A stretch of 64,000 nt of DNA from Saprospiraceae bacterium (GTDB taxonomy: Bacteria > Bacteroidota > Bacteroidia > Chitinophagales > Saprospiraceae). The notes under the pieces were generated by a model. The model searched no databases and was not told the origin of the DNA. It was given only the letters and a program-made list of their open reading frames with translations. Below, piece by piece: positions 1-64,000 of this stretch (position 1 is the first letter of the stretch; each line of letters starts with the position of its first letter). Made by a program: the position numbers and the translations under genes. The stretch spans positions 1 through 64,000 of the forward strand of contig JAHDGJ010000004.1 of assembly GCA_020627705.1 (NCBI GenBank). The letters are read 5' to 3'.

Positions 1-2478
1 ATACATACCACTAGATAAATTCATAAATGTCTGAGGACTTGAGGCATTCGTTTGACTTAAATCTCCAGTTATATCAAAGGGAGCTGTCCCTCCTGTCCAA
101 GTAATGGTTACCTCACCATCACTCATTCCACAATTGGCATCCATTCCATTTGCACTTGTCGATAAATCGCAATCACTTCCATAAAATTCGGTACAGATTT
201 CTACAATTCCACAATCTATCCAATTCGAAGTATACGTAACACAAATGACGTAACTTCCATTAGGTGTTAGTCCAGTATATTCAGGATTAAATCCAGAGGA
301 TACTCCGTTGGCATTTGGAACAGGATTCGCAATCACACTACCGCAACTTCCTTGCTCATGTAACTCCCAAGATATATTCCAATCACTTGGTAAACAAAGG
401 AAAGATCCTACATCAATTTGTTGAGCAAACCCTAAAAATCCTGTAGCATCAGCAGTGGCATCCCAGCAATTCGTAATTGAATACGGTGCATCAATAGGAC
501 AATTTGGCGTCCAACATGAACTCGGATTAGCTGTTGCCCCTCCTGCCCATGAACGGTCCGGATAAGTCGCAACATTACCCATTCCTGTTTCAGTACAAGG
601 CACTGGACAAGTACCACAACCTCCAGTACCACAACCTCCTTCATAGATAATGTGAAAAGGACCAGAAAAATCCACACAATCATCATCATCTCCATCCACA
701 TTATCAGGTCCACAAGAAGGGCCAGAACAACCTGCGCAATCCAATGTTACTGGTACAACCCACAATTCTGATTCGTTTAAGTTTTCTGATTGACCATCGT
801 CATTATTATCAATAATAGTACCTGATGATGTTTGCATCCCTAGATAACATGGATTCACTCCAAATTGATACGTATCCTCATCCTCCAAATCATAACCCGC
901 TGCTATAGGGTCACAATTAAATATGGCATATCCCAATTCCGAAATTCCGCATAGTGGATCTGGTGGAGCATTGGTTCCGTCTCCATTGTAATCTATGTTT
1001 AAAGTACCACAACAAGGAACTGTATAGCTCCCCGATTGATCTTGATTAAACGCTGGAGAATTTACTCCTGTTATGTCATAAGTCCCAGCATCAGCATCAC
1101 AGACATCCTGCCCATAATATTCCATGCACACCCCCCCCACATCACATCCAGGTGATATGTCAAAGGTTACACACATAATGTAGTTTCCTGGGGTTAATCC
1201 AGACCACTCAGGATTAAATGAAGCATTTCCTCCATTGGCAGTAGTGACAGGAATAGAACTACCACACATTCCGCCGACATTATTATAGAGAGTGGCAGAT
1301 CTATTAGAATAACAACCATTTCCATTATCTCCAGGGGTATAAAACAAGCCTAAAAAACCAGACGCGTCAACTGTAACCTCATGACATGTCTCTACGGGTT
1401 GTCCATTTAATGGTGGAACAAATGCCGTTTCACACGATGGTACATCTGGAAAAGGGGGAACACTTGCTAAATTTGTGTAACCGGCAGCAATACAAGAAGG
1501 GTCTGTACAATCACACAAGGTAGGAGGTGAACCACAAGAAATATCGGCAGTCCATCCTGCTAGATTAACAAATTCGTCCGTTTCAAATTCTATGTAAAGA
1601 CAACCTCCTGAGGACATAACCATACCCGGACTTCCCGTTGAACCGCTGAACATGCCTATAATCGAAGCTCCGGAATTGTTTCCATCGTAAATTGTCATTT
1701 GATCACCTCCAAATGCACTATAATTTTCTACAGCCCAAGAGGTGAAATCTAATGTTAGGACATCACCTGTTGTACTGGGGCATATTAACCAACTCAAAGA
1801 AGCACTGCCACTAGGCGGCGCATTAGTACAATAATCACCTGAGGCGCCACCAGCATCTGTAAAGACGTCGCCACAACTAAAAGTTGGAAGTGGATCGTAA
1901 ATTAATCCCATTGGACACCCATGTGCAACACAGCCATCACCATCATCGTCTAGGTTCCAACCACAGCCAAAACCTCCAGTGTTGCAATCTAAATCCAAAG
2001 TTACTGGAACTACCCATACCATGGAAGGCCAACTTGGATCAGTATCCGAAAGTCCTCCACAATTGGATTCTTGAGTATCAAAATTTTGATCTTGATCATT
2101 GTCCATATCTAAGAAACAAGTATTGCTCGAATTGTAGGTAGCAGGATCATCAAGGTCATAACCAGCAGCTACCGGATCACATCCAAAAATTGCAAAGCCA
2201 ATACCAGAAGGATGAATTCCAGATGGTGTCGGTAATGTAAAATCCATGTTGCTGATGTAGGTAATTTCACTACCAGAGGGAAGATTATATGTTGAACAAT
2301 CTGCTTGTGTTACTCCATCAATTGCAACAGAATAAGTACCGGCATCCGCAGTAGGCAGAGGTGAAGCAAATACATTTGAATTAAAAAAGTTAACGAAAAG
2401 AATTAAAATATATTTTCCTGTATTCTTAACTATTTGCCAACTATTAATTGGCGAAATGAAGGTTACATGTCTTTTCAT
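1..2478 (-). CDS. Secreted cysteine-rich CUB / SprB-repeat-like surface protein, C-terminus beyond left edge
   Basis: The frame from the ATG at 2478 stays open for 826 codons to the window edge, so this is the N-terminal part of a larger protein. The N-terminus (MKRHVTFISP, then a hydrophobic stretch to about residue 40 ending near VFASP) looks like a long signal peptide. Residues about 203-315 resemble a CUB domain (an SCGDVF start, a YDGNNSG segment, and an ISCG end). Around it are repeated Cys-rich modules: AGYDLDDPATY and AGYDLEDEDTY begin two copies of one module, and SGFLGLFY and TGFLGFAQ begin two copies of another. The last residues before the edge (NCGMSDGEVTITWTGGTAPF) look like a SprB/gliding-adhesin repeat. 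I infer an outer-surface or secreted adhesin whose missing end probably carries a type IX sorting domain. No enzymatic motif is visible. Confidence 0.8.
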   Translation of the reverse strand, partial: MKRHVTFISPINSWQIVKNTGKYILILFVNFFNSNVFASPLPTADAGTYSVAIDGVTQADCSTYNLPSGSEITYISNMDFTLPTPSGIHPSGIGFAIFGCDPVAAGYDLDDPATYNSSNTCFLDMDNDQDQNFDTQESNCGGLSDTDPSWPSMVWVVPVTLDLDCNTGGFGCGWNLDDDGDGCVAHGCPMGLIYDPLPTFSCGDVFTDAGGASGDYCTNAPPSGSASLSWLICPSTTGDVLTLDFTSWAVENYSAFGGDQMTIYDGNNSGASIIGMFSGSTGSPGMVMSSGGCLYIEFETDEFVNLAGWTADISCGSPPTLCDCTDPSCIAAGYTNLASVPPFPDVPSCETAFVPPLNGQPVETCHEVTVDASGFLGLFYTPGDNGNGCYSNRSATLYNNVGGMCGSSIPVTTANGGNASFNPEWSGLTPGNYIMCVTFDISPGCDVGGVCMEYYGQDVCDADAGTYDITGVNSPAFNQDQSGSYTVPCCGTLNIDYNGDGTNAPPDPLCGISELGYAIFNCDPIAAGYDLEDEDTYQFGVNPCYLGMQTSSGTIIDNNDDGQSENLNESELWVVPVTLDCAGCSGPSCGPDNVDGDDDDCVDFSGPFHIIYEGGCGTGGCGTCPVPCTETGMGNVATYPDRSWAGGATANPSSCWTPNCPIDAPYSITNCWDATADATGFLGFAQQIDVGSFLCLPSDWNISWELHEQGSCGSVIANPVPNANGVSSGFNPEYTGLTPNGSYVICVTYTSNWIDCGIVEICTEFYGSDCDLSTSANGMDANCGMSDGEVTITWTGGTAPFDITGDLSQTNASSPQTFMNLSSGMY
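1131..1138 (-). repeat. G8 homopolymer inside the surface-protein gene
   Basis: Eight consecutive C on the plus strand (G on the coding strand) encode part of a Val-Gly-Gly-Val stretch of the adhesin-like gene. A G8 tract stands out in AT-rich coding DNA and could slip; a change of one base would truncate the protein. Only the tract is seen, not any variation. Confidence 0.6.
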
Positions 2479-2830
2479 TTTCAGAAGATCTTTTTTTTAA
2501 TAAATTTTATTCGCTTAGACAATATATTGCGTAGATGTTCGAATCATCAGAAAAAATGACTCTTCAGGTACTAATTCCGTGAATTGAGACAAAATCAATT
2601 CCTTCAGAATACTTCGTATTTCATAGAATGAAAAAGAGAATGAGCATAACTGACCTTTACTGACTAAAACATCTACCGTTGGAAAAACCATTTGATGGGC
2701 TGAATGATCCAATGACCACATTCAATTCTTAAGACTTTTATCATTTCAAAAAATAGCGAGGCTTCAAAATAAAGCCTCGCTACTATATGAAAAAAACATA
2801 CTTATTCTTAATGAATAAAAAGTTGAGTGC
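2479..2830. other. Intergenic region between two large minus-strand genes
   Basis: These 352 bases contain the terminator of the gene to the right (2754-2782) and, nearer 2479, the presumed promoter and leader of the adhesin gene, where the coding strand has A/T runs. A 68-codon minus-strand reading frame at 2515-2721 has no recognisable features and I do not call it a gene. No clear -33/-7 pair of the Bacteroidota type was identified. Confidence 0.6.
2754..2782 (-). terminator. Rho-independent terminator of the beta-helix gene
   Basis: A perfect 11-bp stem (TAGCGAGGCTT / AAGCCTCGCTA) with a 7-base loop lies 49 bases past the stop codon of the minus-strand gene ending at 2831. On the minus strand it is followed directly by six T (2748-2753). 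Confidence 0.9.
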
Positions 2831-5800
2831 TTAAATTTTTACCAATTTTATCAGAGTATTAGACCCTGAATTCAAAACAGCATTTAAATAATAAAACCCG
2901 GGTTTCCATTGAGCACCATCAATTTTTATTTCTGAACTATCGTTGGTAAGGAAGTTCTTGGAATAAACCAATTTCCCATTAGAATTGAAAATTTGTATTC
3001 TTTGTAAATCCAGGACTTGTTCTGTTGAGTTTAAAAACTCCACCTTAAATTCTTCAGTAAATACATTTGGGTAAACCAACAAACTACTTTCTCCTTTCTC
3101 ACAATTACTGAGTCTAATAAATTTAGTTCCTAGATATTCGTAAGCACCGTCAAAATCTATTTGTTTTAACCTAAAGTAAAGTCCATTACTACTCTTACTA
3201 TTTTGGAAGGAATAAAAATAACTTTCTCGCTCTAAAGAATTTCCCTTACCTATGACCTCACCAATAGAATCAAAATACTTACCATCAGTGCTTAATTCGA
3301 TGATGAATTTCTCGTTATTCACCTCACTTTGCGTAACCCAATTTAAGTCGATATTACACTGGTTTGAAACTACAGTAAAACTTGAAAGAATCACAGGAAC
3401 AGAAGGTTGAGTTACTGTAAAACCTGCGTCGACATCCGTGTAGTGTGCAGAGCCAGAAGTACCATCCAAATTGTCCTCTGTAGTTGCTGCGCATGTTGAA
3501 CAAATTGTGATTTGAGCACTTTGGAATGTAGTACCATCTATATCGCTATCTCCTATTGGATCGGTAGGATCATAATTTGGAACGGTTGCAAAATTAAATC
3601 CACTGGGAAGAGTAAACTCAACATAATAGCAATCTCCATAAGTTAACCCCCCAAAGAAATAAGCACCTGTGGCATCTGTAGTTACAGTTTCCAATAATGT
3701 TCCATCACATGCATATAGGTTAACTGTTGCTCCTGAAATTGGCACACCATCATCATCACCACTTTGATCATCTTCGTCATTAAAGACAACTCCCTGGATC
3801 GATCCATTGTCGCTACAGTCATTAGCTGGGATAGTTGTTACAAGACATGTACTACAAGTAGCTGTAGTCCCTGACCCAACACCTCCAGTTCCTTGACTTT
3901 CGTCACCTACTCGGAAATAATAATTATTAAATGCTCCAGTTGGAGAAGAACTATCATCAGTTTTAATAACACCACCAACATTATTATCCGTATTTGAAAT
4001 GGTATGACCGCTTAATGTTAAAATACTAGATACTTGAAAAACATCACTACAATAATTATATCCTCTCGTATCCACATCCATTTGTTCTTCTGAATCTGTC
4101 GCTCCGTATAAATAAAAAGTCCAAGTCCCTGCGTTATAAACAATCTTAAGAGAAACAGAACCTGAGCTGGAACTTCCGTAGGTATGTAATTGCAATAAAT
4201 TTGTAGTTGAAGAATAAACATCATTTAACCCATCAGTAAATTCTATAAATTGTAATCCTCGTGCTCCAGAAGACCCAGAATTAGCTCTTTTGAGAGCCAA
4301 GGCGTATCCAGAGGTGCCCGGTGCGGTCAAATCGGCATTATCAGAAGCTAAAGCAAAAACTAGCCAATGATCATTATCAATTCCTCGGCTTGTACCCATA
4401 TTTATTGTCCAATACATCTTTTCTGTAACATCAAATGTTTCCGTTTGAGAAATGTCATATGTTCCAGCTCCATTACAAGAAACAACAAGTCTACCTCCAG
4501 AAGAACAAAAATTATTATTAGTAGACCAATTACTTAAAGCATCACAATCATCACCATTAGCATATTCCAAACTTCCCGCACCATTTGACATAAAATGCCC
4601 ATCTGCCAAATGATCTAGTTTATTGTTATCTCCAGAAATATGCATTTCCGTAAAAATATCGATGCCCGTACAAGCCCCACTTGCATCATTTGTTGTGAAA
4701 GTATTGCTGTTAAAATTATATGTTGTATTATTATTTCCAATAGAAATATAGATTGCACCTCCTAAATCATTAACATCATTATTAGTAAAATAAGACCCAT
4801 CTAATGTCACATTGGCATCATTGAGATAAAGCGCTCCTCCTTTTGTTTCTCCAGCTGTAACCGCAAAGTTCCCATCAAAAGTTGAATTATTTATATCAAC
4901 TGTGACAGCGCTACTAGTACCATTTGCACTAATAGCCCCTCCTTGTAATGCCGCTTCATTTCCAATAAAATTACATCCAGTTATAGACACATTCGACCCT
5001 CCAATGATTGACATAGCACCTCCTACATCTTCGTTATTTACCACAGCAGTATTACATGTAAAATTTGTATTTAAAAAATCTACAGTAGAAATACCTTCAA
5101 TGGAAATTGCACCTCCATTTGCCGAATTCGTTTCATTACCATCAAAAACACATCCAATATAATTTACATTAGCGTTTCCTAAAATCCTAACAGCACCACC
5201 AGCCACAATTCGACTATTACAACTATACACTGTGTTTATAATATCTAAATTTCCACCAGGACCATTTACTGTCATTGCACTTCCGGTGCTTTGAACATTA
5301 TTATAAAAATTACACCCACTTATAGTTCCAGAACTACTTGCACCTTGATTAACAACCAAGGCATCTCCAGCCCAATCACAATTATCAAAATTACAATTAG
5401 AAATCGTCCATCCTGTTAGTCCTGCAACCACAACAACCGCACCTGCATTATTACCAGTAAACTCAATAAAAGTAAATCCATCAATTGTCGCGTTATTTCC
5501 TGCAATCGTAGCAAATGCTAAAGCATTATCATTTGCGCTATTATCAATAACAGCTCCATTTCCATTGACTGTCATGCCCGCTGGCAACTCAAAGCCGCCA
5601 AATGCATCACCCCAATCTGAGGACAGGCCACTCAATCCACCTGGGTAATATACTGCTTCAGCAAAATCAATGGTAGTTATACCATTTGCTACAGCGTGAT
5701 CATATGCGGCTTTCCATGTTCCGAAAGGAGTAATAGAATTTGGTAATACTGCAGCGGCATCCATCGCTGCTACATCAGCAAACTCAGGATAACAACTTGC

Positions 5801-5872
5801 AGGTGCAATTGTTATTTGGGAATAAACTAGGTTAAACGTAAAAAAACAAATAAATAGTAAAATCTTTCTCAT
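2831..5872 (-). CDS. Secreted right-handed beta-helix protein with SdrD-B-like domain and type IX sorting domain
   Basis: A 1013-residue protein with a signal peptide (MRKILLFICFFTFNLVYSQ). Residues about 60-400 are low-complexity, Asn/Gly-rich turns of the form 'ISGCNFYNN', 'GGAIS', 'DGSYFTNND', typical of a parallel beta-helix (polymorphic outer-membrane protein / pectate-lyase-like fold). Residues about 690-820 match an SdrD B-like (Cna-B type) domain, with GVVFNDEDDQSGDDDGVP and an acidic GDSDIDG loop likely to bind calcium. The last ~80 residues (VYPNVFTEEFKVEF ... GFYYLNAVL ... LIKLVKI) form a type IX secretion sorting domain. I infer export through the type IX system and attachment at, or release from, the surface. 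No catalytic residues can be assigned. It has its own terminator, and a separate promoter is likely because the next gene to the right diverges. Confidence 0.88.
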   Translation of the reverse strand: MRKILLFICFFTFNLVYSQITIAPASCYPEFADVAAMDAAAVLPNSITPFGTWKAAYDHAVANGITTIDFAEAVYYPGGLSGLSSDWGDAFGGFELPAGMTVNGNGAVIDNSANDNALAFATIAGNNATIDGFTFIEFTGNNAGAVVVVAGLTGWTISNCNFDNCDWAGDALVVNQGASSSGTISGCNFYNNVQSTGSAMTVNGPGGNLDIINTVYSCNSRIVAGGAVRILGNANVNYIGCVFDGNETNSANGGAISIEGISTVDFLNTNFTCNTAVVNNEDVGGAMSIIGGSNVSITGCNFIGNEAALQGGAISANGTSSAVTVDINNSTFDGNFAVTAGETKGGALYLNDANVTLDGSYFTNNDVNDLGGAIYISIGNNNTTYNFNSNTFTTNDASGACTGIDIFTEMHISGDNNKLDHLADGHFMSNGAGSLEYANGDDCDALSNWSTNNNFCSSGGRLVVSCNGAGTYDISQTETFDVTEKMYWTINMGTSRGIDNDHWLVFALASDNADLTAPGTSGYALALKRANSGSSGARGLQFIEFTDGLNDVYSSTTNLLQLHTYGSSSSGSVSLKIVYNAGTWTFYLYGATDSEEQMDVDTRGYNYCSDVFQVSSILTLSGHTISNTDNNVGGVIKTDDSSSPTGAFNNYYFRVGDESQGTGGVGSGTTATCSTCLVTTIPANDCSDNGSIQGVVFNDEDDQSGDDDGVPISGATVNLYACDGTLLETVTTDATGAYFFGGLTYGDCYYVEFTLPSGFNFATVPNYDPTDPIGDSDIDGTTFQSAQITICSTCAATTEDNLDGTSGSAHYTDVDAGFTVTQPSVPVILSSFTVVSNQCNIDLNWVTQSEVNNEKFIIELSTDGKYFDSIGEVIGKGNSLERESYFYSFQNSKSSNGLYFRLKQIDFDGAYEYLGTKFIRLSNCEKGESSLLVYPNVFTEEFKVEFLNSTEQVLDLQRIQIFNSNGKLVYSKNFLTNDSSEIKIDGAQWKPGFYYLNAVLNSGSNTLIKLVKI

Positions 5873-6159
5873 AATCAGGTTTATTTAAGACTTCCACAAA
5901 TTCATTCTATTTAAGAATATAGTTTGCGCTTTAAAAAAATTCACAAAGAACAATTTGGGATAAAAAACTTGAATGAAATTAAAATTTGGCGAACTTTGGT
6001 GTACGAATTCGGGGAATTCAGTCAAAATGATGCCTTTCGGAGCATTCATATTAATTTTTATTTTAACGTGTATACGTAAATTCGTTTTCTAAAAACTAAT
6101 AACTTGATCAATTATCTCCGTTTTTTCACATCATAAACAACCCCTTAATCATTCTTCAA
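5873..6159. other. Divergent intergenic region, promoters not resolved
   Basis: These 287 AT-rich bases separate the beta-helix gene (minus) from the AraC-type gene (plus), so they must hold both promoters. I found no convincing operator or small gene. Two GAATTC hexamers separated by GGG (about 6005-6019) are the only short symmetry seen, and they have no clear meaning. Confidence 0.5.
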
Positions 6160-7257
6160 ATGATGAAGCTTGTTCTACTTTTTTTGCTTTCCTTGATCTG
6201 TGGTATTGCTACTGGTATATTTTACTTTAAAAAAGAAAGCCTTGAATCGGATAAAAGATTATCATTATATTTTTCAGTTTTAGGATTGATTTTTTTCCAA
6301 ACGTTTTGTTCCACGTTTTTCGGATTGGACAACTTTCATCCACTTTTAATTCTGGCTTCTTTGCTTTTCTTCGTTTTGGTTTTATGCCTTCCTCCTTCGA
6401 TGTATTTATATGTTGTTTCTTTATTTAAAGACAATTCCTCCAAGACCATACTAAAAAATAGCTTAGCTCATTATATTCCTGCGATTGTCCTTCTGATAAT
6501 TAACATTTTTTCATTTATTTCTTTGTACAATTTAGATGTTGGTTCTGACAACTATATTTTGATAAATCAAATCAGAACCTATGCTAACTTCTTAGCGCTC
6601 TTTTTCCTTTTCTTGATTCAAAATATATTCTATATCTATTTAGCCTTTCGCTTATATTTCAAAAGGCAAATAGTGGTTCAAAGCACACAAAAAATAAATT
6701 CAAATGCTTCCTTAAAGTGGATGCTTTGGTTTATTACTGGTTTCACCTTCGTTATAATTTCTATCTACATTTTCCAAATAAGTCCACTAAATCCATTAAA
6801 AAGTTTTCTGAGGTATGGATTATTGGTTTATGTGCTGCTTATAATTTTTGGAGGAAATAAAAATGTTGAATTTCATTTAGGAAATCGACAAGATGAGAAA
6901 ATAGACAGTTCGAAAAGAGCCGAAATTGTAAAAAATCTAGTTGACAAAATGCTCAACCAAAAAGCATATTTAAACCCCAACTTAACGATTAGATCATTAG
7001 CAATAGACATAGGAACGAATACTAAATATCTCTCTTACGTGATAAACGAAGAGTTTGAAAAGAACTTCAGCTCATTTGTGAATCATTACAGAATTGAACA
7101 CTCCAAAGAAATGCTCCATGATCCAGAACATGAGATGTTTACTATTGAAAGTATTGCACAAGAAACAGGCTTCAAGTCCAAGTCCTCATTTAATGCGGCC
7201 TTTAAAAAGTTTACCAATACTACCCCTTCAAAATTTAAGAAATTGAAACTTGACTAA
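6160..7257 (+). CDS. Membrane-anchored AraC-family transcriptional regulator
   Basis: A 365-residue protein with two parts. Residues 1 to about 232 contain seven predicted membrane segments (for example 3-22, 34-54, 62-89, 104-124, 142-163, 184-204, 216-232). The last ~110 residues are an AraC-type double helix-turn-helix, with NTKYLSYVINEEFEKNF in the first half and ESIAQETGFKSKSSFNAAFK before the usual TPSKFKK end. This layout of a multi-pass sensor fused to AraC DNA binding is common in Bacteroidota and usually implies sensing of an envelope signal. The target is unknown; the nearest candidate is the CotH-like gene 126 bases downstream on the same strand. Two adjacent ATG codons begin the frame, and I keep the first. 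Confidence 0.88.
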   Translation: MMKLVLLFLLSLICGIATGIFYFKKESLESDKRLSLYFSVLGLIFFQTFCSTFFGLDNFHPLLILASLLFFVLVLCLPPSMYLYVVSLFKDNSSKTILKNSLAHYIPAIVLLIINIFSFISLYNLDVGSDNYILINQIRTYANFLALFFLFLIQNIFYIYLAFRLYFKRQIVVQSTQKINSNASLKWMLWFITGFTFVIISIYIFQISPLNPLKSFLRYGLLVYVLLIIFGGNKNVEFHLGNRQDEKIDSSKRAEIVKNLVDKMLNQKAYLNPNLTIRSLAIDIGTNTKYLSYVINEEFEKNFSSFVNHYRIEHSKEMLHDPEHEMFTIESIAQETGFKSKSSFNAAFKKFTNTTPSKFKKLKLD

Positions 7258-7383
7258 ATAGTTGGTGTTAAAACTTAGTAAAAGCATTACCCCTTATTTA
7301 AGAAAAACAACGTTCGAATTCTCCACAGCTTTCACTACTATATATCGTTTGATTAATATCTTCGCGATACGCCAAGAAACTCA

Positions 7384-9015
7384 ATGAAAAAAACTTTTGT
7401 CGTTTCTTTTATACTCTGCTTTTTAACTCCAAGACTGGTGTTAACCCAAGTTTTGAGCAGTTCCAATTTACCTCTGGTGAAAATTGACACGGATGGCCAA
7501 ACGATTGATCGAGAAACAAAGATCATGGCTAACATGAAGATTATAAATAATGGCATCGGAAATCGAAACAATGTTAATGATCCTGCCAACGAATATGATG
7601 GATGGATTGGAATCGAATATAGAGGCAACAGCTCTTTTGATTTGTTTGAGAAAAAAAGTTTTGGGATTGAAACACGAAATGAGGATGGAAGTAATCTAAA
7701 TATTTCTCTCTTAGGAATGCCTGAAGAAAATGATTGGGTACTCTACGGTCCTTTTAGTGATAAGACCCTGATTAGGAATGCCTTGGCGTATAGTTTAGCC
7801 AGAGATATAATGGATTATTCTCCAAGAACGACCTTCGTCGAGGTAACCCTAAATGGTGACTATCAAGGGGTATATATGTTTACGGAAAAAATAAAACGGG
7901 ACAACAACCGAGTTGACATCTCCAAACTTACTGAAGAAGATATCGCTGGCGAACAAGTAACTGGTGGATATATATTAAAATTCGACAAGGCGTCAGTCTA
8001 TTCTAATGAATTTGGATTCCCCTCATTTTACAAGCCGTATAATGGCGCATGGCAAGACTCATATTTCTTATTTCATTATCCCAAGCCAGGAAACATTTTA
8101 CCGCAACAAAAGCAATACATCGAAAATCATATTCGAGATTTCGAAGAAATTTTGGCAGGAGACAATTTTGATGATCCGGAACTTGGCTATCGTCAATGGA
8201 TTGATGTCCAAAGTTTTGTGGATTATTTTATCATCAACGAATTGAGTAAAAATCCTGATGCTTACCGACTGAGCACCTATTTTTATAAAGATCGAGACGA
8301 TGAGGATGGCCGAATAAAAAAAGGTCCAGTATGGGATTATAATTTAGCCTTTGGCAATGTCAATTATTGTACAGACGGACACTTCGAAAACTTTGTCGTA
8401 AAGAGATTCAATTTTACCTGTCCAGATGATCAATGGGTTATACATTTTTGGTGGAAGCGATTGCTCTCTGACAAATATTTTACCGACCAAATAAAGGAGC
8501 GTTGGGAAATCTTAAGATCGGATGTTTTTAGCAATGCTCGGTTAAATGCTAAAGTGGACTCCTTAGAAAATATTGTGGCAGAGGCACAAATGAGAAATTT
8601 TCAATTGTACCCAAATTTAAACGAATGGGTCTGGCCAAATTTTTCGGTGGAAGGAAGTTTTGACGGAGAAGTGGAGCGGTTGAAAGATTGGTTGATCAAA
8701 AGAGCCCTTTGGATTGATAATGGGGTTGAACAATTAGAACCTTCTGATTACGACCCTGGATTTCCAATTAACCCACAAATTTTTCCGAACCCTCTAACCG
8801 AAGAATCAATTCTTCAATTCTACTCACATCAAAATGCCGTCGTTTCTTATGACATTTTTGACCTCTCCGGCAAGCGTATCATATCGCGAAATGTTGAAAA
8901 CAAAATCAGTGGACTAAACCAAACCAATTTATATCCTGAATTAAATCCAGGATTGTACGTGCTCCATTTAAGAGTAAACGATAACGAATTTCACTTCAAG
9001 ATTTTGAAAGACTAA
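7384..9015 (+). CDS. Secreted CotH-kinase family protein with type IX sorting domain
   Basis: A 543-residue protein with a signal peptide (MKKTFVVSFILCFLTPRLVLTQ). The body matches the CotH kinase fold: RGNSSFDLFEKKSFGIE (the RG-SS-KK nucleotide-loop motif), WVLYGPFSDKTLIRNALAY, FTEKIKRDNNRVDI, NELSKNPDAYRLSTYFYKDR and the metal-binding-type GPVWDYNLAFGN. The C-terminal ~80 residues (IFPNPLTEESILQFY ... GLYVLHL ... FKILKD) are a type IX sorting domain. CotH of Bacillus is a spore-coat protein kinase; a kinase role for this secreted protein is inference. It converges on pfkA with no intergenic base: its TAA ends at 9015 and the pfkA stop begins at 9016. Confidence 0.88.
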   Translation: MKKTFVVSFILCFLTPRLVLTQVLSSSNLPLVKIDTDGQTIDRETKIMANMKIINNGIGNRNNVNDPANEYDGWIGIEYRGNSSFDLFEKKSFGIETRNEDGSNLNISLLGMPEENDWVLYGPFSDKTLIRNALAYSLARDIMDYSPRTTFVEVTLNGDYQGVYMFTEKIKRDNNRVDISKLTEEDIAGEQVTGGYILKFDKASVYSNEFGFPSFYKPYNGAWQDSYFLFHYPKPGNILPQQKQYIENHIRDFEEILAGDNFDDPELGYRQWIDVQSFVDYFIINELSKNPDAYRLSTYFYKDRDDEDGRIKKGPVWDYNLAFGNVNYCTDGHFENFVVKRFNFTCPDDQWVIHFWWKRLLSDKYFTDQIKERWEILRSDVFSNARLNAKVDSLENIVAEAQMRNFQLYPNLNEWVWPNFSVEGSFDGEVERLKDWLIKRALWIDNGVEQLEPSDYDPGFPINPQIFPNPLTEESILQFYSHQNAVVSYDIFDLSGKRIISRNVENKISGLNQTNLYPELNPGLYVLHLRVNDNEFHFKILKD

Positions 9016-10002
9016 TTATAGCGCAAGGATCCTTGCCATTTCTATTAAATCAGCATCCAATTCTTTTTGCTTCGAAATTGCGTCTTCAAACGAAGTAAGA
9101 ACTACTTCATTTTTCACCAATCCCACAGCAACTTTGTTTTCTCCTTTTAGGAGCGCGTTAACGGCAGAATAACCTAAACGACTAGCTAAAACCCTATCAA
9201 TCGCACTAGGCGCACCTCCTCTTTGCAAATGTCCAAGAATCGTTACTTTGGAATCAAACTCAGGGAGTTCTTCTTTTATTCTATTTGCTACTGCTTGTGC
9301 ATTCCCATCAGTATCCCCTTCTGCTACAATGATCAAGTTGAAAAGTTTCTTTCTTCTGTTGGCTTGCTTTAAGCGCTTGACCAAATAATTGATAGAATTA
9401 TGAATCTCCGGCAAAAAGATATCCCCCGCTCCACTTCCAATACCAGTATTGAGTGCGATGTAACCTGTGTGACGGCCCATAACTTCAATAAAAAAGATTC
9501 GGCTATGCGAATCCGCAGTATCTCTAATTCTGTCCACCGCTTCTAAAGCTGTATTGACGGCAGTGTCAAAGCCTATAGTAAAATCAGTACCATAAATATC
9601 ATTATCGATGGTACCTGGTACACCGATCATTTTCACGGGATGCTCTTCAGAAAATATTTTAGCACCAGTATAGGTGCCGTTACCACCGATACAGACACAG
9701 GCATCAATGCCTTGTTCGCTCAAAACTTCGAACGCTTCTTGTCTCCCCTCTTTGGTTCTAAAGGCTTGACTTCTAGCTGTTTTAAGAATGGTGCCTCCTC
9801 GCTGCAAAATATTACCAACGTCAGATTTTTCTAACCTTTTTAAGTCTCCACCAATCATACCCTCATATCCATGCATAATACCATACACATGAAGGTCATG
9901 ATAGATCGCCGTTCGAACCACTGCTCGAATTGCTGCATTCATTCCGGGGGCATCACCCCCGGAAGTAAAAACAGCCAATCTTTTTATATCATTAACTGCC
10001 AT
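9016..10002 (-). CDS. pfkA: 6-phosphofructokinase
   Basis: ATP-dependent phosphofructokinase converting fructose 6-phosphate to fructose 1,6-bisphosphate, 328 residues, the usual bacterial length. Motifs seen are FTSGGDAPGMNAAIRAVVR near the N-terminus, PGTIDNDIYGTDFTIGFDTA with the catalytic aspartates, EVMGRHTGYIA, and LGHLQRGGAPSAIDR. The nucleotide loop reads GGNGT rather than the usual GGDGT: the codon at 9679-9681 is AAC, so residue 108 is Asn where Escherichia coli PfkA has Asp103. The following Gly fits ATP rather than pyrophosphate use. It is the last gene of the LacI-headed operon, 11 bases after gap. Confidence 0.95.
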   Translation of the reverse strand: MAVNDIKRLAVFTSGGDAPGMNAAIRAVVRTAIYHDLHVYGIMHGYEGMIGGDLKRLEKSDVGNILQRGGTILKTARSQAFRTKEGRQEAFEVLSEQGIDACVCIGGNGTYTGAKIFSEEHPVKMIGVPGTIDNDIYGTDFTIGFDTAVNTALEAVDRIRDTADSHSRIFFIEVMGRHTGYIALNTGIGSGAGDIFLPEIHNSINYLVKRLKQANRRKKLFNLIIVAEGDTDGNAQAVANRIKEELPEFDSKVTILGHLQRGGAPSAIDRVLASRLGYSAVNALLKGENKVAVGLVKNEVVLTSFEDAISKQKELDADLIEMARILAL

Positions 10003-10013
10003 ATATCGTTAGT

Positions 10014-11003
10014 TTAAACATGTGCTGCTAAATCTGCTAGCCTAGCAGAGTATCCAGCCTCATTGTCATACCAAGAGACGACTTTAACCATTCTACCATT
10101 GGCTTTGGTCAATGGTGCATCAAAAATACTTGAGGCCTTGTTCCCGATTATATCAGAAGAAACAATGGGATCGACATTGTATTCTAAAATTCCTTTCAAT
10201 GCTCCTTCGGATTGTTCTTTAAATTTTGAATTTATTTCTTCCACCGTCGCATCTTTGTTTAACCAAACATTAAGTTCTATCAATGAACCAGTTATAGTTG
10301 GCACTCTTACAGCCATTGCAAACAGTTTACCTTCAACTTCTGGATATACCTTCCCTACTGCTACAGCTGCACCAGTACTGGTGGGCACCATGTTAACAGC
10401 AGCAGCTCGCGCTCTTCTTAAATCGCTGTGAGGTGCATCTTGTATTTTTTGATCAGAAGTATACGCATGAATTGTTGTCAAAGAACCTTTATCAATGCCC
10501 CAATTTTCTTCAAGAACTTTGATAACCGGAGCTAAGCAATTTGTGGTACAGCTTGCATTGGATAAAATGCAAGCATCTTTGTCCATGCCCTCGTTATTTA
10601 CCCCCAAAACGACAGTTTCGATTCCCTCTCCTTTTCCGGGAGCAGAAATTATTACTTTTTTCGCACCAGCCTCAACATGCTTGTTGGCAGATTCTTTGGT
10701 TCTAAAAAAACCTGTGCACTCAAGTACTACATCAATGTTCATGGATTCCCACGGAAGTTTGGAAGGGTCTCTTTCGGCCATAGCCTGTATTCTATTCCCA
10801 TTGACTGTAATGCTTTCCTCATCAGAGGTAACGGTCCCATTAAATTTGCCATGGGCAGTGTCATACTTCAATAAATGAGCAAGTGTTGCATTGTCTGTCA
10901 AATCATTAATTGCAACAACTTCCACCTCTGGGTTTTCACAAAGATTTCGAAACGTTAATCTTCCGATTCGTCCAAATCCATTAATCGCTATTCTTTTTTT
11001 CAT
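10014..11003 (-). CDS. gap: Glyceraldehyde-3-phosphate dehydrogenase, type I
   Basis: NAD-dependent oxidation of glyceraldehyde 3-phosphate, 329 residues. The N-terminal Rossmann motif INGFGRIGRLTFRN, the NAD-selecting IND loop and the active-site segment SNASCTTNCLAP (catalytic Cys152) are all present, as is WYDNEAGYSARL at the C-terminus. It lies between galM (2-base gap) and pfkA (11-base gap) in one transcription unit. Placement beside a glucokinase and a LacI regulator suggests a copy tuned to sugar supply, possibly in addition to a housekeeping gap elsewhere. Confidence 0.96.
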   Translation of the reverse strand: MKKRIAINGFGRIGRLTFRNLCENPEVEVVAINDLTDNATLAHLLKYDTAHGKFNGTVTSDEESITVNGNRIQAMAERDPSKLPWESMNIDVVLECTGFFRTKESANKHVEAGAKKVIISAPGKGEGIETVVLGVNNEGMDKDACILSNASCTTNCLAPVIKVLEENWGIDKGSLTTIHAYTSDQKIQDAPHSDLRRARAAAVNMVPTSTGAAVAVGKVYPEVEGKLFAMAVRVPTITGSLIELNVWLNKDATVEEINSKFKEQSEGALKGILEYNVDPIVSSDIIGNKASSIFDAPLTKANGRMVKVVSWYDNEAGYSARLADLAAHV

Positions 11004-11005
11004 TT

Positions 11006-12022
11006 TTATGTATTGTCAATAGTAAATTCTAATCTTGTCTTTGAATGATAGACATCATTCTTTTTTAACAAAGTGGAAGGAAAACTGTTTTGGTTGGGCG
11101 CATTTGGAAAGCGTTGAGGTTCCAAACACAATGCACCTCTTTTCACAAAGCTCAAATCCCCAACTTCAAAATCATCATAATTCCCGCTATAAAATTGAAT
11201 TCCAGGTTCTGTCGTAAACAACTTCATTCGTATCCCAGATTCTTTGCTCCATACTTCCGCTGCTGGTTTTCTTCCTTCATTAATAACAAAGCAATGATCA
11301 AATCCACCTCCAGAATCCAATTGATCATCATTGATATATAAATTATTTCTAATCTTTTTCTCTTCCGTAAAGTCAAAAATAGTGTTCTTAGCGTTTCTCC
11401 ACTCTCCCGTTGGAATAAGCTCTTTGTCCACCGGTAAAAATTGATCCGCATTTAGTGTCAAGTAATGATCCTCAATATTGTTATCAAATCCAGTCAAATT
11501 GAAATAGGGATGAAAAGTAGCATTGATATGTGTATCCGAATCGGTGCTGCATGATACGGACATTTCTAGATTACTCTTTTTATCAAATCCATAGCGTACG
11601 GTAAAATGGGGATTTCCCGGATATCCATTTTCATACTCTTTAGAATCACAACTCATTTCGACAAGATCATCCAAACGCTTCTCTATCTTCCAAGTGCTTT
11701 GATGTAATCCAAAAACACCACTGTGTAATAGATGCTTATTTTCATTTGGTGAAAATTTATATTCATTTTCACCGATAGAAAATGACGCATCTTTTATGCG
11801 GTTCGCAAAAGGAGCGATAAATGCTCCAAAATATTCAACGCTTTTATTTTCATAAAGATTCAAATCTTTAAAGCCTAAGATTATATTTTGGAATTCTCCA
11901 TTTTTGTTCGGAACATGAAGGGCTACCATTCGAGCACCATAATTAGATACCACCAACGAGGAGCCGTTTTTCGCTTTTATTTCAAAGCACTTTGTTTCTA
12001 TATTATTGGCAGCTTTAGTCAT
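11006..12022 (-). CDS. galM: Aldose 1-epimerase (mutarotase)
   Basis: A 338-residue cytoplasmic GalM-family enzyme that interconverts alpha and beta anomers of glucose or galactose. The catalytic His lies in FHPYFNLTG (about residue 170), the general-base Glu in CLEPQRFPNAPN (about residue 299), and GIQFYSGN is the conserved core strand. There is no signal peptide. The neighbours (glucokinase before it, gap after it) fit a role in presenting the right glucose anomer to phosphorylation after alpha-glucosidases release it inside the cell. Confidence 0.93.
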   Translation of the reverse strand: MTKAANNIETKCFEIKAKNGSSLVVSNYGARMVALHVPNKNGEFQNIILGFKDLNLYENKSVEYFGAFIAPFANRIKDASFSIGENEYKFSPNENKHLLHSGVFGLHQSTWKIEKRLDDLVEMSCDSKEYENGYPGNPHFTVRYGFDKKSNLEMSVSCSTDSDTHINATFHPYFNLTGFDNNIEDHYLTLNADQFLPVDKELIPTGEWRNAKNTIFDFTEEKKIRNNLYINDDQLDSGGGFDHCFVINEGRKPAAEVWSKESGIRMKLFTTEPGIQFYSGNYDDFEVGDLSFVKRGALCLEPQRFPNAPNQNSFPSTLLKKNDVYHSKTRLEFTIDNT

Positions 12023-12033
12023 TTGAGAAGGTA

Positions 12034-12954
12034 TTACTTAGATGTATTTAAAAGTGCCGCTCCAAATACGCCTGAGCTGTCACCAAATGCTGGTTTTTTA
12101 AATGCAGTTTGAAGGCTTGGGTTAAATAAGTATTTCTTAACCCTGTCTACTCCTTCCGAATATAATTCATCAATATTCCCAATTCCGCCACCTAAGACAA
12201 TAACATCTGGATCTAAGACATTGATCAACTGTGCGATTCCCTTTCCAAAAAATTCGAAAAGCCTTTCCATAGTTTCCTTAGCATGAGCATTGTTTCCGTT
12301 TCTATATTTTTGGACGATGTCTTTCATATTTAATTCCTCCCCGGACAAAGAAGTATAATATCGCTGTAATCCAGGTCCAGAAAGAATCGTCTCTACGCAA
12401 CCTGTTTTACCACAATAACATGTACCTCCCGATTTATCCAAAAAATTATGCCCCCATTCTCCAGCGATGCCATGAATGCCCGTCAACACTTGCTCATTAA
12501 AGACAATCCCTCCACCTACACCTGTTCCCATGATCACACCGAAAACAAGTTGCGCATTTTGATAACCGTTTTTTCTCCAATACATGGCTTCAGACAGAGC
12601 AAAGCAATTTGCGTCATTATCCATTTTAACATCCATACCTAAGGCCTTTTTGAGATCAGCTAAAAAAGGCCGACCATTCAAGCAGGTCGTATTTGAATTT
12701 TTTAGCAGGCCCGTTTCAGGATCTATGCGACCTGGCGTGCCAATACCAATGGAATGGGGTTTGCTCCCCACTTCGCCTTCAATAAGACGTACAATCTTCG
12801 AAATCTGAGAGATAACGTGATCATATCCAAGACTTCCCTCTGTGGGAACTCTTTTACGAATTTTCACCTTTCTGAAATCCGAGGCATCTAGGACCACAAG
12901 TTCTATTTTGGTTCCGCCCAAATCAATACCCCACATGTCATTTTGATGATTCAT
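12034..12954 (-). CDS. ROK-family sugar kinase, probable glucokinase
   Basis: A 306-residue ROK protein. The phosphate loop WGIDLGGTKIELVV is at the N-terminus, MDNDANCFALSEA carries the catalytic Asp, MGTGVGGGIV follows, and the ROK zinc motif GGTCYCGKTGCVE is near residues 170-185. No DNA-binding domain precedes it, so it is a kinase rather than a NagC-type regulator. ATP-dependent glucose phosphorylation is the likeliest activity, given galM, gap, pfkA and the alpha-glucosidase locus on the other side of lacI; other hexoses remain possible. The 60 bases in front of it carry a candidate operator (12992-13007). Confidence 0.92.
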   Translation of the reverse strand: MNHQNDMWGIDLGGTKIELVVLDASDFRKVKIRKRVPTEGSLGYDHVISQISKIVRLIEGEVGSKPHSIGIGTPGRIDPETGLLKNSNTTCLNGRPFLADLKKALGMDVKMDNDANCFALSEAMYWRKNGYQNAQLVFGVIMGTGVGGGIVFNEQVLTGIHGIAGEWGHNFLDKSGGTCYCGKTGCVETILSGPGLQRYYTSLSGEELNMKDIVQKYRNGNNAHAKETMERLFEFFGKGIAQLINVLDPDVIVLGGGIGNIDELYSEGVDRVKKYLFNPSLQTAFKKPAFGDSSGVFGAALLNTSK

Positions 12955-12991
12955 CGGTCAAATATATGATGAACAAAGCTACATTCTTTTC

Positions 12992-13007
12992 CGTTAATTA
13001 TCGTTAA
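12992..13007 (-). promoter_or_regulatory. Candidate LacI-family operator in front of glucokinase
   Basis: On the minus strand this reads TTAACGATAATTAACG. It matches 13 of 16 positions of the site at 14070-14085 on the other side of lacI (TTTACGGTAATTTACG). A third TAACG lies 11 bases further upstream, giving three copies at 10-11 base spacing, about one helical turn. It lies between the lacI stop and the glucokinase start. Binding is inferred. Confidence 0.5.
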
Positions 13008-13014
13008 TTTTTCG

Positions 13015-14040
13015 TTATGCTCCACTGGATTCTCTAATTATAAGTTTGGATTCAAATACTTTTTGGAACACACTTCCATTTGAATGTAAGGCTTGAAAAA
13101 AGAAATCAAAAGAGAGAGCTCCCATGGCAACCCCATTTTGTTCAACAGTGGATAAGCCAGGTGAAATGTGTTGCGAAAACATCGAATTACTAAACCCAAC
13201 AATTCCTAAATCCTTTGGGATCGAAATATTGAATTCTTTTGCATATTGATAAACACCCAGCGCTACATCATCAGTAACGGTAAAAATGGCATCTGGTGGA
13301 TTCTTTCTGGATAAGAGCTTCTTAGCAGCAAGATAACCTGCTTTCACACCCAACTCCGTATCGGTTAGGTCAACCAGCTCAATAAGATCTTGTATTTCTT
13401 TGATCCCTGCTTTTTTTAAAGACGCTAAATACCCTCTTCTTCTCTGAGTCCCTACGGATCTAGAATCGGTACTGCCAATATGAGCAATTCTCTTATATCC
13501 CATTTCAATCAAATGATTAACTGCGATAAATGCCCCATGGAAATCATCAGATAATACATAATTGCCCTTGTAATCTTCGTACATTCTGTCCATTACCACT
13601 GTTGGAATTCTGCGATGGATAAGGGGCAACACATTGTCTTCAAAATTACTCCCTTGACAAGGTGCTAATAAAATACCGTTTACGCCATGCTCCATAAACT
13701 CTTCTAAAACCTGTTTCTCTTTGTTGTTTTTATGCTGTGATTCGCCGACAATTACTAAATAATTGTTTTGATGAGCTTTAGCCATTATCCCTTTTAGCAC
13801 CGTGGCGAAGAAATAATGATTTATTTCTGGAATAACTACACCAACCACATTGTTAACCTTATTTTTTCGTAGAGAAATAGCCAAGTTATTTGGACGATAA
13901 TCTAAATCCGCTGCAAGCTCTAAGATCTTTCTTTTCGTTTGCTGATTGATATCAATTTTGTTATTGAGTGCTCTCGAAACAGTAGTTATCGATACGCCCA
14001 GTGCATCGGCAATATCTTTTAACTTAGTCCTCTTACGCAT
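13015..14040 (-). CDS. LacI-family transcriptional regulator
   Basis: A 341-residue LacI/GalR protein. Residues 6-60 hold the helix-turn-helix and hinge (LKDIADALGVSITTVSRALN, then YRPNNLAISLRK). The remainder is a periplasmic-binding-protein-like effector domain (VVGVVIPEINHYFF, GVNGILLAPCQG, DAIFTVTDDVALGVYQYAKE, STVEQNG). It diverges from susC across 176 bases and precedes the glucokinase-galM-gap-pfkA genes on its own strand. It therefore probably controls both the glycolytic genes and glycan locus 1, sensing a sugar or oligosaccharide from the substrate. A matching pair of candidate sites on each side of the gene supports this, but the effector cannot be read from sequence. Confidence 0.93.
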   Translation of the reverse strand: MRKRTKLKDIADALGVSITTVSRALNNKIDINQQTKRKILELAADLDYRPNNLAISLRKNKVNNVVGVVIPEINHYFFATVLKGIMAKAHQNNYLVIVGESQHKNNKEKQVLEEFMEHGVNGILLAPCQGSNFEDNVLPLIHRRIPTVVMDRMYEDYKGNYVLSDDFHGAFIAVNHLIEMGYKRIAHIGSTDSRSVGTQRRRGYLASLKKAGIKEIQDLIELVDLTDTELGVKAGYLAAKKLLSRKNPPDAIFTVTDDVALGVYQYAKEFNISIPKDLGIVGFSNSMFSQHISPGLSTVEQNGVAMGALSFDFFFQALHSNGSVFQKVFESKLIIRESSGA

Positions 14041-14061
14041 ATTTTTTGTTTAACCTTTTCT

Positions 14062-14085
14062 CCGTAAATTTTACGGTAATTTACG
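14062..14085 (+). promoter_or_regulatory. Candidate LacI-family operator between lacI and susC
   Basis: CCGTAAA-T-TTTACGG (14062-14076) is a perfect 7+7 inverted repeat with one central base. It runs into TTTACGGTAATTTACG (14070-14085), which resembles the site in front of glucokinase at 13 of 16 positions. It is 22 bases upstream of the lacI start and about 130 bases upstream of susC, well placed to act on either gene. Confidence 0.55.
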
Positions 14086-14108
14086 ATAAAAAATAAATTT
14101 CCTTTCTG

Positions 14109-14134
14109 TTGTTCACCAAGACATCTGTATATTG
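14109..14134 (+). promoter_or_regulatory. Possible Bacteroidota-type promoter for susC
   Basis: TTG at 14109-14111 and TATATTG at 14128-14134 resemble the -33 TTTG and -7 TAnnTTTG elements, but the spacing (16 bases between them) is shorter than the usual ~19 and both elements are imperfect. This is the best candidate in the interval, at low confidence. Confidence 0.25.
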
Positions 14135-14137
14135 CTG

Positions 14138-14181
14138 TCGGTCTTGAGCCCTGGCATTTATGAACCTAACATTAAGACCGA
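14138..14181 (+). other. Inverted repeat in the susC leader
   Basis: TCGGTCTTGA (14138-14147) can pair with TTAAGACCGA (14172-14181): ten pairs with one G-T wobble around a 24-base loop, ending 35 bases before the susC ATG. It could be a leader-RNA hairpin or a DNA operator; the suggested start of transcription would fall near its left arm, so the two readings cannot be separated here. Confidence 0.4.
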
Positions 14182-14216
14182 ATGAAAAAATTATTAACTA
14201 TTACAAAAAAGCCTAA

Positions 14217-17174
14217 ATGAAAAAGCTAAGTACTTTACTCAGTTTCTTTGCCTTTATGGTTCTTGCTTTGAGTTCTACTGCTCAAAGATCAGTTTCAGGA
14301 GTTGTTACTGACGGATCTAATGGAGAAGCCTTAATTGGTGCAACCGTTGTGGCATTAGGAACAGATGTCGGTACCATTACCGACATTGATGGAAGCTATA
14401 CGCTATCTCTCCCCGCTGGAGTGGATGCGCTAGTTTTCTCCTACACAGGATACCAAAGCCAAACCATTACAGCTACTGGTGATGTTGTGAATGCCGCCTT
14501 GAGTGCAGGACAACTCATCAACGAAGTCGTTGTTGTCGGATATGGTACGGTGAGAAAACGTGACCTTACCGGTTCTGTTGCTTCTTTGAAAGAAGAGGAT
14601 TTTAACAAAGGTTTGGTTATTTCCTCGGATCAATTATTACAAGGTAGAGTTCCAGGTGTGAACATTGTGAACAACAGTGGTCAACCTGGTGGTCAAGCAA
14701 CAGTTAAAATTAGAGGTAATAACTCTATCAGATCTGGAGCTGATCCATTGTATGTTGTGGATGGGATTCCATTGGATGGAAGAACCCCCAAAGCATCTTT
14801 ATTGTCAACGGACATAGGATCAATTGAAAATTCAAATCCTTTGAACTTCTTAAACCCTTCTGACATTGCTTCTATTGAAGTATTGAAAGATGCATCTTCT
14901 GCAGCGATCTATGGTTCGAGAGCTTCTAATGGTGTAATTCTAATCACGACCAAAAAAGCTAGAGAAGGTAAAACAGACGTAAGTTTTGGAGCAAACTTTG
15001 GAACAAGTTCTTTATTAAAGAAGTATGATGTGCTTTCAGGTGATGAATATCGCTCTGCGCTTTCTGCTTATGGACTAACGAGTGGAGACGGAGGAGGTTC
15101 TGTTGATGCATTTGATGAAATCTTAAGAACTGGTGCCACGCAGAACTATAACTTATCAATAGGTGTAGGGGGTGAAAATTCAAGAACAAGATTTTCTGCA
15201 AACTATACCAATGTTGACGGTATTGTTAAAGAATCAGGTCTGAAGAGATATTCAGGCTCCATTAATTCTCAATACAAATTCTTGGATGGTAAAGCTGGAG
15301 CGGATGTATTCATGGTAGCTTCGCATACTGGAGAGGACATTTCTCCGATTTCTACCAATGCAGGATTTACTGGAAACTTAGTAGGGCAAGCGTTGCAATG
15401 GAATCCAACTATTCCATTAATGACGGATGGCGAGTTTACTACTGGTTTAAACAACGCAGGTGTAGGTGCAACTACAATTAACCCTTTACAATTGTTGGAT
15501 GCGCATTCTGAGAAAGCGCAAACCACAGTGATATTAGGAAGTATTTCGCCTTACTACAACATTACTGATAACCTACAGTATAGATATAGATTGGGTGTTA
15601 ATTATGGTACGGGTACCACAAGAGGATCAATGTCAAAAGATATAAATGTGCAAGGAATTGAAGGTTTAGGTTTTGCCGGATTATCAAACAATACCCTGTT
15701 AACTACATTACATGCTCATACCTTAAACTTTAACACTGATATTAATGACAACATCAGCTTAAACCTTTTAGGTGGATATGAGTACCAAAAGTTTGATTTC
15801 AAAGGTTTTGGATTTGGAGGATTTGGATTTGATGATACCATAGATGGCTTTGATTTATCAAATGCTCTTCAAAACTCTAACAATGACAACAGAGTTGTAT
15901 TCTCATTTGCAGATCCAATTGTGGAGCTACAATCTTATTTCGCAAGAGCTACTTTCGGAATAGGTGAAAGATTTGATGTTACTGCAACAGTTAGAGCAGA
16001 TGGTTCTACAAAGTTTGGAGAAAACAACAAATATGGTGTATTCCCATCTCTTGCAGCTAGATGGAACCTTATTAACGAGAGTTTCATGGAAAACAGCTCA
16101 GCTTTCGATGATTTAGCATTGAGAGTTGGTTGGGGTGTTACTGGTAATCAAGAATTCCCAGCAGGTTCGGCGATCAATAGATTTGGTTTGAATGGAAACA
16201 ATGGTATTTCTCAAGAAAACATTGGTAACCCAGACCTTCAATGGGAAGAGTCAAGCACCTTCAATATTGGATTAGACTTTGCGATTTTAGATTATAAAGT
16301 TTCTGGTACTGTAGAGTATTATAACAGAGTGACTAGTAATCTCTTATTGGATCCATTCGTACAGGAGCCTGGCCCACCGATTAGAGCTTGGAAAAACATT
16401 GATGGCGAGTTGGTAAATACAGGTGTAGAACTTGGTTTAAATATTTTCGCTGTTGATGCTGAAAGTGTGAAAGTAAATGTTGGGATCAACGCTGCTTTCC
16501 TCAACAACGAATTGAGAGACTATACTGGACCAGACATCCTAACTGGAAATCTTTTCGGTCAAGGATCTACTGGAGCCTTCGTTCAAAAACATGTAAACGG
16601 AGAACCTTTAAATACATTCTTTGTTAGAGATTATCAAGGATTAGACGAAAACGGAAATAGTGTTTATGCTAACGATGGAGAGCCTGTAGCATTTGGTGAT
16701 CCGAACGCGGACATAATCTTAGGTTTTAACATCAATGCTGATTTTGGAAAACTAAGTATCGGTACAAACTGGAATGGTGCTTTCGGGCATATGTTGTATA
16801 ACAACACTTCAATGAGTGTGATTCCTATCGGTAACCTTGGTAACAGAAACGTTGACGCTGCATTGATTGGTTCTGGTAGTTCTTTAGAAAGTACTGCAAA
16901 CCCTATTGCGTCGTCTTCAAGATATCTTGAATCAGGTGATTTCGTTAAATTGGCAAATGCAACGGCGTCATATGCTTTAGGTGATGTAAGTTCATTTAAA
17001 GACGTTAGAATTTCGTTGACAGGTCAAAATTTATTAATTCTTACAGATTACTCTGGATTTGATCCTGAGATAAACACTGTAAATCTTAGAAATGGTATTC
17101 CTTCATCAGGTATCGAATATATTCCATACCCAAGTGCAAGAACCATTTTATTGGGTGTAACTGCTTCATTCTAA
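14217..17174 (+). CDS. SusC/RagA-type TonB-linked outer-membrane glycan transporter (locus 1)
   Basis: A 985-residue protein with a signal peptide (cleaved near LSSTAQ), a carboxypeptidase-regulatory-like beta-sandwich at about 22-105 (VSGVVTDGSNGEALIGATV), the SusC plug motif VVVVGYGTVRKRDLTGSV, PLYVVDGIPLDG, VLKDASSAAIYGSRASNGVI, and a long C-terminal beta-barrel with the terminal aromatic LLGVTASF. It is the TonB-dependent channel that imports oligosaccharides with the SusD lipoprotein encoded 11 bases downstream. It diverges from lacI, with candidate operator and leader structures between them. The enzymes that follow suggest that the cargo is an alpha-glucose-containing oligosaccharide. 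Confidence 0.96.
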   Translation: MKKLSTLLSFFAFMVLALSSTAQRSVSGVVTDGSNGEALIGATVVALGTDVGTITDIDGSYTLSLPAGVDALVFSYTGYQSQTITATGDVVNAALSAGQLINEVVVVGYGTVRKRDLTGSVASLKEEDFNKGLVISSDQLLQGRVPGVNIVNNSGQPGGQATVKIRGNNSIRSGADPLYVVDGIPLDGRTPKASLLSTDIGSIENSNPLNFLNPSDIASIEVLKDASSAAIYGSRASNGVILITTKKAREGKTDVSFGANFGTSSLLKKYDVLSGDEYRSALSAYGLTSGDGGGSVDAFDEILRTGATQNYNLSIGVGGENSRTRFSANYTNVDGIVKESGLKRYSGSINSQYKFLDGKAGADVFMVASHTGEDISPISTNAGFTGNLVGQALQWNPTIPLMTDGEFTTGLNNAGVGATTINPLQLLDAHSEKAQTTVILGSISPYYNITDNLQYRYRLGVNYGTGTTRGSMSKDINVQGIEGLGFAGLSNNTLLTTLHAHTLNFNTDINDNISLNLLGGYEYQKFDFKGFGFGGFGFDDTIDGFDLSNALQNSNNDNRVVFSFADPIVELQSYFARATFGIGERFDVTATVRADGSTKFGENNKYGVFPSLAARWNLINESFMENSSAFDDLALRVGWGVTGNQEFPAGSAINRFGLNGNNGISQENIGNPDLQWEESSTFNIGLDFAILDYKVSGTVEYYNRVTSNLLLDPFVQEPGPPIRAWKNIDGELVNTGVELGLNIFAVDAESVKVNVGINAAFLNNELRDYTGPDILTGNLFGQGSTGAFVQKHVNGEPLNTFFVRDYQGLDENGNSVYANDGEPVAFGDPNADIILGFNINADFGKLSIGTNWNGAFGHMLYNNTSMSVIPIGNLGNRNVDAALIGSGSSLESTANPIASSSRYLESGDFVKLANATASYALGDVSSFKDVRISLTGQNLLILTDYSGFDPEINTVNLRNGIPSSGIEYIPYPSARTILLGVTASF

Positions 17175-17185
17175 AATTGAATACA

Positions 17186-18679
17186 ATGAAAAAATATTTT
17201 TATTTATTTCTAATGATTTTTGCCCTTGGTGCATGTACTAATTTGGAAGAAGAATTAAGAGAAGATCTTCCAGAAGGTGAAACACCTGATCCAGCGGCAT
17301 TGTTAGGAAGTGCGTATAACTCTATGAGACTGCCTTATCAAGATCAATCAAGATTTTGGGCTGCTCAAGAGCATACTGGTGATTCTGCGTTAGGACCCAC
17401 AAGAGGACCTGACTGGGATGACAATGGTATTTGGAGATCGCTACATGCGCATACTTGGAATGCAGATCATGCATTCTTGGGAAGTACATTTAGTGAATTA
17501 CTTCAAATTGTTTTTGCTACATCTAATTTATTAGAGTTTAATCCTGATGCACAAACTGCGGCAGAATCACGTTTGATTCGTGCCTTTGTTGTGAATTCAG
17601 TATTGGACGGATGGGGACAAGTTCCTTACAGACAAGATGGAACTTCTTTATTGGAAGATGCCTCTGTCCTTCAACCAGCTGAAGCTGTAGATTTAATCGT
17701 TTCTGAAGTCGATGCGATTTTGTCAGACTTACCTGATGGACCCACAAATAGAGCAAATAAAGACGCTGCAAGAGTTTTAAAAATGAAAACGCTTTTAAAC
17801 AAAGGAATGTACTTAAATAGAGAGAGTCCATCTTTTGAAAATGCGGATTTGCAACAAGTAGTTGCGCTTGCTGATGAAATCATCAATAGCGGCAAATACT
17901 CTGTGACTACTGATTACTTCGGAAACTTTGCTCCGAATAACGATCAAATTTCTACTGAAAACATCTGGACTGCCGAAAACATTGGAGGTTCAAACTCAGG
18001 AAACGTTAGATCAAGATGGTTCTGTACGTTACACTACAACCAGAATCCATCTGGATGGAATGGTTTTGCTACCCTAGGATCTTTTTATGATTCTTTTGAG
18101 GCTGATGACATTAGATTAGGTGGAGATTATCCTGGTCAAACTGACGTATCCGGAATTAAAACTGGTTTATTAATTGGACAACAGTTTGATCAAGACGGAA
18201 ATGCGTTACAAGACAGACAAGGAAATCCATTGGCTTTTACCAAAGAGGTAGCCCTTTCTGAAAGTGGATCTAATTTGGAGGTAACTGGTATTAGAGTAAT
18301 AAAGTACCCTATTGATTACAACAGCGGTGACAACGTTGACAACGATTATGTATACTACAGATTTGCTGATGTGTGGTTAATGAAAGCTGAAGCAATGATG
18401 AGAATGGGTGACACTGCAGGTGCCTTAGATATGGTTAACACATTGAGAGCATCAAGAGGAGTTGGTGATTTATCTTCTTTGGATGAAGCTACTATGCTTG
18501 CAGAAAGAGGAAGAGAATTTTACTGGGAAGGACATAGAAGAACTGATCTTCTAAGATTTGGAAGATTCCTAGATGCATGGGAAAACAAACCTGCATCAGG
18601 AACAGAAAGATTATTGTTCCCAATACCAGCAGCTTCATTAGCGTCTAACCCTAATTTAGTTCAAAATCCTGGATATTAA
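17186..18679 (+). CDS. SusD/RagB-type glycan-binding lipoprotein (locus 1)
   Basis: A 497-residue outer-membrane lipoprotein that caps the SusC channel and captures the glycan. I start it at the ATG at 17186 rather than an in-frame TTG nine bases earlier, because this gives a clean lipoprotein signal (MKKYFYLFLMIFALGACTN, Cys17) followed by the acidic surface-export residues. The SusD TPR-type helices are evident (RLIRAFVVNSVLDGWGQVPY, DAARVLKMKTLLNKGMYLN), and the C-terminal RagB signature reads FYWEGHRRTDLLRFGRF ... LLFPIPAASLASNPNLVQNPGY. A terminator follows it, so transcripts ending here would favour SusCD over the downstream genes. Confidence 0.95.
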   Translation: MKKYFYLFLMIFALGACTNLEEELREDLPEGETPDPAALLGSAYNSMRLPYQDQSRFWAAQEHTGDSALGPTRGPDWDDNGIWRSLHAHTWNADHAFLGSTFSELLQIVFATSNLLEFNPDAQTAAESRLIRAFVVNSVLDGWGQVPYRQDGTSLLEDASVLQPAEAVDLIVSEVDAILSDLPDGPTNRANKDAARVLKMKTLLNKGMYLNRESPSFENADLQQVVALADEIINSGKYSVTTDYFGNFAPNNDQISTENIWTAENIGGSNSGNVRSRWFCTLHYNQNPSGWNGFATLGSFYDSFEADDIRLGGDYPGQTDVSGIKTGLLIGQQFDQDGNALQDRQGNPLAFTKEVALSESGSNLEVTGIRVIKYPIDYNSGDNVDNDYVYYRFADVWLMKAEAMMRMGDTAGALDMVNTLRASRGVGDLSSLDEATMLAERGREFYWEGHRRTDLLRFGRFLDAWENKPASGTERLLFPIPAASLASNPNLVQNPGY

Positions 18680-18703
18680 TTATTATAGTTTTTTCATATA
18701 AAT

Positions 18704-18737
18704 TGGTCATCCGCCGTAGGCGGATGGCCATTTTTTT
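18704..18737 (+). terminator. Terminator or attenuator after susD
   Basis: A 12-bp stem (TGGTCATCCGCC / GGCGGATGGCCA with one wobble), a GTA loop and seven T (18731-18737) lie 25 bases past the susD stop. The next gene begins only 24 bases after the T run on the same strand, so read-through probably supplies part of the downstream expression. Confidence 0.85.
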
Positions 18738-18760
18738 CTCTACCAACCAACCATTTTGAG

Positions 18761-21700
18761 ATGAACCTATTTCAAGGAAATATCTTTCGAAATCTTCTTC
18801 TCTTATCGGTCCTTTTTTCTAGTTGTGGTGAGGATATTTCAAACTCTGAACCGCTCTTCACCTCTTTGCCTTCTAGTGCAACACAACTTAGCTTTAGCAA
18901 CAGCTTACCCATTGAGTTAGACCTCAATATTTTCAATTACATGTATTATTACAATGGTTCTGGTCTTGCCGTAGGCGACCTTAACAATGATGGTTGGACG
19001 GACATTATTTTTGGTTCAAACCTTCAGTCAGAAAAAATCTACTTAAACAAAGGCGGGTTAACTTTTGAAGACATTTCGTCTGAGGTAAATGTTGATGGAG
19101 GACCCAAGAGTTGGACCAATGGAATAGCTCTCGCAGATGTGAATGGCGATGGTATGTTGGATATTTATTTGGCCCAAGTCGGAACACACCGAAGCTTAGA
19201 TTGCCGCAACAAATTATTTATCTGTACAGGAATCGACGAAAAAGGCTTGCCATCGTATAAAGAACGGGCAAAAAAATATGGCCTTGACTTCAAGGGCTTC
19301 AGTACTCAAGCTGGATTTTTTGATTACGATCGAGACGGGGATTTGGACATGTTCTTAATGAATCATTCGTTACATAACAATGGCACTTTTGGTCAACGAA
19401 AAGAGTTTGCAAAAACCTACGACCCAATATCTGGTGATCGACTTTACAGAAATGATGGGGAAACATTTACGGATGTAACCAAAGAATCTGGAATAGAAAG
19501 TAGTGTTATCGGCTACGGCTTAGGATTGGCTTTTGGAGATTTTAATAATGATGGTTTTGCTGATATATATATCGGCAATGACTTTCATGAAAACGATTAC
19601 TTATACATCAATCAACAAGATGGAACTTTCAAAGACTCATTGACAGCAAAAATCAAGCATACCAGCAGATTTTCTATGGGCGTTGATATCGCGGATATAA
19701 ATCAAGATGGCTTTGATGATATTATATCCTTAGATATGCTTCCAGAAGATCCAAAAATTCTAAAAGCTTCAGAAGGTGAAGATGCTTTAGATATATTCAA
19801 CTTTAAATTAGGCTACGGATACAATCACCAATATGCAAGAAATGCGTTACAAATCAATCAAAATGGAAACTACTTCAAAGAAATAGCCGCCTACGCAAAT
19901 GTGCATGCCACGGATTGGTCTTGGTCTCCCCTCTTGTTTGATTTTGACATGGATGGCAAAAAAGATTTATTTATTACCAATGGAATTCCAAAACGAATGA
20001 ATGACATTGATTATATAAATTTCATTTCGGGAAATGACATTCAATACAAAATCCAATTTGACCAACTCGAAGAAAAAGATTTATCCGCCTTAGATAAAAT
20101 CCCAGAAATAAAACTCAACAACAAATTCTTCCTTCAAGGAGAAGACTTGCAATTTGAAGACCTAAATAATCAAATTAAAAATATTTCACCAAGTTATTCC
20201 AACAGTGCAGCCTTTGCAGATTTTGATAATGATGGAGATTATGATCTTGTCGTAAACAACATTAATGATGAAGCCATGTTCTACCGAAACAACTCGAAGG
20301 CTTCTTCTTTAAAAATCGCACTCAACGGGGTTGCGCAAAATACTTCAAACTTAGGGACATTGATACAGGCTTATTATGACGACAAAATCGTCACCCATAG
20401 TACGCATGCTACAAGAGGCTTTCAATCTTCAATGATCAATCAAGTCTTAATACCGAAAAAGGATTTAACCAAACTACTGATCGTTTGGCCAACCGGCGAA
20501 ACCCAAAACATTGAATACGAAGGACAGGACAGTTTGGAAGTGTTTTTTAGTCCCAATCAAATGTTTACTAAAGCCAATCGCTCCAACAAAATCAATGCAC
20601 AACAACTAGTTCCAGAGCTGCAACATAAGCATAAAGAAAACCCATTTGTAGAATTTAATCGTGAACCGCTCATCCCTTTTTCTACCTCCTCCGATGGGCC
20701 AGCCTTAGCTGTAGGCGACGTAAACAACGACGGACTTGAAGACTTTTTCATTGGATCCTCCAAAAGGAAAAGAAACGCATTATACATTCAAAAACAGAAT
20801 GGTTCTTTTGATAAAACCTCGTTGATTGGTGTGGAGACCGATAGTATCTATGAAGAAGTCGATGCCCAATTTGTAGACATTGACAATGACAATGATCTGG
20901 ACTTGGTGGTTGCTACGGGAGGGAACGAATACAAACTAAACAGTACGTACACTCAGCCTTTACTTTATCTAAACAACAATGGTATTCTCACAAAAAGCAC
21001 AGAGGCTTTTGAAGGTATACACATTACCGCTTCTTGCTTGGCATTTCATGACATAGACAATGATGGAGATCTAGATCTTTTTATAGGGGCTCGAGCAGAG
21101 CCTAGAAAATATGGTGTTGTACCACAAAGTGTGCTTCTCGAAAATAACGGAGAAGGAATATTCAAAAATGTGTCAGATCAATGGCTAGAAGACGCAACCC
21201 TCGGTTTTATAAGAGACGCCAAATGGGCGGACATAGATGGTGATAAAAAAGAAGAATTAATTCTTGCAAAAGAATGGGCACCTATTGAAGTATTACAACT
21301 CGGAGATAAAAGCCTCGAAGCAAAGAACATAAACAACTTATCAGGATGGTGGAATCATTTGGACCTTATAGACATAGATAATGATGGTGACTTAGATCTT
21401 TTCGCCGGAAATCTTGGGACTAATTCAAGGCTTAAAGCAACAGAAAAAGAAAAGGTCAAAATGTATTTCAATGATTTTGATGGCAATGGTACTAGCGAAC
21501 AGATACTCAGCTATTATGTCAAAGGACGCGAATTGCCATTCAGTAATCTCATGGAATTACAAAAGCAAATTCCATCGCTGAAGAAGAAATATATATACGC
21601 CAAAGATTTTTCAGAGGCGAGCATACACCAATTGTTTGGAAAAGATAAGATTAAAAATGCCGTAGTCTTTGAGGCAGATCATTTAGAAAACACGCTATTT

Positions 21701-22042
21701 ATAAACGATGGCAGTGGAAATTTTTCTATTAAAGAGTTGCCCTATGAAACGCAATGGACTTCTTACTATAGCTCTGCCATTGAAGATTTAAATCAGGATG
21801 GCAAACCGGATATCATATTAGGAGGAAACTATCACTATTGCAATGTTCAAATGGGCAGATACGATGCTGATAATGGTTCAATACTTCTTTCGAATGCAGC
21901 AGGTGGTTTTGATTTTGTCAACATTGGTGGTGCGCTAATACAAGGAGAGGTTAGAAACATTCGCCCCATTGAAATCAACTCTTCACGCGCTTTTATCTAC
22001 GCTCAGAATAACGATAGGCTAAAAATCTTACAGTTTGAATAA
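18761..22042 (+). CDS. VCBS/FG-GAP - UnbV - VCBS surface lipoprotein (locus 1, first copy)
   Basis: A 1093-residue lipoprotein (lipobox Cys22 in LFSSCGED, acidic export residues after it). It has an N-terminal FG-GAP/VCBS propeller region with many calcium-type loops (DLNNDGWTDI, DYDRDGDLDM, DINQDGFDDI), an ASPIC/UnbV domain at about 516-595 (ATRGFQSSMINQVL, LLIVWPTGETQNIE), and a second VCBS region to the end (DIDNDNDLDLVVATGG, DIDNDGDLDLFAGN). The function is not established. Position after SusCD, surface export and calcium propellers suggest glycan binding or substrate presentation in place of SusE/F, but this is inference. Its stop overlaps the next gene by eight bases. Confidence 0.88.
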   Translation: MNLFQGNIFRNLLLLSVLFSSCGEDISNSEPLFTSLPSSATQLSFSNSLPIELDLNIFNYMYYYNGSGLAVGDLNNDGWTDIIFGSNLQSEKIYLNKGGLTFEDISSEVNVDGGPKSWTNGIALADVNGDGMLDIYLAQVGTHRSLDCRNKLFICTGIDEKGLPSYKERAKKYGLDFKGFSTQAGFFDYDRDGDLDMFLMNHSLHNNGTFGQRKEFAKTYDPISGDRLYRNDGETFTDVTKESGIESSVIGYGLGLAFGDFNNDGFADIYIGNDFHENDYLYINQQDGTFKDSLTAKIKHTSRFSMGVDIADINQDGFDDIISLDMLPEDPKILKASEGEDALDIFNFKLGYGYNHQYARNALQINQNGNYFKEIAAYANVHATDWSWSPLLFDFDMDGKKDLFITNGIPKRMNDIDYINFISGNDIQYKIQFDQLEEKDLSALDKIPEIKLNNKFFLQGEDLQFEDLNNQIKNISPSYSNSAAFADFDNDGDYDLVVNNINDEAMFYRNNSKASSLKIALNGVAQNTSNLGTLIQAYYDDKIVTHSTHATRGFQSSMINQVLIPKKDLTKLLIVWPTGETQNIEYEGQDSLEVFFSPNQMFTKANRSNKINAQQLVPELQHKHKENPFVEFNREPLIPFSTSSDGPALAVGDVNNDGLEDFFIGSSKRKRNALYIQKQNGSFDKTSLIGVETDSIYEEVDAQFVDIDNDNDLDLVVATGGNEYKLNSTYTQPLLYLNNNGILTKSTEAFEGIHITASCLAFHDIDNDGDLDLFIGARAEPRKYGVVPQSVLLENNGEGIFKNVSDQWLEDATLGFIRDAKWADIDGDKKEELILAKEWAPIEVLQLGDKSLEAKNINNLSGWWNHLDLIDIDNDGDLDLFAGNLGTNSRLKATEKEKVKMYFNDFDGNGTSEQILSYYVKGRELPFSNLMELQKQIPSLKKKYIYAKDFSEASIHQLFGKDKIKNAVVFEADHLENTLFINDGSGNFSIKELPYETQWTSYYSSAIEDLNQDGKPDIILGGNYHYCNVQMGRYDADNGSILLSNAAGGFDFVNIGGALIQGEVRNIRPIEINSSRAFIYAQNNDRLKILQFE

Positions 22043-25000
22043 CCACGGTCGCATACCATTTGTTTGTCTTTTGCTATTCTTTTGTCTTTGCAGCTGTGAA
22101 AAAGACCATACCAAAAGTGAAGTGCATCTAGGCACAACATACTTTAATTTGATGGATTCTAAAGAAACAGGAATTGATTTTATCAATCACATTGAGCATG
22201 ATTCTGACTTTAACATATTTAGTTACCGAAATTTTTACAATGGAGCCGGAGTCTCCTTAGGAGACATCAACAACGATGGTTTAGTTGATATTTATTTGAG
22301 CTCAAATCTGGGGGCCAACAAGCTTTATCTCAATAAGGGAAATTTAAAATTTGAAGATATTTCGCAAAGTGCGGGTATTGAGCTTACCGAAAAATGGAGC
22401 ACAGGTACAACAATGATCGACATAAATGCCGATGGGCTCTTGGACATTTATGTATGTAATGCCGGTTTTAAAAAAGGAAGCGATCAAAAAAATGTTCTTT
22501 TTATTAACCAAGGCGATCTAAGCTTTGTAGATGAAGCGGAAAGATATGGTTTAGCGCAAAATGACTACAGCACCCAAGCTGCCTTCTTTGATTATGATAG
22601 AGATGGAGATTTAGATGTGTATCTTTTAAACAATAGCTTTATCCCTGTAAACACGCTCAATTATAGCAACAAAAGAGAATTACGTGCAGAAAATTGGCCA
22701 GTCAAAGACTTTTTAAAAGGCGGAGGCGATAAATTACTTCGCAATGACAATGGCCGATTTAAAGATATAAGTAAAGAAGCCGGAGTACTTGGGAGTCTGA
22801 TAGGTTTTGGGCTCGGTATCTCTGTAGGAGATGTAAACAACGACACCTGGCCAGATCTGTATGTTTGCAATGATTTCTTTGAAAGGGACTACCTATACAT
22901 CAACCAACAAAACGGGACTTTTAGCGAAGAACTTACGAATAGAATTAATCATTTATCCCACTCCTCAATGGGTGCCGATTTTGCAGACATCAATAATGAT
23001 GGCAGTTTAGAATTGTTCGTTACCGACATGCTCCCTGATGACGATTATCGATTGAAAACCACCACCACATTCGATAATATCAATTTGCGAAAACTCAAAG
23101 AAAAAAACGGCTTCTATAATCAGTTTATGCACAATACTCTTCAGTTAAATGATGGAGATGGGAAATTTAAAGAAATCTCTTTTTACGCTGATGTGGCAGC
23201 GTCTGATTGGAGTTGGGGTGCTTTAATGTTTGATGCCGACAACGATGGTTATAACGACATTTTTGTTTCAAACGGGATACTTCACGATGTTATTGACCAA
23301 GATTTCATAGATTTCTTTGCTAACGAAGTCATTCAAAAAATGGTTTTGACGGGATCTAAGGCTACTGTGGATTCTATAGTAAATCGAATGCCTTCAGTAG
23401 GTCTTCAAAACAAATTATTCCGCAACCTTGATGGAATGAAGTTTGAAGATGCGTCGAAATCTTCTGGTTTTAAATTAGAGAGCTTTTCTAATGGAGCTGC
23501 TTACGGCGATTTAGATAATGATGGAGACTTGGACTTGGTGGTAAATAATGTAAATTCTCAAGTGGATGTATTGGTAAACAACAGTTCGAATAACTTTATT
23601 GGTTTTGAATTAGCATTCGAAAGTCCAAACCACTTTGCCATAGGTGCTAAAGTAAACGTTTACTTAAATGATCAAATCATACGCCGAGAAATTCAAAGTG
23701 CTCGAGGATTTCAATCTTCGACAGATTTTAGACTGAGCCTTGGGATTGGCACGAACGAAAACATTGATGCTGTTGAGATCGTATGGCCCAATGGGACTGT
23801 TCAAAATATTGAGGACATCAAAGTAAACCAATATAATCGTATAGAATATGATCCATCGCAAAGCATTAAAAAAGAGTCCAAAAAATCCACACCCCTTCTT
23901 TCAGAAATAAAACACAATTTCGAAGCACATGTGGAAGATGAACATGTTGATTTTTACTACGAGCGAAACATCCCTACCCAGCTCTCTAAAGAAGGTCCAT
24001 GTTTGGCCAAAGGTGATTTTAATGGTGATGGCTTGGAAGACGTTTATATCGGAGCCTCAGCAGAAATAGCCCCCACACTTTATCAAAATACTGGCTCAGG
24101 ATACAAAAGCGTTCAACAAGAATTTTTTAAGAAATTTAAATCATACGAAGATACCTATGCTGTGTTTTTTGATTGCGATAGGGATGGGGATCTAGATTTG
24201 ATGGTAGGAAGCGGCGGCAACAATGTGACCTATGCGAAGCGCGCATTTGAAGACCGTTTATATGAAAACAAGAATGGAACTTTTGAGTATAAATTCAATG
24301 CAATTCCTCGCATTAGTTTAAATACGTCCATCATTTGTCCTTTTGATATTGACGAAGATGGTGATCTGGATTTATTCGTTGGTCAGCGGTCAATCCCTGG
24401 GGAATATGGATTAAGTCCAGGCAGTCACATATTGGTTAATAATGGAAGAGGAAATTTTCTTGACCTCACTAAAGAAATTATTCCAGAACTAAGTTTGGCG
24501 GGGATGATCACCGATGCCGTATGGGCGGATGTCCTACCTATGGAGGGCACCGAATTGATACTAATTGGTGAATGGATGGCTCCAAAAATTTTGTCTTTTG
24601 ATGGTGTAAAATTTAATATTATAGAATCTGCCCTAGACGCTCAAGCTGGCTGGTGGCAAAGCATTTATGCTGATGATATTGATGGAGACGGAGACATTGA
24701 TTTATTGTTGGGCAATCTTGGCGAAAACTTCTATCTAGAAGCTTCTGAAAACGATCCTTTGTTTTTATGGATAAATGACTTTGACCAAAATGGCAGTATA
24801 GAAAAACTTATCACCAAGAGAAAAGAGGGCAAAGATTATCCAGTATTTGTAAAACGTGACATGGTTGATCAACTTCCTTCCCTCAAAAAAGAAAATCTTT
24901 TGCATGCGCAATATGCCAATAAAGATATTACGGAGCTATTTAGCATGGACAAAGTAAAAAGCTCAACGGTCAAAAAAATCAACCAATTAAAATCAATGGT

Positions 25001-25358
25001 TGCATGGAACAATGGGACTGGCGATTTTATAATCGAAGAGCTTCCGGCACTAACACAAACTTCATCGATCAATTCTTTTTTACCCTTTGAAATTTCAGAT
25101 GGACCACATAGAGATTTTGTGATCGCGGGAAACAATGAATATCTACTTCCACAATTTTCTTCGATAGACGCTTGTAGAGGAAAGATTTTGCGCTATAATG
25201 AGAAGCAAAAATTCGTTGTGCTAGATTCCAAAGAAGCTGGTTTAGATCTGAATGGTGTCGCACGAGAATTGCATCAAATTGACTATGCCGGTAAGGCAAG
25301 TATTTTGGCACTCATCAATAACCATCCATTGAAACTTTATCAACCAAACAAACAGTAG
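22035..25358 (+). CDS. VCBS/FG-GAP - UnbV - VCBS surface lipoprotein (locus 1, second copy)
   Basis: A 1107-residue paralogue of the preceding protein with the same three-part order: VCBS propeller (DINNDGLVDIYLSSNLG, DYDRDGDLDVYLLNNS), UnbV at about 518-605 (SARGFQSSTDFRLSLGIG, VEIVWPNGTVQNIE), and a second VCBS region (DIDEDGDLDLFVGQRS, DIDGDGDIDLLLGNLG). The start is a TTG at 22035, eight bases inside the previous gene. The lipoprotein signal (RIPFVCLLLFFCLCSCEKD, Cys21) lies entirely upstream of the first ATG in frame, so a non-ATG start is needed for export. Translational coupling to the upstream gene is likely. The role is unknown, probably glycan handling at the cell surface. Confidence 0.87.
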   Translation: MNNHGRIPFVCLLLFFCLCSCEKDHTKSEVHLGTTYFNLMDSKETGIDFINHIEHDSDFNIFSYRNFYNGAGVSLGDINNDGLVDIYLSSNLGANKLYLNKGNLKFEDISQSAGIELTEKWSTGTTMIDINADGLLDIYVCNAGFKKGSDQKNVLFINQGDLSFVDEAERYGLAQNDYSTQAAFFDYDRDGDLDVYLLNNSFIPVNTLNYSNKRELRAENWPVKDFLKGGGDKLLRNDNGRFKDISKEAGVLGSLIGFGLGISVGDVNNDTWPDLYVCNDFFERDYLYINQQNGTFSEELTNRINHLSHSSMGADFADINNDGSLELFVTDMLPDDDYRLKTTTTFDNINLRKLKEKNGFYNQFMHNTLQLNDGDGKFKEISFYADVAASDWSWGALMFDADNDGYNDIFVSNGILHDVIDQDFIDFFANEVIQKMVLTGSKATVDSIVNRMPSVGLQNKLFRNLDGMKFEDASKSSGFKLESFSNGAAYGDLDNDGDLDLVVNNVNSQVDVLVNNSSNNFIGFELAFESPNHFAIGAKVNVYLNDQIIRREIQSARGFQSSTDFRLSLGIGTNENIDAVEIVWPNGTVQNIEDIKVNQYNRIEYDPSQSIKKESKKSTPLLSEIKHNFEAHVEDEHVDFYYERNIPTQLSKEGPCLAKGDFNGDGLEDVYIGASAEIAPTLYQNTGSGYKSVQQEFFKKFKSYEDTYAVFFDCDRDGDLDLMVGSGGNNVTYAKRAFEDRLYENKNGTFEYKFNAIPRISLNTSIICPFDIDEDGDLDLFVGQRSIPGEYGLSPGSHILVNNGRGNFLDLTKEIIPELSLAGMITDAVWADVLPMEGTELILIGEWMAPKILSFDGVKFNIIESALDAQAGWWQSIYADDIDGDGDIDLLLGNLGENFYLEASENDPLFLWINDFDQNGSIEKLITKRKEGKDYPVFVKRDMVDQLPSLKKENLLHAQYANKDITELFSMDKVKSSTVKKINQLKSMVAWNNGTGDFIIEELPALTQTSSINSFLPFEISDGPHRDFVIAGNNEYLLPQFSSIDACRGKILRYNEKQKFVVLDSKEAGLDLNGVARELHQIDYAGKASILALINNHPLKLYQPNKQ

Positions 25359-25369
25359 CATAAATCATC

Positions 25370-26458
25370 ATGAAAAATGTGAAGCCTTTGAGACTTTTCC
25401 TTGGACTTATACTATGTACAAGTTTAATTTTTTCATGTGGCACTCCTTCCTCCGAAGATTCCAAAAAACAAGAATATTCAAAAGCCAAATTTGAACCGAA
25501 GGAAAATCAAACACTCCTTTTTATTGGACAAGAAATGGAAGCCATCGGTGGATTGGATGACTACAACGACGGATACCTTGATCATTTTGATAAACCTGCC
25601 GGTTTTACGATGTACACCAACATTGCTCCTGGAGATACTTCCTTCGGCTACGTCCAAGTGGGATTGGATGGCATATGGAGAGCGGACAACTGGGGTGACA
25701 GCCCTTCGTTCTTAGACAAGCAAATTAAATATCCAGATTTTGAACACATGGCACTTGCGGTTGGATTATCGATCGTCAACCACGAACAAAGAATCGCTGA
25801 CGGCGAACATGATGGACACATCTTTAAGCTCGGTGAGTACTATAAAAGCCTCGCACCACGTCCGGTCTTCTTACGGATAGGTTATGAATTTGATGGCGCA
25901 TGGAACCATTACGACAAGGAAGGATATAAAGGGGCCTTTAGAAGAATTCACGATACGTTTACTACACTAGGCGTAGACAATGTAGCCTTCGTTTGGCAAT
26001 CTACAGGCTGGGGCAGCAATTTTGATGAGCTGGGAGAATATTATCCAGGAGATCATTATGTGGACTGGTGCGGATATTCTCATTTTGTTTGGTACTACAG
26101 AGCGAAGCCCATGCTTGATTTTGCTGAATTTGTCGACAAACCAGTATTTATTGCGGAGGCCACTCCCATGATCACGAACAAAAATACTTCGTTAGATTTA
26201 GCTAAACTGGACGAAGCAAATTTAGCTTGGGATCAATGGTTTGAACCTTTCTTTCGAACCATTCATCAATACCCAAGAATCAAAGCCATCAGTTACATCA
26301 ACTGCAATTGGAAGACCCACCGCATGTGGTATGGCGAAACTCCTTTTGCTGCATTGATGCGCGACTGCATATCAATGATGAGATTAAAAACAAATGGAAG
26401 AAAGAAGTCTCAAACAAAAAATTCATTCATTTCAGCCCTAGGCTTTACAACGACCTAA
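25370..26458 (+). CDS. GH26-like glycoside hydrolase lipoprotein (locus 1)
   Basis: A 362-residue lipoprotein (lipobox Cys23 in LIFSCGTPSSEDS). The catalytic domain resembles clan GH-A family 26: FLRIGYEFDGAWNHY would place the acid/base at Glu173, YYPGDHYVDWCGYSHF is the GH26-type segment, and PVFIAEATPM would place the nucleophile at Glu263, a spacing of 90. Family 26 includes beta-mannanases, beta-1,3-xylanases and mixed-linkage beta-glucanases. The usual His before the acid/base Glu is Tyr here, so this is a divergent branch and its substrate cannot be stated. A paralogue lies in locus 2 at 42262-43560. It may be the only endo-acting surface enzyme of locus 1. Confidence 0.72.
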   Translation: MKNVKPLRLFLGLILCTSLIFSCGTPSSEDSKKQEYSKAKFEPKENQTLLFIGQEMEAIGGLDDYNDGYLDHFDKPAGFTMYTNIAPGDTSFGYVQVGLDGIWRADNWGDSPSFLDKQIKYPDFEHMALAVGLSIVNHEQRIADGEHDGHIFKLGEYYKSLAPRPVFLRIGYEFDGAWNHYDKEGYKGAFRRIHDTFTTLGVDNVAFVWQSTGWGSNFDELGEYYPGDHYVDWCGYSHFVWYYRAKPMLDFAEFVDKPVFIAEATPMITNKNTSLDLAKLDEANLAWDQWFEPFFRTIHQYPRIKAISYINCNWKTHRMWYGETPFAALMRDCISMMRLKTNGRKKSQTKNSFISALGFTTT

Positions 26459-26470
26459 ACAATTAAACCC

Positions 26471-28492
26471 ATGAGAATACTAATCACTTTCTTACTAGTA
26501 TCCTTAACCTGTTATATTATTGCTCAAGATGCATGGAATGTAAAAGCTGAAAACATCGACCCTAACAATTACTTTGGCGTAACTGTAGCCAACGGAGTTG
26601 TAGGGATTGTTTCGTCAGCCGATCCTTTGAAAATTGAAGATGTGGTACTAAACGGTACCTATGACTACTATCAAAGAGGTCGAGTAAGCAATATTCTAAA
26701 GACCTTCAATCATCTAAACATGAACTTAGATATTGATCGCAGAAGAATTGGTCGAAACGACATCCAAAACTATGCGCAAAACCTCAACATGAAGGAAGCA
26801 AGTTTGGAAACAAGTTTTGATGTTGGAAATAAGGCCAAGGTTAAAACTTCTATGATGGCACTAAGACATCTACCCTACACGGCTATGATTAATGTAGAAA
26901 TCACGGCGAAACAAAACATAGAAATCACTCCTATGTCGGTCATCGAAGCTCCCAATCATTTAAACGACGTGCGCAACTACTATGCAGAAATAGATCGACC
27001 ACATGTATTAATACCACTAATGACCTCTGTTGGACTTAGTCCATCTGGAAGAGTTAAGGTCGCCGCTTCCAACAGTTTTATTTTTGAAGAAGGCCATGGA
27101 AACGAGCCAAAGTTGATTCACGAAGACTGGGATTACAACATGCACCTAACCAAGTTTCATAAAAAGCTCAAAGCAGGACAGACCTATTCATTCGCCATTG
27201 TGGCATCCACTTGTTCTTCCGAACAATACGAAGACCCTCATAATGAAGCTGAACGACTAAGCATTTATGCCATGCTTGAAGGCAAGGAGCGCTTACTAAA
27301 AAGACATAAAGAAGCGTGGGAAGAATTATGGAAATCCAACGTTACGGTCGAAGGCGACGATCAAATCACTAGAGACATAAGATTTGCATTGTACCATTTA
27401 TATTCATTCGCTCGTGAGGGCACTTCATTTTCCTTATCGCCTATGGGACTTTCTGGTTTGGGTTATAATGGACATGTCTTTTGGGATACCGAGTTGTGGA
27501 TGTATCCTCCTCTATTGTTAATGCAACCAGAGATTGCCGAGTCCTTATTGGAATATCGCTTCGAACGATTAGAGGCCGCCAAACAAAATGCATTTGCTCA
27601 TGGCTATAAGGGGGCCATGTTTCCCTGGGAGTCTGCGGAAGATGGCTCGGAAGACACCCCCGTTTGGGCATTGACTGGACCCTTTGAACATCACATCACA
27701 GGATGTATTGGCTGGGCATTTTGGAAGTATTATGAAGTGACTCAAGATCAAGATTGGTTAAAAGAAAAAGGATATCCAGTACTTAAGGAAATTGCTGACT
27801 ATTGGGCAAGCCGAGTGGAACGTAACGGTCCAAACCAATATGACATCAACAATGTCGTTGCCGCAGACGAATGGGCCGAAAATGTGGACAACAATGCTTT
27901 CACAAATGCGGTAGCCATACTCTCGTTACGTTACGCAACCAAAGCAGCAAATGTTTTAGGTAGAACTGCTGATCCAGATTGGAATCACGTCGCTGACAAC
28001 ATTCCAATTTTAAATTTTAAAGATGGCGTTACCCGTGAGCATGCTACTTACGAAGGTGAAGAAATCAAACAAGCAGATGTAAATCTTTTGGCTTATCCAC
28101 TTGGATTGATTACTGATTTGGATCAAGTGGAGCAAGACCTCGAGTATTATGAAGAACGCATGTCCCCAACAGGACCTGCGATGGGTGCAGCAATCCTCTC
28201 TATTCTTTACAACCGTTTAGGTAAAGAAAAAAAAGCTGCAGAAGTTTTCGCTTATAGTTACAAACGAAACGAAGTCCCTCCCTTTGGAGTAATATCCGAA
28301 GCAGCAGGTGGAAGCAATCCTTACTTTGCTACAGGAGCCGGAGGTATGTTACAAGCTGTGCTTTCCGGTTTTGGCGGAATAGTGATTACCGAGAAAGGAG
28401 TAGATCAAATCGAATCCAGTATTCCTTCGTCTTGGCGTAAAATGACCATCACAGGTGTCGGCAAAGACAAACAAACTTTTGAAGTAAAATAA
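26471..28492 (+). CDS. GH65 family alpha-glucoside hydrolase, kojibiose-hydrolase-like
   Basis: A 673-residue protein with a signal peptide (MRILITFLLVSLTCYIIAQ), so it is periplasmic or outer-membrane-associated. GH65 features are LSPMGLSGLGYNGHVFWDTE, MFPWESAEDGSED and the acid-catalyst segment AADEWAENVDNNAFTNAVA with Glu467. Most bacterial GH65 enzymes are cytoplasmic phosphorylases. Here GVISEAAGGSNPYFATGAGG places Glu610 where an inverting hydrolase needs its general base. The spacing of the two glutamates (143) is close to what I recall for the kojibiose (alpha-1,2) hydrolase of Flavobacterium johnsoniae. I infer an inverting exo-alpha-glucosidase; kojibiose- or trehalose-type linkages are both possible. 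Confidence 0.82.
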   Translation: MRILITFLLVSLTCYIIAQDAWNVKAENIDPNNYFGVTVANGVVGIVSSADPLKIEDVVLNGTYDYYQRGRVSNILKTFNHLNMNLDIDRRRIGRNDIQNYAQNLNMKEASLETSFDVGNKAKVKTSMMALRHLPYTAMINVEITAKQNIEITPMSVIEAPNHLNDVRNYYAEIDRPHVLIPLMTSVGLSPSGRVKVAASNSFIFEEGHGNEPKLIHEDWDYNMHLTKFHKKLKAGQTYSFAIVASTCSSEQYEDPHNEAERLSIYAMLEGKERLLKRHKEAWEELWKSNVTVEGDDQITRDIRFALYHLYSFAREGTSFSLSPMGLSGLGYNGHVFWDTELWMYPPLLLMQPEIAESLLEYRFERLEAAKQNAFAHGYKGAMFPWESAEDGSEDTPVWALTGPFEHHITGCIGWAFWKYYEVTQDQDWLKEKGYPVLKEIADYWASRVERNGPNQYDINNVVAADEWAENVDNNAFTNAVAILSLRYATKAANVLGRTADPDWNHVADNIPILNFKDGVTREHATYEGEEIKQADVNLLAYPLGLITDLDQVEQDLEYYEERMSPTGPAMGAAILSILYNRLGKEKKAAEVFAYSYKRNEVPPFGVISEAAGGSNPYFATGAGGMLQAVLSGFGGIVITEKGVDQIESSIPSSWRKMTITGVGKDKQTFEVK

Positions 28493-28502
28493 AGCAGACT
28501 AC

Positions 28503-29735
28503 ATGTTGACTCCACAAGCCAGAATAAAAGCATCACTTTACATCAATTACTTTGTTTTCGCCATTCTGTTAAACAGTGTTGGCATAGTGATACTTAAAGT
28601 ACAAAAGCTGTATGGAGTCGACGAAGTTCAAGCTAGTGTCCTAGAGCTTTTTAAAGATTTGCCGATTGCTATTGTTTCGTTTCAGGTAGCTTCTTTTCTT
28701 CCTAGACTGGGATACAAAAAAGCCATGTTGATTGCCCTTGGTTTGGTAACCGCCTCTTGTTTGGGCATGTATTTTTTTGACAGCTTTAACACCACGAAGC
28801 TTCTCTTTATGACAGTAGGTGTTGCCTTTGCCTTAATCAAAGTTTCGGTTTATGCTTCTATAGGTTTGATTACGAAAAACGACAGTGAGCATAATAGTCT
28901 CATGAGTAGTATCGAGGGATTTTTTATGTTCGGAATCACCTTCGCCTATTTTCTTTTTCCCTTTTTCAATGTTGAAGGAACCATTGCTTGGCTGAATGCT
29001 TATTTGTTTATTGCAGGACTTTGCATTTTATCTTTTGCCTTTCTATGGTATGCCGATTTTGATAAAGAGGAGGAGATTCCAGGCACGGACTTAGCAGACG
29101 ATTTTGCCCAAATGCTAAAGTTGATGCTTCAGCTTATGGTTATCGTTTTTGTGTTAAGTGCTTTTTTATTTGTGATGATTGAACAAGGCATTATGACTTG
29201 GCTGCCAACTTTTAACGAAAGAGTACTTAAGATTCCTGAAAACATGGCCATCATGATGAGTAGCGTTTTGTTTATTTCTTTGGGACTTGGACGAATGTTA
29301 GCAGGCGTTTTAGTAAAGCGCATCCATTGGTTATGGATCTTAGTGACTTGCATTCTTCTCAGTATAGCCATGGTTTCCTTTGTACTTCCAAATGCATTAA
29401 ACACTGAATTTGCAGAAGTGAATTCTTGGCGAGACATCCCGTTAATCGGATACGCCTTCCCAATTGTCGGATTTTTTCTTGCGCCTATATACCCCCTCAT
29501 TAATTCAGTTATGCTCACCGCTTTGCCGAAAAAATTACATAGTCCAATGACAGGCTTGATTATTATTTTTTCTGCCTTGGGTGGCACCTTAGGTTCGAGG
29601 TTAATCGGATACTTATTTAAAAATATTGGAGCAGAGTCTGCCTTTGGCTACTTAGTGATTCCAATGCTTGTCTTGTTAGGAGCATTATTTATCCTCAATC
29701 ATCTTTCGAAGAAAAGTCCTTGGTCTACTACTTAA
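28503..29735 (+). CDS. MFS sugar transporter
   Basis: A 410-residue inner-membrane protein with about 12 hydrophobic segments in two halves separated by a charged central loop (WYADFDKEEEIPGTDLADD). It begins 10 bases after the GH65 gene and ends 2 bases before the trehalase start, so it belongs to the same operon. The order suggests uptake of a di- or oligosaccharide that GH37 and GH13 then split inside. The substrate cannot be assigned from sequence alone. Confidence 0.85.
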   Translation: MLTPQARIKASLYINYFVFAILLNSVGIVILKVQKLYGVDEVQASVLELFKDLPIAIVSFQVASFLPRLGYKKAMLIALGLVTASCLGMYFFDSFNTTKLLFMTVGVAFALIKVSVYASIGLITKNDSEHNSLMSSIEGFFMFGITFAYFLFPFFNVEGTIAWLNAYLFIAGLCILSFAFLWYADFDKEEEIPGTDLADDFAQMLKLMLQLMVIVFVLSAFLFVMIEQGIMTWLPTFNERVLKIPENMAIMMSSVLFISLGLGRMLAGVLVKRIHWLWILVTCILLSIAMVSFVLPNALNTEFAEVNSWRDIPLIGYAFPIVGFFLAPIYPLINSVMLTALPKKLHSPMTGLIIIFSALGGTLGSRLIGYLFKNIGAESAFGYLVIPMLVLLGALFILNHLSKKSPWSTT

Positions 29736-29737
29736 AT

Positions 29738-31201
29738 ATGGAATATCAAGAGATCATAAAAAAGTTACAATTGAGTGGAGCCATAGAAGATGGCAAAGCT
29801 ATTGTTGATGCCATTCCAAAAGTATCGCAAGAAGAATTAACTCAAGCATTTTTGGAAGTTGATATAGAGGACAAAGATTCCGTCCTATCCTTTTTTGATC
29901 AATACTTTTCCAAAGTAAGTAATGACGACAACCCATTTCAAACCAACCCAAATAATAATAGTTCCGAACATATCAAAGAGCTCTGGGACGTCTTAAAAAG
30001 AGAGAAAGATGTAGAAAAAGAAAACAGCACACTCATAGCCTTGCCCTTTCCGTACATCGTGCCTGGTGGAAGATTCAATGAAATTTATTACTGGGACAGC
30101 TTCTTTACTATGCAGGGCTTAAAGCATCATGACAGAATTGACATCATTGAAAACATGATTGAAAATTTTGCTTGGCTTATCGATCAACATGGTTACATCC
30201 CAAATGGCAATAGAAACTACTTCTTAGGTCGTTCACAACCTCCTTTCTTTCATCAAATGGTTTTACTCTTGGAAGAACTAAAAGGCGAAGGATATTTAAT
30301 CAAATACACAGAACAGCTTCGAAGAGAATATGAATTTTGGATGAGAGGCGGAAAGCGAAGAGCAGTGAAACTTAAAAAAGGATTTCTCAACAGGTACTTT
30401 GATGAAAACAGCACGCCACGTGAAGAAATGTACTTAGATGATGTTATGCTTTCTCAGGAAGTGTCTTTCGATCATCACCAATTGTACAAAGACATTAGAG
30501 CAGCTTGTGAATCCGGTTGGGATTTTAGTTCACGATGGTTTCACGACTTTAAGGAAATGAAAAAAATCAGAACGACTGATCTCGTTCCTGTAGATTTAAA
30601 TTGCCTCTTGTATGGTTTGGAGCAAACGCTTATCAAAGCTTACAAGCTGCTAGGAAAAACAGCAGATCAAGGATTGGTTTCTACCCTTTCGCAAAAACGC
30701 AAAGAACTCATACAACATTACTGTTGGAATGCATCTCAAGGCTTCTATTTTGACTATGACCACAAATTTGAGCAATCAAATCTTTCGTGGAATTTATCAG
30801 GAGCGTACCCATTGTATTTTGGTATTGCGACTCAAGAGCAAGCCAATCAATGCGCTGCGCATATTGAAAGTAAATTCTTAATGGAAGGTGGCTTGCAAAC
30901 CACCACAATAAACTCTGGGCAACAATGGGATGCACCAAATGGTTGGGCTCCTTTACAATGGATGACGGTTCAAGGATTACTTAAGTATGATCATACGGAA
31001 CTGGCAAGAGACATCATGCACCGTTGGACAAAGCTAAACGAAAAGGTATTTGAGAATACTGGGAAATTTGTTGAGAAATATAATGTGGTGGACACTTCCT
31101 TGGATGCCGGAGGTGGAGAGTATCCAGTACAAGATGGATTTGGCTGGAGCAATGGGGTCTATATTGATTTTAAACATTTATTAAACCTAAAGCAAGATTA
31201 G
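29738..31201 (+). CDS. GH37 trehalase, cytoplasmic
   Basis: A 487-residue family 37 enzyme that hydrolyses trehalose to two glucoses. Both family signatures are present: PGGRFNEIYYWDSFF (about 109-123) and QQWDAPNGWAPLQW (about 394-407). SGWDFSSRW supplies the catalytic Asp and GGGEYPVQDGFGWSNGV the catalytic Glu. I use the ATG at 29738; an upstream TTG in the MFS stop region would only add six residues. No signal peptide is seen, so it acts in the cytoplasm on imported sugar. Its stop abuts the GH13 start with no spacer. Confidence 0.93.
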   Translation: MEYQEIIKKLQLSGAIEDGKAIVDAIPKVSQEELTQAFLEVDIEDKDSVLSFFDQYFSKVSNDDNPFQTNPNNNSSEHIKELWDVLKREKDVEKENSTLIALPFPYIVPGGRFNEIYYWDSFFTMQGLKHHDRIDIIENMIENFAWLIDQHGYIPNGNRNYFLGRSQPPFFHQMVLLLEELKGEGYLIKYTEQLRREYEFWMRGGKRRAVKLKKGFLNRYFDENSTPREEMYLDDVMLSQEVSFDHHQLYKDIRAACESGWDFSSRWFHDFKEMKKIRTTDLVPVDLNCLLYGLEQTLIKAYKLLGKTADQGLVSTLSQKRKELIQHYCWNASQGFYFDYDHKFEQSNLSWNLSGAYPLYFGIATQEQANQCAAHIESKFLMEGGLQTTTINSGQQWDAPNGWAPLQWMTVQGLLKYDHTELARDIMHRWTKLNEKVFENTGKFVEKYNVVDTSLDAGGGEYPVQDGFGWSNGVYIDFKHLLNLKQD

Positions 31202-32848
31202 ATGCATAAGAACTGGTGGAAAGAAGAAGTGATTTATCAAATTTATCCAAGGAGCTTTAAAGACAGCAACGGGGATGGTATTGGAGACTTACAGGGTATT
31301 ATTTCCAAACTTGATTATCTCAAAGAGCTAGGAGTCGATATTATTTGGATCAGCCCGTTTTACAAGTCACCCAACGACGACAATGGCTATGACATTTCGG
31401 ACTATCGGGCCATTGGAGAAGAATATGGTAGTATGGAAGATTTTGATGAACTATTGCATGGCATTCATCAAAGAGGCATGAAATTAATCATGGATCTTGT
31501 GGTCAATCATACTTCGGACGAACATGAGTGGTTTGTCGAATCAAAAAAATCTAAAGACAATCCATATCGTGACTACTATTTTTGGAGAGACGGAAAAGAT
31601 GGAAAAGAACCTACCAACTGGCCTTCTTTTTTCAGTGGCAATGCTTGGGAACATGACCCAAATACTGATCAATACTACATGCATCTTTTTACCAAAAAAC
31701 AACCCGACCTCAATTGGGAAAATCCGAAAGTGCGTGAGGAAGTATATGATATCGTACAATTTTGGTTGGATAAAGGCATTGATGGTTTTCGATTAGATGT
31801 CATCCCTTTAATTTCTAAAACCTTCCCATTAGCGTCTACCGAAATACCTGTCTTTAATGACATCGTCGAAAATGTGTACAGCAATGGACCACGTGTTCAC
31901 GAATTTATTAATGAGATGTATACCCGAGTTCTTTCGAAGTATGACATCATGACGGTGGGAGAAGGGCCTGGCATCAACAAGGACGTGGCGAATCTTTACG
32001 TCGGTAAAGATCGAGGAGAATTGAATATGATTTTTCACTTAGATCATATGTTTTTAGGCCACGGCACCAAAGGAAAGTTTGACCCTTACGAATACGGCTG
32101 GAAAGAAATCAAGATACTCTTTAACGATTGGGAACATTCGATTGGAGACGACGGATGGATTAGCATCTTTTTAGACAATCATGATTTCCCAAGACTGGTT
32201 TCTCGATTTGGTAATGATGATCAATATCGAATAGAAAGTGCTAAAGCTCTGGCACTGATGATTTTCACCTTGAGAGGAACCCCATGTATTTATCAAGGGT
32301 CTGAAATCGGCATGACCAATGTAGCTTTCGAAACGATCGATGATTATCGCGATGTAGAGACGCTCAACTTCTACAAAGACCATACTGCTTTTGATTATTC
32401 AAACGAAAAAAGAATAGCCCTAATACACGAACATGGACGCGACAATGCGCGAACGACCATGCAATGGGACGACTCCGTCCATGGAGGATTCTCTTCTCAA
32501 AATTCTTGGATAAAACCAAACCCAAACTATCGAGACATCAATGTCCAAAAAGCCATTTCTGATCCAGATTCCATTTTTCACTGGTATAAAAAGATCATTG
32601 CTTACAGAAAAACACACTTAGGCTTGACCTATGGGAATTTCACTGCTTTGAACAAGGCAGATCAACCTATATATATTTATAAAAGGGAATGGGAAAATGA
32701 AAGTTATTTGGTTGTAATTAACCATTCGAATGAAAAACAAAGCTTTGACATTCCAACTGATGGGTATAAGCTCGAATTGATTAATCAAAGATTCATTGAC
32801 TCGAAGGTCTTGCAAGCTTGGGAGGCAAGACTATATTATAAAGCATAG
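31202..32848 (+). CDS. GH13 alpha-glucosidase, oligo-1,6-glucosidase type
   Basis: A 548-residue cytoplasmic enzyme with no signal peptide. GH13 conserved regions are IYQIYPRSFKDSNGDGIGDL, MDLVVNHTSDEHEWF, GFRLDVIPLISK (nucleophile Asp199), TVGEGPG (acid/base Glu254) and FLDNHDFPR (Asp328). The residue after the nucleophile is Val200, which in this subfamily goes with alpha-1,6 specificity (isomaltase), whereas Thr goes with maltase activity. It probably releases glucose from isomalto-oligosaccharides or similar alpha-linked sugars. It directly follows the trehalase gene, so both are translated from one message. Confidence 0.92.
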   Translation: MHKNWWKEEVIYQIYPRSFKDSNGDGIGDLQGIISKLDYLKELGVDIIWISPFYKSPNDDNGYDISDYRAIGEEYGSMEDFDELLHGIHQRGMKLIMDLVVNHTSDEHEWFVESKKSKDNPYRDYYFWRDGKDGKEPTNWPSFFSGNAWEHDPNTDQYYMHLFTKKQPDLNWENPKVREEVYDIVQFWLDKGIDGFRLDVIPLISKTFPLASTEIPVFNDIVENVYSNGPRVHEFINEMYTRVLSKYDIMTVGEGPGINKDVANLYVGKDRGELNMIFHLDHMFLGHGTKGKFDPYEYGWKEIKILFNDWEHSIGDDGWISIFLDNHDFPRLVSRFGNDDQYRIESAKALALMIFTLRGTPCIYQGSEIGMTNVAFETIDDYRDVETLNFYKDHTAFDYSNEKRIALIHEHGRDNARTTMQWDDSVHGGFSSQNSWIKPNPNYRDINVQKAISDPDSIFHWYKKIIAYRKTHLGLTYGNFTALNKADQPIYIYKREWENESYLVVINHSNEKQSFDIPTDGYKLELINQRFIDSKVLQAWEARLYYKA

Positions 32849-32879
32849 TCCTTTTATATTTGTTGTTCAATTTGGAGCA

Positions 32880-34208
32880 ATGCGTTTATTTGTACTTATC
32901 CTTTTTTCATTGGCATTCTTTTCTTCTTGTAAAGAGTCCACTCTTTCCGTCGAAGAATCAAAGGCAATATTAAATACGCCTAAGTATTATCACGAGGCAA
33001 TGCAACAACTCACAGATGTCATTGTACATGATATTTTTTCTCCGCCTGTAGCAAGTAGAATCTATGCCTACCCTAACATTGCAGCCTACGAAATTTTAGC
33101 TCAGGATAAAAAAGAATGGAAAAGTCTCAAAGGTCAGCTCAATGGGTTTAATGGAATTAGTCAAGCCAAAAACGCTAGCAAACTCTCCTTAGAGTGCGCT
33201 GCCATGGTGGCCTTTTTGGAAATATCTAAAAACTTAATTTTTTCGGAAGACAAAATTCTGGATTTCAAAGCGAATTGGAAGCAAGAACTTGATTCATTAG
33301 GCGTAGCACCTTTGGTATGGCAAGAATCTGAAGCTTATGGATTGCAAGTAGCCTCAGAGATAATGGCTTGGGTAAATTTGGACCGCTACAAAGAAACTAG
33401 ATCGGCCCCAAAATTTAACATCACAGATAAAGAAGGAGAATGGAAACCTACCCCTCCTGCGTACATGGAAGGCATCGAACCGCACTGGAGAGAAATACGT
33501 ACCATGGTCTTGAAAAATCTCGATGAATTTAAACCTTCTCCACCACCACCCTTTGATGTAACTCAAGGATCTGAATTCTACAAGCTCACCATGGAAGTCA
33601 AAGATGCCGTGACCAATGCTACCACTGAACACAAAGAAATTGCGAGTTTTTGGGATTGCAATCCCTATGTAATGAACCAAACGGGACACATGATGTTCGC
33701 CTCCAAAAAAATTACTCCAGGAGGACATTGGATGGGCATAGCCGCCATTGCTTCCAAAAAGAAAGACTTGGACTTTACTGCATCTTCCAATGCGTATGCC
33801 ATGACGGCTATAGCGCTATTTGATGCCTTTATATCCTGTTGGGATGAAAAATATCGCTCAAACCTGATTCGACCCGAAACAGTAATCAATAATCATTTTG
33901 AGGAAACATGGAAACCTATTTTACAAACTCCCCCTTTCCCAGAACACACCAGTGGACACAGTGTCATTAGTACGGCTGCGGCCACAGTTTTAACTCAAAT
34001 CTTTGGCGATGACTTTGACTATGTTGATGATGTCGAAGTCCGCTATGGTCTACCAAAACGTTCGTTCACTTCATTCCTACAAGCTTCTGATGAAGCAGCA
34101 ATTAGTCGATTGTATGGAGGCATACATTACATGCCTGCGATCAATGATGGCGTAGCGCAAGGAAAGAAAATTGGGAAATACATTATCGAAAACGTTTCCA
34201 CTCAATAA
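32880..34208 (+). CDS. Vanadium-haloperoxidase / PAP2-fold lipoprotein
   Basis: A 442-residue lipoprotein. I start it at the ATG at 32880 because it gives MRLFVLILFSLAFFSSCKES with Cys17; the longer frame from a TTG inside the GH13 gene lacks a proper signal. The vanadate/phosphate-binding triad of the family is complete: KYRSNLIRP (Lys324, Arg331), HTSGHS (His360) and SRLYGGIH (Arg410, His416). Such proteins are either vanadium-dependent haloperoxidases or acid phosphatases. Without the halide-pocket comparison I cannot choose; a phosphatase acting on phosphorylated glycans would fit a glycan locus. It lies 31 bases after the GH13 gene. Confidence 0.85.
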   Translation: MRLFVLILFSLAFFSSCKESTLSVEESKAILNTPKYYHEAMQQLTDVIVHDIFSPPVASRIYAYPNIAAYEILAQDKKEWKSLKGQLNGFNGISQAKNASKLSLECAAMVAFLEISKNLIFSEDKILDFKANWKQELDSLGVAPLVWQESEAYGLQVASEIMAWVNLDRYKETRSAPKFNITDKEGEWKPTPPAYMEGIEPHWREIRTMVLKNLDEFKPSPPPPFDVTQGSEFYKLTMEVKDAVTNATTEHKEIASFWDCNPYVMNQTGHMMFASKKITPGGHWMGIAAIASKKKDLDFTASSNAYAMTAIALFDAFISCWDEKYRSNLIRPETVINNHFEETWKPILQTPPFPEHTSGHSVISTAAATVLTQIFGDDFDYVDDVEVRYGLPKRSFTSFLQASDEAAISRLYGGIHYMPAINDGVAQGKKIGKYIIENVSTQ

Positions 34209-34295
34209 CAATCGATACCAAATTGAAAAGGCCTCACTCTTAATCGCTGATTGAAGGTATTTTCTCTATATTGATAGTAAGCTATTGTTACTATT

Positions 34296-35969
34296 ATGAA
34301 CTTCAACCTCGCCAACCTGGACCTAGGGATCATAGTCTTCTATTTGATCGCCGTAATATTACTTGGATTCTATTTTGGAAATAAACACAAAAACGCAGAA
34401 GATTACTTTTTGGCGGGTAGGAACCTGACGTGGCCAATCATTGGGTTTTCACTTTTTGCATCCAACATGTCTAGTAACTCTCTCGTAGGTTTGGCTGGTG
34501 CAGGTTACAATGGTGGATTTTCCGTGTATAGTTATGAGTGGATGGCAGTCTTGGTCTTAATCATTTTTGCAGTCTTCTTTCTACCCTTCTATCTCAAAAA
34601 CAAAATATTTACGATCCCAGAATACTTAGAAAAACGATTCAGTTATTCTGTTCGGGCCTATGCCTCTTTGATCGCCATAATCCTCAACATTTTGGTTGAT
34701 ATTGCTGCTACTTTGTATGCAGGTGGTTTGGTCATCAATCTAATTTTCCCTGCCTTAGATTTACAAGTCATCATTTTAGGTTTAGCCATCATCGCAGGAA
34801 TTTACACCATCACAGGTGGATTGAGTTCTGTAATGTACACTGATGCTGTTCAGGCCGTCATCCTAATTATGGGATCTGCAGTTGTGACTGTGATGGCATT
34901 CAATCAAGTAGGAGGCTGGGATGCAGTGATGAGTGAAATTGGAAATCCAGATCACTTTAAAGTGATGAAACCCATAGACGATCCTGACATGCCTTGGCCC
35001 TCGGTCTTTACCGGCGTACTCCTTATTGGCTTTTACTTTTGGGGCACCAACCAATACATTACACAAAGAACGCTTGCTTCCAAAAATATCCGACAAGGAC
35101 AATGGGGAGCTATGTTCGCGGGATTTCTAAAGCTGAGTATATTATTCATCATGATATTCCCTGGGGCATTTGCTCGGGTTATTTATCCGATGAAAATCGT
35201 TCAAGAAGGAGCAGAGACGAAGGTCATGGCACTAAACAAATTAGGAGAGCTCATGCCTTTGGACAGTATCTATCCCTCTTTGCTATTTGATCTCTTGCCT
35301 ACTGGACTTTTGGGTGTTGTGCTTGCTGGGCTTATTGCAGCAATGATGTCAAGTTTGGATTCAGGTTTAAACTCAGTGTCTACGCTTATTACCATGGATT
35401 TTGTTCAAAAGCGAAAACCAGATATGGATTCCAAAGGATTGATGAATACAGGAAGAATCATCACTGGTGTAGTCATGGTCATAGCCATTTTGTGGGCGCC
35501 TCAAATTGGAAAGTTTGAACAATTATGGACGTATCTCCAGCAAACTCTTGCCTGGTTTTCACCACCAGTAGTCGCACTATTTGTCATGGGTCTATTCTTT
35601 AAAAGAGTCAACACCACGGGGGCACTTTTATCCATTGCTGTAGGGACATTGATTAGTGTCGTGTTGATTGCCGACCAAATGGTCCATTACGATCACGAAA
35701 ACCAAATGGTACTCAAAGATCAATTATGGATTCAAAGCAATTTTCTTTATGTAGCCACAGTGCATTTCTTGGTATGTTTAGTAGCTCTTTTTGTTGGTAG
35801 TATGTTTGGTAAAACTAAACCAGAAAGCGAATTGGCGCAATTGGTTTGGACCCGAGAAGAATTAGACAGAGAAACTGAAGCGTTGAAAGTTACGCCTTGG
35901 TATAAAAACTATAGGTATCAAGCGATTGCTTTATTGATTGTGGTTATAATTATCTTATTTGTTTATTAA
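34296..35969 (+). CDS. Sodium/solute symporter, SSS family (locus 1)
   Basis: A 557-residue inner-membrane protein with about 14 membrane segments. SSS hallmarks are EDYFLAGRNLTWPIIGFSLFASNMSSN near the N-terminus (the sodium-binding region), YTITGGLSSVMYTDAVQAVI, FWGTNQYITQRTLASKN and AAMMSSLDSGLNSVSTL. SglT-like members carry glucose or galactose with sodium. At the end of locus 1 it would bring in glucose released outside the cytoplasm by the GH65 enzyme. A paralogue stands in the xylan locus at 43606-45219. Confidence 0.92.
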   Translation: MNFNLANLDLGIIVFYLIAVILLGFYFGNKHKNAEDYFLAGRNLTWPIIGFSLFASNMSSNSLVGLAGAGYNGGFSVYSYEWMAVLVLIIFAVFFLPFYLKNKIFTIPEYLEKRFSYSVRAYASLIAIILNILVDIAATLYAGGLVINLIFPALDLQVIILGLAIIAGIYTITGGLSSVMYTDAVQAVILIMGSAVVTVMAFNQVGGWDAVMSEIGNPDHFKVMKPIDDPDMPWPSVFTGVLLIGFYFWGTNQYITQRTLASKNIRQGQWGAMFAGFLKLSILFIMIFPGAFARVIYPMKIVQEGAETKVMALNKLGELMPLDSIYPSLLFDLLPTGLLGVVLAGLIAAMMSSLDSGLNSVSTLITMDFVQKRKPDMDSKGLMNTGRIITGVVMVIAILWAPQIGKFEQLWTYLQQTLAWFSPPVVALFVMGLFFKRVNTTGALLSIAVGTLISVVLIADQMVHYDHENQMVLKDQLWIQSNFLYVATVHFLVCLVALFVGSMFGKTKPESELAQLVWTREELDRETEALKVTPWYKNYRYQAIALLIVVIIILFVY

Positions 35970-36026
35970 AAAGCTTGTACTGCGATTCATAGCTTCTAGA
36001 AAATTAGACATATCAACACATTACCA

Positions 36027-37688
36027 ATGGAATTGACCAATATTCTAGAAAAATTACTGCGTAGATTAATTATATGTTTATTAATTGTGCACTTTTCAAC
36101 TTCCTGTTCTAATAAGCAGGATAAAACGCAGTTAATTAAAAACCCAGTTCTAGAAGGATTCTATCCTGACCCCAGCATTACCAAAGGTAAAGATGCTTAC
36201 TATATGGTCAATTCTTCCTTTGCCTACTATCCTGGAATCCCAATATTCCGAAGTGAGGATCTGTGTCAATGGACTCAAATTGGCCATATTTTAGACCGTC
36301 CCGATCAATTAAATTTAGATGGATTTGGAGTATCAAGAGGAATTTTTGCTCCTGCGATTGAATTCCACAACAATACGTATTATGTTGTCTCAACCGTGGT
36401 CGACGGGATAAACAATTTTATTGTGCACGCAGATAATCCAAAGGGTCCATGGTCTAAACCAATTGCTATACCACAAATTGATGGGATCGATCCATCTCTG
36501 TTCTTTGAAAAGGACAAATGTTATATAATCTATAACAGTATAGCCCCTAATAATCAACCATTATATGATGGACATCGAACCATAAGAATGTTTGAATTTG
36601 ATATAAATCAATTTGAGGTCGTAGGAGAAGAAATAATACTAATCAATGGTGGAAGTAATTTAAAATCCAAACCTATTTGGATTGAGGGGCCTCATATCTA
36701 TAAAAAAGACGGTTATTATTATCTCATGGCTGCTGAAGGAGGCACTAGTATAGATCATTCGGAAGTAATATTTAGAAGTAAATCAATTAAAGGGCCCTAT
36801 GAAAGCCATGTTGACAATCCCATTTTAACACAGAGACATTTACCAATTGATAGAGAAAATGCAGTTACAAATACAGGGCATGCAGATCTCATTAAAGGCC
36901 CAGATGGAACTTGGTATGCCTATTTCTTGGGATGCCGTCCTTACGAGGGAAATCATTTTAATACAGGAAGAGAAACTTTTGTTTGCAAGGTAAAGTGGGA
37001 TGACGAATGGCCAAAATTTGAATTAGATAACGGTATTGTTCCTTCTCAAGTTCAATTTGAATGTATAAATGAAATTAAAGATGAAAATCCAGTCTTTAAA
37101 GACTCCTTTGACCATCACAATTTAAACACTAGATATTGTTTTTTAAGAACTCCAATATCAAGATGGTATACATTAAAAGAATCTAAACTTCTATTAGATA
37201 CCAGACCAGAAACTTTATATGGCAATTCTAATCCTAGTCTAATTTGTCTGAGGCAGGATCAAAAAGATTTTACATATCAAGTTGATTTAACTTTTATTCC
37301 ATACAATTTAAGTGAATCCGCTGGTCTGGCAGTTTTTCAAAATGAAAAACATCACGTCATGATATCTAAGTCTAAGGATGCTGATTTAAATGATGTGATA
37401 CAACTTGTAAAATTTGAAGAGGAGAAGTACAACATTTTAGAAGAAAAGAAAATCAAATCAGACGAATTAAAATTAAAAATAGAATGTAGTCAAGGTCAAT
37501 ATCAATTTTCTTTTTGTGAAAATGAAAAATGGACACAATTTACGAGCACTATAGACGCTAAATATTTTAGCACACAAACAGCTGGTGGATTTGTCGGAAC
37601 AATGTTAGGAATGTATACTACTTCAAATCAAACTCAAACTAAAACTCAAAATCGAGCGGTCTTCGATAATTTAACTTATCAAAATTAA
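36027..37688 (+). CDS. GH43 beta-xylosidase / arabinofuranosidase lipoprotein
   Basis: A 553-residue lipoprotein (lipobox Cys27 in VHFSTSCSNKQD). The GH43 five-bladed propeller supplies the catalytic base Asp48 (GFYPDPSI), the modulator Asp155 (DGIDPSLF) and the acid Glu220 (IEGPHIYKKDGYYYLM). The C-terminal ~190 residues (DSFDHHNLNTRYCFLRTP ... ESAGLAVFQNEKHHVMI) match the beta-sandwich domain usual in GH43 xylosidases. It is on the plus strand after locus 1, but its activity belongs with the xylan locus, with which it converges. Its stop overlaps the kelch gene stop by three bases (37685-37688). Confidence 0.92.
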   Translation: MELTNILEKLLRRLIICLLIVHFSTSCSNKQDKTQLIKNPVLEGFYPDPSITKGKDAYYMVNSSFAYYPGIPIFRSEDLCQWTQIGHILDRPDQLNLDGFGVSRGIFAPAIEFHNNTYYVVSTVVDGINNFIVHADNPKGPWSKPIAIPQIDGIDPSLFFEKDKCYIIYNSIAPNNQPLYDGHRTIRMFEFDINQFEVVGEEIILINGGSNLKSKPIWIEGPHIYKKDGYYYLMAAEGGTSIDHSEVIFRSKSIKGPYESHVDNPILTQRHLPIDRENAVTNTGHADLIKGPDGTWYAYFLGCRPYEGNHFNTGRETFVCKVKWDDEWPKFELDNGIVPSQVQFECINEIKDENPVFKDSFDHHNLNTRYCFLRTPISRWYTLKESKLLLDTRPETLYGNSNPSLICLRQDQKDFTYQVDLTFIPYNLSESAGLAVFQNEKHHVMISKSKDADLNDVIQLVKFEEEKYNILEEKKIKSDELKLKIECSQGQYQFSFCENEKWTQFTSTIDAKYFSTQTAGGFVGTMLGMYTTSNQTQTKTQNRAVFDNLTYQN

Positions 37689-38686
37689 TTCGAAATGGGT
37701 TTGAAAACTTCTATTGATTGTAAAGCTCCACCTCCTTGTTTTTCACTTCCTGCTGCCACGTAAATCTTTGAATTGTAACCTATAGAATGGGTACCATGTC
37801 TTCCTGTCTTCATATAATCCAATTGTTTCCATTCCATTTTCTTTAAATCTAAAGCGAAAACGTCATTGTAAGCCAACTGATGTTTTCCTTCTCCACCATG
37901 ATAAATTATAAAATTCTCAATTTTCACAACACCAGCCGCAGCTGAAGGATGTGGTAAGTCTTGCTCTAGAGTATACCAGGTATTTTCTTTAAAATCATAA
38001 TAATCAACTTTTGAAATGGTTGCTCCAAAAAAAGCTGTGAAATTTCGTTTATGATGCACGCTTGTATTTCTACCCCCTATACAAAACAATTTATCCTCTG
38101 CTACTACGGCTGAAAAATGATCTCTTAAGTGTGGCGCGTCAGTTAGAATTTCCCAATCACCTGTTTTGAGATTGAAGCGATCAAAATAATTGACCGTTCC
38201 TGAGGTATGTCCATTTTTTATTCCTGCCACTTGATAAATAAAATCTTTATAGATCACAACTCCAGAAGCTCCACGCTGCCTTTCAAGAGGAATCTTAAAA
38301 CTTTTGCTCCAAACATCCATCATAGGATCATATATCCATATATTTTCCAATGGTTTTTCATTGGGATATTGTCCAGTCATACCTCCCAAGACATAAATTT
38401 TGTTCTTATAAACTACTGCTTGAAAATGATGAATTTCAAAAGGAGTCTTATTTTTTCGAATCCAAGTATTACTTATCGGATCGAAAACTTCAACAGGCTT
38501 TATTCCTCTCCCTCCAATTAGGTAAAACTTTCCATTAAATTCTACAAAAGCATTTTCATGTCGTCCTATTGGTTGTGTTTTGGTTTCTATTAATTCCCAA
38601 GTATAATTTTCTAATTGCCCTATTGTATTCGTAGAGAAGAATAGAATCAACAATAGGGTCACGTTAGTCTGATACAAAATTTTCAT
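37685..38686 (-). CDS. Secreted kelch-repeat beta-propeller protein
   Basis: A 333-residue protein with a signal peptide (MKILYQTNVTLLLILFFSTNTIGQ) and about six kelch repeats (GGRGIKPVEVFDPISNTW, LGGMTGQYPNEKP, GGRNTSVHHKR, HGGEGKHQLAYNDVFALD, AAGSEKQGGGALQSIEVF). It fills a periplasmic or surface beta-propeller. No sialidase or oxidase catalytic residues are evident; kelch proteins in glycan loci may bind sugars or isomerise them, as NanM does, but I assign no activity. It is the last gene of the minus-strand xylan locus, 31 bases after the oxidoreductase. Confidence 0.82.
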   Translation of the reverse strand: MKILYQTNVTLLLILFFSTNTIGQLENYTWELIETKTQPIGRHENAFVEFNGKFYLIGGRGIKPVEVFDPISNTWIRKNKTPFEIHHFQAVVYKNKIYVLGGMTGQYPNEKPLENIWIYDPMMDVWSKSFKIPLERQRGASGVVIYKDFIYQVAGIKNGHTSGTVNYFDRFNLKTGDWEILTDAPHLRDHFSAVVAEDKLFCIGGRNTSVHHKRNFTAFFGATISKVDYYDFKENTWYTLEQDLPHPSAAAGVVKIENFIIYHGGEGKHQLAYNDVFALDLKKMEWKQLDYMKTGRHGTHSIGYNSKIYVAAGSEKQGGGALQSIEVFKPISN

Positions 38687-38717
38687 AAAATTTATTGAAT
38701 CACTGAATAGAAAAAAT

Positions 38718-39695
38718 TCAATAGCTAAGGTTTATTTGAGTTCTAATTTCTTGCATTAGGTTTTGGGCAATTAGACTAAGCGACAATGGCAATTTTTGAC
38801 TTTCCATCAGTTGTTGTTCGAGACATTGATGCACCTCATTTATTTCATACAAAAATCCATTGCCTTCAAGTGGAAATATTTTTTCTTCCAATTGATAATC
38901 GATATAAGAAGTTACTTTTTCACTTTTGTAAAAAGGTCCATTTAGAACCAATCGGCCATCACTTCCTATCAACATCATTTCAGTAGGAGTATCATATACT
39001 ATCGAAGACTCAAGGATTGCTTGAGAGCCATCTGAGTATTCAAAACTAATAGTGCAACTTGCATCAACACCTGTAGGAAGCATTATCGAACTTGCGCTTA
39101 CCTTAACTGGAATTCCAAGAAAAAGGATACTCATAAATATTGGATATATACCTACATCCATTAAAGATCCCCCTCCCAGTTTTTTATCAAACAATCGATC
39201 GGCAGGATTGTAAGTCGCTTTAAAGCAAAAATCTGATTTTAATAGATTTATTTTACCTATGCCAGGACTCGACAATTTATCCAAAATATATTCAAAAGAA
39301 GGAAGAAATCTTGTCCACAAACCTTCCATCAAAAAAAGATTTTTTTTCTTCGCTAAATCAATTAAAATTTCCAATTGATTTACGTCCATGGTTATAGGCT
39401 TCTCACACAAAACAGCTTTTCCATGTTGCAATGCCAAAAGACTTTGTTCAAAATGCAAAACATGTGGTGAGGAAATGTATACAATATCAATATTAGGATC
39501 TTGAAGCATTTCTTCATACTGGGTGAAATGATGATTAACATCAAATGCTTTGCTAAAATGAATAGCTTTTTCAAAGCTTCTAGATGCTACGGCATATAGA
39601 TTTGCCTGAGGCACTTTTATCAAGTCTGAAGCAAAAATTCTTGCAATCCTACCTAAACCAACAATCGCCCAGTTTATCTTTTGATTAGATGTCAT
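38718..39695 (-). CDS. Gfo/Idh/MocA oxidoreductase, possible D-xylose 1-dehydrogenase
   Basis: A 325-residue cytoplasmic NAD(P)-dependent sugar oxidoreductase. The Rossmann motif WAIVGLGRIARIF begins the protein, followed by the family motif CEKPITMD and the substrate-domain segment LFDKKLGGGSLMDVGIYPIF. FLMEGLWTRFLPSFE is characteristic of the dihydrodiol dehydrogenase / NADP D-xylose 1-dehydrogenase branch. In a xylan locus this suggests oxidation of xylose or a related pentose as a side route, although a modified-sugar substrate is equally possible. Its ATG overlaps the transketolase stop (ATGA at 39692-39695), so the two are translationally coupled. Confidence 0.85.
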   Translation of the reverse strand: MTSNQKINWAIVGLGRIARIFASDLIKVPQANLYAVASRSFEKAIHFSKAFDVNHHFTQYEEMLQDPNIDIVYISSPHVLHFEQSLLALQHGKAVLCEKPITMDVNQLEILIDLAKKKNLFLMEGLWTRFLPSFEYILDKLSSPGIGKINLLKSDFCFKATYNPADRLFDKKLGGGSLMDVGIYPIFMSILFLGIPVKVSASSIMLPTGVDASCTISFEYSDGSQAILESSIVYDTPTEMMLIGSDGRLVLNGPFYKSEKVTSYIDYQLEEKIFPLEGNGFLYEINEVHQCLEQQLMESQKLPLSLSLIAQNLMQEIRTQINLSY

Positions 39696-41731
39696 GATAT
39701 TTTATCCTGATCAGGATTCAGAAAGTGTATTATTTTATCTGCTACCGCCTCTGGCGTAAATCCAAATTTTTCATCCAAGACTGTATATGGCGCTGAATAT
39801 CCAAAATGACTTAACCCATGAATACACCCATCATTCCCCACAAGTCCAATCAAGTTGACAGGAAGTCCTGCTGTCAATCCAAATTTGGGCACTGAATCGG
39901 ATAAAACAGTATTCTTATATTTTGACGATTGAGTATCAAAAACTCCTTCTGATGGAAAAGAACATACTCTATATTTTATCCCTTTAGTTTCTAAAATCTT
40001 CCCGGCTTCAAACAAGGTTGCTACTTCTGAACCATTTGCAACGAGTATAACATCTGGATCTTCACATTCCTTCACGACGTACCCTCCATAGCTTGCGCTA
40101 AATGCTTCATGCATCCGATCCATTGAAGGAAGATCACTAATATTTTGTCGACTCAAAATTAAACCAGAAGGGCCATTTGGGTTCTTTATTGCCATTTGCC
40201 AACAAGCTAAAGTCTCAAAACTGTCTGCCGGTCTGAGCGCCATAAATGAATTTTTACCACTGTGATTTTGTAGTTTTTCTAGTAAACGTAATTGTGCTTC
40301 TTGTTCTACCGGTTGGTGAGTCGGTCCATCTTCTCCAACACGAAAAGCATCATGAGTCCAAAGAAAAATAACTTTCTGCTCCATTAAAGCGGCCACCCTT
40401 AAAACCGGTTTCATATAATCACTAAAAGCAAAAAAGGTCGCACATACAGGTAAAACACCGCCATGTAAAGCCATGCCGGTGCATAAGGCCGCCATGCTCA
40501 ATTCAGATACCCCTGCTTGTAAAAACGCCCCTGTAAAATCCTCTTTAACAAAATGGGTCGTTTTCTCCAAAAATGATTGAGTCTTATCGCTAACGCTTAA
40601 ATCAGCAGATGACACAATTAAATTTGGAATAAACTCCGACAATTGTGACAATATCAAACCTGATGCATTTCGCGTAGCATCATTCGGTTTTAAGGCCATG
40701 CTTTTCCAATCCACGTCAAATCTTTGATTTATAAAATCATCTAAATGAGTTGCCTTTTCTGGATATTCATTCTGCCATTGGTCAAACATATCATTACTAT
40801 ATGATACCTGTTTGCGTTTTTCATTTAAAATTTGATTGTAATGTTTTTGAACCTCATCAAAAATAGCGAAGGGATTCTCTGGATTTCCTCCTAATCCTAT
40901 AATTGTTTTTGCAAAATCAGCAGAAGATTTTCCAAGAGGTTTACCATGGAATTCTACACGACCTTCTATCATTTTCCCGTCAGCATCTACTACCCCTTTG
41001 CCCATTACGGTTTCTCCAATAATCAAACTTGGTTTATCACTAATTTGAATGGATTCATCCAGAGCTTTTCTTATTTGGTCATGATCATTACCATTAATTT
41101 TTATAACATGCCAACCCAGTGCTTCGTACTTCAAAGCAGTGTCCTCCGAAGAAATTTCAGAAACTTTTGAAGAAAGTTGGACATCATTGGCATCATAAAA
41201 GATAATGACATTTCCTAAACCCAATGTACCAGCAATCCTGCCTACCCCTTGCGAAATTTCTTCTTGAATTCCGCCATCTGATATATAGATATATGTTTTG
41301 TGAGATATTACATCTCCAAATCGAGCATGTAAAAATCGCTCTGCAATGGCACTACCAACTCCAAAAGCATGACCTAAACCCAAAGGTCCACTGGTGTTTT
41401 CTATTCCTCTTTTAATATCCAATTCTGGATGACCAGGAGTTGGACTTTTCCATTGTCTAAATTGCTTTAATTCTTCAATACTCATATGGCCTGTTAACGC
41501 CAATTGACTGTATAGCATAGCAGACATATGTCCAGGGTCCAGATAAAATCTGTCTCTCTGAAACCAAAAAGGGTTTTCTGGGTCAAATTTTAAATATTCA
41601 GAATATAGGATGTGCATAAAATCAGCACCACCCATTGGACCACCCGGATGACCAGAATTGGCTTTTTCGACCATGGAAGCGGCCAAAATTCGAATATTAT
41701 CTGCAGCCTGATAAGATATAGATTTTTGCAT
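39692..41731 (-). CDS. Transketolase
   Basis: A 679-residue thiamine-diphosphate enzyme moving two-carbon units between xylulose 5-phosphate and aldoses. I start it at the ATG at 41731 (MQKSISYQAADNIR); the longer frame from a TTG would overlap the previous gene. Seen are SGHPGGPMGGADF, PGHMSAMLYSQLALTGH, ENTSGPLGLGHAFGVG, and the pyrimidine domain (TGAFLQAGVSELSMAALCTGMALHGG, RVGEDGPTHQPVEQ). The cofactor loop reads ISDGGIQEE ... FYDAND instead of the common GDG ... NN form. It connects XylB's product to the pentose phosphate pathway and is probably a locus-dedicated copy. Confidence 0.92.
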   Translation of the reverse strand: MQKSISYQAADNIRILAASMVEKANSGHPGGPMGGADFMHILYSEYLKFDPENPFWFQRDRFYLDPGHMSAMLYSQLALTGHMSIEELKQFRQWKSPTPGHPELDIKRGIENTSGPLGLGHAFGVGSAIAERFLHARFGDVISHKTYIYISDGGIQEEISQGVGRIAGTLGLGNVIIFYDANDVQLSSKVSEISSEDTALKYEALGWHVIKINGNDHDQIRKALDESIQISDKPSLIIGETVMGKGVVDADGKMIEGRVEFHGKPLGKSSADFAKTIIGLGGNPENPFAIFDEVQKHYNQILNEKRKQVSYSNDMFDQWQNEYPEKATHLDDFINQRFDVDWKSMALKPNDATRNASGLILSQLSEFIPNLIVSSADLSVSDKTQSFLEKTTHFVKEDFTGAFLQAGVSELSMAALCTGMALHGGVLPVCATFFAFSDYMKPVLRVAALMEQKVIFLWTHDAFRVGEDGPTHQPVEQEAQLRLLEKLQNHSGKNSFMALRPADSFETLACWQMAIKNPNGPSGLILSRQNISDLPSMDRMHEAFSASYGGYVVKECEDPDVILVANGSEVATLFEAGKILETKGIKYRVCSFPSEGVFDTQSSKYKNTVLSDSVPKFGLTAGLPVNLIGLVGNDGCIHGLSHFGYSAPYTVLDEKFGFTPEAVADKIIHFLNPDQDKIS

Positions 41732-41748
41732 ATAACTTATTTCATATT

Positions 41749-42261
41749 TTACAAAGAATTTTTCTTTAGATAACGCGTTTGCCAAAGGACTTTATCCTCA
41801 GCACTTAAACCTTTTACGATTACATCTTTAGCATTGATAAAGTCAAATTCGACATCCATAATTTTATTACCTATAAGATCCCGATCCTCCATAATCCAGG
41901 ATTTAGGATTCATGAATTCTCCAACTCCAATAAAAACCCCAGATTCCCGATGTTTGCCAAAGGCTTTAATCTTGTTATCAATTTCGTCATAGGTAATTAA
42001 TTCTGTCAAAATCTGTTCATAATGATCGACATTCCATTGATACACTTCTACAATCAATATTGTGGAATCTAGAGAAAATCGATTGATCATTTTCAATTGT
42101 GGAGTACTTGCTAATATCGGTTTAGTAGTACTTTCACAACTATACCAAATGCCCTCGTACCCTTGAATTAATAGTTTTTGATCTAGCTCTTCTAACTTTG
42201 TTTGTGCCGCAGCGAACAGAGCAAGAGAAAAAAATGCAATTAAGTTTATGATTTTGATCAT
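41749..42261 (-). CDS. Small secreted protein of unknown function
   Basis: A 170-residue protein with a signal peptide (MIKIINLIAFFSLALFAAAQ). The mature part is rich in beta-strand-like segments (LLIQGYEGIWYSCES, RFSLDSTILIVEVYQWN, DVEFDFINAKDVIVKG), perhaps a small lipocalin-like or DUF1579-like barrel, but I do not recognise the family. Its ATG follows the GH26-like stop with no spacer, and transketolase begins 17 bases after its stop, so it is firmly inside the xylan operon. A role with the GH26-like enzyme is plausible but unsupported. Confidence 0.75.
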   Translation of the reverse strand: MIKIINLIAFFSLALFAAAQTKLEELDQKLLIQGYEGIWYSCESTTKPILASTPQLKMINRFSLDSTILIVEVYQWNVDHYEQILTELITYDEIDNKIKAFGKHRESGVFIGVGEFMNPKSWIMEDRDLIGNKIMDVEFDFINAKDVIVKGLSAEDKVLWQTRYLKKNSL

Positions 42262-43560
42262 TTAATTCGACAATGAAAAATGTAGTTTACTGAATTTCAT
42301 TGATGAATCCTTGGGAATAACAGTTATGATATAAATACCTGTGTTCAAATCATTAGGATGAAACGTATAACTCGTAGTATTCAAGTTGGTAACTTTTCTT
42401 TCTTCCTTACCATCTAAACTGGTTACTCTTATCTCATGAAAAAAAGAATGATCATTCAAATAAATCTTTGTACCATCTAAAGAACTTTGAATTTTTAATT
42501 CATTGTTTTGTACAATCTCATTTTCATTAATGGCAGTGGAGAGCTCTAACCAATCCGTAAAATTTAGTTGTTCAAGAAGCTCATCCGTACCATGAATCCA
42601 TGGCTCCTTTTCAATTTCTACTTCCCACTTCTCTTTTATGAATGGATCCGCCTCGACTCTAGAATCGCCCCATCCTTGTCCAACCCACATAGATTGAGCA
42701 TCCCAGTTTGCATTTATATAGCAAAATGCTTTGATGCGATCATTTTCATAAATTTCATCAAATACTCGTTGAAACCAGACGTTCCAATTCTGCTGACCCT
42801 GCATGTTACTTAACACAAGTTTCGGTGTAGCTTCTGCTATCATGATGGGCTTATCCTTTTGTAGCGCAAGTTGCTTAATGCTTTGCCCCATGTTGAAACC
42901 ATCAAATTGAGAATACCCAAACCAATTGACATATTCATCTCCCGGATACCATTGTAATATATTGGGATAATTCAATCCTGCGGACTGCCAAACAAACGAT
43001 GCGTTTCGAACTTTTTCTTCATCAAATTTGTGCACAATATACCTCCAGGCTGATTTAAAATCGGCTGGATCATAATTATTCCAAGGCCCCTCAAATTCGT
43101 AACCTATTCTGATAAATATCGGTACTTCTTGTTCTTTTACCCATCTAGCAAAACTTAGTATATTTTCATCATGCAAACCTGAATTAATTTCATCCAGTAT
43201 CCCGACCAAATAAAGACCTATGACTAAAAAAGAGTTTGAAAAGGAAGGATCATTTAGATACAAGTCAGCGTTAACATCGCCAGCTCCCCAATTGGCAGTT
43301 TGCGTTAATCCTGATAGAGATTCTATAGAAGTATAACTTGTCACTCCAGCCGGCATCAATTCACCAACATAATCAATGTAACCTTCTGAGTAATCTGTCA
43401 ATCCACCAACAGAACCCAAATCTTGACCAATGATTAATAACTTTTTACTTTCCTCAGGGGCAAATTTTGCTCCACCAAAAGCCGCACTGCTCTGAGCCTG
43501 ACCAATGGAATGAATAAAAAACACTACGGACAGACTTAGATATATATTTTTCAAACGCAT
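42262..43560 (-). CDS. GH26-like glycoside hydrolase with type IX sorting domain (locus 2)
   Basis: A 432-residue secreted protein (signal peptide ending HSIGQAQ), paralogous to the GH26-like lipoprotein of locus 1. FIRIGYEFEGPWNNY would place the acid/base at Glu155 and PIMIAEATPK the nucleophile at Glu243; WYPGDEYVNWFGYSQFDG lies between them. A C-terminal ~85-residue domain (LKIQSSLDGTKIYLND ... LNTGIYIITVIP ... KLHFSLSN) is a type IX sorting domain, replacing the lipid anchor used by the locus 1 copy. GH26 includes beta-1,3-xylanases, so activity on a xylan with beta-1,3 links is an attractive but unproven reading. Confidence 0.72.
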   Translation of the reverse strand: MRLKNIYLSLSVVFFIHSIGQAQSSAAFGGAKFAPEESKKLLIIGQDLGSVGGLTDYSEGYIDYVGELMPAGVTSYTSIESLSGLTQTANWGAGDVNADLYLNDPSFSNSFLVIGLYLVGILDEINSGLHDENILSFARWVKEQEVPIFIRIGYEFEGPWNNYDPADFKSAWRYIVHKFDEEKVRNASFVWQSAGLNYPNILQWYPGDEYVNWFGYSQFDGFNMGQSIKQLALQKDKPIMIAEATPKLVLSNMQGQQNWNVWFQRVFDEIYENDRIKAFCYINANWDAQSMWVGQGWGDSRVEADPFIKEKWEVEIEKEPWIHGTDELLEQLNFTDWLELSTAINENEIVQNNELKIQSSLDGTKIYLNDHSFFHEIRVTSLDGKEERKVTNLNTTSYTFHPNDLNTGIYIITVIPKDSSMKFSKLHFSLSN

Positions 43561-43605
43561 ATCTGTTATTCAAAAGGTCTATGAATCATCTCTTCGTACC
43601 CTAGC

Positions 43606-45219
43606 TTATCCGGTGAAATAAGATAATATGCAGATTACAATAACCACCAATAATACCGAAGCCGCTACATCGAGCATGGAGTATGATTTTTCAGCTTTGT
43701 CCTCCTCTTTTAAGGTACCAAAAGCAAGCCCTGCTATTTTCTCATAATCAGGCTCTTTCGTCAATAAACTCGCAACCCCACAAACGAGCACACAAGCTAT
43801 AAACAGATAAATAGCCATATGAGCAAAATTTATGGTGGCAAAGTTGTGCCATAAACCACTCCCATCTTCTGATACAGACAATTCAGCAAAAATCCTTAAT
43901 GTCCCAGCAAATAATCCAAATAATAATGTAGCAATTGCACCAAAAGCATTAACCCTTTTCCAAAGTATCCCAAGGATAAATACAGCGGCAATTGGAGGTG
44001 CAATGTATGCTTGAACGCTTTGTAAATATTGATATAATACTCCACCACCAATTTTCTGCATGACTGGAATCCAAAGCATACCCAAAATCACAACAAAGAC
44101 AGTTGCGATACGACCAATGTTTACAAGTTTAGCTTCTGTAGAATTTGGGTATAACTTTTTAAATATATCCACCGTAAATAATGTCGAGCTAGAATTAAAA
44201 ACACTTGCCAATGAACTCATGAGAGCAGCCATCAAACCACCCGCAACGAGTCCTTTTACACCAGTTGGTAGCAATGTTTGCACTAATACAGGAAAGACCT
44301 CATCGCTTTTCTCATAACTTAATAAACCTTTCTGTTTTAGACCATAGGCAATGATTCCCGGAATTAAGAAAATGAATATTGGAAGCAATTTTAAATAAGC
44401 CCCAAAAATGGCACCTCGTCTTCCTATTTTAATGTTATGCGCTGATAAAGTCCTTTGTACAATGTATTGATCGGTACACCAATACCAAATACCCACAATA
44501 GTTCCTCCAAATAGCATACCCGTCCAAGGAAATTCAGGGTCATTCATTGGTCTCCACATATTAAAATGATCCGGTCCTACGGTTGCTTTTAATTCTTCCC
44601 AACCACCGATGGCTTCAAACCCTTGATATGTTAAGAATAAAGATCCTAGTATTAAAATAATAGTTTGAAACGCTTCTGTGAAAAGTACAGCACGCATTCC
44701 ACCCAATACTGTATATACCCCTGTGACAATAACAATTCCTAGGGCACCGTATAAAAACGGAATATCTAGCAATTGAGAAACGACAATTCCTCCCGCATAA
44801 ATAGTTACAGATACTTTAGTGAGAACGTATCCGAAAATTGAAAAAATTGAAAGAAACCACCTTGCTCTTGAATCAAATCTTTTTTCTAAGAACTCCGGCA
44901 TCGTATACGCGTCGCTGCGCATATAAAAAGGTAAAAACACCCAGCCAAGTAACAACACAATCCAAGCATGCAATTCATAATGGGCCATGGGCATACCAGA
45001 TTCCGCACCTGTACCTGCCAATCCTACTACATGCTCTGATCCAATATTAGAAGCAAATATGGAAGCTCCAATTACAAACCAACCCACATTTCTTCCAGCC
45101 AAAAAGTAATCTTCTGTGGTTTTATTCTTTTGAAGAATCACCCAAATCGCTACGCCAATTAATACCGCAAAATAGAGTCCTATAACTATCCAATCTAGTT
45201 GTTCTAATGTTGTATTCAT
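43606..45219 (-). CDS. Sodium/solute symporter, SSS family, probable xylose uptake (locus 2)
   Basis: A 537-residue SglT-like inner-membrane protein with about 14 membrane segments. Seen are EDYFLAGRNVGWFVIGASIFASNIGSEHVVG (sodium/sugar region), GGMRAVLFTEAFQTIILILG, WYWCTDQYIVQRTLSAHN and GGLMAALMSSLASVFNSSSTLF. It lies 10 bases from xylA on the same strand, so xylose is the natural substrate, with co-transport of sodium. It is similar in length and motifs to the locus 1 symporter, indicating paralogues adapted to two sugars. Confidence 0.92.
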   Translation of the reverse strand: MNTTLEQLDWIVIGLYFAVLIGVAIWVILQKNKTTEDYFLAGRNVGWFVIGASIFASNIGSEHVVGLAGTGAESGMPMAHYELHAWIVLLLGWVFLPFYMRSDAYTMPEFLEKRFDSRARWFLSIFSIFGYVLTKVSVTIYAGGIVVSQLLDIPFLYGALGIVIVTGVYTVLGGMRAVLFTEAFQTIILILGSLFLTYQGFEAIGGWEELKATVGPDHFNMWRPMNDPEFPWTGMLFGGTIVGIWYWCTDQYIVQRTLSAHNIKIGRRGAIFGAYLKLLPIFIFLIPGIIAYGLKQKGLLSYEKSDEVFPVLVQTLLPTGVKGLVAGGLMAALMSSLASVFNSSSTLFTVDIFKKLYPNSTEAKLVNIGRIATVFVVILGMLWIPVMQKIGGGVLYQYLQSVQAYIAPPIAAVFILGILWKRVNAFGAIATLLFGLFAGTLRIFAELSVSEDGSGLWHNFATINFAHMAIYLFIACVLVCGVASLLTKEPDYEKIAGLAFGTLKEEDKAEKSYSMLDVAASVLLVVIVICILSYFTG

Positions 45220-45228
45220 AATTAGGGC

Positions 45229-46536
45229 TTAGATGTAGTTATTAATAATGTTTTCGTACAATTCTTGTTTTCCACTGATTTGTTTTGGTTCTCCTTCTCT
45301 TTTGGCGATATTATCCAAATCATTTAGAGTAAGCACTCCTTGCTCAAAAGACTTGCCATCACCGCTATCAAAAGATTGATATCTTTTATTTTTTCGTACG
45401 TTCCAATCAGAATCTGATAGGATTTTATCTGCAGCTAAAAGACCTCTTGCAAACATATCCATACCGCCTATATGACCTATAAATAGATCGTCTAAATCGG
45501 TACTATTCCTTCTTGTCTTTGCATCAAAATTTACACCCCCACCATTCAAGCCTCCAGAATTTAATAAAACCATCATGGCCCTAGTTACTTCGTAAATATC
45601 CACTGGAAACTGATCGGTATCCCAACCGTTTTGATAATCTCCCCGATTAGCATCGATAGAACCTAGCATATTTGCATCAGCTGCGACTTGAAGCTCATGA
45701 TCAAAAGTATGTTGAGCTAAAGTTGCGTGATTGACTTCAATATTTAATTTAAAATCTTGGTCCAAACCATAATGTCTTAAAAATCCAATCACTGTTTCGC
45801 TGTCAAAATCATATTGATGTTTGCTGGGTTCCATAGGTTTAGGTTCGATGAAAAAATGCCCCATAAAACCTATGCTTCTAGCATAATCTTTACACATATG
45901 TAAAAATCTAGCCATATGTTCTTTTTCTCTATTCATGTCGGTATTCAAAAGAGACATGTACCCTTCTCGTCCTCCCCAAAACACATAATTTTCTCCATTT
46001 AGTTTAACGGTTGCATCAATAGCTGCTTTTGCTTGAGAAGCAGCATGTGCAACAACTTGAAAATCAGGATTAGTGGCGGCTCCATTCATATATCGTTTAT
46101 GACTAAATAAATTGGCCGTTCCCCAAAGCACCTTAATATTAGTGCCCGACATCTTTTTCGTTGCGTAGTCTGTGATCTGATCCAAACGCTTTCTAAACAC
46201 CTCGATACTTTCACCTTCTTCAACCAGATCAACGTCATGAAAACAGAAATAGTCAATGCCTATTTTGTATAAGAATTCAAATGCAGCATCCATTTTTTGT
46301 TTGGCTCTTTCCTCGGCGTTTGGAGCCAAATCCCAAGGATAAACTTTTGTTCCAGGACCAAAAGGATCATTACCGGTATTTGTAAAACTATGCCAATATG
46401 CCACAGAAAATTTGAAATGATCGGACATCTTCTTTCCCCTCACTTCCTGATCTGGATTGTAATATTTAAATGCAAGGGGGTTCTTAGAATTCTTACCCTC
46501 AAATTTTATCTGCCCAATATTTTTGAAATATTCCAT
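45229..46536 (-). CDS. xylA: Xylose isomerase
   Basis: Converts D-xylose to D-xylulose with two divalent metals. It has 435 residues, the class II length. The catalytic His100/Asp103 pair is in FCFHDVDLV. Metal and substrate residues are in [52 protein letters not shown] and [20 protein letters not shown]. It sits between xylB (8-base gap) and the symporter (9-base gap), so import, isomerisation and phosphorylation are encoded together. Confidence 0.97.
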
Positions 46537-46544
46537 TTTGTATT

Positions 46545-48026
46545 TTATGTATTTACTAAAAGTTGTAAGTCATTTTTCCATAAGCCATATGCCTGGGTTA
46601 ATATACCATTGGTGTATTTTGGTTCGTAAACTTTTATGGTCTTGACCCCTTCAAAGGCCTCTTCAAGAGTTGAAAATGCACCTGTATAAACACCACTTGC
46701 AATGGCTGCTCCAATGGCCCCTGTAGTATCCTGGACATGGATCGGTATTCCAAGCATACCCGCAATGGTATCTGAAAACACATCCGATTGAAAGAGGTTG
46801 TCATTTCCTACTTTAATTATTGAAGGATCCAATCCTAACTCCTTTAAAACCTGAAAACCAAAAACAAAGCTAAATGCTATCCCTTCCAATGTTGCTCTAT
46901 AAATATGCGCCCTAGTATGTCTAGTAAATTGCAAATTATTTATGCGAGCACCAATATTTTTATTTTCCAACATTCTTTCCGCTCCATTTCCAAAAGGAAT
47001 CACTCTTAATCCTTCCGACCCTGGAACTATAGAACTCAGCATTCTTTCCATGTCATCATAATGAACTCCATCTCTAGCTATTTGCTTTCTCAACCATGAG
47101 TATTGTATCCCTGCTCCATTTATGCACAATAAATTACCAATTCGAATTTCGTCACAGGTATGGTTGGCGTGTGCAAAACTATTTATCCTTGAACATGGGT
47201 CACAAATCAAATTATCAGAAACACCAAATATTACCCCCGAAGTACCACCTGTTGCTGCTACCTCATTGGGCTCTAATACATTTAGTGATAAAGCATTTGA
47301 AATTTGATCTCCCCCTTTATAACTCACAGGTATACCCGCTTTTAATCCAAATTTAGCAGCTACGGATTCGCGAAGTGTTCCATGACAATCTGTTGAATAA
47401 GTATAATTTGGGATTAATGATGAATCAATATCATAATATTCCAACAATTTCTTTGCTACATTGTGTTCTTTGAAATTCCACAAAATCCCTTCTGACAAGC
47501 CTGCGATTGTGGTAGAAAATTCCCCTGTTAATTTTAAAGCGATGTAGTCCCCTGGTAATAATACCTTATGAATTTTACTGTAAATCTCAGGTTCATTGTC
47601 TTTGACCCACTTTAATTTAGACGCGGTAAAATTTCCTGGAGAATTTAAATAATTTTCTAAACAAAAATCTTTACCAATTCCATCAAATGCTTCATTTCCA
47701 ATTTCTACAGCCCTACTGTCACACCAAATAATCGCTGGCCTCAAAACGTTACGATTCGCATCGGTCAAAACTAAACCATGCATTTGATAAGATATCCCTA
47801 TGCTTGAAATATCTTTAGGATCTATATTTGCTTTTGAAATTACCTTTTGGATTGCAACTCCAACATTATGCCACCATACCTCAGGCTGTTGCTCTGCCCA
47901 CCCGTTAAACCTAGAAATAATATCCATTTCAATCTGCGGGTGAAAAACAACAGTTCTTTCTCCATCCCTTGAAACGATGGCAGCCTTTACTGATGAACTT
48001 CCAATATCTAATCCTAACTGATGCAT
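46545..48026 (-). CDS. xylB: Xylulokinase
   Basis: A 493-residue FGGY-family kinase phosphorylating D-xylulose. The N-terminal nucleotide-fold motif [15 protein letters not shown], the substrate segment [63 protein letters not shown] and the C-terminal [18 protein letters not shown] are all in the expected order. The neighbours (xylA 8 bases downstream and xylanolytic genes upstream) fix the sugar as xylulose rather than another FGGY substrate. Product goes to transketolase, encoded later in the same run of genes. Confidence 0.95.
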
Positions 48027-48049
48027 TATATTTTAGGTATTATCTATAA

Positions 48050-50248
48050 TTACTTACTCTTTATGTGTATTGTTTTCCACTGTGCTCCTCCTAAATCTAT
48101 TGACTCTTTTGAAGGTGAAGAGGTTCCTAAATGAATCTGATATTCACCTTTGTGATATTTGACATTTCCATTATTATCATAAAATGAAAAATCTTGACAA
48201 TTCAATTCAAAACTTATAGTTTTAGATTCTCCCGAATCTAGGGATATTCTTTTAAATCTTTTCAATTCTGAATTCGGAGTGTGTTTGGGATTATCCATTG
48301 GACTAATATATAATTGAACCACTTCATCTGTTGAATTTTTACCAACATTCTTTAGAGTCGTAGTAATTGATATAGTTTTTTTCTTCCTTATAATTTTCGA
48401 AGAACTTGTTAAGTCCTGAACTTGAACATCACCAAAATTCAATCCAAATCCAAAAGGATATAAAACCTCTTTATCCATATACCGATAAGTTCTTCCTTTC
48501 ATATCATAGTCCTCATAAGGAGGTAAATCTTCCAAAGTTTTAACAAAAGTTACAGGCAATTTTCCTGAAGGCGAGAGCTTTCCAAATAAAACATCTCCTA
48601 CTGCTTGACCGCCTCTTTCTCCAGGATACCATGCATACAAAATAGCATCTGCCATTTGATGTACTTCTGGGCTCGAAATGGCACTTCCCCCAGTTATAAT
48701 CACAACTAGTTTTTTAGACTTACTTTTTATTAGTTTCAAAAACTCTAATTGCGAAGGAGGCAAATTTATATATTCTCTATCACCAAAAGAAGGTGACGCA
48801 ATTGCTTCGCCTTCTTCACCTTCCATCAATTGATTTATACCCATACAAGCAATGGTAACATCCGCAATTTCGGCCTCTTCAGAATACCAATCCATAGGAT
48901 TAACATTAGGGCGATCCATTAATGCTCCTTGGACATATCTGATGGCAGTATGGTCAGAAACATTGGATACTATACCTTCAAGGATTGTAGTTAAATTATC
49001 AGAAACACCATAATAGTTTGCTAATAAGGCCTGGATATCAGGTGCCATCGGACCAGTAACAAAAACACTTTGTATGTTTGGATCTAAGGGCAATACATCA
49101 TCTTGATTCTTTAAAAGCACCAAGGATTTTGCGGCTGCTTCATATGAAAGATCTAAGTGCTCTTTGGCTCTTACCACATCGGTAGCAATATGATCAAAAG
49201 TTACACTACCCTCTGGATCGAACAAACCCAACCTAAAGCGTGTAGGAAGAAGTTCTTTTAAATTTCTGTCGATAATCTCTTCAGAAATCAACTTTTGTTC
49301 TAGAGCTTCACCTAATGACGGATAAGTGCTGCCACAATTTAGATTACAACCATTTGATAAGGCCAGTGATGCTGCGCTTTCTGGATTAGGTGACACCCTA
49401 TGACCACTGTGAAAATCAACTAAAGCCCAACAATCAGAAACAAAATAGCCATCAAACTTCCATTTTTTTCGCAACACTTCATTCATCAAATAAGGATGCG
49501 CACAACAAGGATCACCGTTAGTTCGATTATATGCCCCCATTACTCCTTCAACTTTGGCATCTACCACCAACTTTTCAAAAGCTGGCAGATAGGTATTCCA
49601 AAGATCATATCTAGACACCTTGGCATCAAATTCATGACGAAGCTTCTCAGGACCACTATGCACAGCATAATGCTTAGCCATAGCAGCAACTTTCATGTGC
49701 TTAGCGTCACCTTGTAATCCTTTAACAAATGAAGCGCCCATTTCTCCAATATGATATGGGTCTTCGCCGTAGGTTTCTTGACCCCTACCCCATCTTGGAT
49801 CTCTAAACAGATTGACATTGGGAGACCAATACGTAAGCCCGGCATATCTGTCCATATATCCCGTTTTTTTATTCGCATTATATTTTGCACGTCCTTCTTT
49901 TGCAATTGCTTCACCGATTCTAAACATCAAGTCTTGATCAAACGTTGCACCTAAACCAATTGCTTGAGGGAAAATAGTGGCTCGACCATTTCTTGCTATA
50001 CCGTGAAGACACTCATTCCACCAGCTATAATTACGGACACCTAATCTTTCAATGCCAGGAGCTTCGAACATCAATTGATTGATTTTTTCTTCAATGGTCA
50101 GCCTATTGATCAAATCATTTACTCTTTTTTCAATAGCCAAATCAGGATTGTTAAACGGATATTCATGCTGAGCACAAATACCGCCGGGAAATAAATAGAC
50201 GCAGAGAATAATTAAAGAAATTATACTTTTCATTTTAATTAGATTCAT
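48050..50248 (-). CDS. GH3 beta-xylosidase / beta-glucosidase
   Basis: A 732-residue exported enzyme. The signal peptide is MKSIISLIILCVYLFPGGICAQ; the ATG at 50248 overlaps the preceding stop (ATGA), and a second ATG at 50233 could also be used. The GH3 barrel contains TYWSPNVNLFRDPRWGRGQETYGEDPYH, KHYAVHSGPE and the nucleophile region DGYFVSDCWA with Asp272. The second alpha/beta domain (KSKKLVVIITGGSAIS, YPGERGGQAVGDVLFG) and a C-terminal fibronectin-III-like domain follow. In this operon it most likely removes xylose from the ends of xylo-oligosaccharides in the periplasm. Confidence 0.94.
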   Translation of the reverse strand: MNLIKMKSIISLIILCVYLFPGGICAQHEYPFNNPDLAIEKRVNDLINRLTIEEKINQLMFEAPGIERLGVRNYSWWNECLHGIARNGRATIFPQAIGLGATFDQDLMFRIGEAIAKEGRAKYNANKKTGYMDRYAGLTYWSPNVNLFRDPRWGRGQETYGEDPYHIGEMGASFVKGLQGDAKHMKVAAMAKHYAVHSGPEKLRHEFDAKVSRYDLWNTYLPAFEKLVVDAKVEGVMGAYNRTNGDPCCAHPYLMNEVLRKKWKFDGYFVSDCWALVDFHSGHRVSPNPESAASLALSNGCNLNCGSTYPSLGEALEQKLISEEIIDRNLKELLPTRFRLGLFDPEGSVTFDHIATDVVRAKEHLDLSYEAAAKSLVLLKNQDDVLPLDPNIQSVFVTGPMAPDIQALLANYYGVSDNLTTILEGIVSNVSDHTAIRYVQGALMDRPNVNPMDWYSEEAEIADVTIACMGINQLMEGEEGEAIASPSFGDREYINLPPSQLEFLKLIKSKSKKLVVIITGGSAISSPEVHQMADAILYAWYPGERGGQAVGDVLFGKLSPSGKLPVTFVKTLEDLPPYEDYDMKGRTYRYMDKEVLYPFGFGLNFGDVQVQDLTSSSKIIRKKKTISITTTLKNVGKNSTDEVVQLYISPMDNPKHTPNSELKRFKRISLDSGESKTISFELNCQDFSFYDNNGNVKYHKGEYQIHLGTSSPSKESIDLGGAQWKTIHIKSK

Positions 50249-51348
50249 TTGTTAATTGTATTAGGCAATTCTAAAAGTTGCTTTACTGCCAATTTGGGAT
50301 TTAAATTTCTATCAAATAATAAAGGATAGTTCGTTCTATTTTTGATGGGCCAATTGTTTAACCAAGTAGATCCGTCATCTAGTCCCCAAAAGGTAATGCG
50401 TGAAATATTTTCGTGGTGTTTAAGAAATAATTCGAAAAGAGTTTGATAACGATCTGCTAGATTTTCAGCAACTGCATTTGGCAATTCATTGGTGTAAGGA
50501 TTCATCTCTGCTGAATTTTCAAAATTCTGATTTACATCTGCACCTTCCAAATCCCAAGGATTCGGCAAAACTGTAATGTCCAATTCGGATATAGAAATTT
50601 TCACTCCTAATTTTGCAAATGCCAGTATGCTCTCTTCTATTTGAGATAGATCAGGACCAATCAAGCTATAATGACCTTGCATACCTATCTCATCCAATGT
50701 AATTCCATTTTTCTTTAATAATTTAAAGAGTCCTATTACTCCTTTCCTCTTTTCACTTTTCCATAAATTGTAATCGTTATAAATCAATTTAGCGTCAGGA
50801 TCAATTTGTTGGACTAGCTTATATGCGAGAACAAAATATTCTGGTCCCAGTATATTATAGAATACACTTTGCCTGAAACTACCATCCTCATTAAGTGCTT
50901 CGTTGATCACATCCCAGGCCTTTATTTTGCCTTTATATCTGGATACTATTTGACTAATATGATTTGTTACGAGTGCAGTCAATTGCAAGCTGTCTTTTGT
51001 TAATTTAACATACTCGGGTAGCTGGCTATGCCATAACAATGTGTGTCCAATCGTTTTAAAATCATTATCAACACCATACTCAACATATTGGTCTGCAAAT
51101 TCAAAGTTGAAAGAATCTTTCAAGGGATGAATGTTTTCCCATTTTAACTCATTTTCTGGGGTGACACTATTAAAATGCGATTGTATCAATTGGGTGGATT
51201 TCGAAGATTCACCCTGAACTTGATTTTTATTTATCGCTACGCCTATATTAAAATAAGGCTCATATGCCTCACACAAATAAGTCTCCTTATTTCGATCCAA
51301 TGTACAAGACACCAGACTAAATATTAATATGGCTAGTAAAATTCTCAT
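50245..51348 (-). CDS. GH10 endo-beta-1,4-xylanase lipoprotein
   Basis: A 367-residue lipoprotein (MRILLAILIFSLVSCTLDRN, Cys15). I start it at the ATG at 51348, which overlaps the previous stop (ATGA), rather than a TTG 27 bases earlier. GH10 features are GHTLLWHSQLPEY, acid/base Glu150 in AWDVINEALNEDG, and nucleophile Glu255 in ISISELDIT; TFWGLDDGSTWLNNWP closes the barrel. It cuts internal beta-1,4-xylosyl links. A second GH10 with an added fibronectin domain lies at 53801-55168; the two probably act on different chain lengths or at different places. Confidence 0.95.
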   Translation of the reverse strand: MRILLAILIFSLVSCTLDRNKETYLCEAYEPYFNIGVAINKNQVQGESSKSTQLIQSHFNSVTPENELKWENIHPLKDSFNFEFADQYVEYGVDNDFKTIGHTLLWHSQLPEYVKLTKDSLQLTALVTNHISQIVSRYKGKIKAWDVINEALNEDGSFRQSVFYNILGPEYFVLAYKLVQQIDPDAKLIYNDYNLWKSEKRKGVIGLFKLLKKNGITLDEIGMQGHYSLIGPDLSQIEESILAFAKLGVKISISELDITVLPNPWDLEGADVNQNFENSAEMNPYTNELPNAVAENLADRYQTLFELFLKHHENISRITFWGLDDGSTWLNNWPIKNRTNYPLLFDRNLNPKLAVKQLLELPNTINK

Positions 51349-53795
51349 GGAAGATATTCGATTAAACAAACCCAATCTTGTGAAGCATTGGGAGCCTTCA
51401 GTTCATTTGTTTTGTGTTCGGTTTTTCTTTGATATTCTCCTGTAATTGGGTCAAACCATTGGATGGTTCTTTTTTCATTTCTTTTCAGGTTTATGTGAGA
51501 ATATCCGCCATTTGGTTTGTAGACAACAATTTGGTTTTCACCAATTTTCAAAATATAATCATCTGGATCCTCCGTCCAATCGTTGACATTTCTTGTATCC
51601 GGAAAATTCTTTATCAACTTTTGTCTAAAAAAATCCAAAGCAATTTTTGCGTCTTGCCATTTAGTTTGCCTGGATCTATGATCTTGACAATTTAAATCTG
51701 TACATCCACTTTCGTATCCATAATAGTATTCTACACCAGTGCCGCCAGCTAGGAGAGTTCCCCAAAGGACTTTTTGACGAACTTCTTTCCTATTGTCACT
51801 GTGAAGATTCGCAGTTTCTGTCGAAGTCTTGTAGTCTTCATCCATCGCAACACCAAGTTGATAAGGACCTTGTTCGTCATTTGCCCAAAACCATTTATTG
51901 GAATCAGACATTTTTTTTGATTCCCATTCAAGAATTTGGTCATGAATATTGAGGCTTGATGCTTGCAATGAAGCACCTGATATATATGAAGAATTAAGAA
52001 TCCCGGCATATACTTCAAGCTTTTTGTTTGGACGCGTATGCACTACAATGGGATGCTTGTAAGCATCGAGTGTATTTATATACTCCGCAATTTTCTTTAT
52101 TTGAGCTGAAGATAAAAAGGGTTTGATAGGTGGCCCACATTCTTCTCCAATATTCCAATTTAATGCATTGTAGTGGGCAAATCGAGCTATGAGTTCTCTA
52201 TAAAATAGTTTGCGTTCTATGGTCAAATCTCCATTACCAATTAAGCACTCATTTTCTTCTTCATTGAGTTTAAAATGAAGAAAAATTTCTTGAGAAGAAG
52301 CAAAAGAAAACACTTTGTTCCACTGTGCTAATTTAGAACAGTCAAATCGCTTTTTAAAAATGCATGTATCCCAGTGTTTATTTTTATCGGTTTGTACATA
52401 GACGGAATCCGAAACGCTTAAAAGATGGGTAAAGACATTGTCATCATCTCCTTGAACATTAAATACCAAAAACGAAACTGCATTTAATCCCTGGCTTTTC
52501 AAATACCCTAGCATGCCCAAAATATTACTTCCAGCATGATATCCCCAATTGTATTTTTCCATTGTGGGTGGATAATAATCTAAGGCGTGAGGATGCCATG
52601 TTTTTTGCAATTTGGATAAAGAAGGCGTGCCATCAAAACCTATAAAATTTAGCATATTTTCTGGAGCATCAGGACCTGCCTTCAAAAACCAATCACCATT
52701 AGGTGAATTAGAATTATCACCAGAATAACGCAAATATTTTTCTCCGACATCTAATAATCTTCCATTTTTATTTTGAGATTTTCCTACCAATAGAGTCCCA
52801 TTAGAACCATGAATTTGATCAGACGCAACGCCGGTATTTTCAACGGCGCAATTGGCTCCCTCATAAAACTTGGCAGTCCATTTCCAATGACCTATTTCAT
52901 CTGGGTTGAAATGTACTTTAAATATCTTTCCTTCTTTACAATGAGAATTTGCCGGATCCAAACAAGCAGAATAATAACCAGGGATTAGTAAAGATTTACC
53001 TGAGTCATGTACAAATTCAACTTCCAATCTAAAATCAATAAATGGATTTGGGTCTGAAATTTCAGTCAAAAAAGGCCCTTCAAAATTCAAAGTTAGAGGA
53101 TGCCAAAGTTTAGCTTTAATCGTTTCTTGCGCACCTTGAGCAAAAGGTCCAAAGTTTTGTTTAAAAGACTCTTCCTGTTTGTACAGAATAAGTTTGTCTA
53201 TTTTATGCATTCTAGATCTTGGAGAAATCAATAAATGATAAACTCCAGCTTGGTCAAATGATAGTTTTATTTCGTGTCCATCATTATCGCTAGTATTGGT
53301 TGACCAGGTCCAATCTAAAGAACCAGCAGCGTATACCTTAAACCAACCATTGCTCCCTGCCCCTTCTGGATAATCACCATGAGTTGATCCTCTTGGGAAT
53401 ACTTTGTGACCATCTTCAACGCGTTGTCCAAAAAACTCATGGGCATCTTCGCATTTTAACCAAGTATCATTAAAATCGGTTGTTGTTTCTCCTTGTCCAA
53501 CCTTTGACCTCCACTTAAACGTATAAAATCCAGAATCAGAAATATGAATCGGCACTTTAATTATAGCATTTCCAGGTTCATTAAAGTAATCTTCTCCTGT
53601 CCATTGGATGTATTTAGAATTACTGGCACTGTCATCTTTAACGACAATCCAGTCTTGAGGAAGATTTAATGATTCAGCTTCGATTTCAACTATCCTTGCT
53701 TCTATAGATTGAATTAGAAAACTACACATGATCATCAAAGACAATATGCTACATCGTACCCTGTACGGCTTAATATGTAAAGGAAAAAGCTTCAA
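51345..53795 (-). CDS. DUF5060-containing putative glycoside hydrolase
   Basis: An 816-residue secreted protein. Residues about 33-180 form a carbohydrate-binding-like beta-sandwich (IVEIEAESLNLP ... YTFKWRSKVGQG). Residues about 205-310 match DUF5060 (LWHPLTLNFEGP, FDPA-like YYSACLDPANSH, HWKWTAKFYEG). A large barrel follows (LDYYPPTMEKYNWGYHAG, LNWNIGEECGPPI with a candidate catalytic Glu, HPIVVHTRPN). No characterised family can be named; relatives are putative GH-A enzymes. The frame begins at a TTG (53795). The positively charged, hydrophobic signal (KPYRVRCSILSLMIMCSFL) is lost if the first ATG (53735) is used, so the non-ATG start is favoured. The stop overlaps the GH10 start. Confidence 0.75.
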   Translation of the reverse strand: MKLFPLHIKPYRVRCSILSLMIMCSFLIQSIEARIVEIEAESLNLPQDWIVVKDDSASNSKYIQWTGEDYFNEPGNAIIKVPIHISDSGFYTFKWRSKVGQGETTTDFNDTWLKCEDAHEFFGQRVEDGHKVFPRGSTHGDYPEGAGSNGWFKVYAAGSLDWTWSTNTSDNDGHEIKLSFDQAGVYHLLISPRSRMHKIDKLILYKQEESFKQNFGPFAQGAQETIKAKLWHPLTLNFEGPFLTEISDPNPFIDFRLEVEFVHDSGKSLLIPGYYSACLDPANSHCKEGKIFKVHFNPDEIGHWKWTAKFYEGANCAVENTGVASDQIHGSNGTLLVGKSQNKNGRLLDVGEKYLRYSGDNSNSPNGDWFLKAGPDAPENMLNFIGFDGTPSLSKLQKTWHPHALDYYPPTMEKYNWGYHAGSNILGMLGYLKSQGLNAVSFLVFNVQGDDDNVFTHLLSVSDSVYVQTDKNKHWDTCIFKKRFDCSKLAQWNKVFSFASSQEIFLHFKLNEEENECLIGNGDLTIERKLFYRELIARFAHYNALNWNIGEECGPPIKPFLSSAQIKKIAEYINTLDAYKHPIVVHTRPNKKLEVYAGILNSSYISGASLQASSLNIHDQILEWESKKMSDSNKWFWANDEQGPYQLGVAMDEDYKTSTETANLHSDNRKEVRQKVLWGTLLAGGTGVEYYYGYESGCTDLNCQDHRSRQTKWQDAKIALDFFRQKLIKNFPDTRNVNDWTEDPDDYILKIGENQIVVYKPNGGYSHINLKRNEKRTIQWFDPITGEYQRKTEHKTNELKAPNASQDWVCLIEYLP

Positions 53796-53800
53796 ACTTT

Positions 53801-55168
53801 TTATTCTAATCCTTCAAGAAATCCTGTATGTGCTTTTTTGATATTAAAATTTGCATCATACAATAAAGGCCAATCGTTTTGACCCCAAAAATCAATCAAC
53901 CAAGAATCAGGGTCTCTAAGACCCCAAATTGTTAAAGCAAATTTGCTTGATTCAGGAATAGCATTATACACCTCTACCACTTCTTTCACCTTATTCTTTT
54001 GCTGTTCTGATCTCTCAACAGTTAAAGAAGACAAATCATTATTGGGATTCGCTCGAACATCGAGTTCCGAAAAATGAAGTAATAAGCCCCTATCCGTTAC
54101 CTCTTTGGAGGTAGAGGCTATGAGAGATTTAGATGGTCCATTGTAGGATATGTGCATTTGAAATCCAAAGCCATCAATTGGTACACCGCGATCGATAAAA
54201 TCATCAACCATATTCAAAGCCGCCATCCTCTTTGTTTCATTGATCACCATATTGTAATCATTATAAAAGATTAGACAATTTGGATCTGCTTCTCTTGTCC
54301 ATTGGTAGCATTTCTCAATATAATCATCTCCCATCCGTTGACGAAATACCGAATTTCTCAATACTCCACCACTATCTTCAAAAGCTTCGTTTACTACATC
54401 CCATGATCGCACCTTACCCGCATACCTTGATACCGTAGTTTTAATATAATCTTCGACCATCTCAGAAAACTCTTCGTCCGTCCCAGTAAAGTTTTCAACC
54501 CAAGAAGGAGTAGCTGCATGCCATATTAAAGCATGACCATGTACATCCATATTGTTTGCAACAGCATAGTCTACAATTAAATCAGCTTTAGAAAAATCAT
54601 AATTCCCTTCGGAAGGATACATAATATTCATTTTCATTTCCCACTCAGCCGTTATATTATTATACTCTCTTTTATAAATCGCATCCCATTGGCCTCCTAG
54701 TTTTGAAGTACTGACAGCCATACCCACAGAAAATGTTGTTGCGACTTCTTTTAAAGGAGTATCAGGTTCAGGTTCGGCAGCATTTTCTGTAGTAACTTCG
54801 ATGACTTCGGAGTATTCGGAATACTTATCATCTCTTACTGATCTCACTTTAAAAAAATATGAAGTTCCTGATTCTAAATTGATAACATTGATTTGATTTC
54901 CACTATCTTCTAAATTATCGTATGGCGCAACAAACGCATCAAAACTAGGAGTCAAACTAACTTGCGATTGATAAGAAGTTGCTGAGGAAACAGCATCCCA
55001 AGTTATTTGAAATGCTGTTTCATTTATTTGTGTTACAACTAAATTTTGAGGAGAATTTAATTCCAATTGCATCATTGAATTGTCATCAGGTTCATCTGAG
55101 GAACATGACCAGCAGAAGAGGAATATGAATAAAATTTTAATCTCTGACAACTGAAATATTTTTCTCAT
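53801..55168 (-). CDS. GH10 endo-beta-1,4-xylanase lipoprotein with fibronectin III domain
   Basis: A 455-residue lipoprotein (FIFLFCWSCSSDEPDD, Cys22, with acidic surface-export residues). A fibronectin type III domain spans about 38-130 (PQNLVVTQINETAFQITWD ... SGTSYFFKVRSV) and probably acts as a spacer from the membrane. The GH10 domain follows with HGHALIWHAATPSW, acid/base Glu261 in SWDVVNEAFED and nucleophile Glu368 in LLHFSELDVR. It probably makes the first cuts in xylan at the cell surface, giving oligosaccharides for the SusCD pair encoded upstream in the same run. Confidence 0.94.
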   Translation of the reverse strand: MRKIFQLSEIKILFIFLFCWSCSSDEPDDNSMMQLELNSPQNLVVTQINETAFQITWDAVSSATSYQSQVSLTPSFDAFVAPYDNLEDSGNQINVINLESGTSYFFKVRSVRDDKYSEYSEVIEVTTENAAEPEPDTPLKEVATTFSVGMAVSTSKLGGQWDAIYKREYNNITAEWEMKMNIMYPSEGNYDFSKADLIVDYAVANNMDVHGHALIWHAATPSWVENFTGTDEEFSEMVEDYIKTTVSRYAGKVRSWDVVNEAFEDSGGVLRNSVFRQRMGDDYIEKCYQWTREADPNCLIFYNDYNMVINETKRMAALNMVDDFIDRGVPIDGFGFQMHISYNGPSKSLIASTSKEVTDRGLLLHFSELDVRANPNNDLSSLTVERSEQQKNKVKEVVEVYNAIPESSKFALTIWGLRDPDSWLIDFWGQNDWPLLYDANFNIKKAHTGFLEGLE

Positions 55169-55199
55169 CTCTTTACGATTTAGTATTCCTTTAGGAAAT

Positions 55200-55609
55200 C
55201 TATTCGAAGTACGTAATGTTATCGATATAATAGCTACCTGGACAATTACCTTGAATAAGTATCCAAGGATATTCTATTCCTGACATGACTTCACCTTCTA
55301 AATTATAGGTCAGTTTTACCCATGCTCCAGGTTCAACATCCTGAAAGTATCCTGTAGAGAAATCTTCTTCAATTTGAAGTTTTAAAGACCCAGGCTCTTC
55401 AAAAAATACATCAATTTCAATTTTCTTGGCATTTTCGGTGACTACAGGAATTGAACGATTCGCATTTTCGCCAAACGGATCAGTTTGCGTCATTTTAAGT
55501 ACTTTACTAGAAGCATTAACAGCATTAGGCGCAGGGTTATCAACAACAGTAACATTTTGCCCCCAAGCATTCCAATCACCAACCTCTCCATCTTCAAAAT
55601 CACCTAAAA
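55200..55609 (-). repeat. Tandem module copy B of the binding lipoprotein
   Basis: Encodes the second of two ~135-residue modules (VLGDFEDGEVGDWNAWGQNV ... YYIDNITYFE). It is about 83 percent identical to copy A by hand alignment of the proteins, with the two starts about 434 bases apart. Confidence 0.8.
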
Positions 55610-56441
55610 CATCTCCTCCCGCTCCAATATCTAAAGCGCAGTATTTAATATTATCTATATAGTAATTTCCTGGACAGTTGCCTTGAATCAACACCCAGGG
55701 ATAATCTACACCTGCCATCACCTCACTTTCTAATTCGTAAGTCAGTTTTACCCAAGAGCCAGGTTCAACATCCTGAAAAAATCCAGTAGCAAAATCACCT
55801 TCAATCTGAAGTTTTAATGAGCCTGGTTCTTCGAAAAAGACATCAATCTCTATTTTTATCGCTTTGTCCGTAACTGTCGGAACACTCAAATTTGCATTTT
55901 CAGCAAATGGGTCAGTTTGAGTCATTTTTAAAACCTTATCGGAAGCATTCACTGCATTAGGTGCAGGATTATCAACTACCGTAACATTTTGACCCCAAGA
56001 ATTCCAACCTCCAACTTCTCCATCTTCGAAATCTCCAAGTACCAAACAATTATCTGCATTTGGATCAGGTAAATCTGGATCTCTTTGATCAATCACAACG
56101 ATTTGCTTAGCAGAATCTTGACCAGCATCATTACCTACAAGAAGCGTGATTTCATATTCGCCTGCCTCCGGGTAGTAAGCTGTATCGACCTCTGTATTAT
56201 TATCTCTAATGAATGAACCTGTGGATTTAAATTTCCATGCTGAAAACAATCCCTCACCTGTACTTGTATTCTCCAATGTGATATAATTAGAATTAACCGA
56301 CCAAGGAGTTGCATTAAATGATGCAGTGGGAGCTACTGTTTCTATATTTCCCAAAAAACGATCATCATCGTTTGAACAAGAAAGAATAAAACAAAGACAA
56401 ACTCCGAAAATAAAAAGTGAATAGAAATTAAATTTTTTCAT
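55200..56441 (-). CDS. Surface glycan-binding lipoprotein: PKD-like domain plus two near-identical binding modules
   Basis: A 413-residue lipoprotein (FGVCLCFILSCSNDDD, Cys22). I start it at the ATG at 56441; an upstream TTG adds seven residues. Residues about 32-125 resemble a PKD domain (APTASFNATPW ... YPEAGEYEITLLVGNDAG). Two ~135-residue beta-sandwich modules follow, each starting VLGDFEDGEVG and ending near YYIDNI; they differ at only some 23 positions by eye. Module shape suggests a carbohydrate-binding role. In this position (after SusCD and VCBS genes, before GH10) it fits a SusE/F-like xylan-binding protein. Its start overlaps the previous gene by 14 bases. Confidence 0.85.
   Translation of the reverse strand: MKKFNFYSLFIFGVCLCFILSCSNDDDRFLGNIETVAPTASFNATPWSVNSNYITLENTSTGEGLFSAWKFKSTGSFIRDNNTEVDTAYYPEAGEYEITLLVGNDAGQDSAKQIVVIDQRDPDLPDPNADNCLVLGDFEDGEVGGWNSWGQNVTVVDNPAPNAVNASDKVLKMTQTDPFAENANLSVPTVTDKAIKIEIDVFFEEPGSLKLQIEGDFATGFFQDVEPGSWVKLTYELESEVMAGVDYPWVLIQGNCPGNYYIDNIKYCALDIGAGGDVLGDFEDGEVGDWNAWGQNVTVVDNPAPNAVNASSKVLKMTQTDPFGENANRSIPVVTENAKKIEIDVFFEEPGSLKLQIEEDFSTGYFQDVEPGAWVKLTYNLEGEVMSGIEYPWILIQGNCPGSYYIDNITYFE
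55641..56043 (-). repeat. Tandem module copy A of the binding lipoprotein
   Basis: Encodes the first module (VLGDFEDGEVGGWNSWGQNV ... YYIDNIKYC). The high similarity to copy B indicates a fairly recent internal duplication, or gene conversion keeping the copies alike. Confidence 0.8.
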
Positions 56442-59400
56442 AATTGTAACTTTTGTTATCAAAAGAATGTATGCTTAAGTAATCATTATTGTTTGAGACT
56501 ACTATAAGACTTTTATCATGTATTGTTTTAACTATGCACATATCGCGTGCATCTTTGTTGCAAAAAAATCCTGAATCTTTTAAACTAATGGGTTCAAAAT
56601 CTCCTTCACCATTTCCTAATGCTATCATTCCAATAGAAGCATCATTTCTTTTGGTCTCTACCTCAGAAATAAAAAGATTTCCTATGAATACTAAATCTAA
56701 ATTTTGATCCTGATTAACATCCATCGATAGAATGGAAGAAATATTTGACAATTGACAAAGCAATGGAAGATTAGAGTATTTAAACCCGTTACCTTTGTCA
56801 TTTAATGCTACCATACTGGCAAATGTGTTTACTATATTTTCCTTTGGCTTAACATCAACATCTAGAGTGGAATAAATTTCAGAAAGGCTTGAACGCGCAA
56901 ATTTATCATACGACTTAAAATGTTTATTCAATTCTGGAATTTGCTCACTTGAACACTGCTTGCCTCGAAGAGGATAATTTTCTCCATTCTCTACAAAACT
57001 TAGCACTACGTCATGTAGACCATCCTTATTTAGATCATCTGATATCATTTTAAACGGTTGATCATTGGATGCTTGATATTTATAGTTCTGGCCCAAATTA
57101 CCAAGTACTAGGTCATCATAACCATCATTGTTTAGATCTTTAGAATAAACAGAAAACCACCAACCTTTATGACCATCAGGGTTATATTTTTCAGTTTGAT
57201 CTTCGAATTGACCATTTTTATTTATCAAAAAAGATACTTTCATCCATTCACCAACGACCACTATGTCTTCTAATCCATCTTTGTTTACATCATTCCAACA
57301 TAGATCTGTAACCATCCCGATTTTTTTTAGCGAAGGGGCAAGATGATCGGCGAGTACAAACTTCCCTTCCTTATTTAATCTATTTTCTAGTAAGTGGCTA
57401 CTTGCTGCTTTACCATATTCACCTGGCACTTGTCTTCCACCAACCAGCAAATCAAGATCACCATCGTTATCAAAATCTGTAACAGCAATACGCGAAGAAG
57501 ATTCAAAAACATTGGGTAGAGCAAATTCAATATGCTCAAGTCCTGAGCCATCGTTTAAATACAATCTGTCAGCATAGTATTTACTTCCTTTTTCAAATTC
57601 CGATCCACCGCTCGCAACAAATAAATCTACTAATCCATCATTATTAGCATCAAAAAATACGGCATCATAATCCTCGCTCTTTTTGTGTGATTCAAAATAA
57701 TTGGACTTCATTTTAAAACTTCCATCCATTTCTTGTATGTACAATTTAGATGTATGACCGGAAGCAGCTGTAACAAAAAAATCATCTAAACCATCATTAT
57801 TTATATCTGCGGATGCTATGCCAGGTCCTAGAGCCGACATTTCATGAGGCAACAATCTGCCATTTTCAAAATCATTGAATTCATTTTCAATATGAGGGGC
57901 GTTGACATTAAGTTGATCTGGTGTAATGTGATTAAAATAAACTATTTGAGTTTCTTTTTTACTGTTCTTTAGATTTTGCTCCTTCTTATTTATCTCTAGT
58001 AATGTGTTGATTTTGGGATCAACCACTTTTACTATTTCCCCGGTAGGCCATGTGATTCGTAAACTGTCTATCCTAGATAAATCACCTAATCCAAAATGAT
58101 GAATTGCAGGTACTGATGATTGAAAACCTCTACTACTTGTTAATTCAGAATACTGAAAAAGATCTGAAGAATATAGTTCTACCTTCGTTCCTAAACCTTG
58201 GGTATTGTTATCATCATTTATAGCAACTTTTATCCAGTTATTTATTGATCGATTTTGATAAAGTGCCATTTGATCATCTACATTATTAACTATCAAATCA
58301 AGATCTCCATCGTTATCAAAATCCGCATATGCACAGCCATTAGAAAAGCCATTATAATCTAATCCCCAGTCTTTAGATTTGTCTTCAAATTGCAAACCGC
58401 CCTTATTCTGGTATACACAATTAGGAATTTTCTGAGAGGGGATTTTTTTGGAAAGTTCTAGCAATTCTGAAGGAGCATATTTTTCCCCTTTTATTTTCTT
58501 AAAGAAATCTTTATGATTAATATCCTTTCTTACACCGTTCGAAACGAAAAGATCTTTTAGTCCGTCATTATCAAAATCCGCAATTAAAGGGGCCCAACTC
58601 CAATCCGTAGTTGCCGTGCCAGTGATACGAGAAAGATCACTAAAAATTGGAATTTGATCATTTACTACTCCCCTGTTCAATTGGAACGCATTTTCCATGT
58701 ATTGGTAATGAAGACCCTTGTCTATCATATCTTGAAAACCGTCCACATCCATGCTTGCCATATTGACCTTTGATCTAAAATTACTTTCAGGAGCCATATC
58801 GACTTGATATATGTCTGGAAGTCCATCATTGTTAAAATCAGCAATATCTACTCCCATACCATAGAATGCAGTATGCTGAAAACTTTGTCTTAGCCTATCG
58901 GTAAATGTGCCATCCTGATTATTGATATACATAATATCTGAAGAGGCAAAGTCATTAGAAACATAAATGTCACTCCAACCATCATTATTAATATCACTCA
59001 CCGTGGCACTTAGGGTCAACCCAAAGTTTAAAACTCCTGCTTGCTCTGTAATGTTTGTAAAGGATGAACCGTCGTTTCGATAAAGTTGATCACTAGTCGC
59101 CAATTTTGGCAATTTCTGATTACTAGAATACACAAAATTTGGAGCCTTAAAATCTAGTGGAGGATAATTTGCTACGTAAAGATCAAGATCTCCATCGTTA
59201 TCAAAATCCAAAAATGAACCCTGCACGCTATTTCCCGTATCTGCAACATTATATTCTCTTGAAGATTCTATAAAAGTTCCGTCACCATTATTTATGTATA
59301 ACAAATTTGACTTATCATGAAAACTTCCAGAACGACACACATATATATCCAAATATCCATCACTATTAACATCTGCCATACTTACTCCAGTGCTCCATGA

Positions 59401-59748
59401 ATTTTTCAATTCTATAATCCCTGCTTGTTGCGTTACATTTTCAAATTTGAAATCCCCTTGATTTAGATAGAGTTGATCTTGGACTATATTGCCGGTAAAA
59501 AAGACATCAATCAATCCATCATTATTAACATCACCTGCAGCTACACCTCCTCCCATATACAAATAAGGGTAAGTAAAGTAATTGAGCTTTTCATCTTCCA
59601 TTAGATCGTTTGAAAATGTGATTCCTGAGTCATGGATTAATTCGAAAAGTTTTGAATTATTTTTCGATATTTCATTCTCCTTACAACCAACTAACAACCA
59701 AAGGGCCGTAAATATTAGTAATTTTATATGAGGTGAATTAAGGTTCAT
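56428..59748 (-). CDS. VCBS/FG-GAP - UnbV - VCBS surface lipoprotein (locus 2)
   Basis: A 1106-residue lipoprotein (LWLLVGCKENE, Cys22) with the same plan as the two locus 1 proteins: an N-terminal VCBS propeller (DVNNDGLIDVFFTGN, DFDNDGDLDLYVANYP, DFNNDGLPDIYQVD), an ASPIC/UnbV domain at about 501-588 (SSRGFQSSVPAIHHFGLG, LRITWPTGEIVKVV), and a C-terminal VCBS region (DINNDGLDDFFVTAAS, DFDNDGDLDLLVGGRQ, DVNQDQNLDLVFIGN). Acidic loops indicate many calcium sites. It is encoded between susD and the PKD-module lipoprotein, so a role in xylan capture or stabilising the SusCD complex is the natural guess. No enzymatic residues are recognised. Confidence 0.88.
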   Translation of the reverse strand: MNLNSPHIKLLIFTALWLLVGCKENEISKNNSKLFELIHDSGITFSNDLMEDEKLNYFTYPYLYMGGGVAAGDVNNDGLIDVFFTGNIVQDQLYLNQGDFKFENVTQQAGIIELKNSWSTGVSMADVNSDGYLDIYVCRSGSFHDKSNLLYINNGDGTFIESSREYNVADTGNSVQGSFLDFDNDGDLDLYVANYPPLDFKAPNFVYSSNQKLPKLATSDQLYRNDGSSFTNITEQAGVLNFGLTLSATVSDINNDGWSDIYVSNDFASSDIMYINNQDGTFTDRLRQSFQHTAFYGMGVDIADFNNDGLPDIYQVDMAPESNFRSKVNMASMDVDGFQDMIDKGLHYQYMENAFQLNRGVVNDQIPIFSDLSRITGTATTDWSWAPLIADFDNDGLKDLFVSNGVRKDINHKDFFKKIKGEKYAPSELLELSKKIPSQKIPNCVYQNKGGLQFEDKSKDWGLDYNGFSNGCAYADFDNDGDLDLIVNNVDDQMALYQNRSINNWIKVAINDDNNTQGLGTKVELYSSDLFQYSELTSSRGFQSSVPAIHHFGLGDLSRIDSLRITWPTGEIVKVVDPKINTLLEINKKEQNLKNSKKETQIVYFNHITPDQLNVNAPHIENEFNDFENGRLLPHEMSALGPGIASADINNDGLDDFFVTAASGHTSKLYIQEMDGSFKMKSNYFESHKKSEDYDAVFFDANNDGLVDLFVASGGSEFEKGSKYYADRLYLNDGSGLEHIEFALPNVFESSSRIAVTDFDNDGDLDLLVGGRQVPGEYGKAASSHLLENRLNKEGKFVLADHLAPSLKKIGMVTDLCWNDVNKDGLEDIVVVGEWMKVSFLINKNGQFEDQTEKYNPDGHKGWWFSVYSKDLNNDGYDDLVLGNLGQNYKYQASNDQPFKMISDDLNKDGLHDVVLSFVENGENYPLRGKQCSSEQIPELNKHFKSYDKFARSSLSEIYSTLDVDVKPKENIVNTFASMVALNDKGNGFKYSNLPLLCQLSNISSILSMDVNQDQNLDLVFIGNLFISEVETKRNDASIGMIALGNGEGDFEPISLKDSGFFCNKDARDMCIVKTIHDKSLIVVSNNNDYLSIHSFDNKSYNYEKI

Positions 59749-59855
59749 AGATTCTACTCAAATCACCATTTGAAAGGAAAGAAACAAGAGTGCTATACAT
59801 GCACACTATGTTCCGTTTCCAATCAAATGATAAGCCTATTATGAAAAACTATTGT

Positions 59856-61322
59856 TTAGTATCCAGGATTTTGATCACTTTGAGAGATATTAGGGTTTGT
59901 ATTAATTTCTTGGAATGGAATAGGCAAAAGCTCATGCTTTCCTGAAGAAAATCCAGTCCCCGCTAACTCATTCGCAGCTAATCCCCACCTCAATAAATCA
60001 TCAATTCTCACTTGTTCTCCAGCCAGTTCGACTCTCCTTTCATGGACAATAGCTTCAAAAATCTCTTGTTGATTTGAAACTGGATAAGCAGAATTCATTT
60101 CAGCACTTCCGTACTGAGGCATTCCAACTCTATCTCGTACCTGATTTAGTAAATCGATGGCAGCGGAAGAATTCCCCAATTCGTTTTCTGCTTCTGCCCA
60201 CATGAGCAAAACATCAGCGTATCGAATTATTCTACAGTTAATCCCTGAAGCCTGGTTTTCGTTTGGTTGCTTATAGTACAATTGATATTTTCTCCATGCA
60301 ACCTCTCTGTCTAAAGGAAGAGCAACTACTTCTGAATCATTGTTAAACAAATCTCCATTTACGTAAAAATTGGCTTGGAATCTTGGGTCATTTTCTTCGT
60401 ACTCTGCTACTAAGTCAGCACTCGGATACGAATTAAACCAATCATTCCATCCCATATCTTGTCCTCTAAAACTGTATTCATGTATACTGGTACCCGTTCC
60501 TACCCCACTCCAATCAGTGGTCGCTCCAAAGGCTAGGGTGTAATTTAATTCCCAAACAGATTCATTATTAAATTCTGTTTCTTCTAAAAAGTTATCTCCA
60601 TAATTATCTACAAGTGCGTGACCGGAAATACTACTAAATGCGTCTCTAGCCTCTTGCCACCTTTCGTTATACAAATAAGCTTTGCCTAAAAGTGCCAAGG
60701 CACTTCCTACTGAAGGTCGACCACCATCGGTATTCACTTTACTTTTTAGTTTTGTCGAAGCATCAGTAAGGTCTGCAATGATTGCATCCCATACCTCAGA
60801 TTTTGGAGATCGTGGTTGGCCCTCTCCGGTTGGCTCAATATAAAGCGGAAGATCTCCAAAACGATTTACCAAAATAAAGTAATAAAATGCTCGCATAAAT
60901 TTTGCCTCACCAATCGCTTGATTTATCGCACTTTGATCAACATTTTCAAATTTATCCTCATTTTGTATTACAAAGTTGGCTTTATTGATTCCTCTGAAGC
61001 AATTGTCCCAATATTGAAAAATATATCCATCTTCTTGGTCAAAGGTATAGTCGTAGTAAACTCTTTTATTAGCCTCATGCTGTGGATTTAACTCTACTTC
61101 ATGGGCGAGATTATCGTACATATAATACCATACCCTTGTAAAAAGTGCTTCCGTTTGAAGATTAGCATATATTGCATCTACAGCGGATTGCAGTTGTTCT
61201 TTATTTTTGAAAAAAGTATCTTCACTTAGTTCGTTGGGATTGGTAAGTTCCAAATCATCAACAGAACAGGCATGAATAATTGCCAAAACGAATAACACGA
61301 TTAAAATTCTAAAGGACTTCAT
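59856..61322 (-). CDS. SusD/RagB-type glycan-binding lipoprotein (locus 2)
   Basis: A 488-residue outer-membrane lipoprotein (VLFVLAIIHACSVDD, Cys19, acidic export residues). SusD features include NPNELSEDTFFKNKEQLQSAVDAIYANLQ, AKFMRAFYYFILVNRFGDLPLYIEP, SALALLGKAYLYNERWQEA, RYADVLLMWAEAENELG and the C-terminal HERRVELAGEQVRIDDLLRWG ... LLPIPFQEINTNPNISQSDQNPGY. It caps the SusC channel encoded 3 bases upstream and, given its operon, should bind xylan or xylo-oligosaccharides. The next gene begins 107 bases downstream; no terminator was seen in that gap. Confidence 0.95.
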   Translation of the reverse strand: MKSFRILIVLFVLAIIHACSVDDLELTNPNELSEDTFFKNKEQLQSAVDAIYANLQTEALFTRVWYYMYDNLAHEVELNPQHEANKRVYYDYTFDQEDGYIFQYWDNCFRGINKANFVIQNEDKFENVDQSAINQAIGEAKFMRAFYYFILVNRFGDLPLYIEPTGEGQPRSPKSEVWDAIIADLTDASTKLKSKVNTDGGRPSVGSALALLGKAYLYNERWQEARDAFSSISGHALVDNYGDNFLEETEFNNESVWELNYTLAFGATTDWSGVGTGTSIHEYSFRGQDMGWNDWFNSYPSADLVAEYEENDPRFQANFYVNGDLFNNDSEVVALPLDREVAWRKYQLYYKQPNENQASGINCRIIRYADVLLMWAEAENELGNSSAAIDLLNQVRDRVGMPQYGSAEMNSAYPVSNQQEIFEAIVHERRVELAGEQVRIDDLLRWGLAANELAGTGFSSGKHELLPIPFQEINTNPNISQSDQNPGY

Positions 61323-61325
61323 ATT

Positions 61326-64000
61326 CTAAAATTTTATTTGTACACCTCCTAAAAAGACTTTAGGAAGAGGATAGTTTCCACGATCAATACCGACTTGAGA
61401 GGCATTATTACCTACTAAAACAGACGAACCAACTTCTGGGTCTAAGCCTGAATAATCTGTCAACGTCCAAAGATTTTGTCCACTGAAATAGATTCTTAAT
61501 TTTGATATCCCTTGTCTCTCCATAGGGATAGTATATCCTACAGTCAAATTCTTTAACCTTGTGAATGATCCGTCTTCGACGAATCTATCACTTGGTAGTA
61601 AATTTTGTGGATCAGTTGTAATCCTTGGTATATCTGTATCGGTATTCGACTCTGACCATGCATCAAGCGCTTGAGGTCCTGCATTAAAAAATCTACGGCC
61701 CCCTTCTAAATCCCAAATGTTAGTATTGTAAATCTCATTTCCTTGCATGCCAATAAAAAGCAAGCTAAAGTCAAATGCTTTGTATTCTCCACCCAAATTC
61801 AAACCATAAGTAAAATCTGGAATTGGGCTACCCAATATTATTTTATCTAAATCATCAATTACGCCGTCTGGCACTCCCTCCGCGCCAGAGATATCTCTAA
61901 ATTTTATATCTCCTGGCTGAGCACCTTCTTGTAGAGGCGAGGTTAAAATTTCTGCTTCAGTTTGGAATATACCATCAGTCACATAACCATAAAAATGATT
62001 TAAAGCCAAACCTTCTTCGCTACGAAGCAAAGATGCATTTTCGAAAAAACCATTGGTTAAGATTTCTCCTCCAAGTGACTGAACCACATTATTGGTTGTA
62101 CCAATGTTAAAATCTACATTCCATTTAAAAGGACCTTCGGCTTCATTATAACCCAATGTAAATTCAAAACCATCAACTAAAACAGAACCAACGTTTCTTG
62201 GCCCAGAACCATTGTGCCCCCCCAAAGAAGGTGTCAATTGGACATTAATTAGGAGATCATCGCTAAGGTTTCGATAATATTCGCCAGATAAAGAAAGTTT
62301 ATTGTCAAACATATAAACATCCGCTCCAACATTGGTCATTTTGGTAGTCTCCCATTTGAGCTCAGGTGACGCAACATTTCCAGCAGTCGTTCCCGTACCT
62401 AAAATTGCTTCTCCAGATAGAGCATCAACAAATGAAGTAAAATAACTTCCAGTATTTATAGATGCCGAATATCTATAGTCCCCAATTTTGTCGTTTCCAA
62501 CTGTTCCATGACTACCTCTTAATTTCATGTAGCTAATTGCTCCATCGGAAGGAAAAAAGTCTTCTTTAGAAATCACCCATCCACCTGCGACAGAATAAAA
62601 TCCTGCCCACCTATTATTTGATCCAAATCTTGTTGAAGCATCTCTTCTATAAGAACCTGCCAACAGGTATTTTCCTTGATAATCATAATTTACTCTTCCT
62701 AAATATCCTAGTCGAATGTATTCGAAACTAAATGATCCACCTTGAAGATCATTGTTGGTCAAATTATCAATTTCATTAGTTATCGCATTGGTGCTACTAG
62801 CGCCTGCACGAGTATCAAAAGAGTTATTTCGTTCACCTAGGAGTAAAAAATCAAAATTGTGATTTCCGAAAGACTTCAGATAATTTAACTGAGCAAATGA
62901 AGTTACTTGTCTATGTTTTCCAGTACCAAAACCTATTACGGCAAAAGGCACTGCTGTTGGTTCTCCAGAAAAAGAAGGAGTGAAGTTATTATTCTCAAAA
63001 ATCCAATAATCTAAACCACTTTGTACCTTAAATTTTAACCCTTCTAAGATCTCATATTGAGCATATAAGCTACCTAAAATATTAGTTCGTTGACTTTTGT
63101 TTTGAGGGTGTGCTAAAACTCTCACAGGATTTTCAGCATCTTGGGCATCTAATGCATTGTTGACCCCTTGATAACCACCGATATTACTTGAGTTAAAAAC
63201 ACTAAAATATGGCGGCATTTTAATCGCATGTTCTAAGGCTGAACGTCCACCTGCCGTATTTTCTGGTTTACGATTTACAAGGGAAACGGCTAGGTTTTGA
63301 CCTATTTCAATTTTTTTCTTTTTGAATGAACTGTTCGCTCTGAAGTTATACCTATCAGTACCGGTATTTAATAAAACTCCTTCTTGATTTATATACGCTC
63401 CACTTAATCGATAGTTCGAATTTTCACCTGCTCCCGAAACGGCTAAATTATAGTTTTGAAAAGTACCTGGTTGAAAAATTTCATCTTGCCAATCTGTATC
63501 ATGGCTGATCAAATCCGCATATTGAGGATCGTTTATTCTATCACCAGCAACCCCCCAATTGGCAGCGTGCTGAAGATATTGCTCCCTATTCATGACATCA
63601 AACCTTTCTGTAACTAATTGAGTCCCAACTTGCGTTGAAAGCTCAATGGTTGGTTCTCTGTTTTCGCCTTTTTTAGTGGTTACCATGATCACACCATTCG
63701 AACCTTGGGCACCAAAAATAGCGGTGGTGGAAGCATCTTTTAGCACCGTTACAGATTCGATATCACCTGGACTAAGGTCACCAAGGCCTTGCACTATTAC
63801 ACCGTCAACAACAATTAATGGACTGTTATCGCCCGTAGTACTGAGTCCTCTGATTCGTAAAACCGGATCCGCACCTGGAGATCCGTTGTTCATTACCATT
63901 ACTCCAGTTGCTCTTCCTTGCAAGGCCTGGTCTGCAGTAAAGGTTGCCACTTCAGTAAGCTCATCCCCTTTGACTGTCTCGATAGCTCCTGTGACCTTGG
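61326..64000 (-). CDS. SusC/RagA-type TonB-linked outer-membrane transporter (locus 2), N-terminus beyond right edge
   Basis: The frame is open from the stop at 61326 to the right edge, 891 codons, so the signal peptide and regulatory-like domain lie outside the window. The visible part starts in the plug with KVTGAIETVKGDELTEV, then QALQGRATGVMVMNNGSPG, PLIVVDGVIVQGLG, VLKDASTTAIFGAQGSNGVI, and continues through the barrel to FLGGVQIKF. A GTG at 63950 is not the real start, because the SusC-type sequence continues upstream of it. It should import xylo-oligosaccharides with the neighbouring SusD. A C7 run on the plus strand (62217-62223) lies within it. Confidence 0.94.
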   Translation of the reverse strand, partial: KVTGAIETVKGDELTEVATFTADQALQGRATGVMVMNNGSPGADPVLRIRGLSTTGDNSPLIVVDGVIVQGLGDLSPGDIESVTVLKDASTTAIFGAQGSNGVIMVTTKKGENREPTIELSTQVGTQLVTERFDVMNREQYLQHAANWGVAGDRINDPQYADLISHDTDWQDEIFQPGTFQNYNLAVSGAGENSNYRLSGAYINQEGVLLNTGTDRYNFRANSSFKKKKIEIGQNLAVSLVNRKPENTAGGRSALEHAIKMPPYFSVFNSSNIGGYQGVNNALDAQDAENPVRVLAHPQNKSQRTNILGSLYAQYEILEGLKFKVQSGLDYWIFENNNFTPSFSGEPTAVPFAVIGFGTGKHRQVTSFAQLNYLKSFGNHNFDFLLLGERNNSFDTRAGASSTNAITNEIDNLTNNDLQGGSFSFEYIRLGYLGRVNYDYQGKYLLAGSYRRDASTRFGSNNRWAGFYSVAGGWVISKEDFFPSDGAISYMKLRGSHGTVGNDKIGDYRYSASINTGSYFTSFVDALSGEAILGTGTTAGNVASPELKWETTKMTNVGADVYMFDNKLSLSGEYYRNLSDDLLINVQLTPSLGGHNGSGPRNVGSVLVDGFEFTLGYNEAEGPFKWNVDFNIGTTNNVVQSLGGEILTNGFFENASLLRSEEGLALNHFYGYVTDGIFQTEAEILTSPLQEGAQPGDIKFRDISGAEGVPDGVIDDLDKIILGSPIPDFTYGLNLGGEYKAFDFSLLFIGMQGNEIYNTNIWDLEGGRRFFNAGPQALDAWSESNTDTDIPRITTDPQNLLPSDRFVEDGSFTRLKNLTVGYTIPMERQGISKLRIYFSGQNLWTLTDYSGLDPEVGSSVLVGNNASQVGIDRGNYPLPKVFLGGVQIKF

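Follow-up and report, generated by a model that had tools for sequence, protein, structure and literature searches.

Most of what is known about SusCD systems comes from gut Bacteroides. The UnbV domain is known from a human cartilage protein, and animal CRTAC1 is a secreted protein. No openly licensed PMC paper was found that links VCBS/FG-GAP/UnbV proteins of the family studied here to SusD, or that joins vanadium-dependent haloperoxidase, SusD and VCBS proteins. The role of surface glycan-binding proteins (SGBPs), which include those of the SusE/SusF type, is described in PMC7618045. BtuG (in BtuB-BtuG) and XusB (in XusA-XusB) are described in PMC10404256 and PMC13142918 as seven-bladed propeller surface lipoproteins that work with TonB-dependent transporters. 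The protein of PDB entries 4cit and 4usz is named as the Zobellia galactanivorans vanadium iodoperoxidase in PMC5064120.

Gene organisation of the two loci

The window, that is, the whole stretch of 64,000 nucleotides analysed here, holds two SusCD loci with members of the family, and in both of them SusD is located between SusC and the family gene or genes. In locus 1, on the plus strand, SusC (14217-17174; TIGR04056, 605 bits) and SusD (17177-18679; PF07980, 92.1 bits, cut-off 23.1) are directly followed by the lipoproteins A (18761-22042, 1093 aa) and B (22035-25358, 1107 aa), the two proteins of about 1,100 residues that the initial annotation had placed after susD. The two open reading frames overlap by 8 bp. 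A LacI-type regulator (13015-14040, minus strand; Pfam) is divergent to susC. Downstream of B, and again on the plus strand, Pfam recognises a GH26-like lipoprotein (25370-26458; 26.4 bits, cut-off 20.2), a GH65 (26471-28492), an MFS transporter (28503-29735), a GH37 trehalase (29720-31201) and a GH13 alpha-amylase family enzyme (31202-32848). A vanadium-iodoperoxidase (PAP2-fold) homologue with a lipobox (32796-34208; E 1.2e-155 to 4cit/4usz), a sodium:solute symporter (34296-35969; Pfam) and a GH43 (36027-37688; Pfam) follow. A Pfam scan of the locus genes found no SusE/F in locus 1, as had been noted for the neighbourhood of its SusD.

The xylan locus is on the minus strand. SusC (61326-63950, with the match continuing to C8:64277) and SusD (59856-61322; PF07980, 134.8 bits) are directly followed by lipoprotein C (56428-59748, 1106 aa), so that the third copy does occupy the equivalent place. 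Directly behind C is a 420-aa SGBP-like lipoprotein (55200-56462) in which CBM4_9 is over the cut-off and PKD is sub-threshold. Since C coexists with this protein, the family cannot everywhere replace SGBPs, and a general SGBP replacement by the class to which C belongs (S, below) was rejected.

Domain structure and predicted fold

Pfam places 7, 8 and 9 FG-GAP_3 stretches over the cut-off in A, B and C, respectively. B and C carry a clear UnbV_ASPIC domain, with 72.8 and 63.0 bits, respectively. In A, the domain is degenerate, scoring 23.3 bits alone and 24.3 bits with neighbours against a cut-off of 23.4, and it is absent from the Pfam list at E≤0.001. AlphaFold models were obtained for A (pLDDT 90.5, pTM 0.91) and B (pLDDT 92.0, pTM 0.92). 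The alignment used with B contained 61 of 68 P rows and 10 of 18 S rows besides B itself, and that used with A contained 49 of 50 R rows and A; all rows were from L065-L144 and 1050-1180 aa long. The N-terminal half of each model superimposes on CRTAC1 (9etn), with Z 39.6 over 455 residues for B and 36.8 over 454 residues for A. Despite its borderline UnbV_ASPIC score, A aligns with CRTAC1 across residues 30-598, the UnbV domain included. The C-terminal half of both proteins is a different propeller, for which structure comparison gives LGI1 EPTP as the best match (Z about 30). The order propeller-UnbV-propeller that had been proposed from the sequence is therefore reproduced in the models of A and B, but the plan is less symmetric than proposed, as a CRTAC1 core is joined to an LGI1 EPTP-like propeller. 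The loop positions may be read as seven blades per propeller.

The lipobox cysteine is invariant in all nine family members of this genome. With a lenient pattern, 190 of 204 relatives have a lipobox-like cysteine among their first 60 residues. Of the 204, 133 have an acidic residue at one of the positions +2 to +6, which is only suggestive of surface exposure. A and B are probably surface-exposed.

Outside the calcium loops, W121, W392, S393 and W394 of B are at least 93% identical across the 204 relatives and sit just before the inner strands of propeller 1. No P/R-specific insertion of four or more columns was found in the family alignment. Such near-invariance would also be expected if A and B were enzymes such as lyases or dehydratases, whose active sites would be the propeller pockets and whose substrate would be the glycan or a product, with P and R catalysing two steps. 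Aldos-2-ulose dehydratase (4a7k) has a propeller half to which the second propeller can be matched (Z 26.5 for B and 28.7 for A), and an enzyme-like iodoperoxidase homologue recurs beside the family. However, scores almost as high are obtained with propellers that serve many unrelated functions, no catalytic motif was identified in A or B, and near-invariance across SusCDs with differing cargoes fits a shared partner equally well. CRTAC1, the closest fold, is not known to be an enzyme, which also counts against a catalytic role. We regard such a role as unlikely.

Three classes and the P/R pair

A tree was calculated from 204 of the 234 family matches in the loci, members shorter than 980 aa or below 700 bits being excluded. 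These full-length relatives form an R clade that holds A, a P clade that holds B and a third clade, S, that holds C. In a 45-row subsample (L015 excluded; two meeting long branches, both from L038, were flagged), P, R and S each form one side of a branch with SH-aLRT of at least 98. A and B are 37% identical and belong to different clades, and with the settings used their DNA has no direct repeat of at least 40 bases in common; a recent tandem duplication was rejected. The trees and the pairing statistics show instead that P and R are two old, co-inherited paralogue classes.

Both P and R are present in 51 of 60 tandem sets, against a shuffled mean of 31.6 (sd 3.5; 0 of 5000 shuffles as high), where the shuffles treat the sets as independent though several come from related genomes. 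The combination is absent from the other 9 of 60. When 23 small clusters are used in place of the classes, same-cluster pairs (5 of 89) are not significantly rare compared with the shuffled 8.0 (334 of 2000 as low), and the pairing claim is therefore restricted to the P/R level. Gene position behind SusD (first, second or third) was not adopted as a class label: it is clustered on the tree, requiring 66 changes against a shuffled mean of 103.5, whereas P, R and S are single clades.

Association with SusC and SusD

With no more than seven candidates scored per genome, the family is present in at least 21 of 99 evenly drawn Bacteroidota genomes, the genome of the window included. No UnbV match was found in 14 control genomes, Bacteroides ihuae among these. 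Of 63 family places (20 genomes), 35 are within 12 kb of a SusC among the matches listed (no more than 24 candidates scored per genome) and on the same strand, where about 4 would be expected. Four loci unlinked by the listed SusCs (L045, L054, L060 and L064) carry SusC/SusD when their stretches are examined. Two of the 63 places (G037:C37 and G022:C82:12693) lie outside the fetched stretches, and the picking of open reading frames passed over another, in L053. A further 80 loci were retrieved regardless of SusC; they are those most similar to B among at least 501 relatives and so lean to the P class. SusC/SusD is found in 66 of them, and in 55 of the 58 with stretches of 15 kb or more. The repeated association with SusCD on which the initial annotation was built is thus borne out as a strong enrichment.

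The classes differ in this respect. In the phylum draw plus the genome of the window, 38 of 39 full-length P/R genes have SusC/SusD in the same stretch, which is at most 20 kb long. The same is true of 10 of the 28 S genes, while the other 18 have no SusCD there; a SusC or SusD at any point of the stretch was counted. G023 has two family members and no SusC at E≤1e-80, and at L019, in the genome of the window, the gene that follows SusC gives no SusD match. The association was also proposed to be irrespective of substrate. This describes the S class, whose members occur with SusCs of several lineages and often singly, but not the P/R pair, which is found mainly with one lineage. The enzymes in P/R runs include GH30, GH127, GH1 and others, so the cargo is not always an alpha-glucan. 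The neighbour scan covered 96 of 135 in P/R runs and 72 of 117 in S runs, with the iodoperoxidase and 195-aa families set aside beforehand.

SusC lineage and the SusE/SusF comparison

In a tree of SusCs, 56 of 59 P/R-linked sequences fall into one clade of 68 (confidence 100), and the P/R label requires 11 changes against 43.4 in shuffles; rows shorter than 850 aa are excluded and the background SusCs are a non-random set, hand-picked from those listed. The SusC of locus 1 belongs to this clade and that of the xylan locus is outside it, as are 17 of 18 S-linked SusCs. The exceptions are L031, L044 and L104 (P/R-linked, outside) and L043 (S-linked, inside). The S label requires 11 changes against a shuffled 17.1 and is itself less scattered than chance. 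An IQ-TREE subsample, from which six background SusCs near family members were excluded and in whose random sample the three P/R-linked exceptions do not occur, gives the same split.

The clade also holds all six SusE-linked SusCs compared. Two were already there and four, fetched afterwards, joined as predicted; the six cover 11 of 32 SusE places, and one SusE locus (L192) held no SusC. None of the 32 SusE places has a listed family member within 12 kb, which is unremarkable alone, with fewer than one expected.

These data bear on the suggestion that A and B serve as general scaffolds of the cell surface, or as adhesins that depend on calcium, and that their genes are simply carried along in PULs. 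The S copies without SusCD and the similarity to integrin-alpha and CRTAC1 are consistent with it, but P and R are inherited together and almost always accompany a SusCD, in most cases one with a SusC of the same lineage. We consider it very unlikely.

Amylase fusion and iodoperoxidase-like neighbour

In the same genome, a CRTAC1 core is fused to a GH13 and a T9SS tail, behind a SusCD of the P/R SusC clade. The fusion is not widespread: of 149 genomes of the order, one gives a match over the full length at E≤1e-120, with four candidates scored in each genome and a 1463-aa frame in G232 set aside.

The commonest neighbour of the family is an iodoperoxidase-like gene, present in 45 of 128 loci with a family match. 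In 21 genomes, 11 of 22 such genes have a listed family member within 8 kb, where about 0.4 would be expected. The segments K..RP, SGH and SR..GGIH of the 32796-34208 product match 4cit in the alignment. The gene shares a directed run with the family in only 28 of the 83 runs with P/R genes and 10 of the 41 with S genes, and 7 of 21 family-bearing genomes have no iodoperoxidase-like gene at E≤1e-20. While the neighbour counts and the 4cit segments would fit a surface redox or phosphatase system (halide/vanadate chemistry) in which A and B act with this homologue and SusCD imports the product, the same-run counts, the genomes that lack the gene and the soil or freshwater origin of several family-carrying genera, where iodine chemistry is presumably less expected, make this the least probable of the explanations considered.

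Proposed role of P and R

Our preferred explanation, to which we give slightly better than even chances, is that P and R are co-inherited surface lipoproteins which act as subunits of the transporters of one SusCD lineage and occupy the position held by SusE/SusF in the sister SusC branch. In A and B alike, a calcium propeller of the CRTAC1 type and a transthyretin-like UnbV domain would precede the second propeller. An N-terminal lipid would anchor P and R outside, in a complex on or beside the SusC/SusD bin. There, their propeller faces may hold the oligosaccharide, or SusD and surface enzymes, and the substrate would be handed to SusD and then pulled in by TonB. P and R together would take the place of the SusE/SusF-type surface glycan-binding proteins of the sister branch. 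As GH65, trehalase and GH13 are in the same run, the locus-1 cargo would most likely be an alpha-glucoside. The single S-class copy C may be a looser relative, used beside other SusCDs.

A broader proposal is tentative, and we think it possible rather than probable. There may be a second starch-type SusCD architecture in environmental Bacteroidota and some neighbouring phyla, in which a fixed heteromeric P+R pair, sometimes in three copies, replaces SusE/SusF. The near-invariant face of propeller 1 would bind a common partner (SusD, SusC loops or the other class) and not the varying cargo, and a few positions in propeller 1 would distinguish P from R. Should P and R prove to be subunits of the transporter, much of the glycan uptake in the environment would depend on an undescribed outer complex; the UnbV domain would gain a testable bacterial role, and a vanadium-enzyme homologue would be tied to glycan uptake.

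Comparison with known systems

The Zobellia galactanivorans vanadium iodoperoxidase (4cit/4usz) is homologous to the putative operon partner at 32796-34208, which is encoded in the same locus as A and B. CRTAC1 (ASPIC; 9etn, UnbV_ASPIC) shares the propeller and UnbV domain with the N-terminal half of A and B (rmsd 2.4–2.5 Å). In contrast to CRTAC1, A and B are bacterial lipoproteins with about 490 further residues that form the second propeller. SusE/SusF and other SGBPs are, like P and R, lipoproteins in the slot behind SusD, often paired and linked to the same SusC clade. They differ from A and B, which have the propeller-UnbV-propeller plan in 1,093-1,107 aa and a putative role in glycan binding; neither SusE (PF14292) nor SusF_SusE (PF16411) is among the Pfam matches of A, B or C at E≤0.001. 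BtuG and XusB resemble the predicted A and B in being beta-propeller lipoproteins tied to a TonB-dependent transporter. They consist of a single seven-bladed propeller, and BtuG forms a lid on its transporter, the part that SusD plays in SusCD. A, B and C do not fit a BtuG/XusB-type lid that dispenses with SusD, as SusD is present in both window loci; A and B are double propellers with a UnbV domain, belong to two classes and are encoded beside SusD.

Gene organisation and predicted fold

In locus 1, susC (14217-17174, plus strand; NCBIfam) and susD (17177-18679, plus; Pfam) are followed directly by lipoprotein A (18761-22042, plus) and then by lipoprotein B (22035-25358, plus), the two large lipoproteins that the initial annotation had placed there. 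Its third copy in the same slot of the xylan locus was also found: lipoprotein C (56428-59748, minus) comes after susD (59856-61322, minus; Pfam) and precedes a lipoprotein (55200-56462, minus) that carries CBM4_9 and a PKD match below threshold. On the 3′ side of B, the same strand carries, in order, GH26-like, GH65, MFS, trehalase, GH13, iodoperoxidase homologue, SSF, and GH43 genes; a divergent LacI gene lies upstream of the locus. A CotH-kinase protein with a T9SS sorting tail is encoded at 7384-9015 (plus).

CRTAC1 is the top PDB match of the AlphaFold model of B (pLDDT 92.0, pTM 0.92, 72 sequences; 9etn, E 3.9e-28, Foldseek), superposing over 455 residues of model 34-607 with an rmsd of 2.4 Å (Z 39.6, VIA-align). 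The model of A (pLDDT 90.5, pTM 0.91, 50 sequences) superposes on 9etn over 454 residues of model 30-598 (Z 36.8, VIA-align), and in sequence searches too CRTAC1 is the closest PDB relative of both. For the C-terminal halves the matches are propellers, with LGI1 EPTP ranking first (Z 30.3 and 30.8); aldos-2-ulose dehydratase is among them (Z 26.5 and 28.7), and many unrelated propellers score close behind. From these matches, the predicted architecture of A and B is a CRTAC1 core plus an additional propeller.

Distribution and three classes

Ninety-nine evenly drawn Bacteroidota genomes, including that of the window (G000), were surveyed at E ≤ 1e-50. Family matches occur in at least 21 of them (17 of 59 genera). 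In the 20 others, 35 of 63 family places have a same-strand SusC no more than 12 kb away among the matches listed, against about 4 expected by chance, so the association with SusCD proposed initially is a genuine enrichment. Places linked to these listed SusCs are found in 17 of the 20 genomes, and four further loci proved SusC-linked on reading. The distance from SusC to the first copy is mostly 1.6-2.0 kb, space for one SusD. A contig scan of named genomes (best 80 of at least 501 relatives, ranked by match to B) gave SusC/SusD in 66 of 80 loci and in 55 of the 58 stretches of at least 15 kb. The loci represent Flavobacteriia, Cytophagia, Saprospiria, Chitinophagia, and Sphingobacteriia, and beyond these Fodinibius and MAGs that carry Gemmatimonadetes and Calditrichota labels, which could stem from contamination. 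SusC-SusD stands with family copies in stretches of a Calditrichota MAG, a Gemmatimonadetes MAG, and Fodinibius (L118, L122, and L130).

The tree of 204 full-length members (FastTree) divides into S (46 rows, including C), P (90 rows, including B), and R (68 rows, including A). In a 45-row IQ-TREE subsample, a branch with SH-aLRT of at least 98 sets each of the three apart from the rest. P and R occur together in 51 of 60 tandem sets (shuffled mean 31.6, sd 3.5; 51 reached in 0 of 5000 shuffles), where the shuffles ignore kinship and some sets share one genus or family. The remaining sets are five PP, three SS, and one PS; 38 of 65 genes standing singly are S. As the orders P-R (29), P-P-R (10), R-P-R (7), and R-P (3, the order of A-B) all occur, the P/R pair is retained although its internal order shifts. 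Counting only loci that span 15 kb or more, SusC/SusD is present with 72 of 74 P, 62 of 62 R, and 24 of 42 S genes; in the phylum draw with the own genome, 38 of 39 P+R genes but only 10 of 28 S genes have it in their stretch. Columns at least 93% identical across the 204 rows include calcium-loop aspartates, W121, W392, S393, and W394 (B numbering). Only five columns tell P and R apart at 75% in each class, all of them in propeller 1 (P/R: 66 N/Y, 181 H/Q, 200 N/H, 258 F/Y, and 418 D/R); judged from the blade pattern, we read them as lining the propeller-1 entrance.

G000, a genome of 3.72 Mb in 35 contigs, contains 12 UnbV places, and nine of its SusCs score over the cut-off. Its nine full-length members (1075-1149 aa) are A, B, C, two in L014, and one each in L015, L017, L019, and L020; five (A, B, C, and those of L015 and L019) are in SusC-containing loci, and four SusC loci (L021-L024) have none. 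Two short UnbV proteins have 744 and 753 aa. The L014 genes, an S-class tandem pair (L014:2946-9745, minus; G000 C13), have no SusCD within the 20-kb stretch and adjoin a PorP/SprF gene and long open frames. Behind another SusCD, a single protein (L013 4415-8599, minus; G000 C17) joins a CRTAC1-like FG-GAP/UnbV part to a GH13 alpha-amylase and carries a T9SS sorting tail; among 149 genomes of the order, a full-length match was found in one, G000 itself. That locus also contains a CotH/lamin-tail protein.

SusC lineage and a proposed SusE/SusF slot

In a tree of 132 SusCs (59 P/R-linked, 18 S-linked, and 55 others), 56 of the 59 P/R-linked rows are in a single clade of 68 (confidence 100), the exceptions being L031, L044, and L104; the P/R label changes 11 times, against 43.4 in shuffles. 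One S-linked SusC (L043) also falls inside the clade, as do 11 rows without a label; of these 11, six (L073, L087, L123, L134, L144, and L184) are from loci with a family member otherwise arranged or incomplete. The other 17 S-linked SusCs occupy several positions beyond the clade, with 11 label changes against 17.1 by chance, that is, less scattered. SusE (PF14292) has 32 places in 12 of 21 genomes, 0 of 32 being within 12 kb of a family member among the matches listed (under 1 expected). Two of six SusE-linked SusCs, a sample covering 11 of the 32 places (20 of the others are in G013, G022, G030, G034, and G046), were already within the P/R clade; no SusC was seen in SusE stretch L192. When the clade was put to the test with four further SusE-linked SusCs, all four joined (6/6), and the six share an eight-row subclade (confidence 100) inside the clade, then of 72 rows. 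The SusC of the L013 fusion locus is in this subclade too. IQ-TREE (41 rows) separates P/R-linked and SusE-linked rows, taken together, from sampled S-linked and background rows. Of the six SusE-linked loci (L185-L190), the Pfam scan covered L185, L186, L187, L189, and L190; GH13 was detected in four (L185, L186, L187, and L190), and GH53 is in L189 and, with GH13, in L187. Because the six sampled SusE-linked SusCs fall in a subclade of the P/R clade, our reading of the sequences is that P and R would occupy the SusE/SusF slot in a sister branch.

Recurrent neighbours

Of the 128 loci with a family hit, 45 contain the commonest neighbour, a lipoprotein family of about 450 aa homologous to vanadium haloperoxidase 4cit/4usz (E 1.2e-155). 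Its member in the window (32796-34208, plus) is inside the locus 1 glycan-uptake operon. In 21 genomes, 11 of 22 iodoperoxidase-like genes are within 8 kb of a family member among the matches listed (about 0.4 expected). An iodine-accumulating Arenibacter is reported to encode five or more PAP2 proteins homologous to the Zobellia iodoperoxidase 4USZ (PMC5064120). A lipoprotein family of about 195 aa is present in 22 loci (e.g. L089:8417-9001 and L092:8429-8989), where it often separates the first propeller-family copy from the second. Three of these lipoproteins were scanned and gave no Pfam match over cut-off, and none was seen among the clustered neighbours of the window. Neighbours of P/R runs (96 scanned) include MGH1-like (6), GyrI-like (6), GH13 (5), SSF (5), glucoamylase (4), GH30 (4), MFS (4), trehalase (3), GH65 (3), and GH127 (3); those of S runs (72 scanned) are of many kinds (MFS 3, GH43 3, GH92 2, and sulfatase 2). 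A protein of about 300 aa with a hydrophobic N-terminus and a GyrI-like domain (two scanned) stands near the iodoperoxidase homologue or family copies (L075:16884-17798 and 11 further loci).

Comparison with known systems

We found no study of the family in the openly licensed literature searched. The levan and dextran utilisomes are described as stable assemblies of SusCD, SGBP, and GH lipoproteins, and the starch system is modelled as more dynamic (PMC7618045); BtuG and XusB are described as propeller lipoproteins cooperating with TonB transporters (PMC10404256, PMC13142918). By analogy with utilisomes, BtuG, and XusB, P and R may be outer subunits that hold cargo or partners above SusD; the complex, its location, and its ligand are putative. 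The models of A and B resemble CRTAC1 in their N-terminal part and differ from it by the added second propeller. The family is widespread and closely paired, and would be a component of the well-studied SusCD machine, of a general kind already known.
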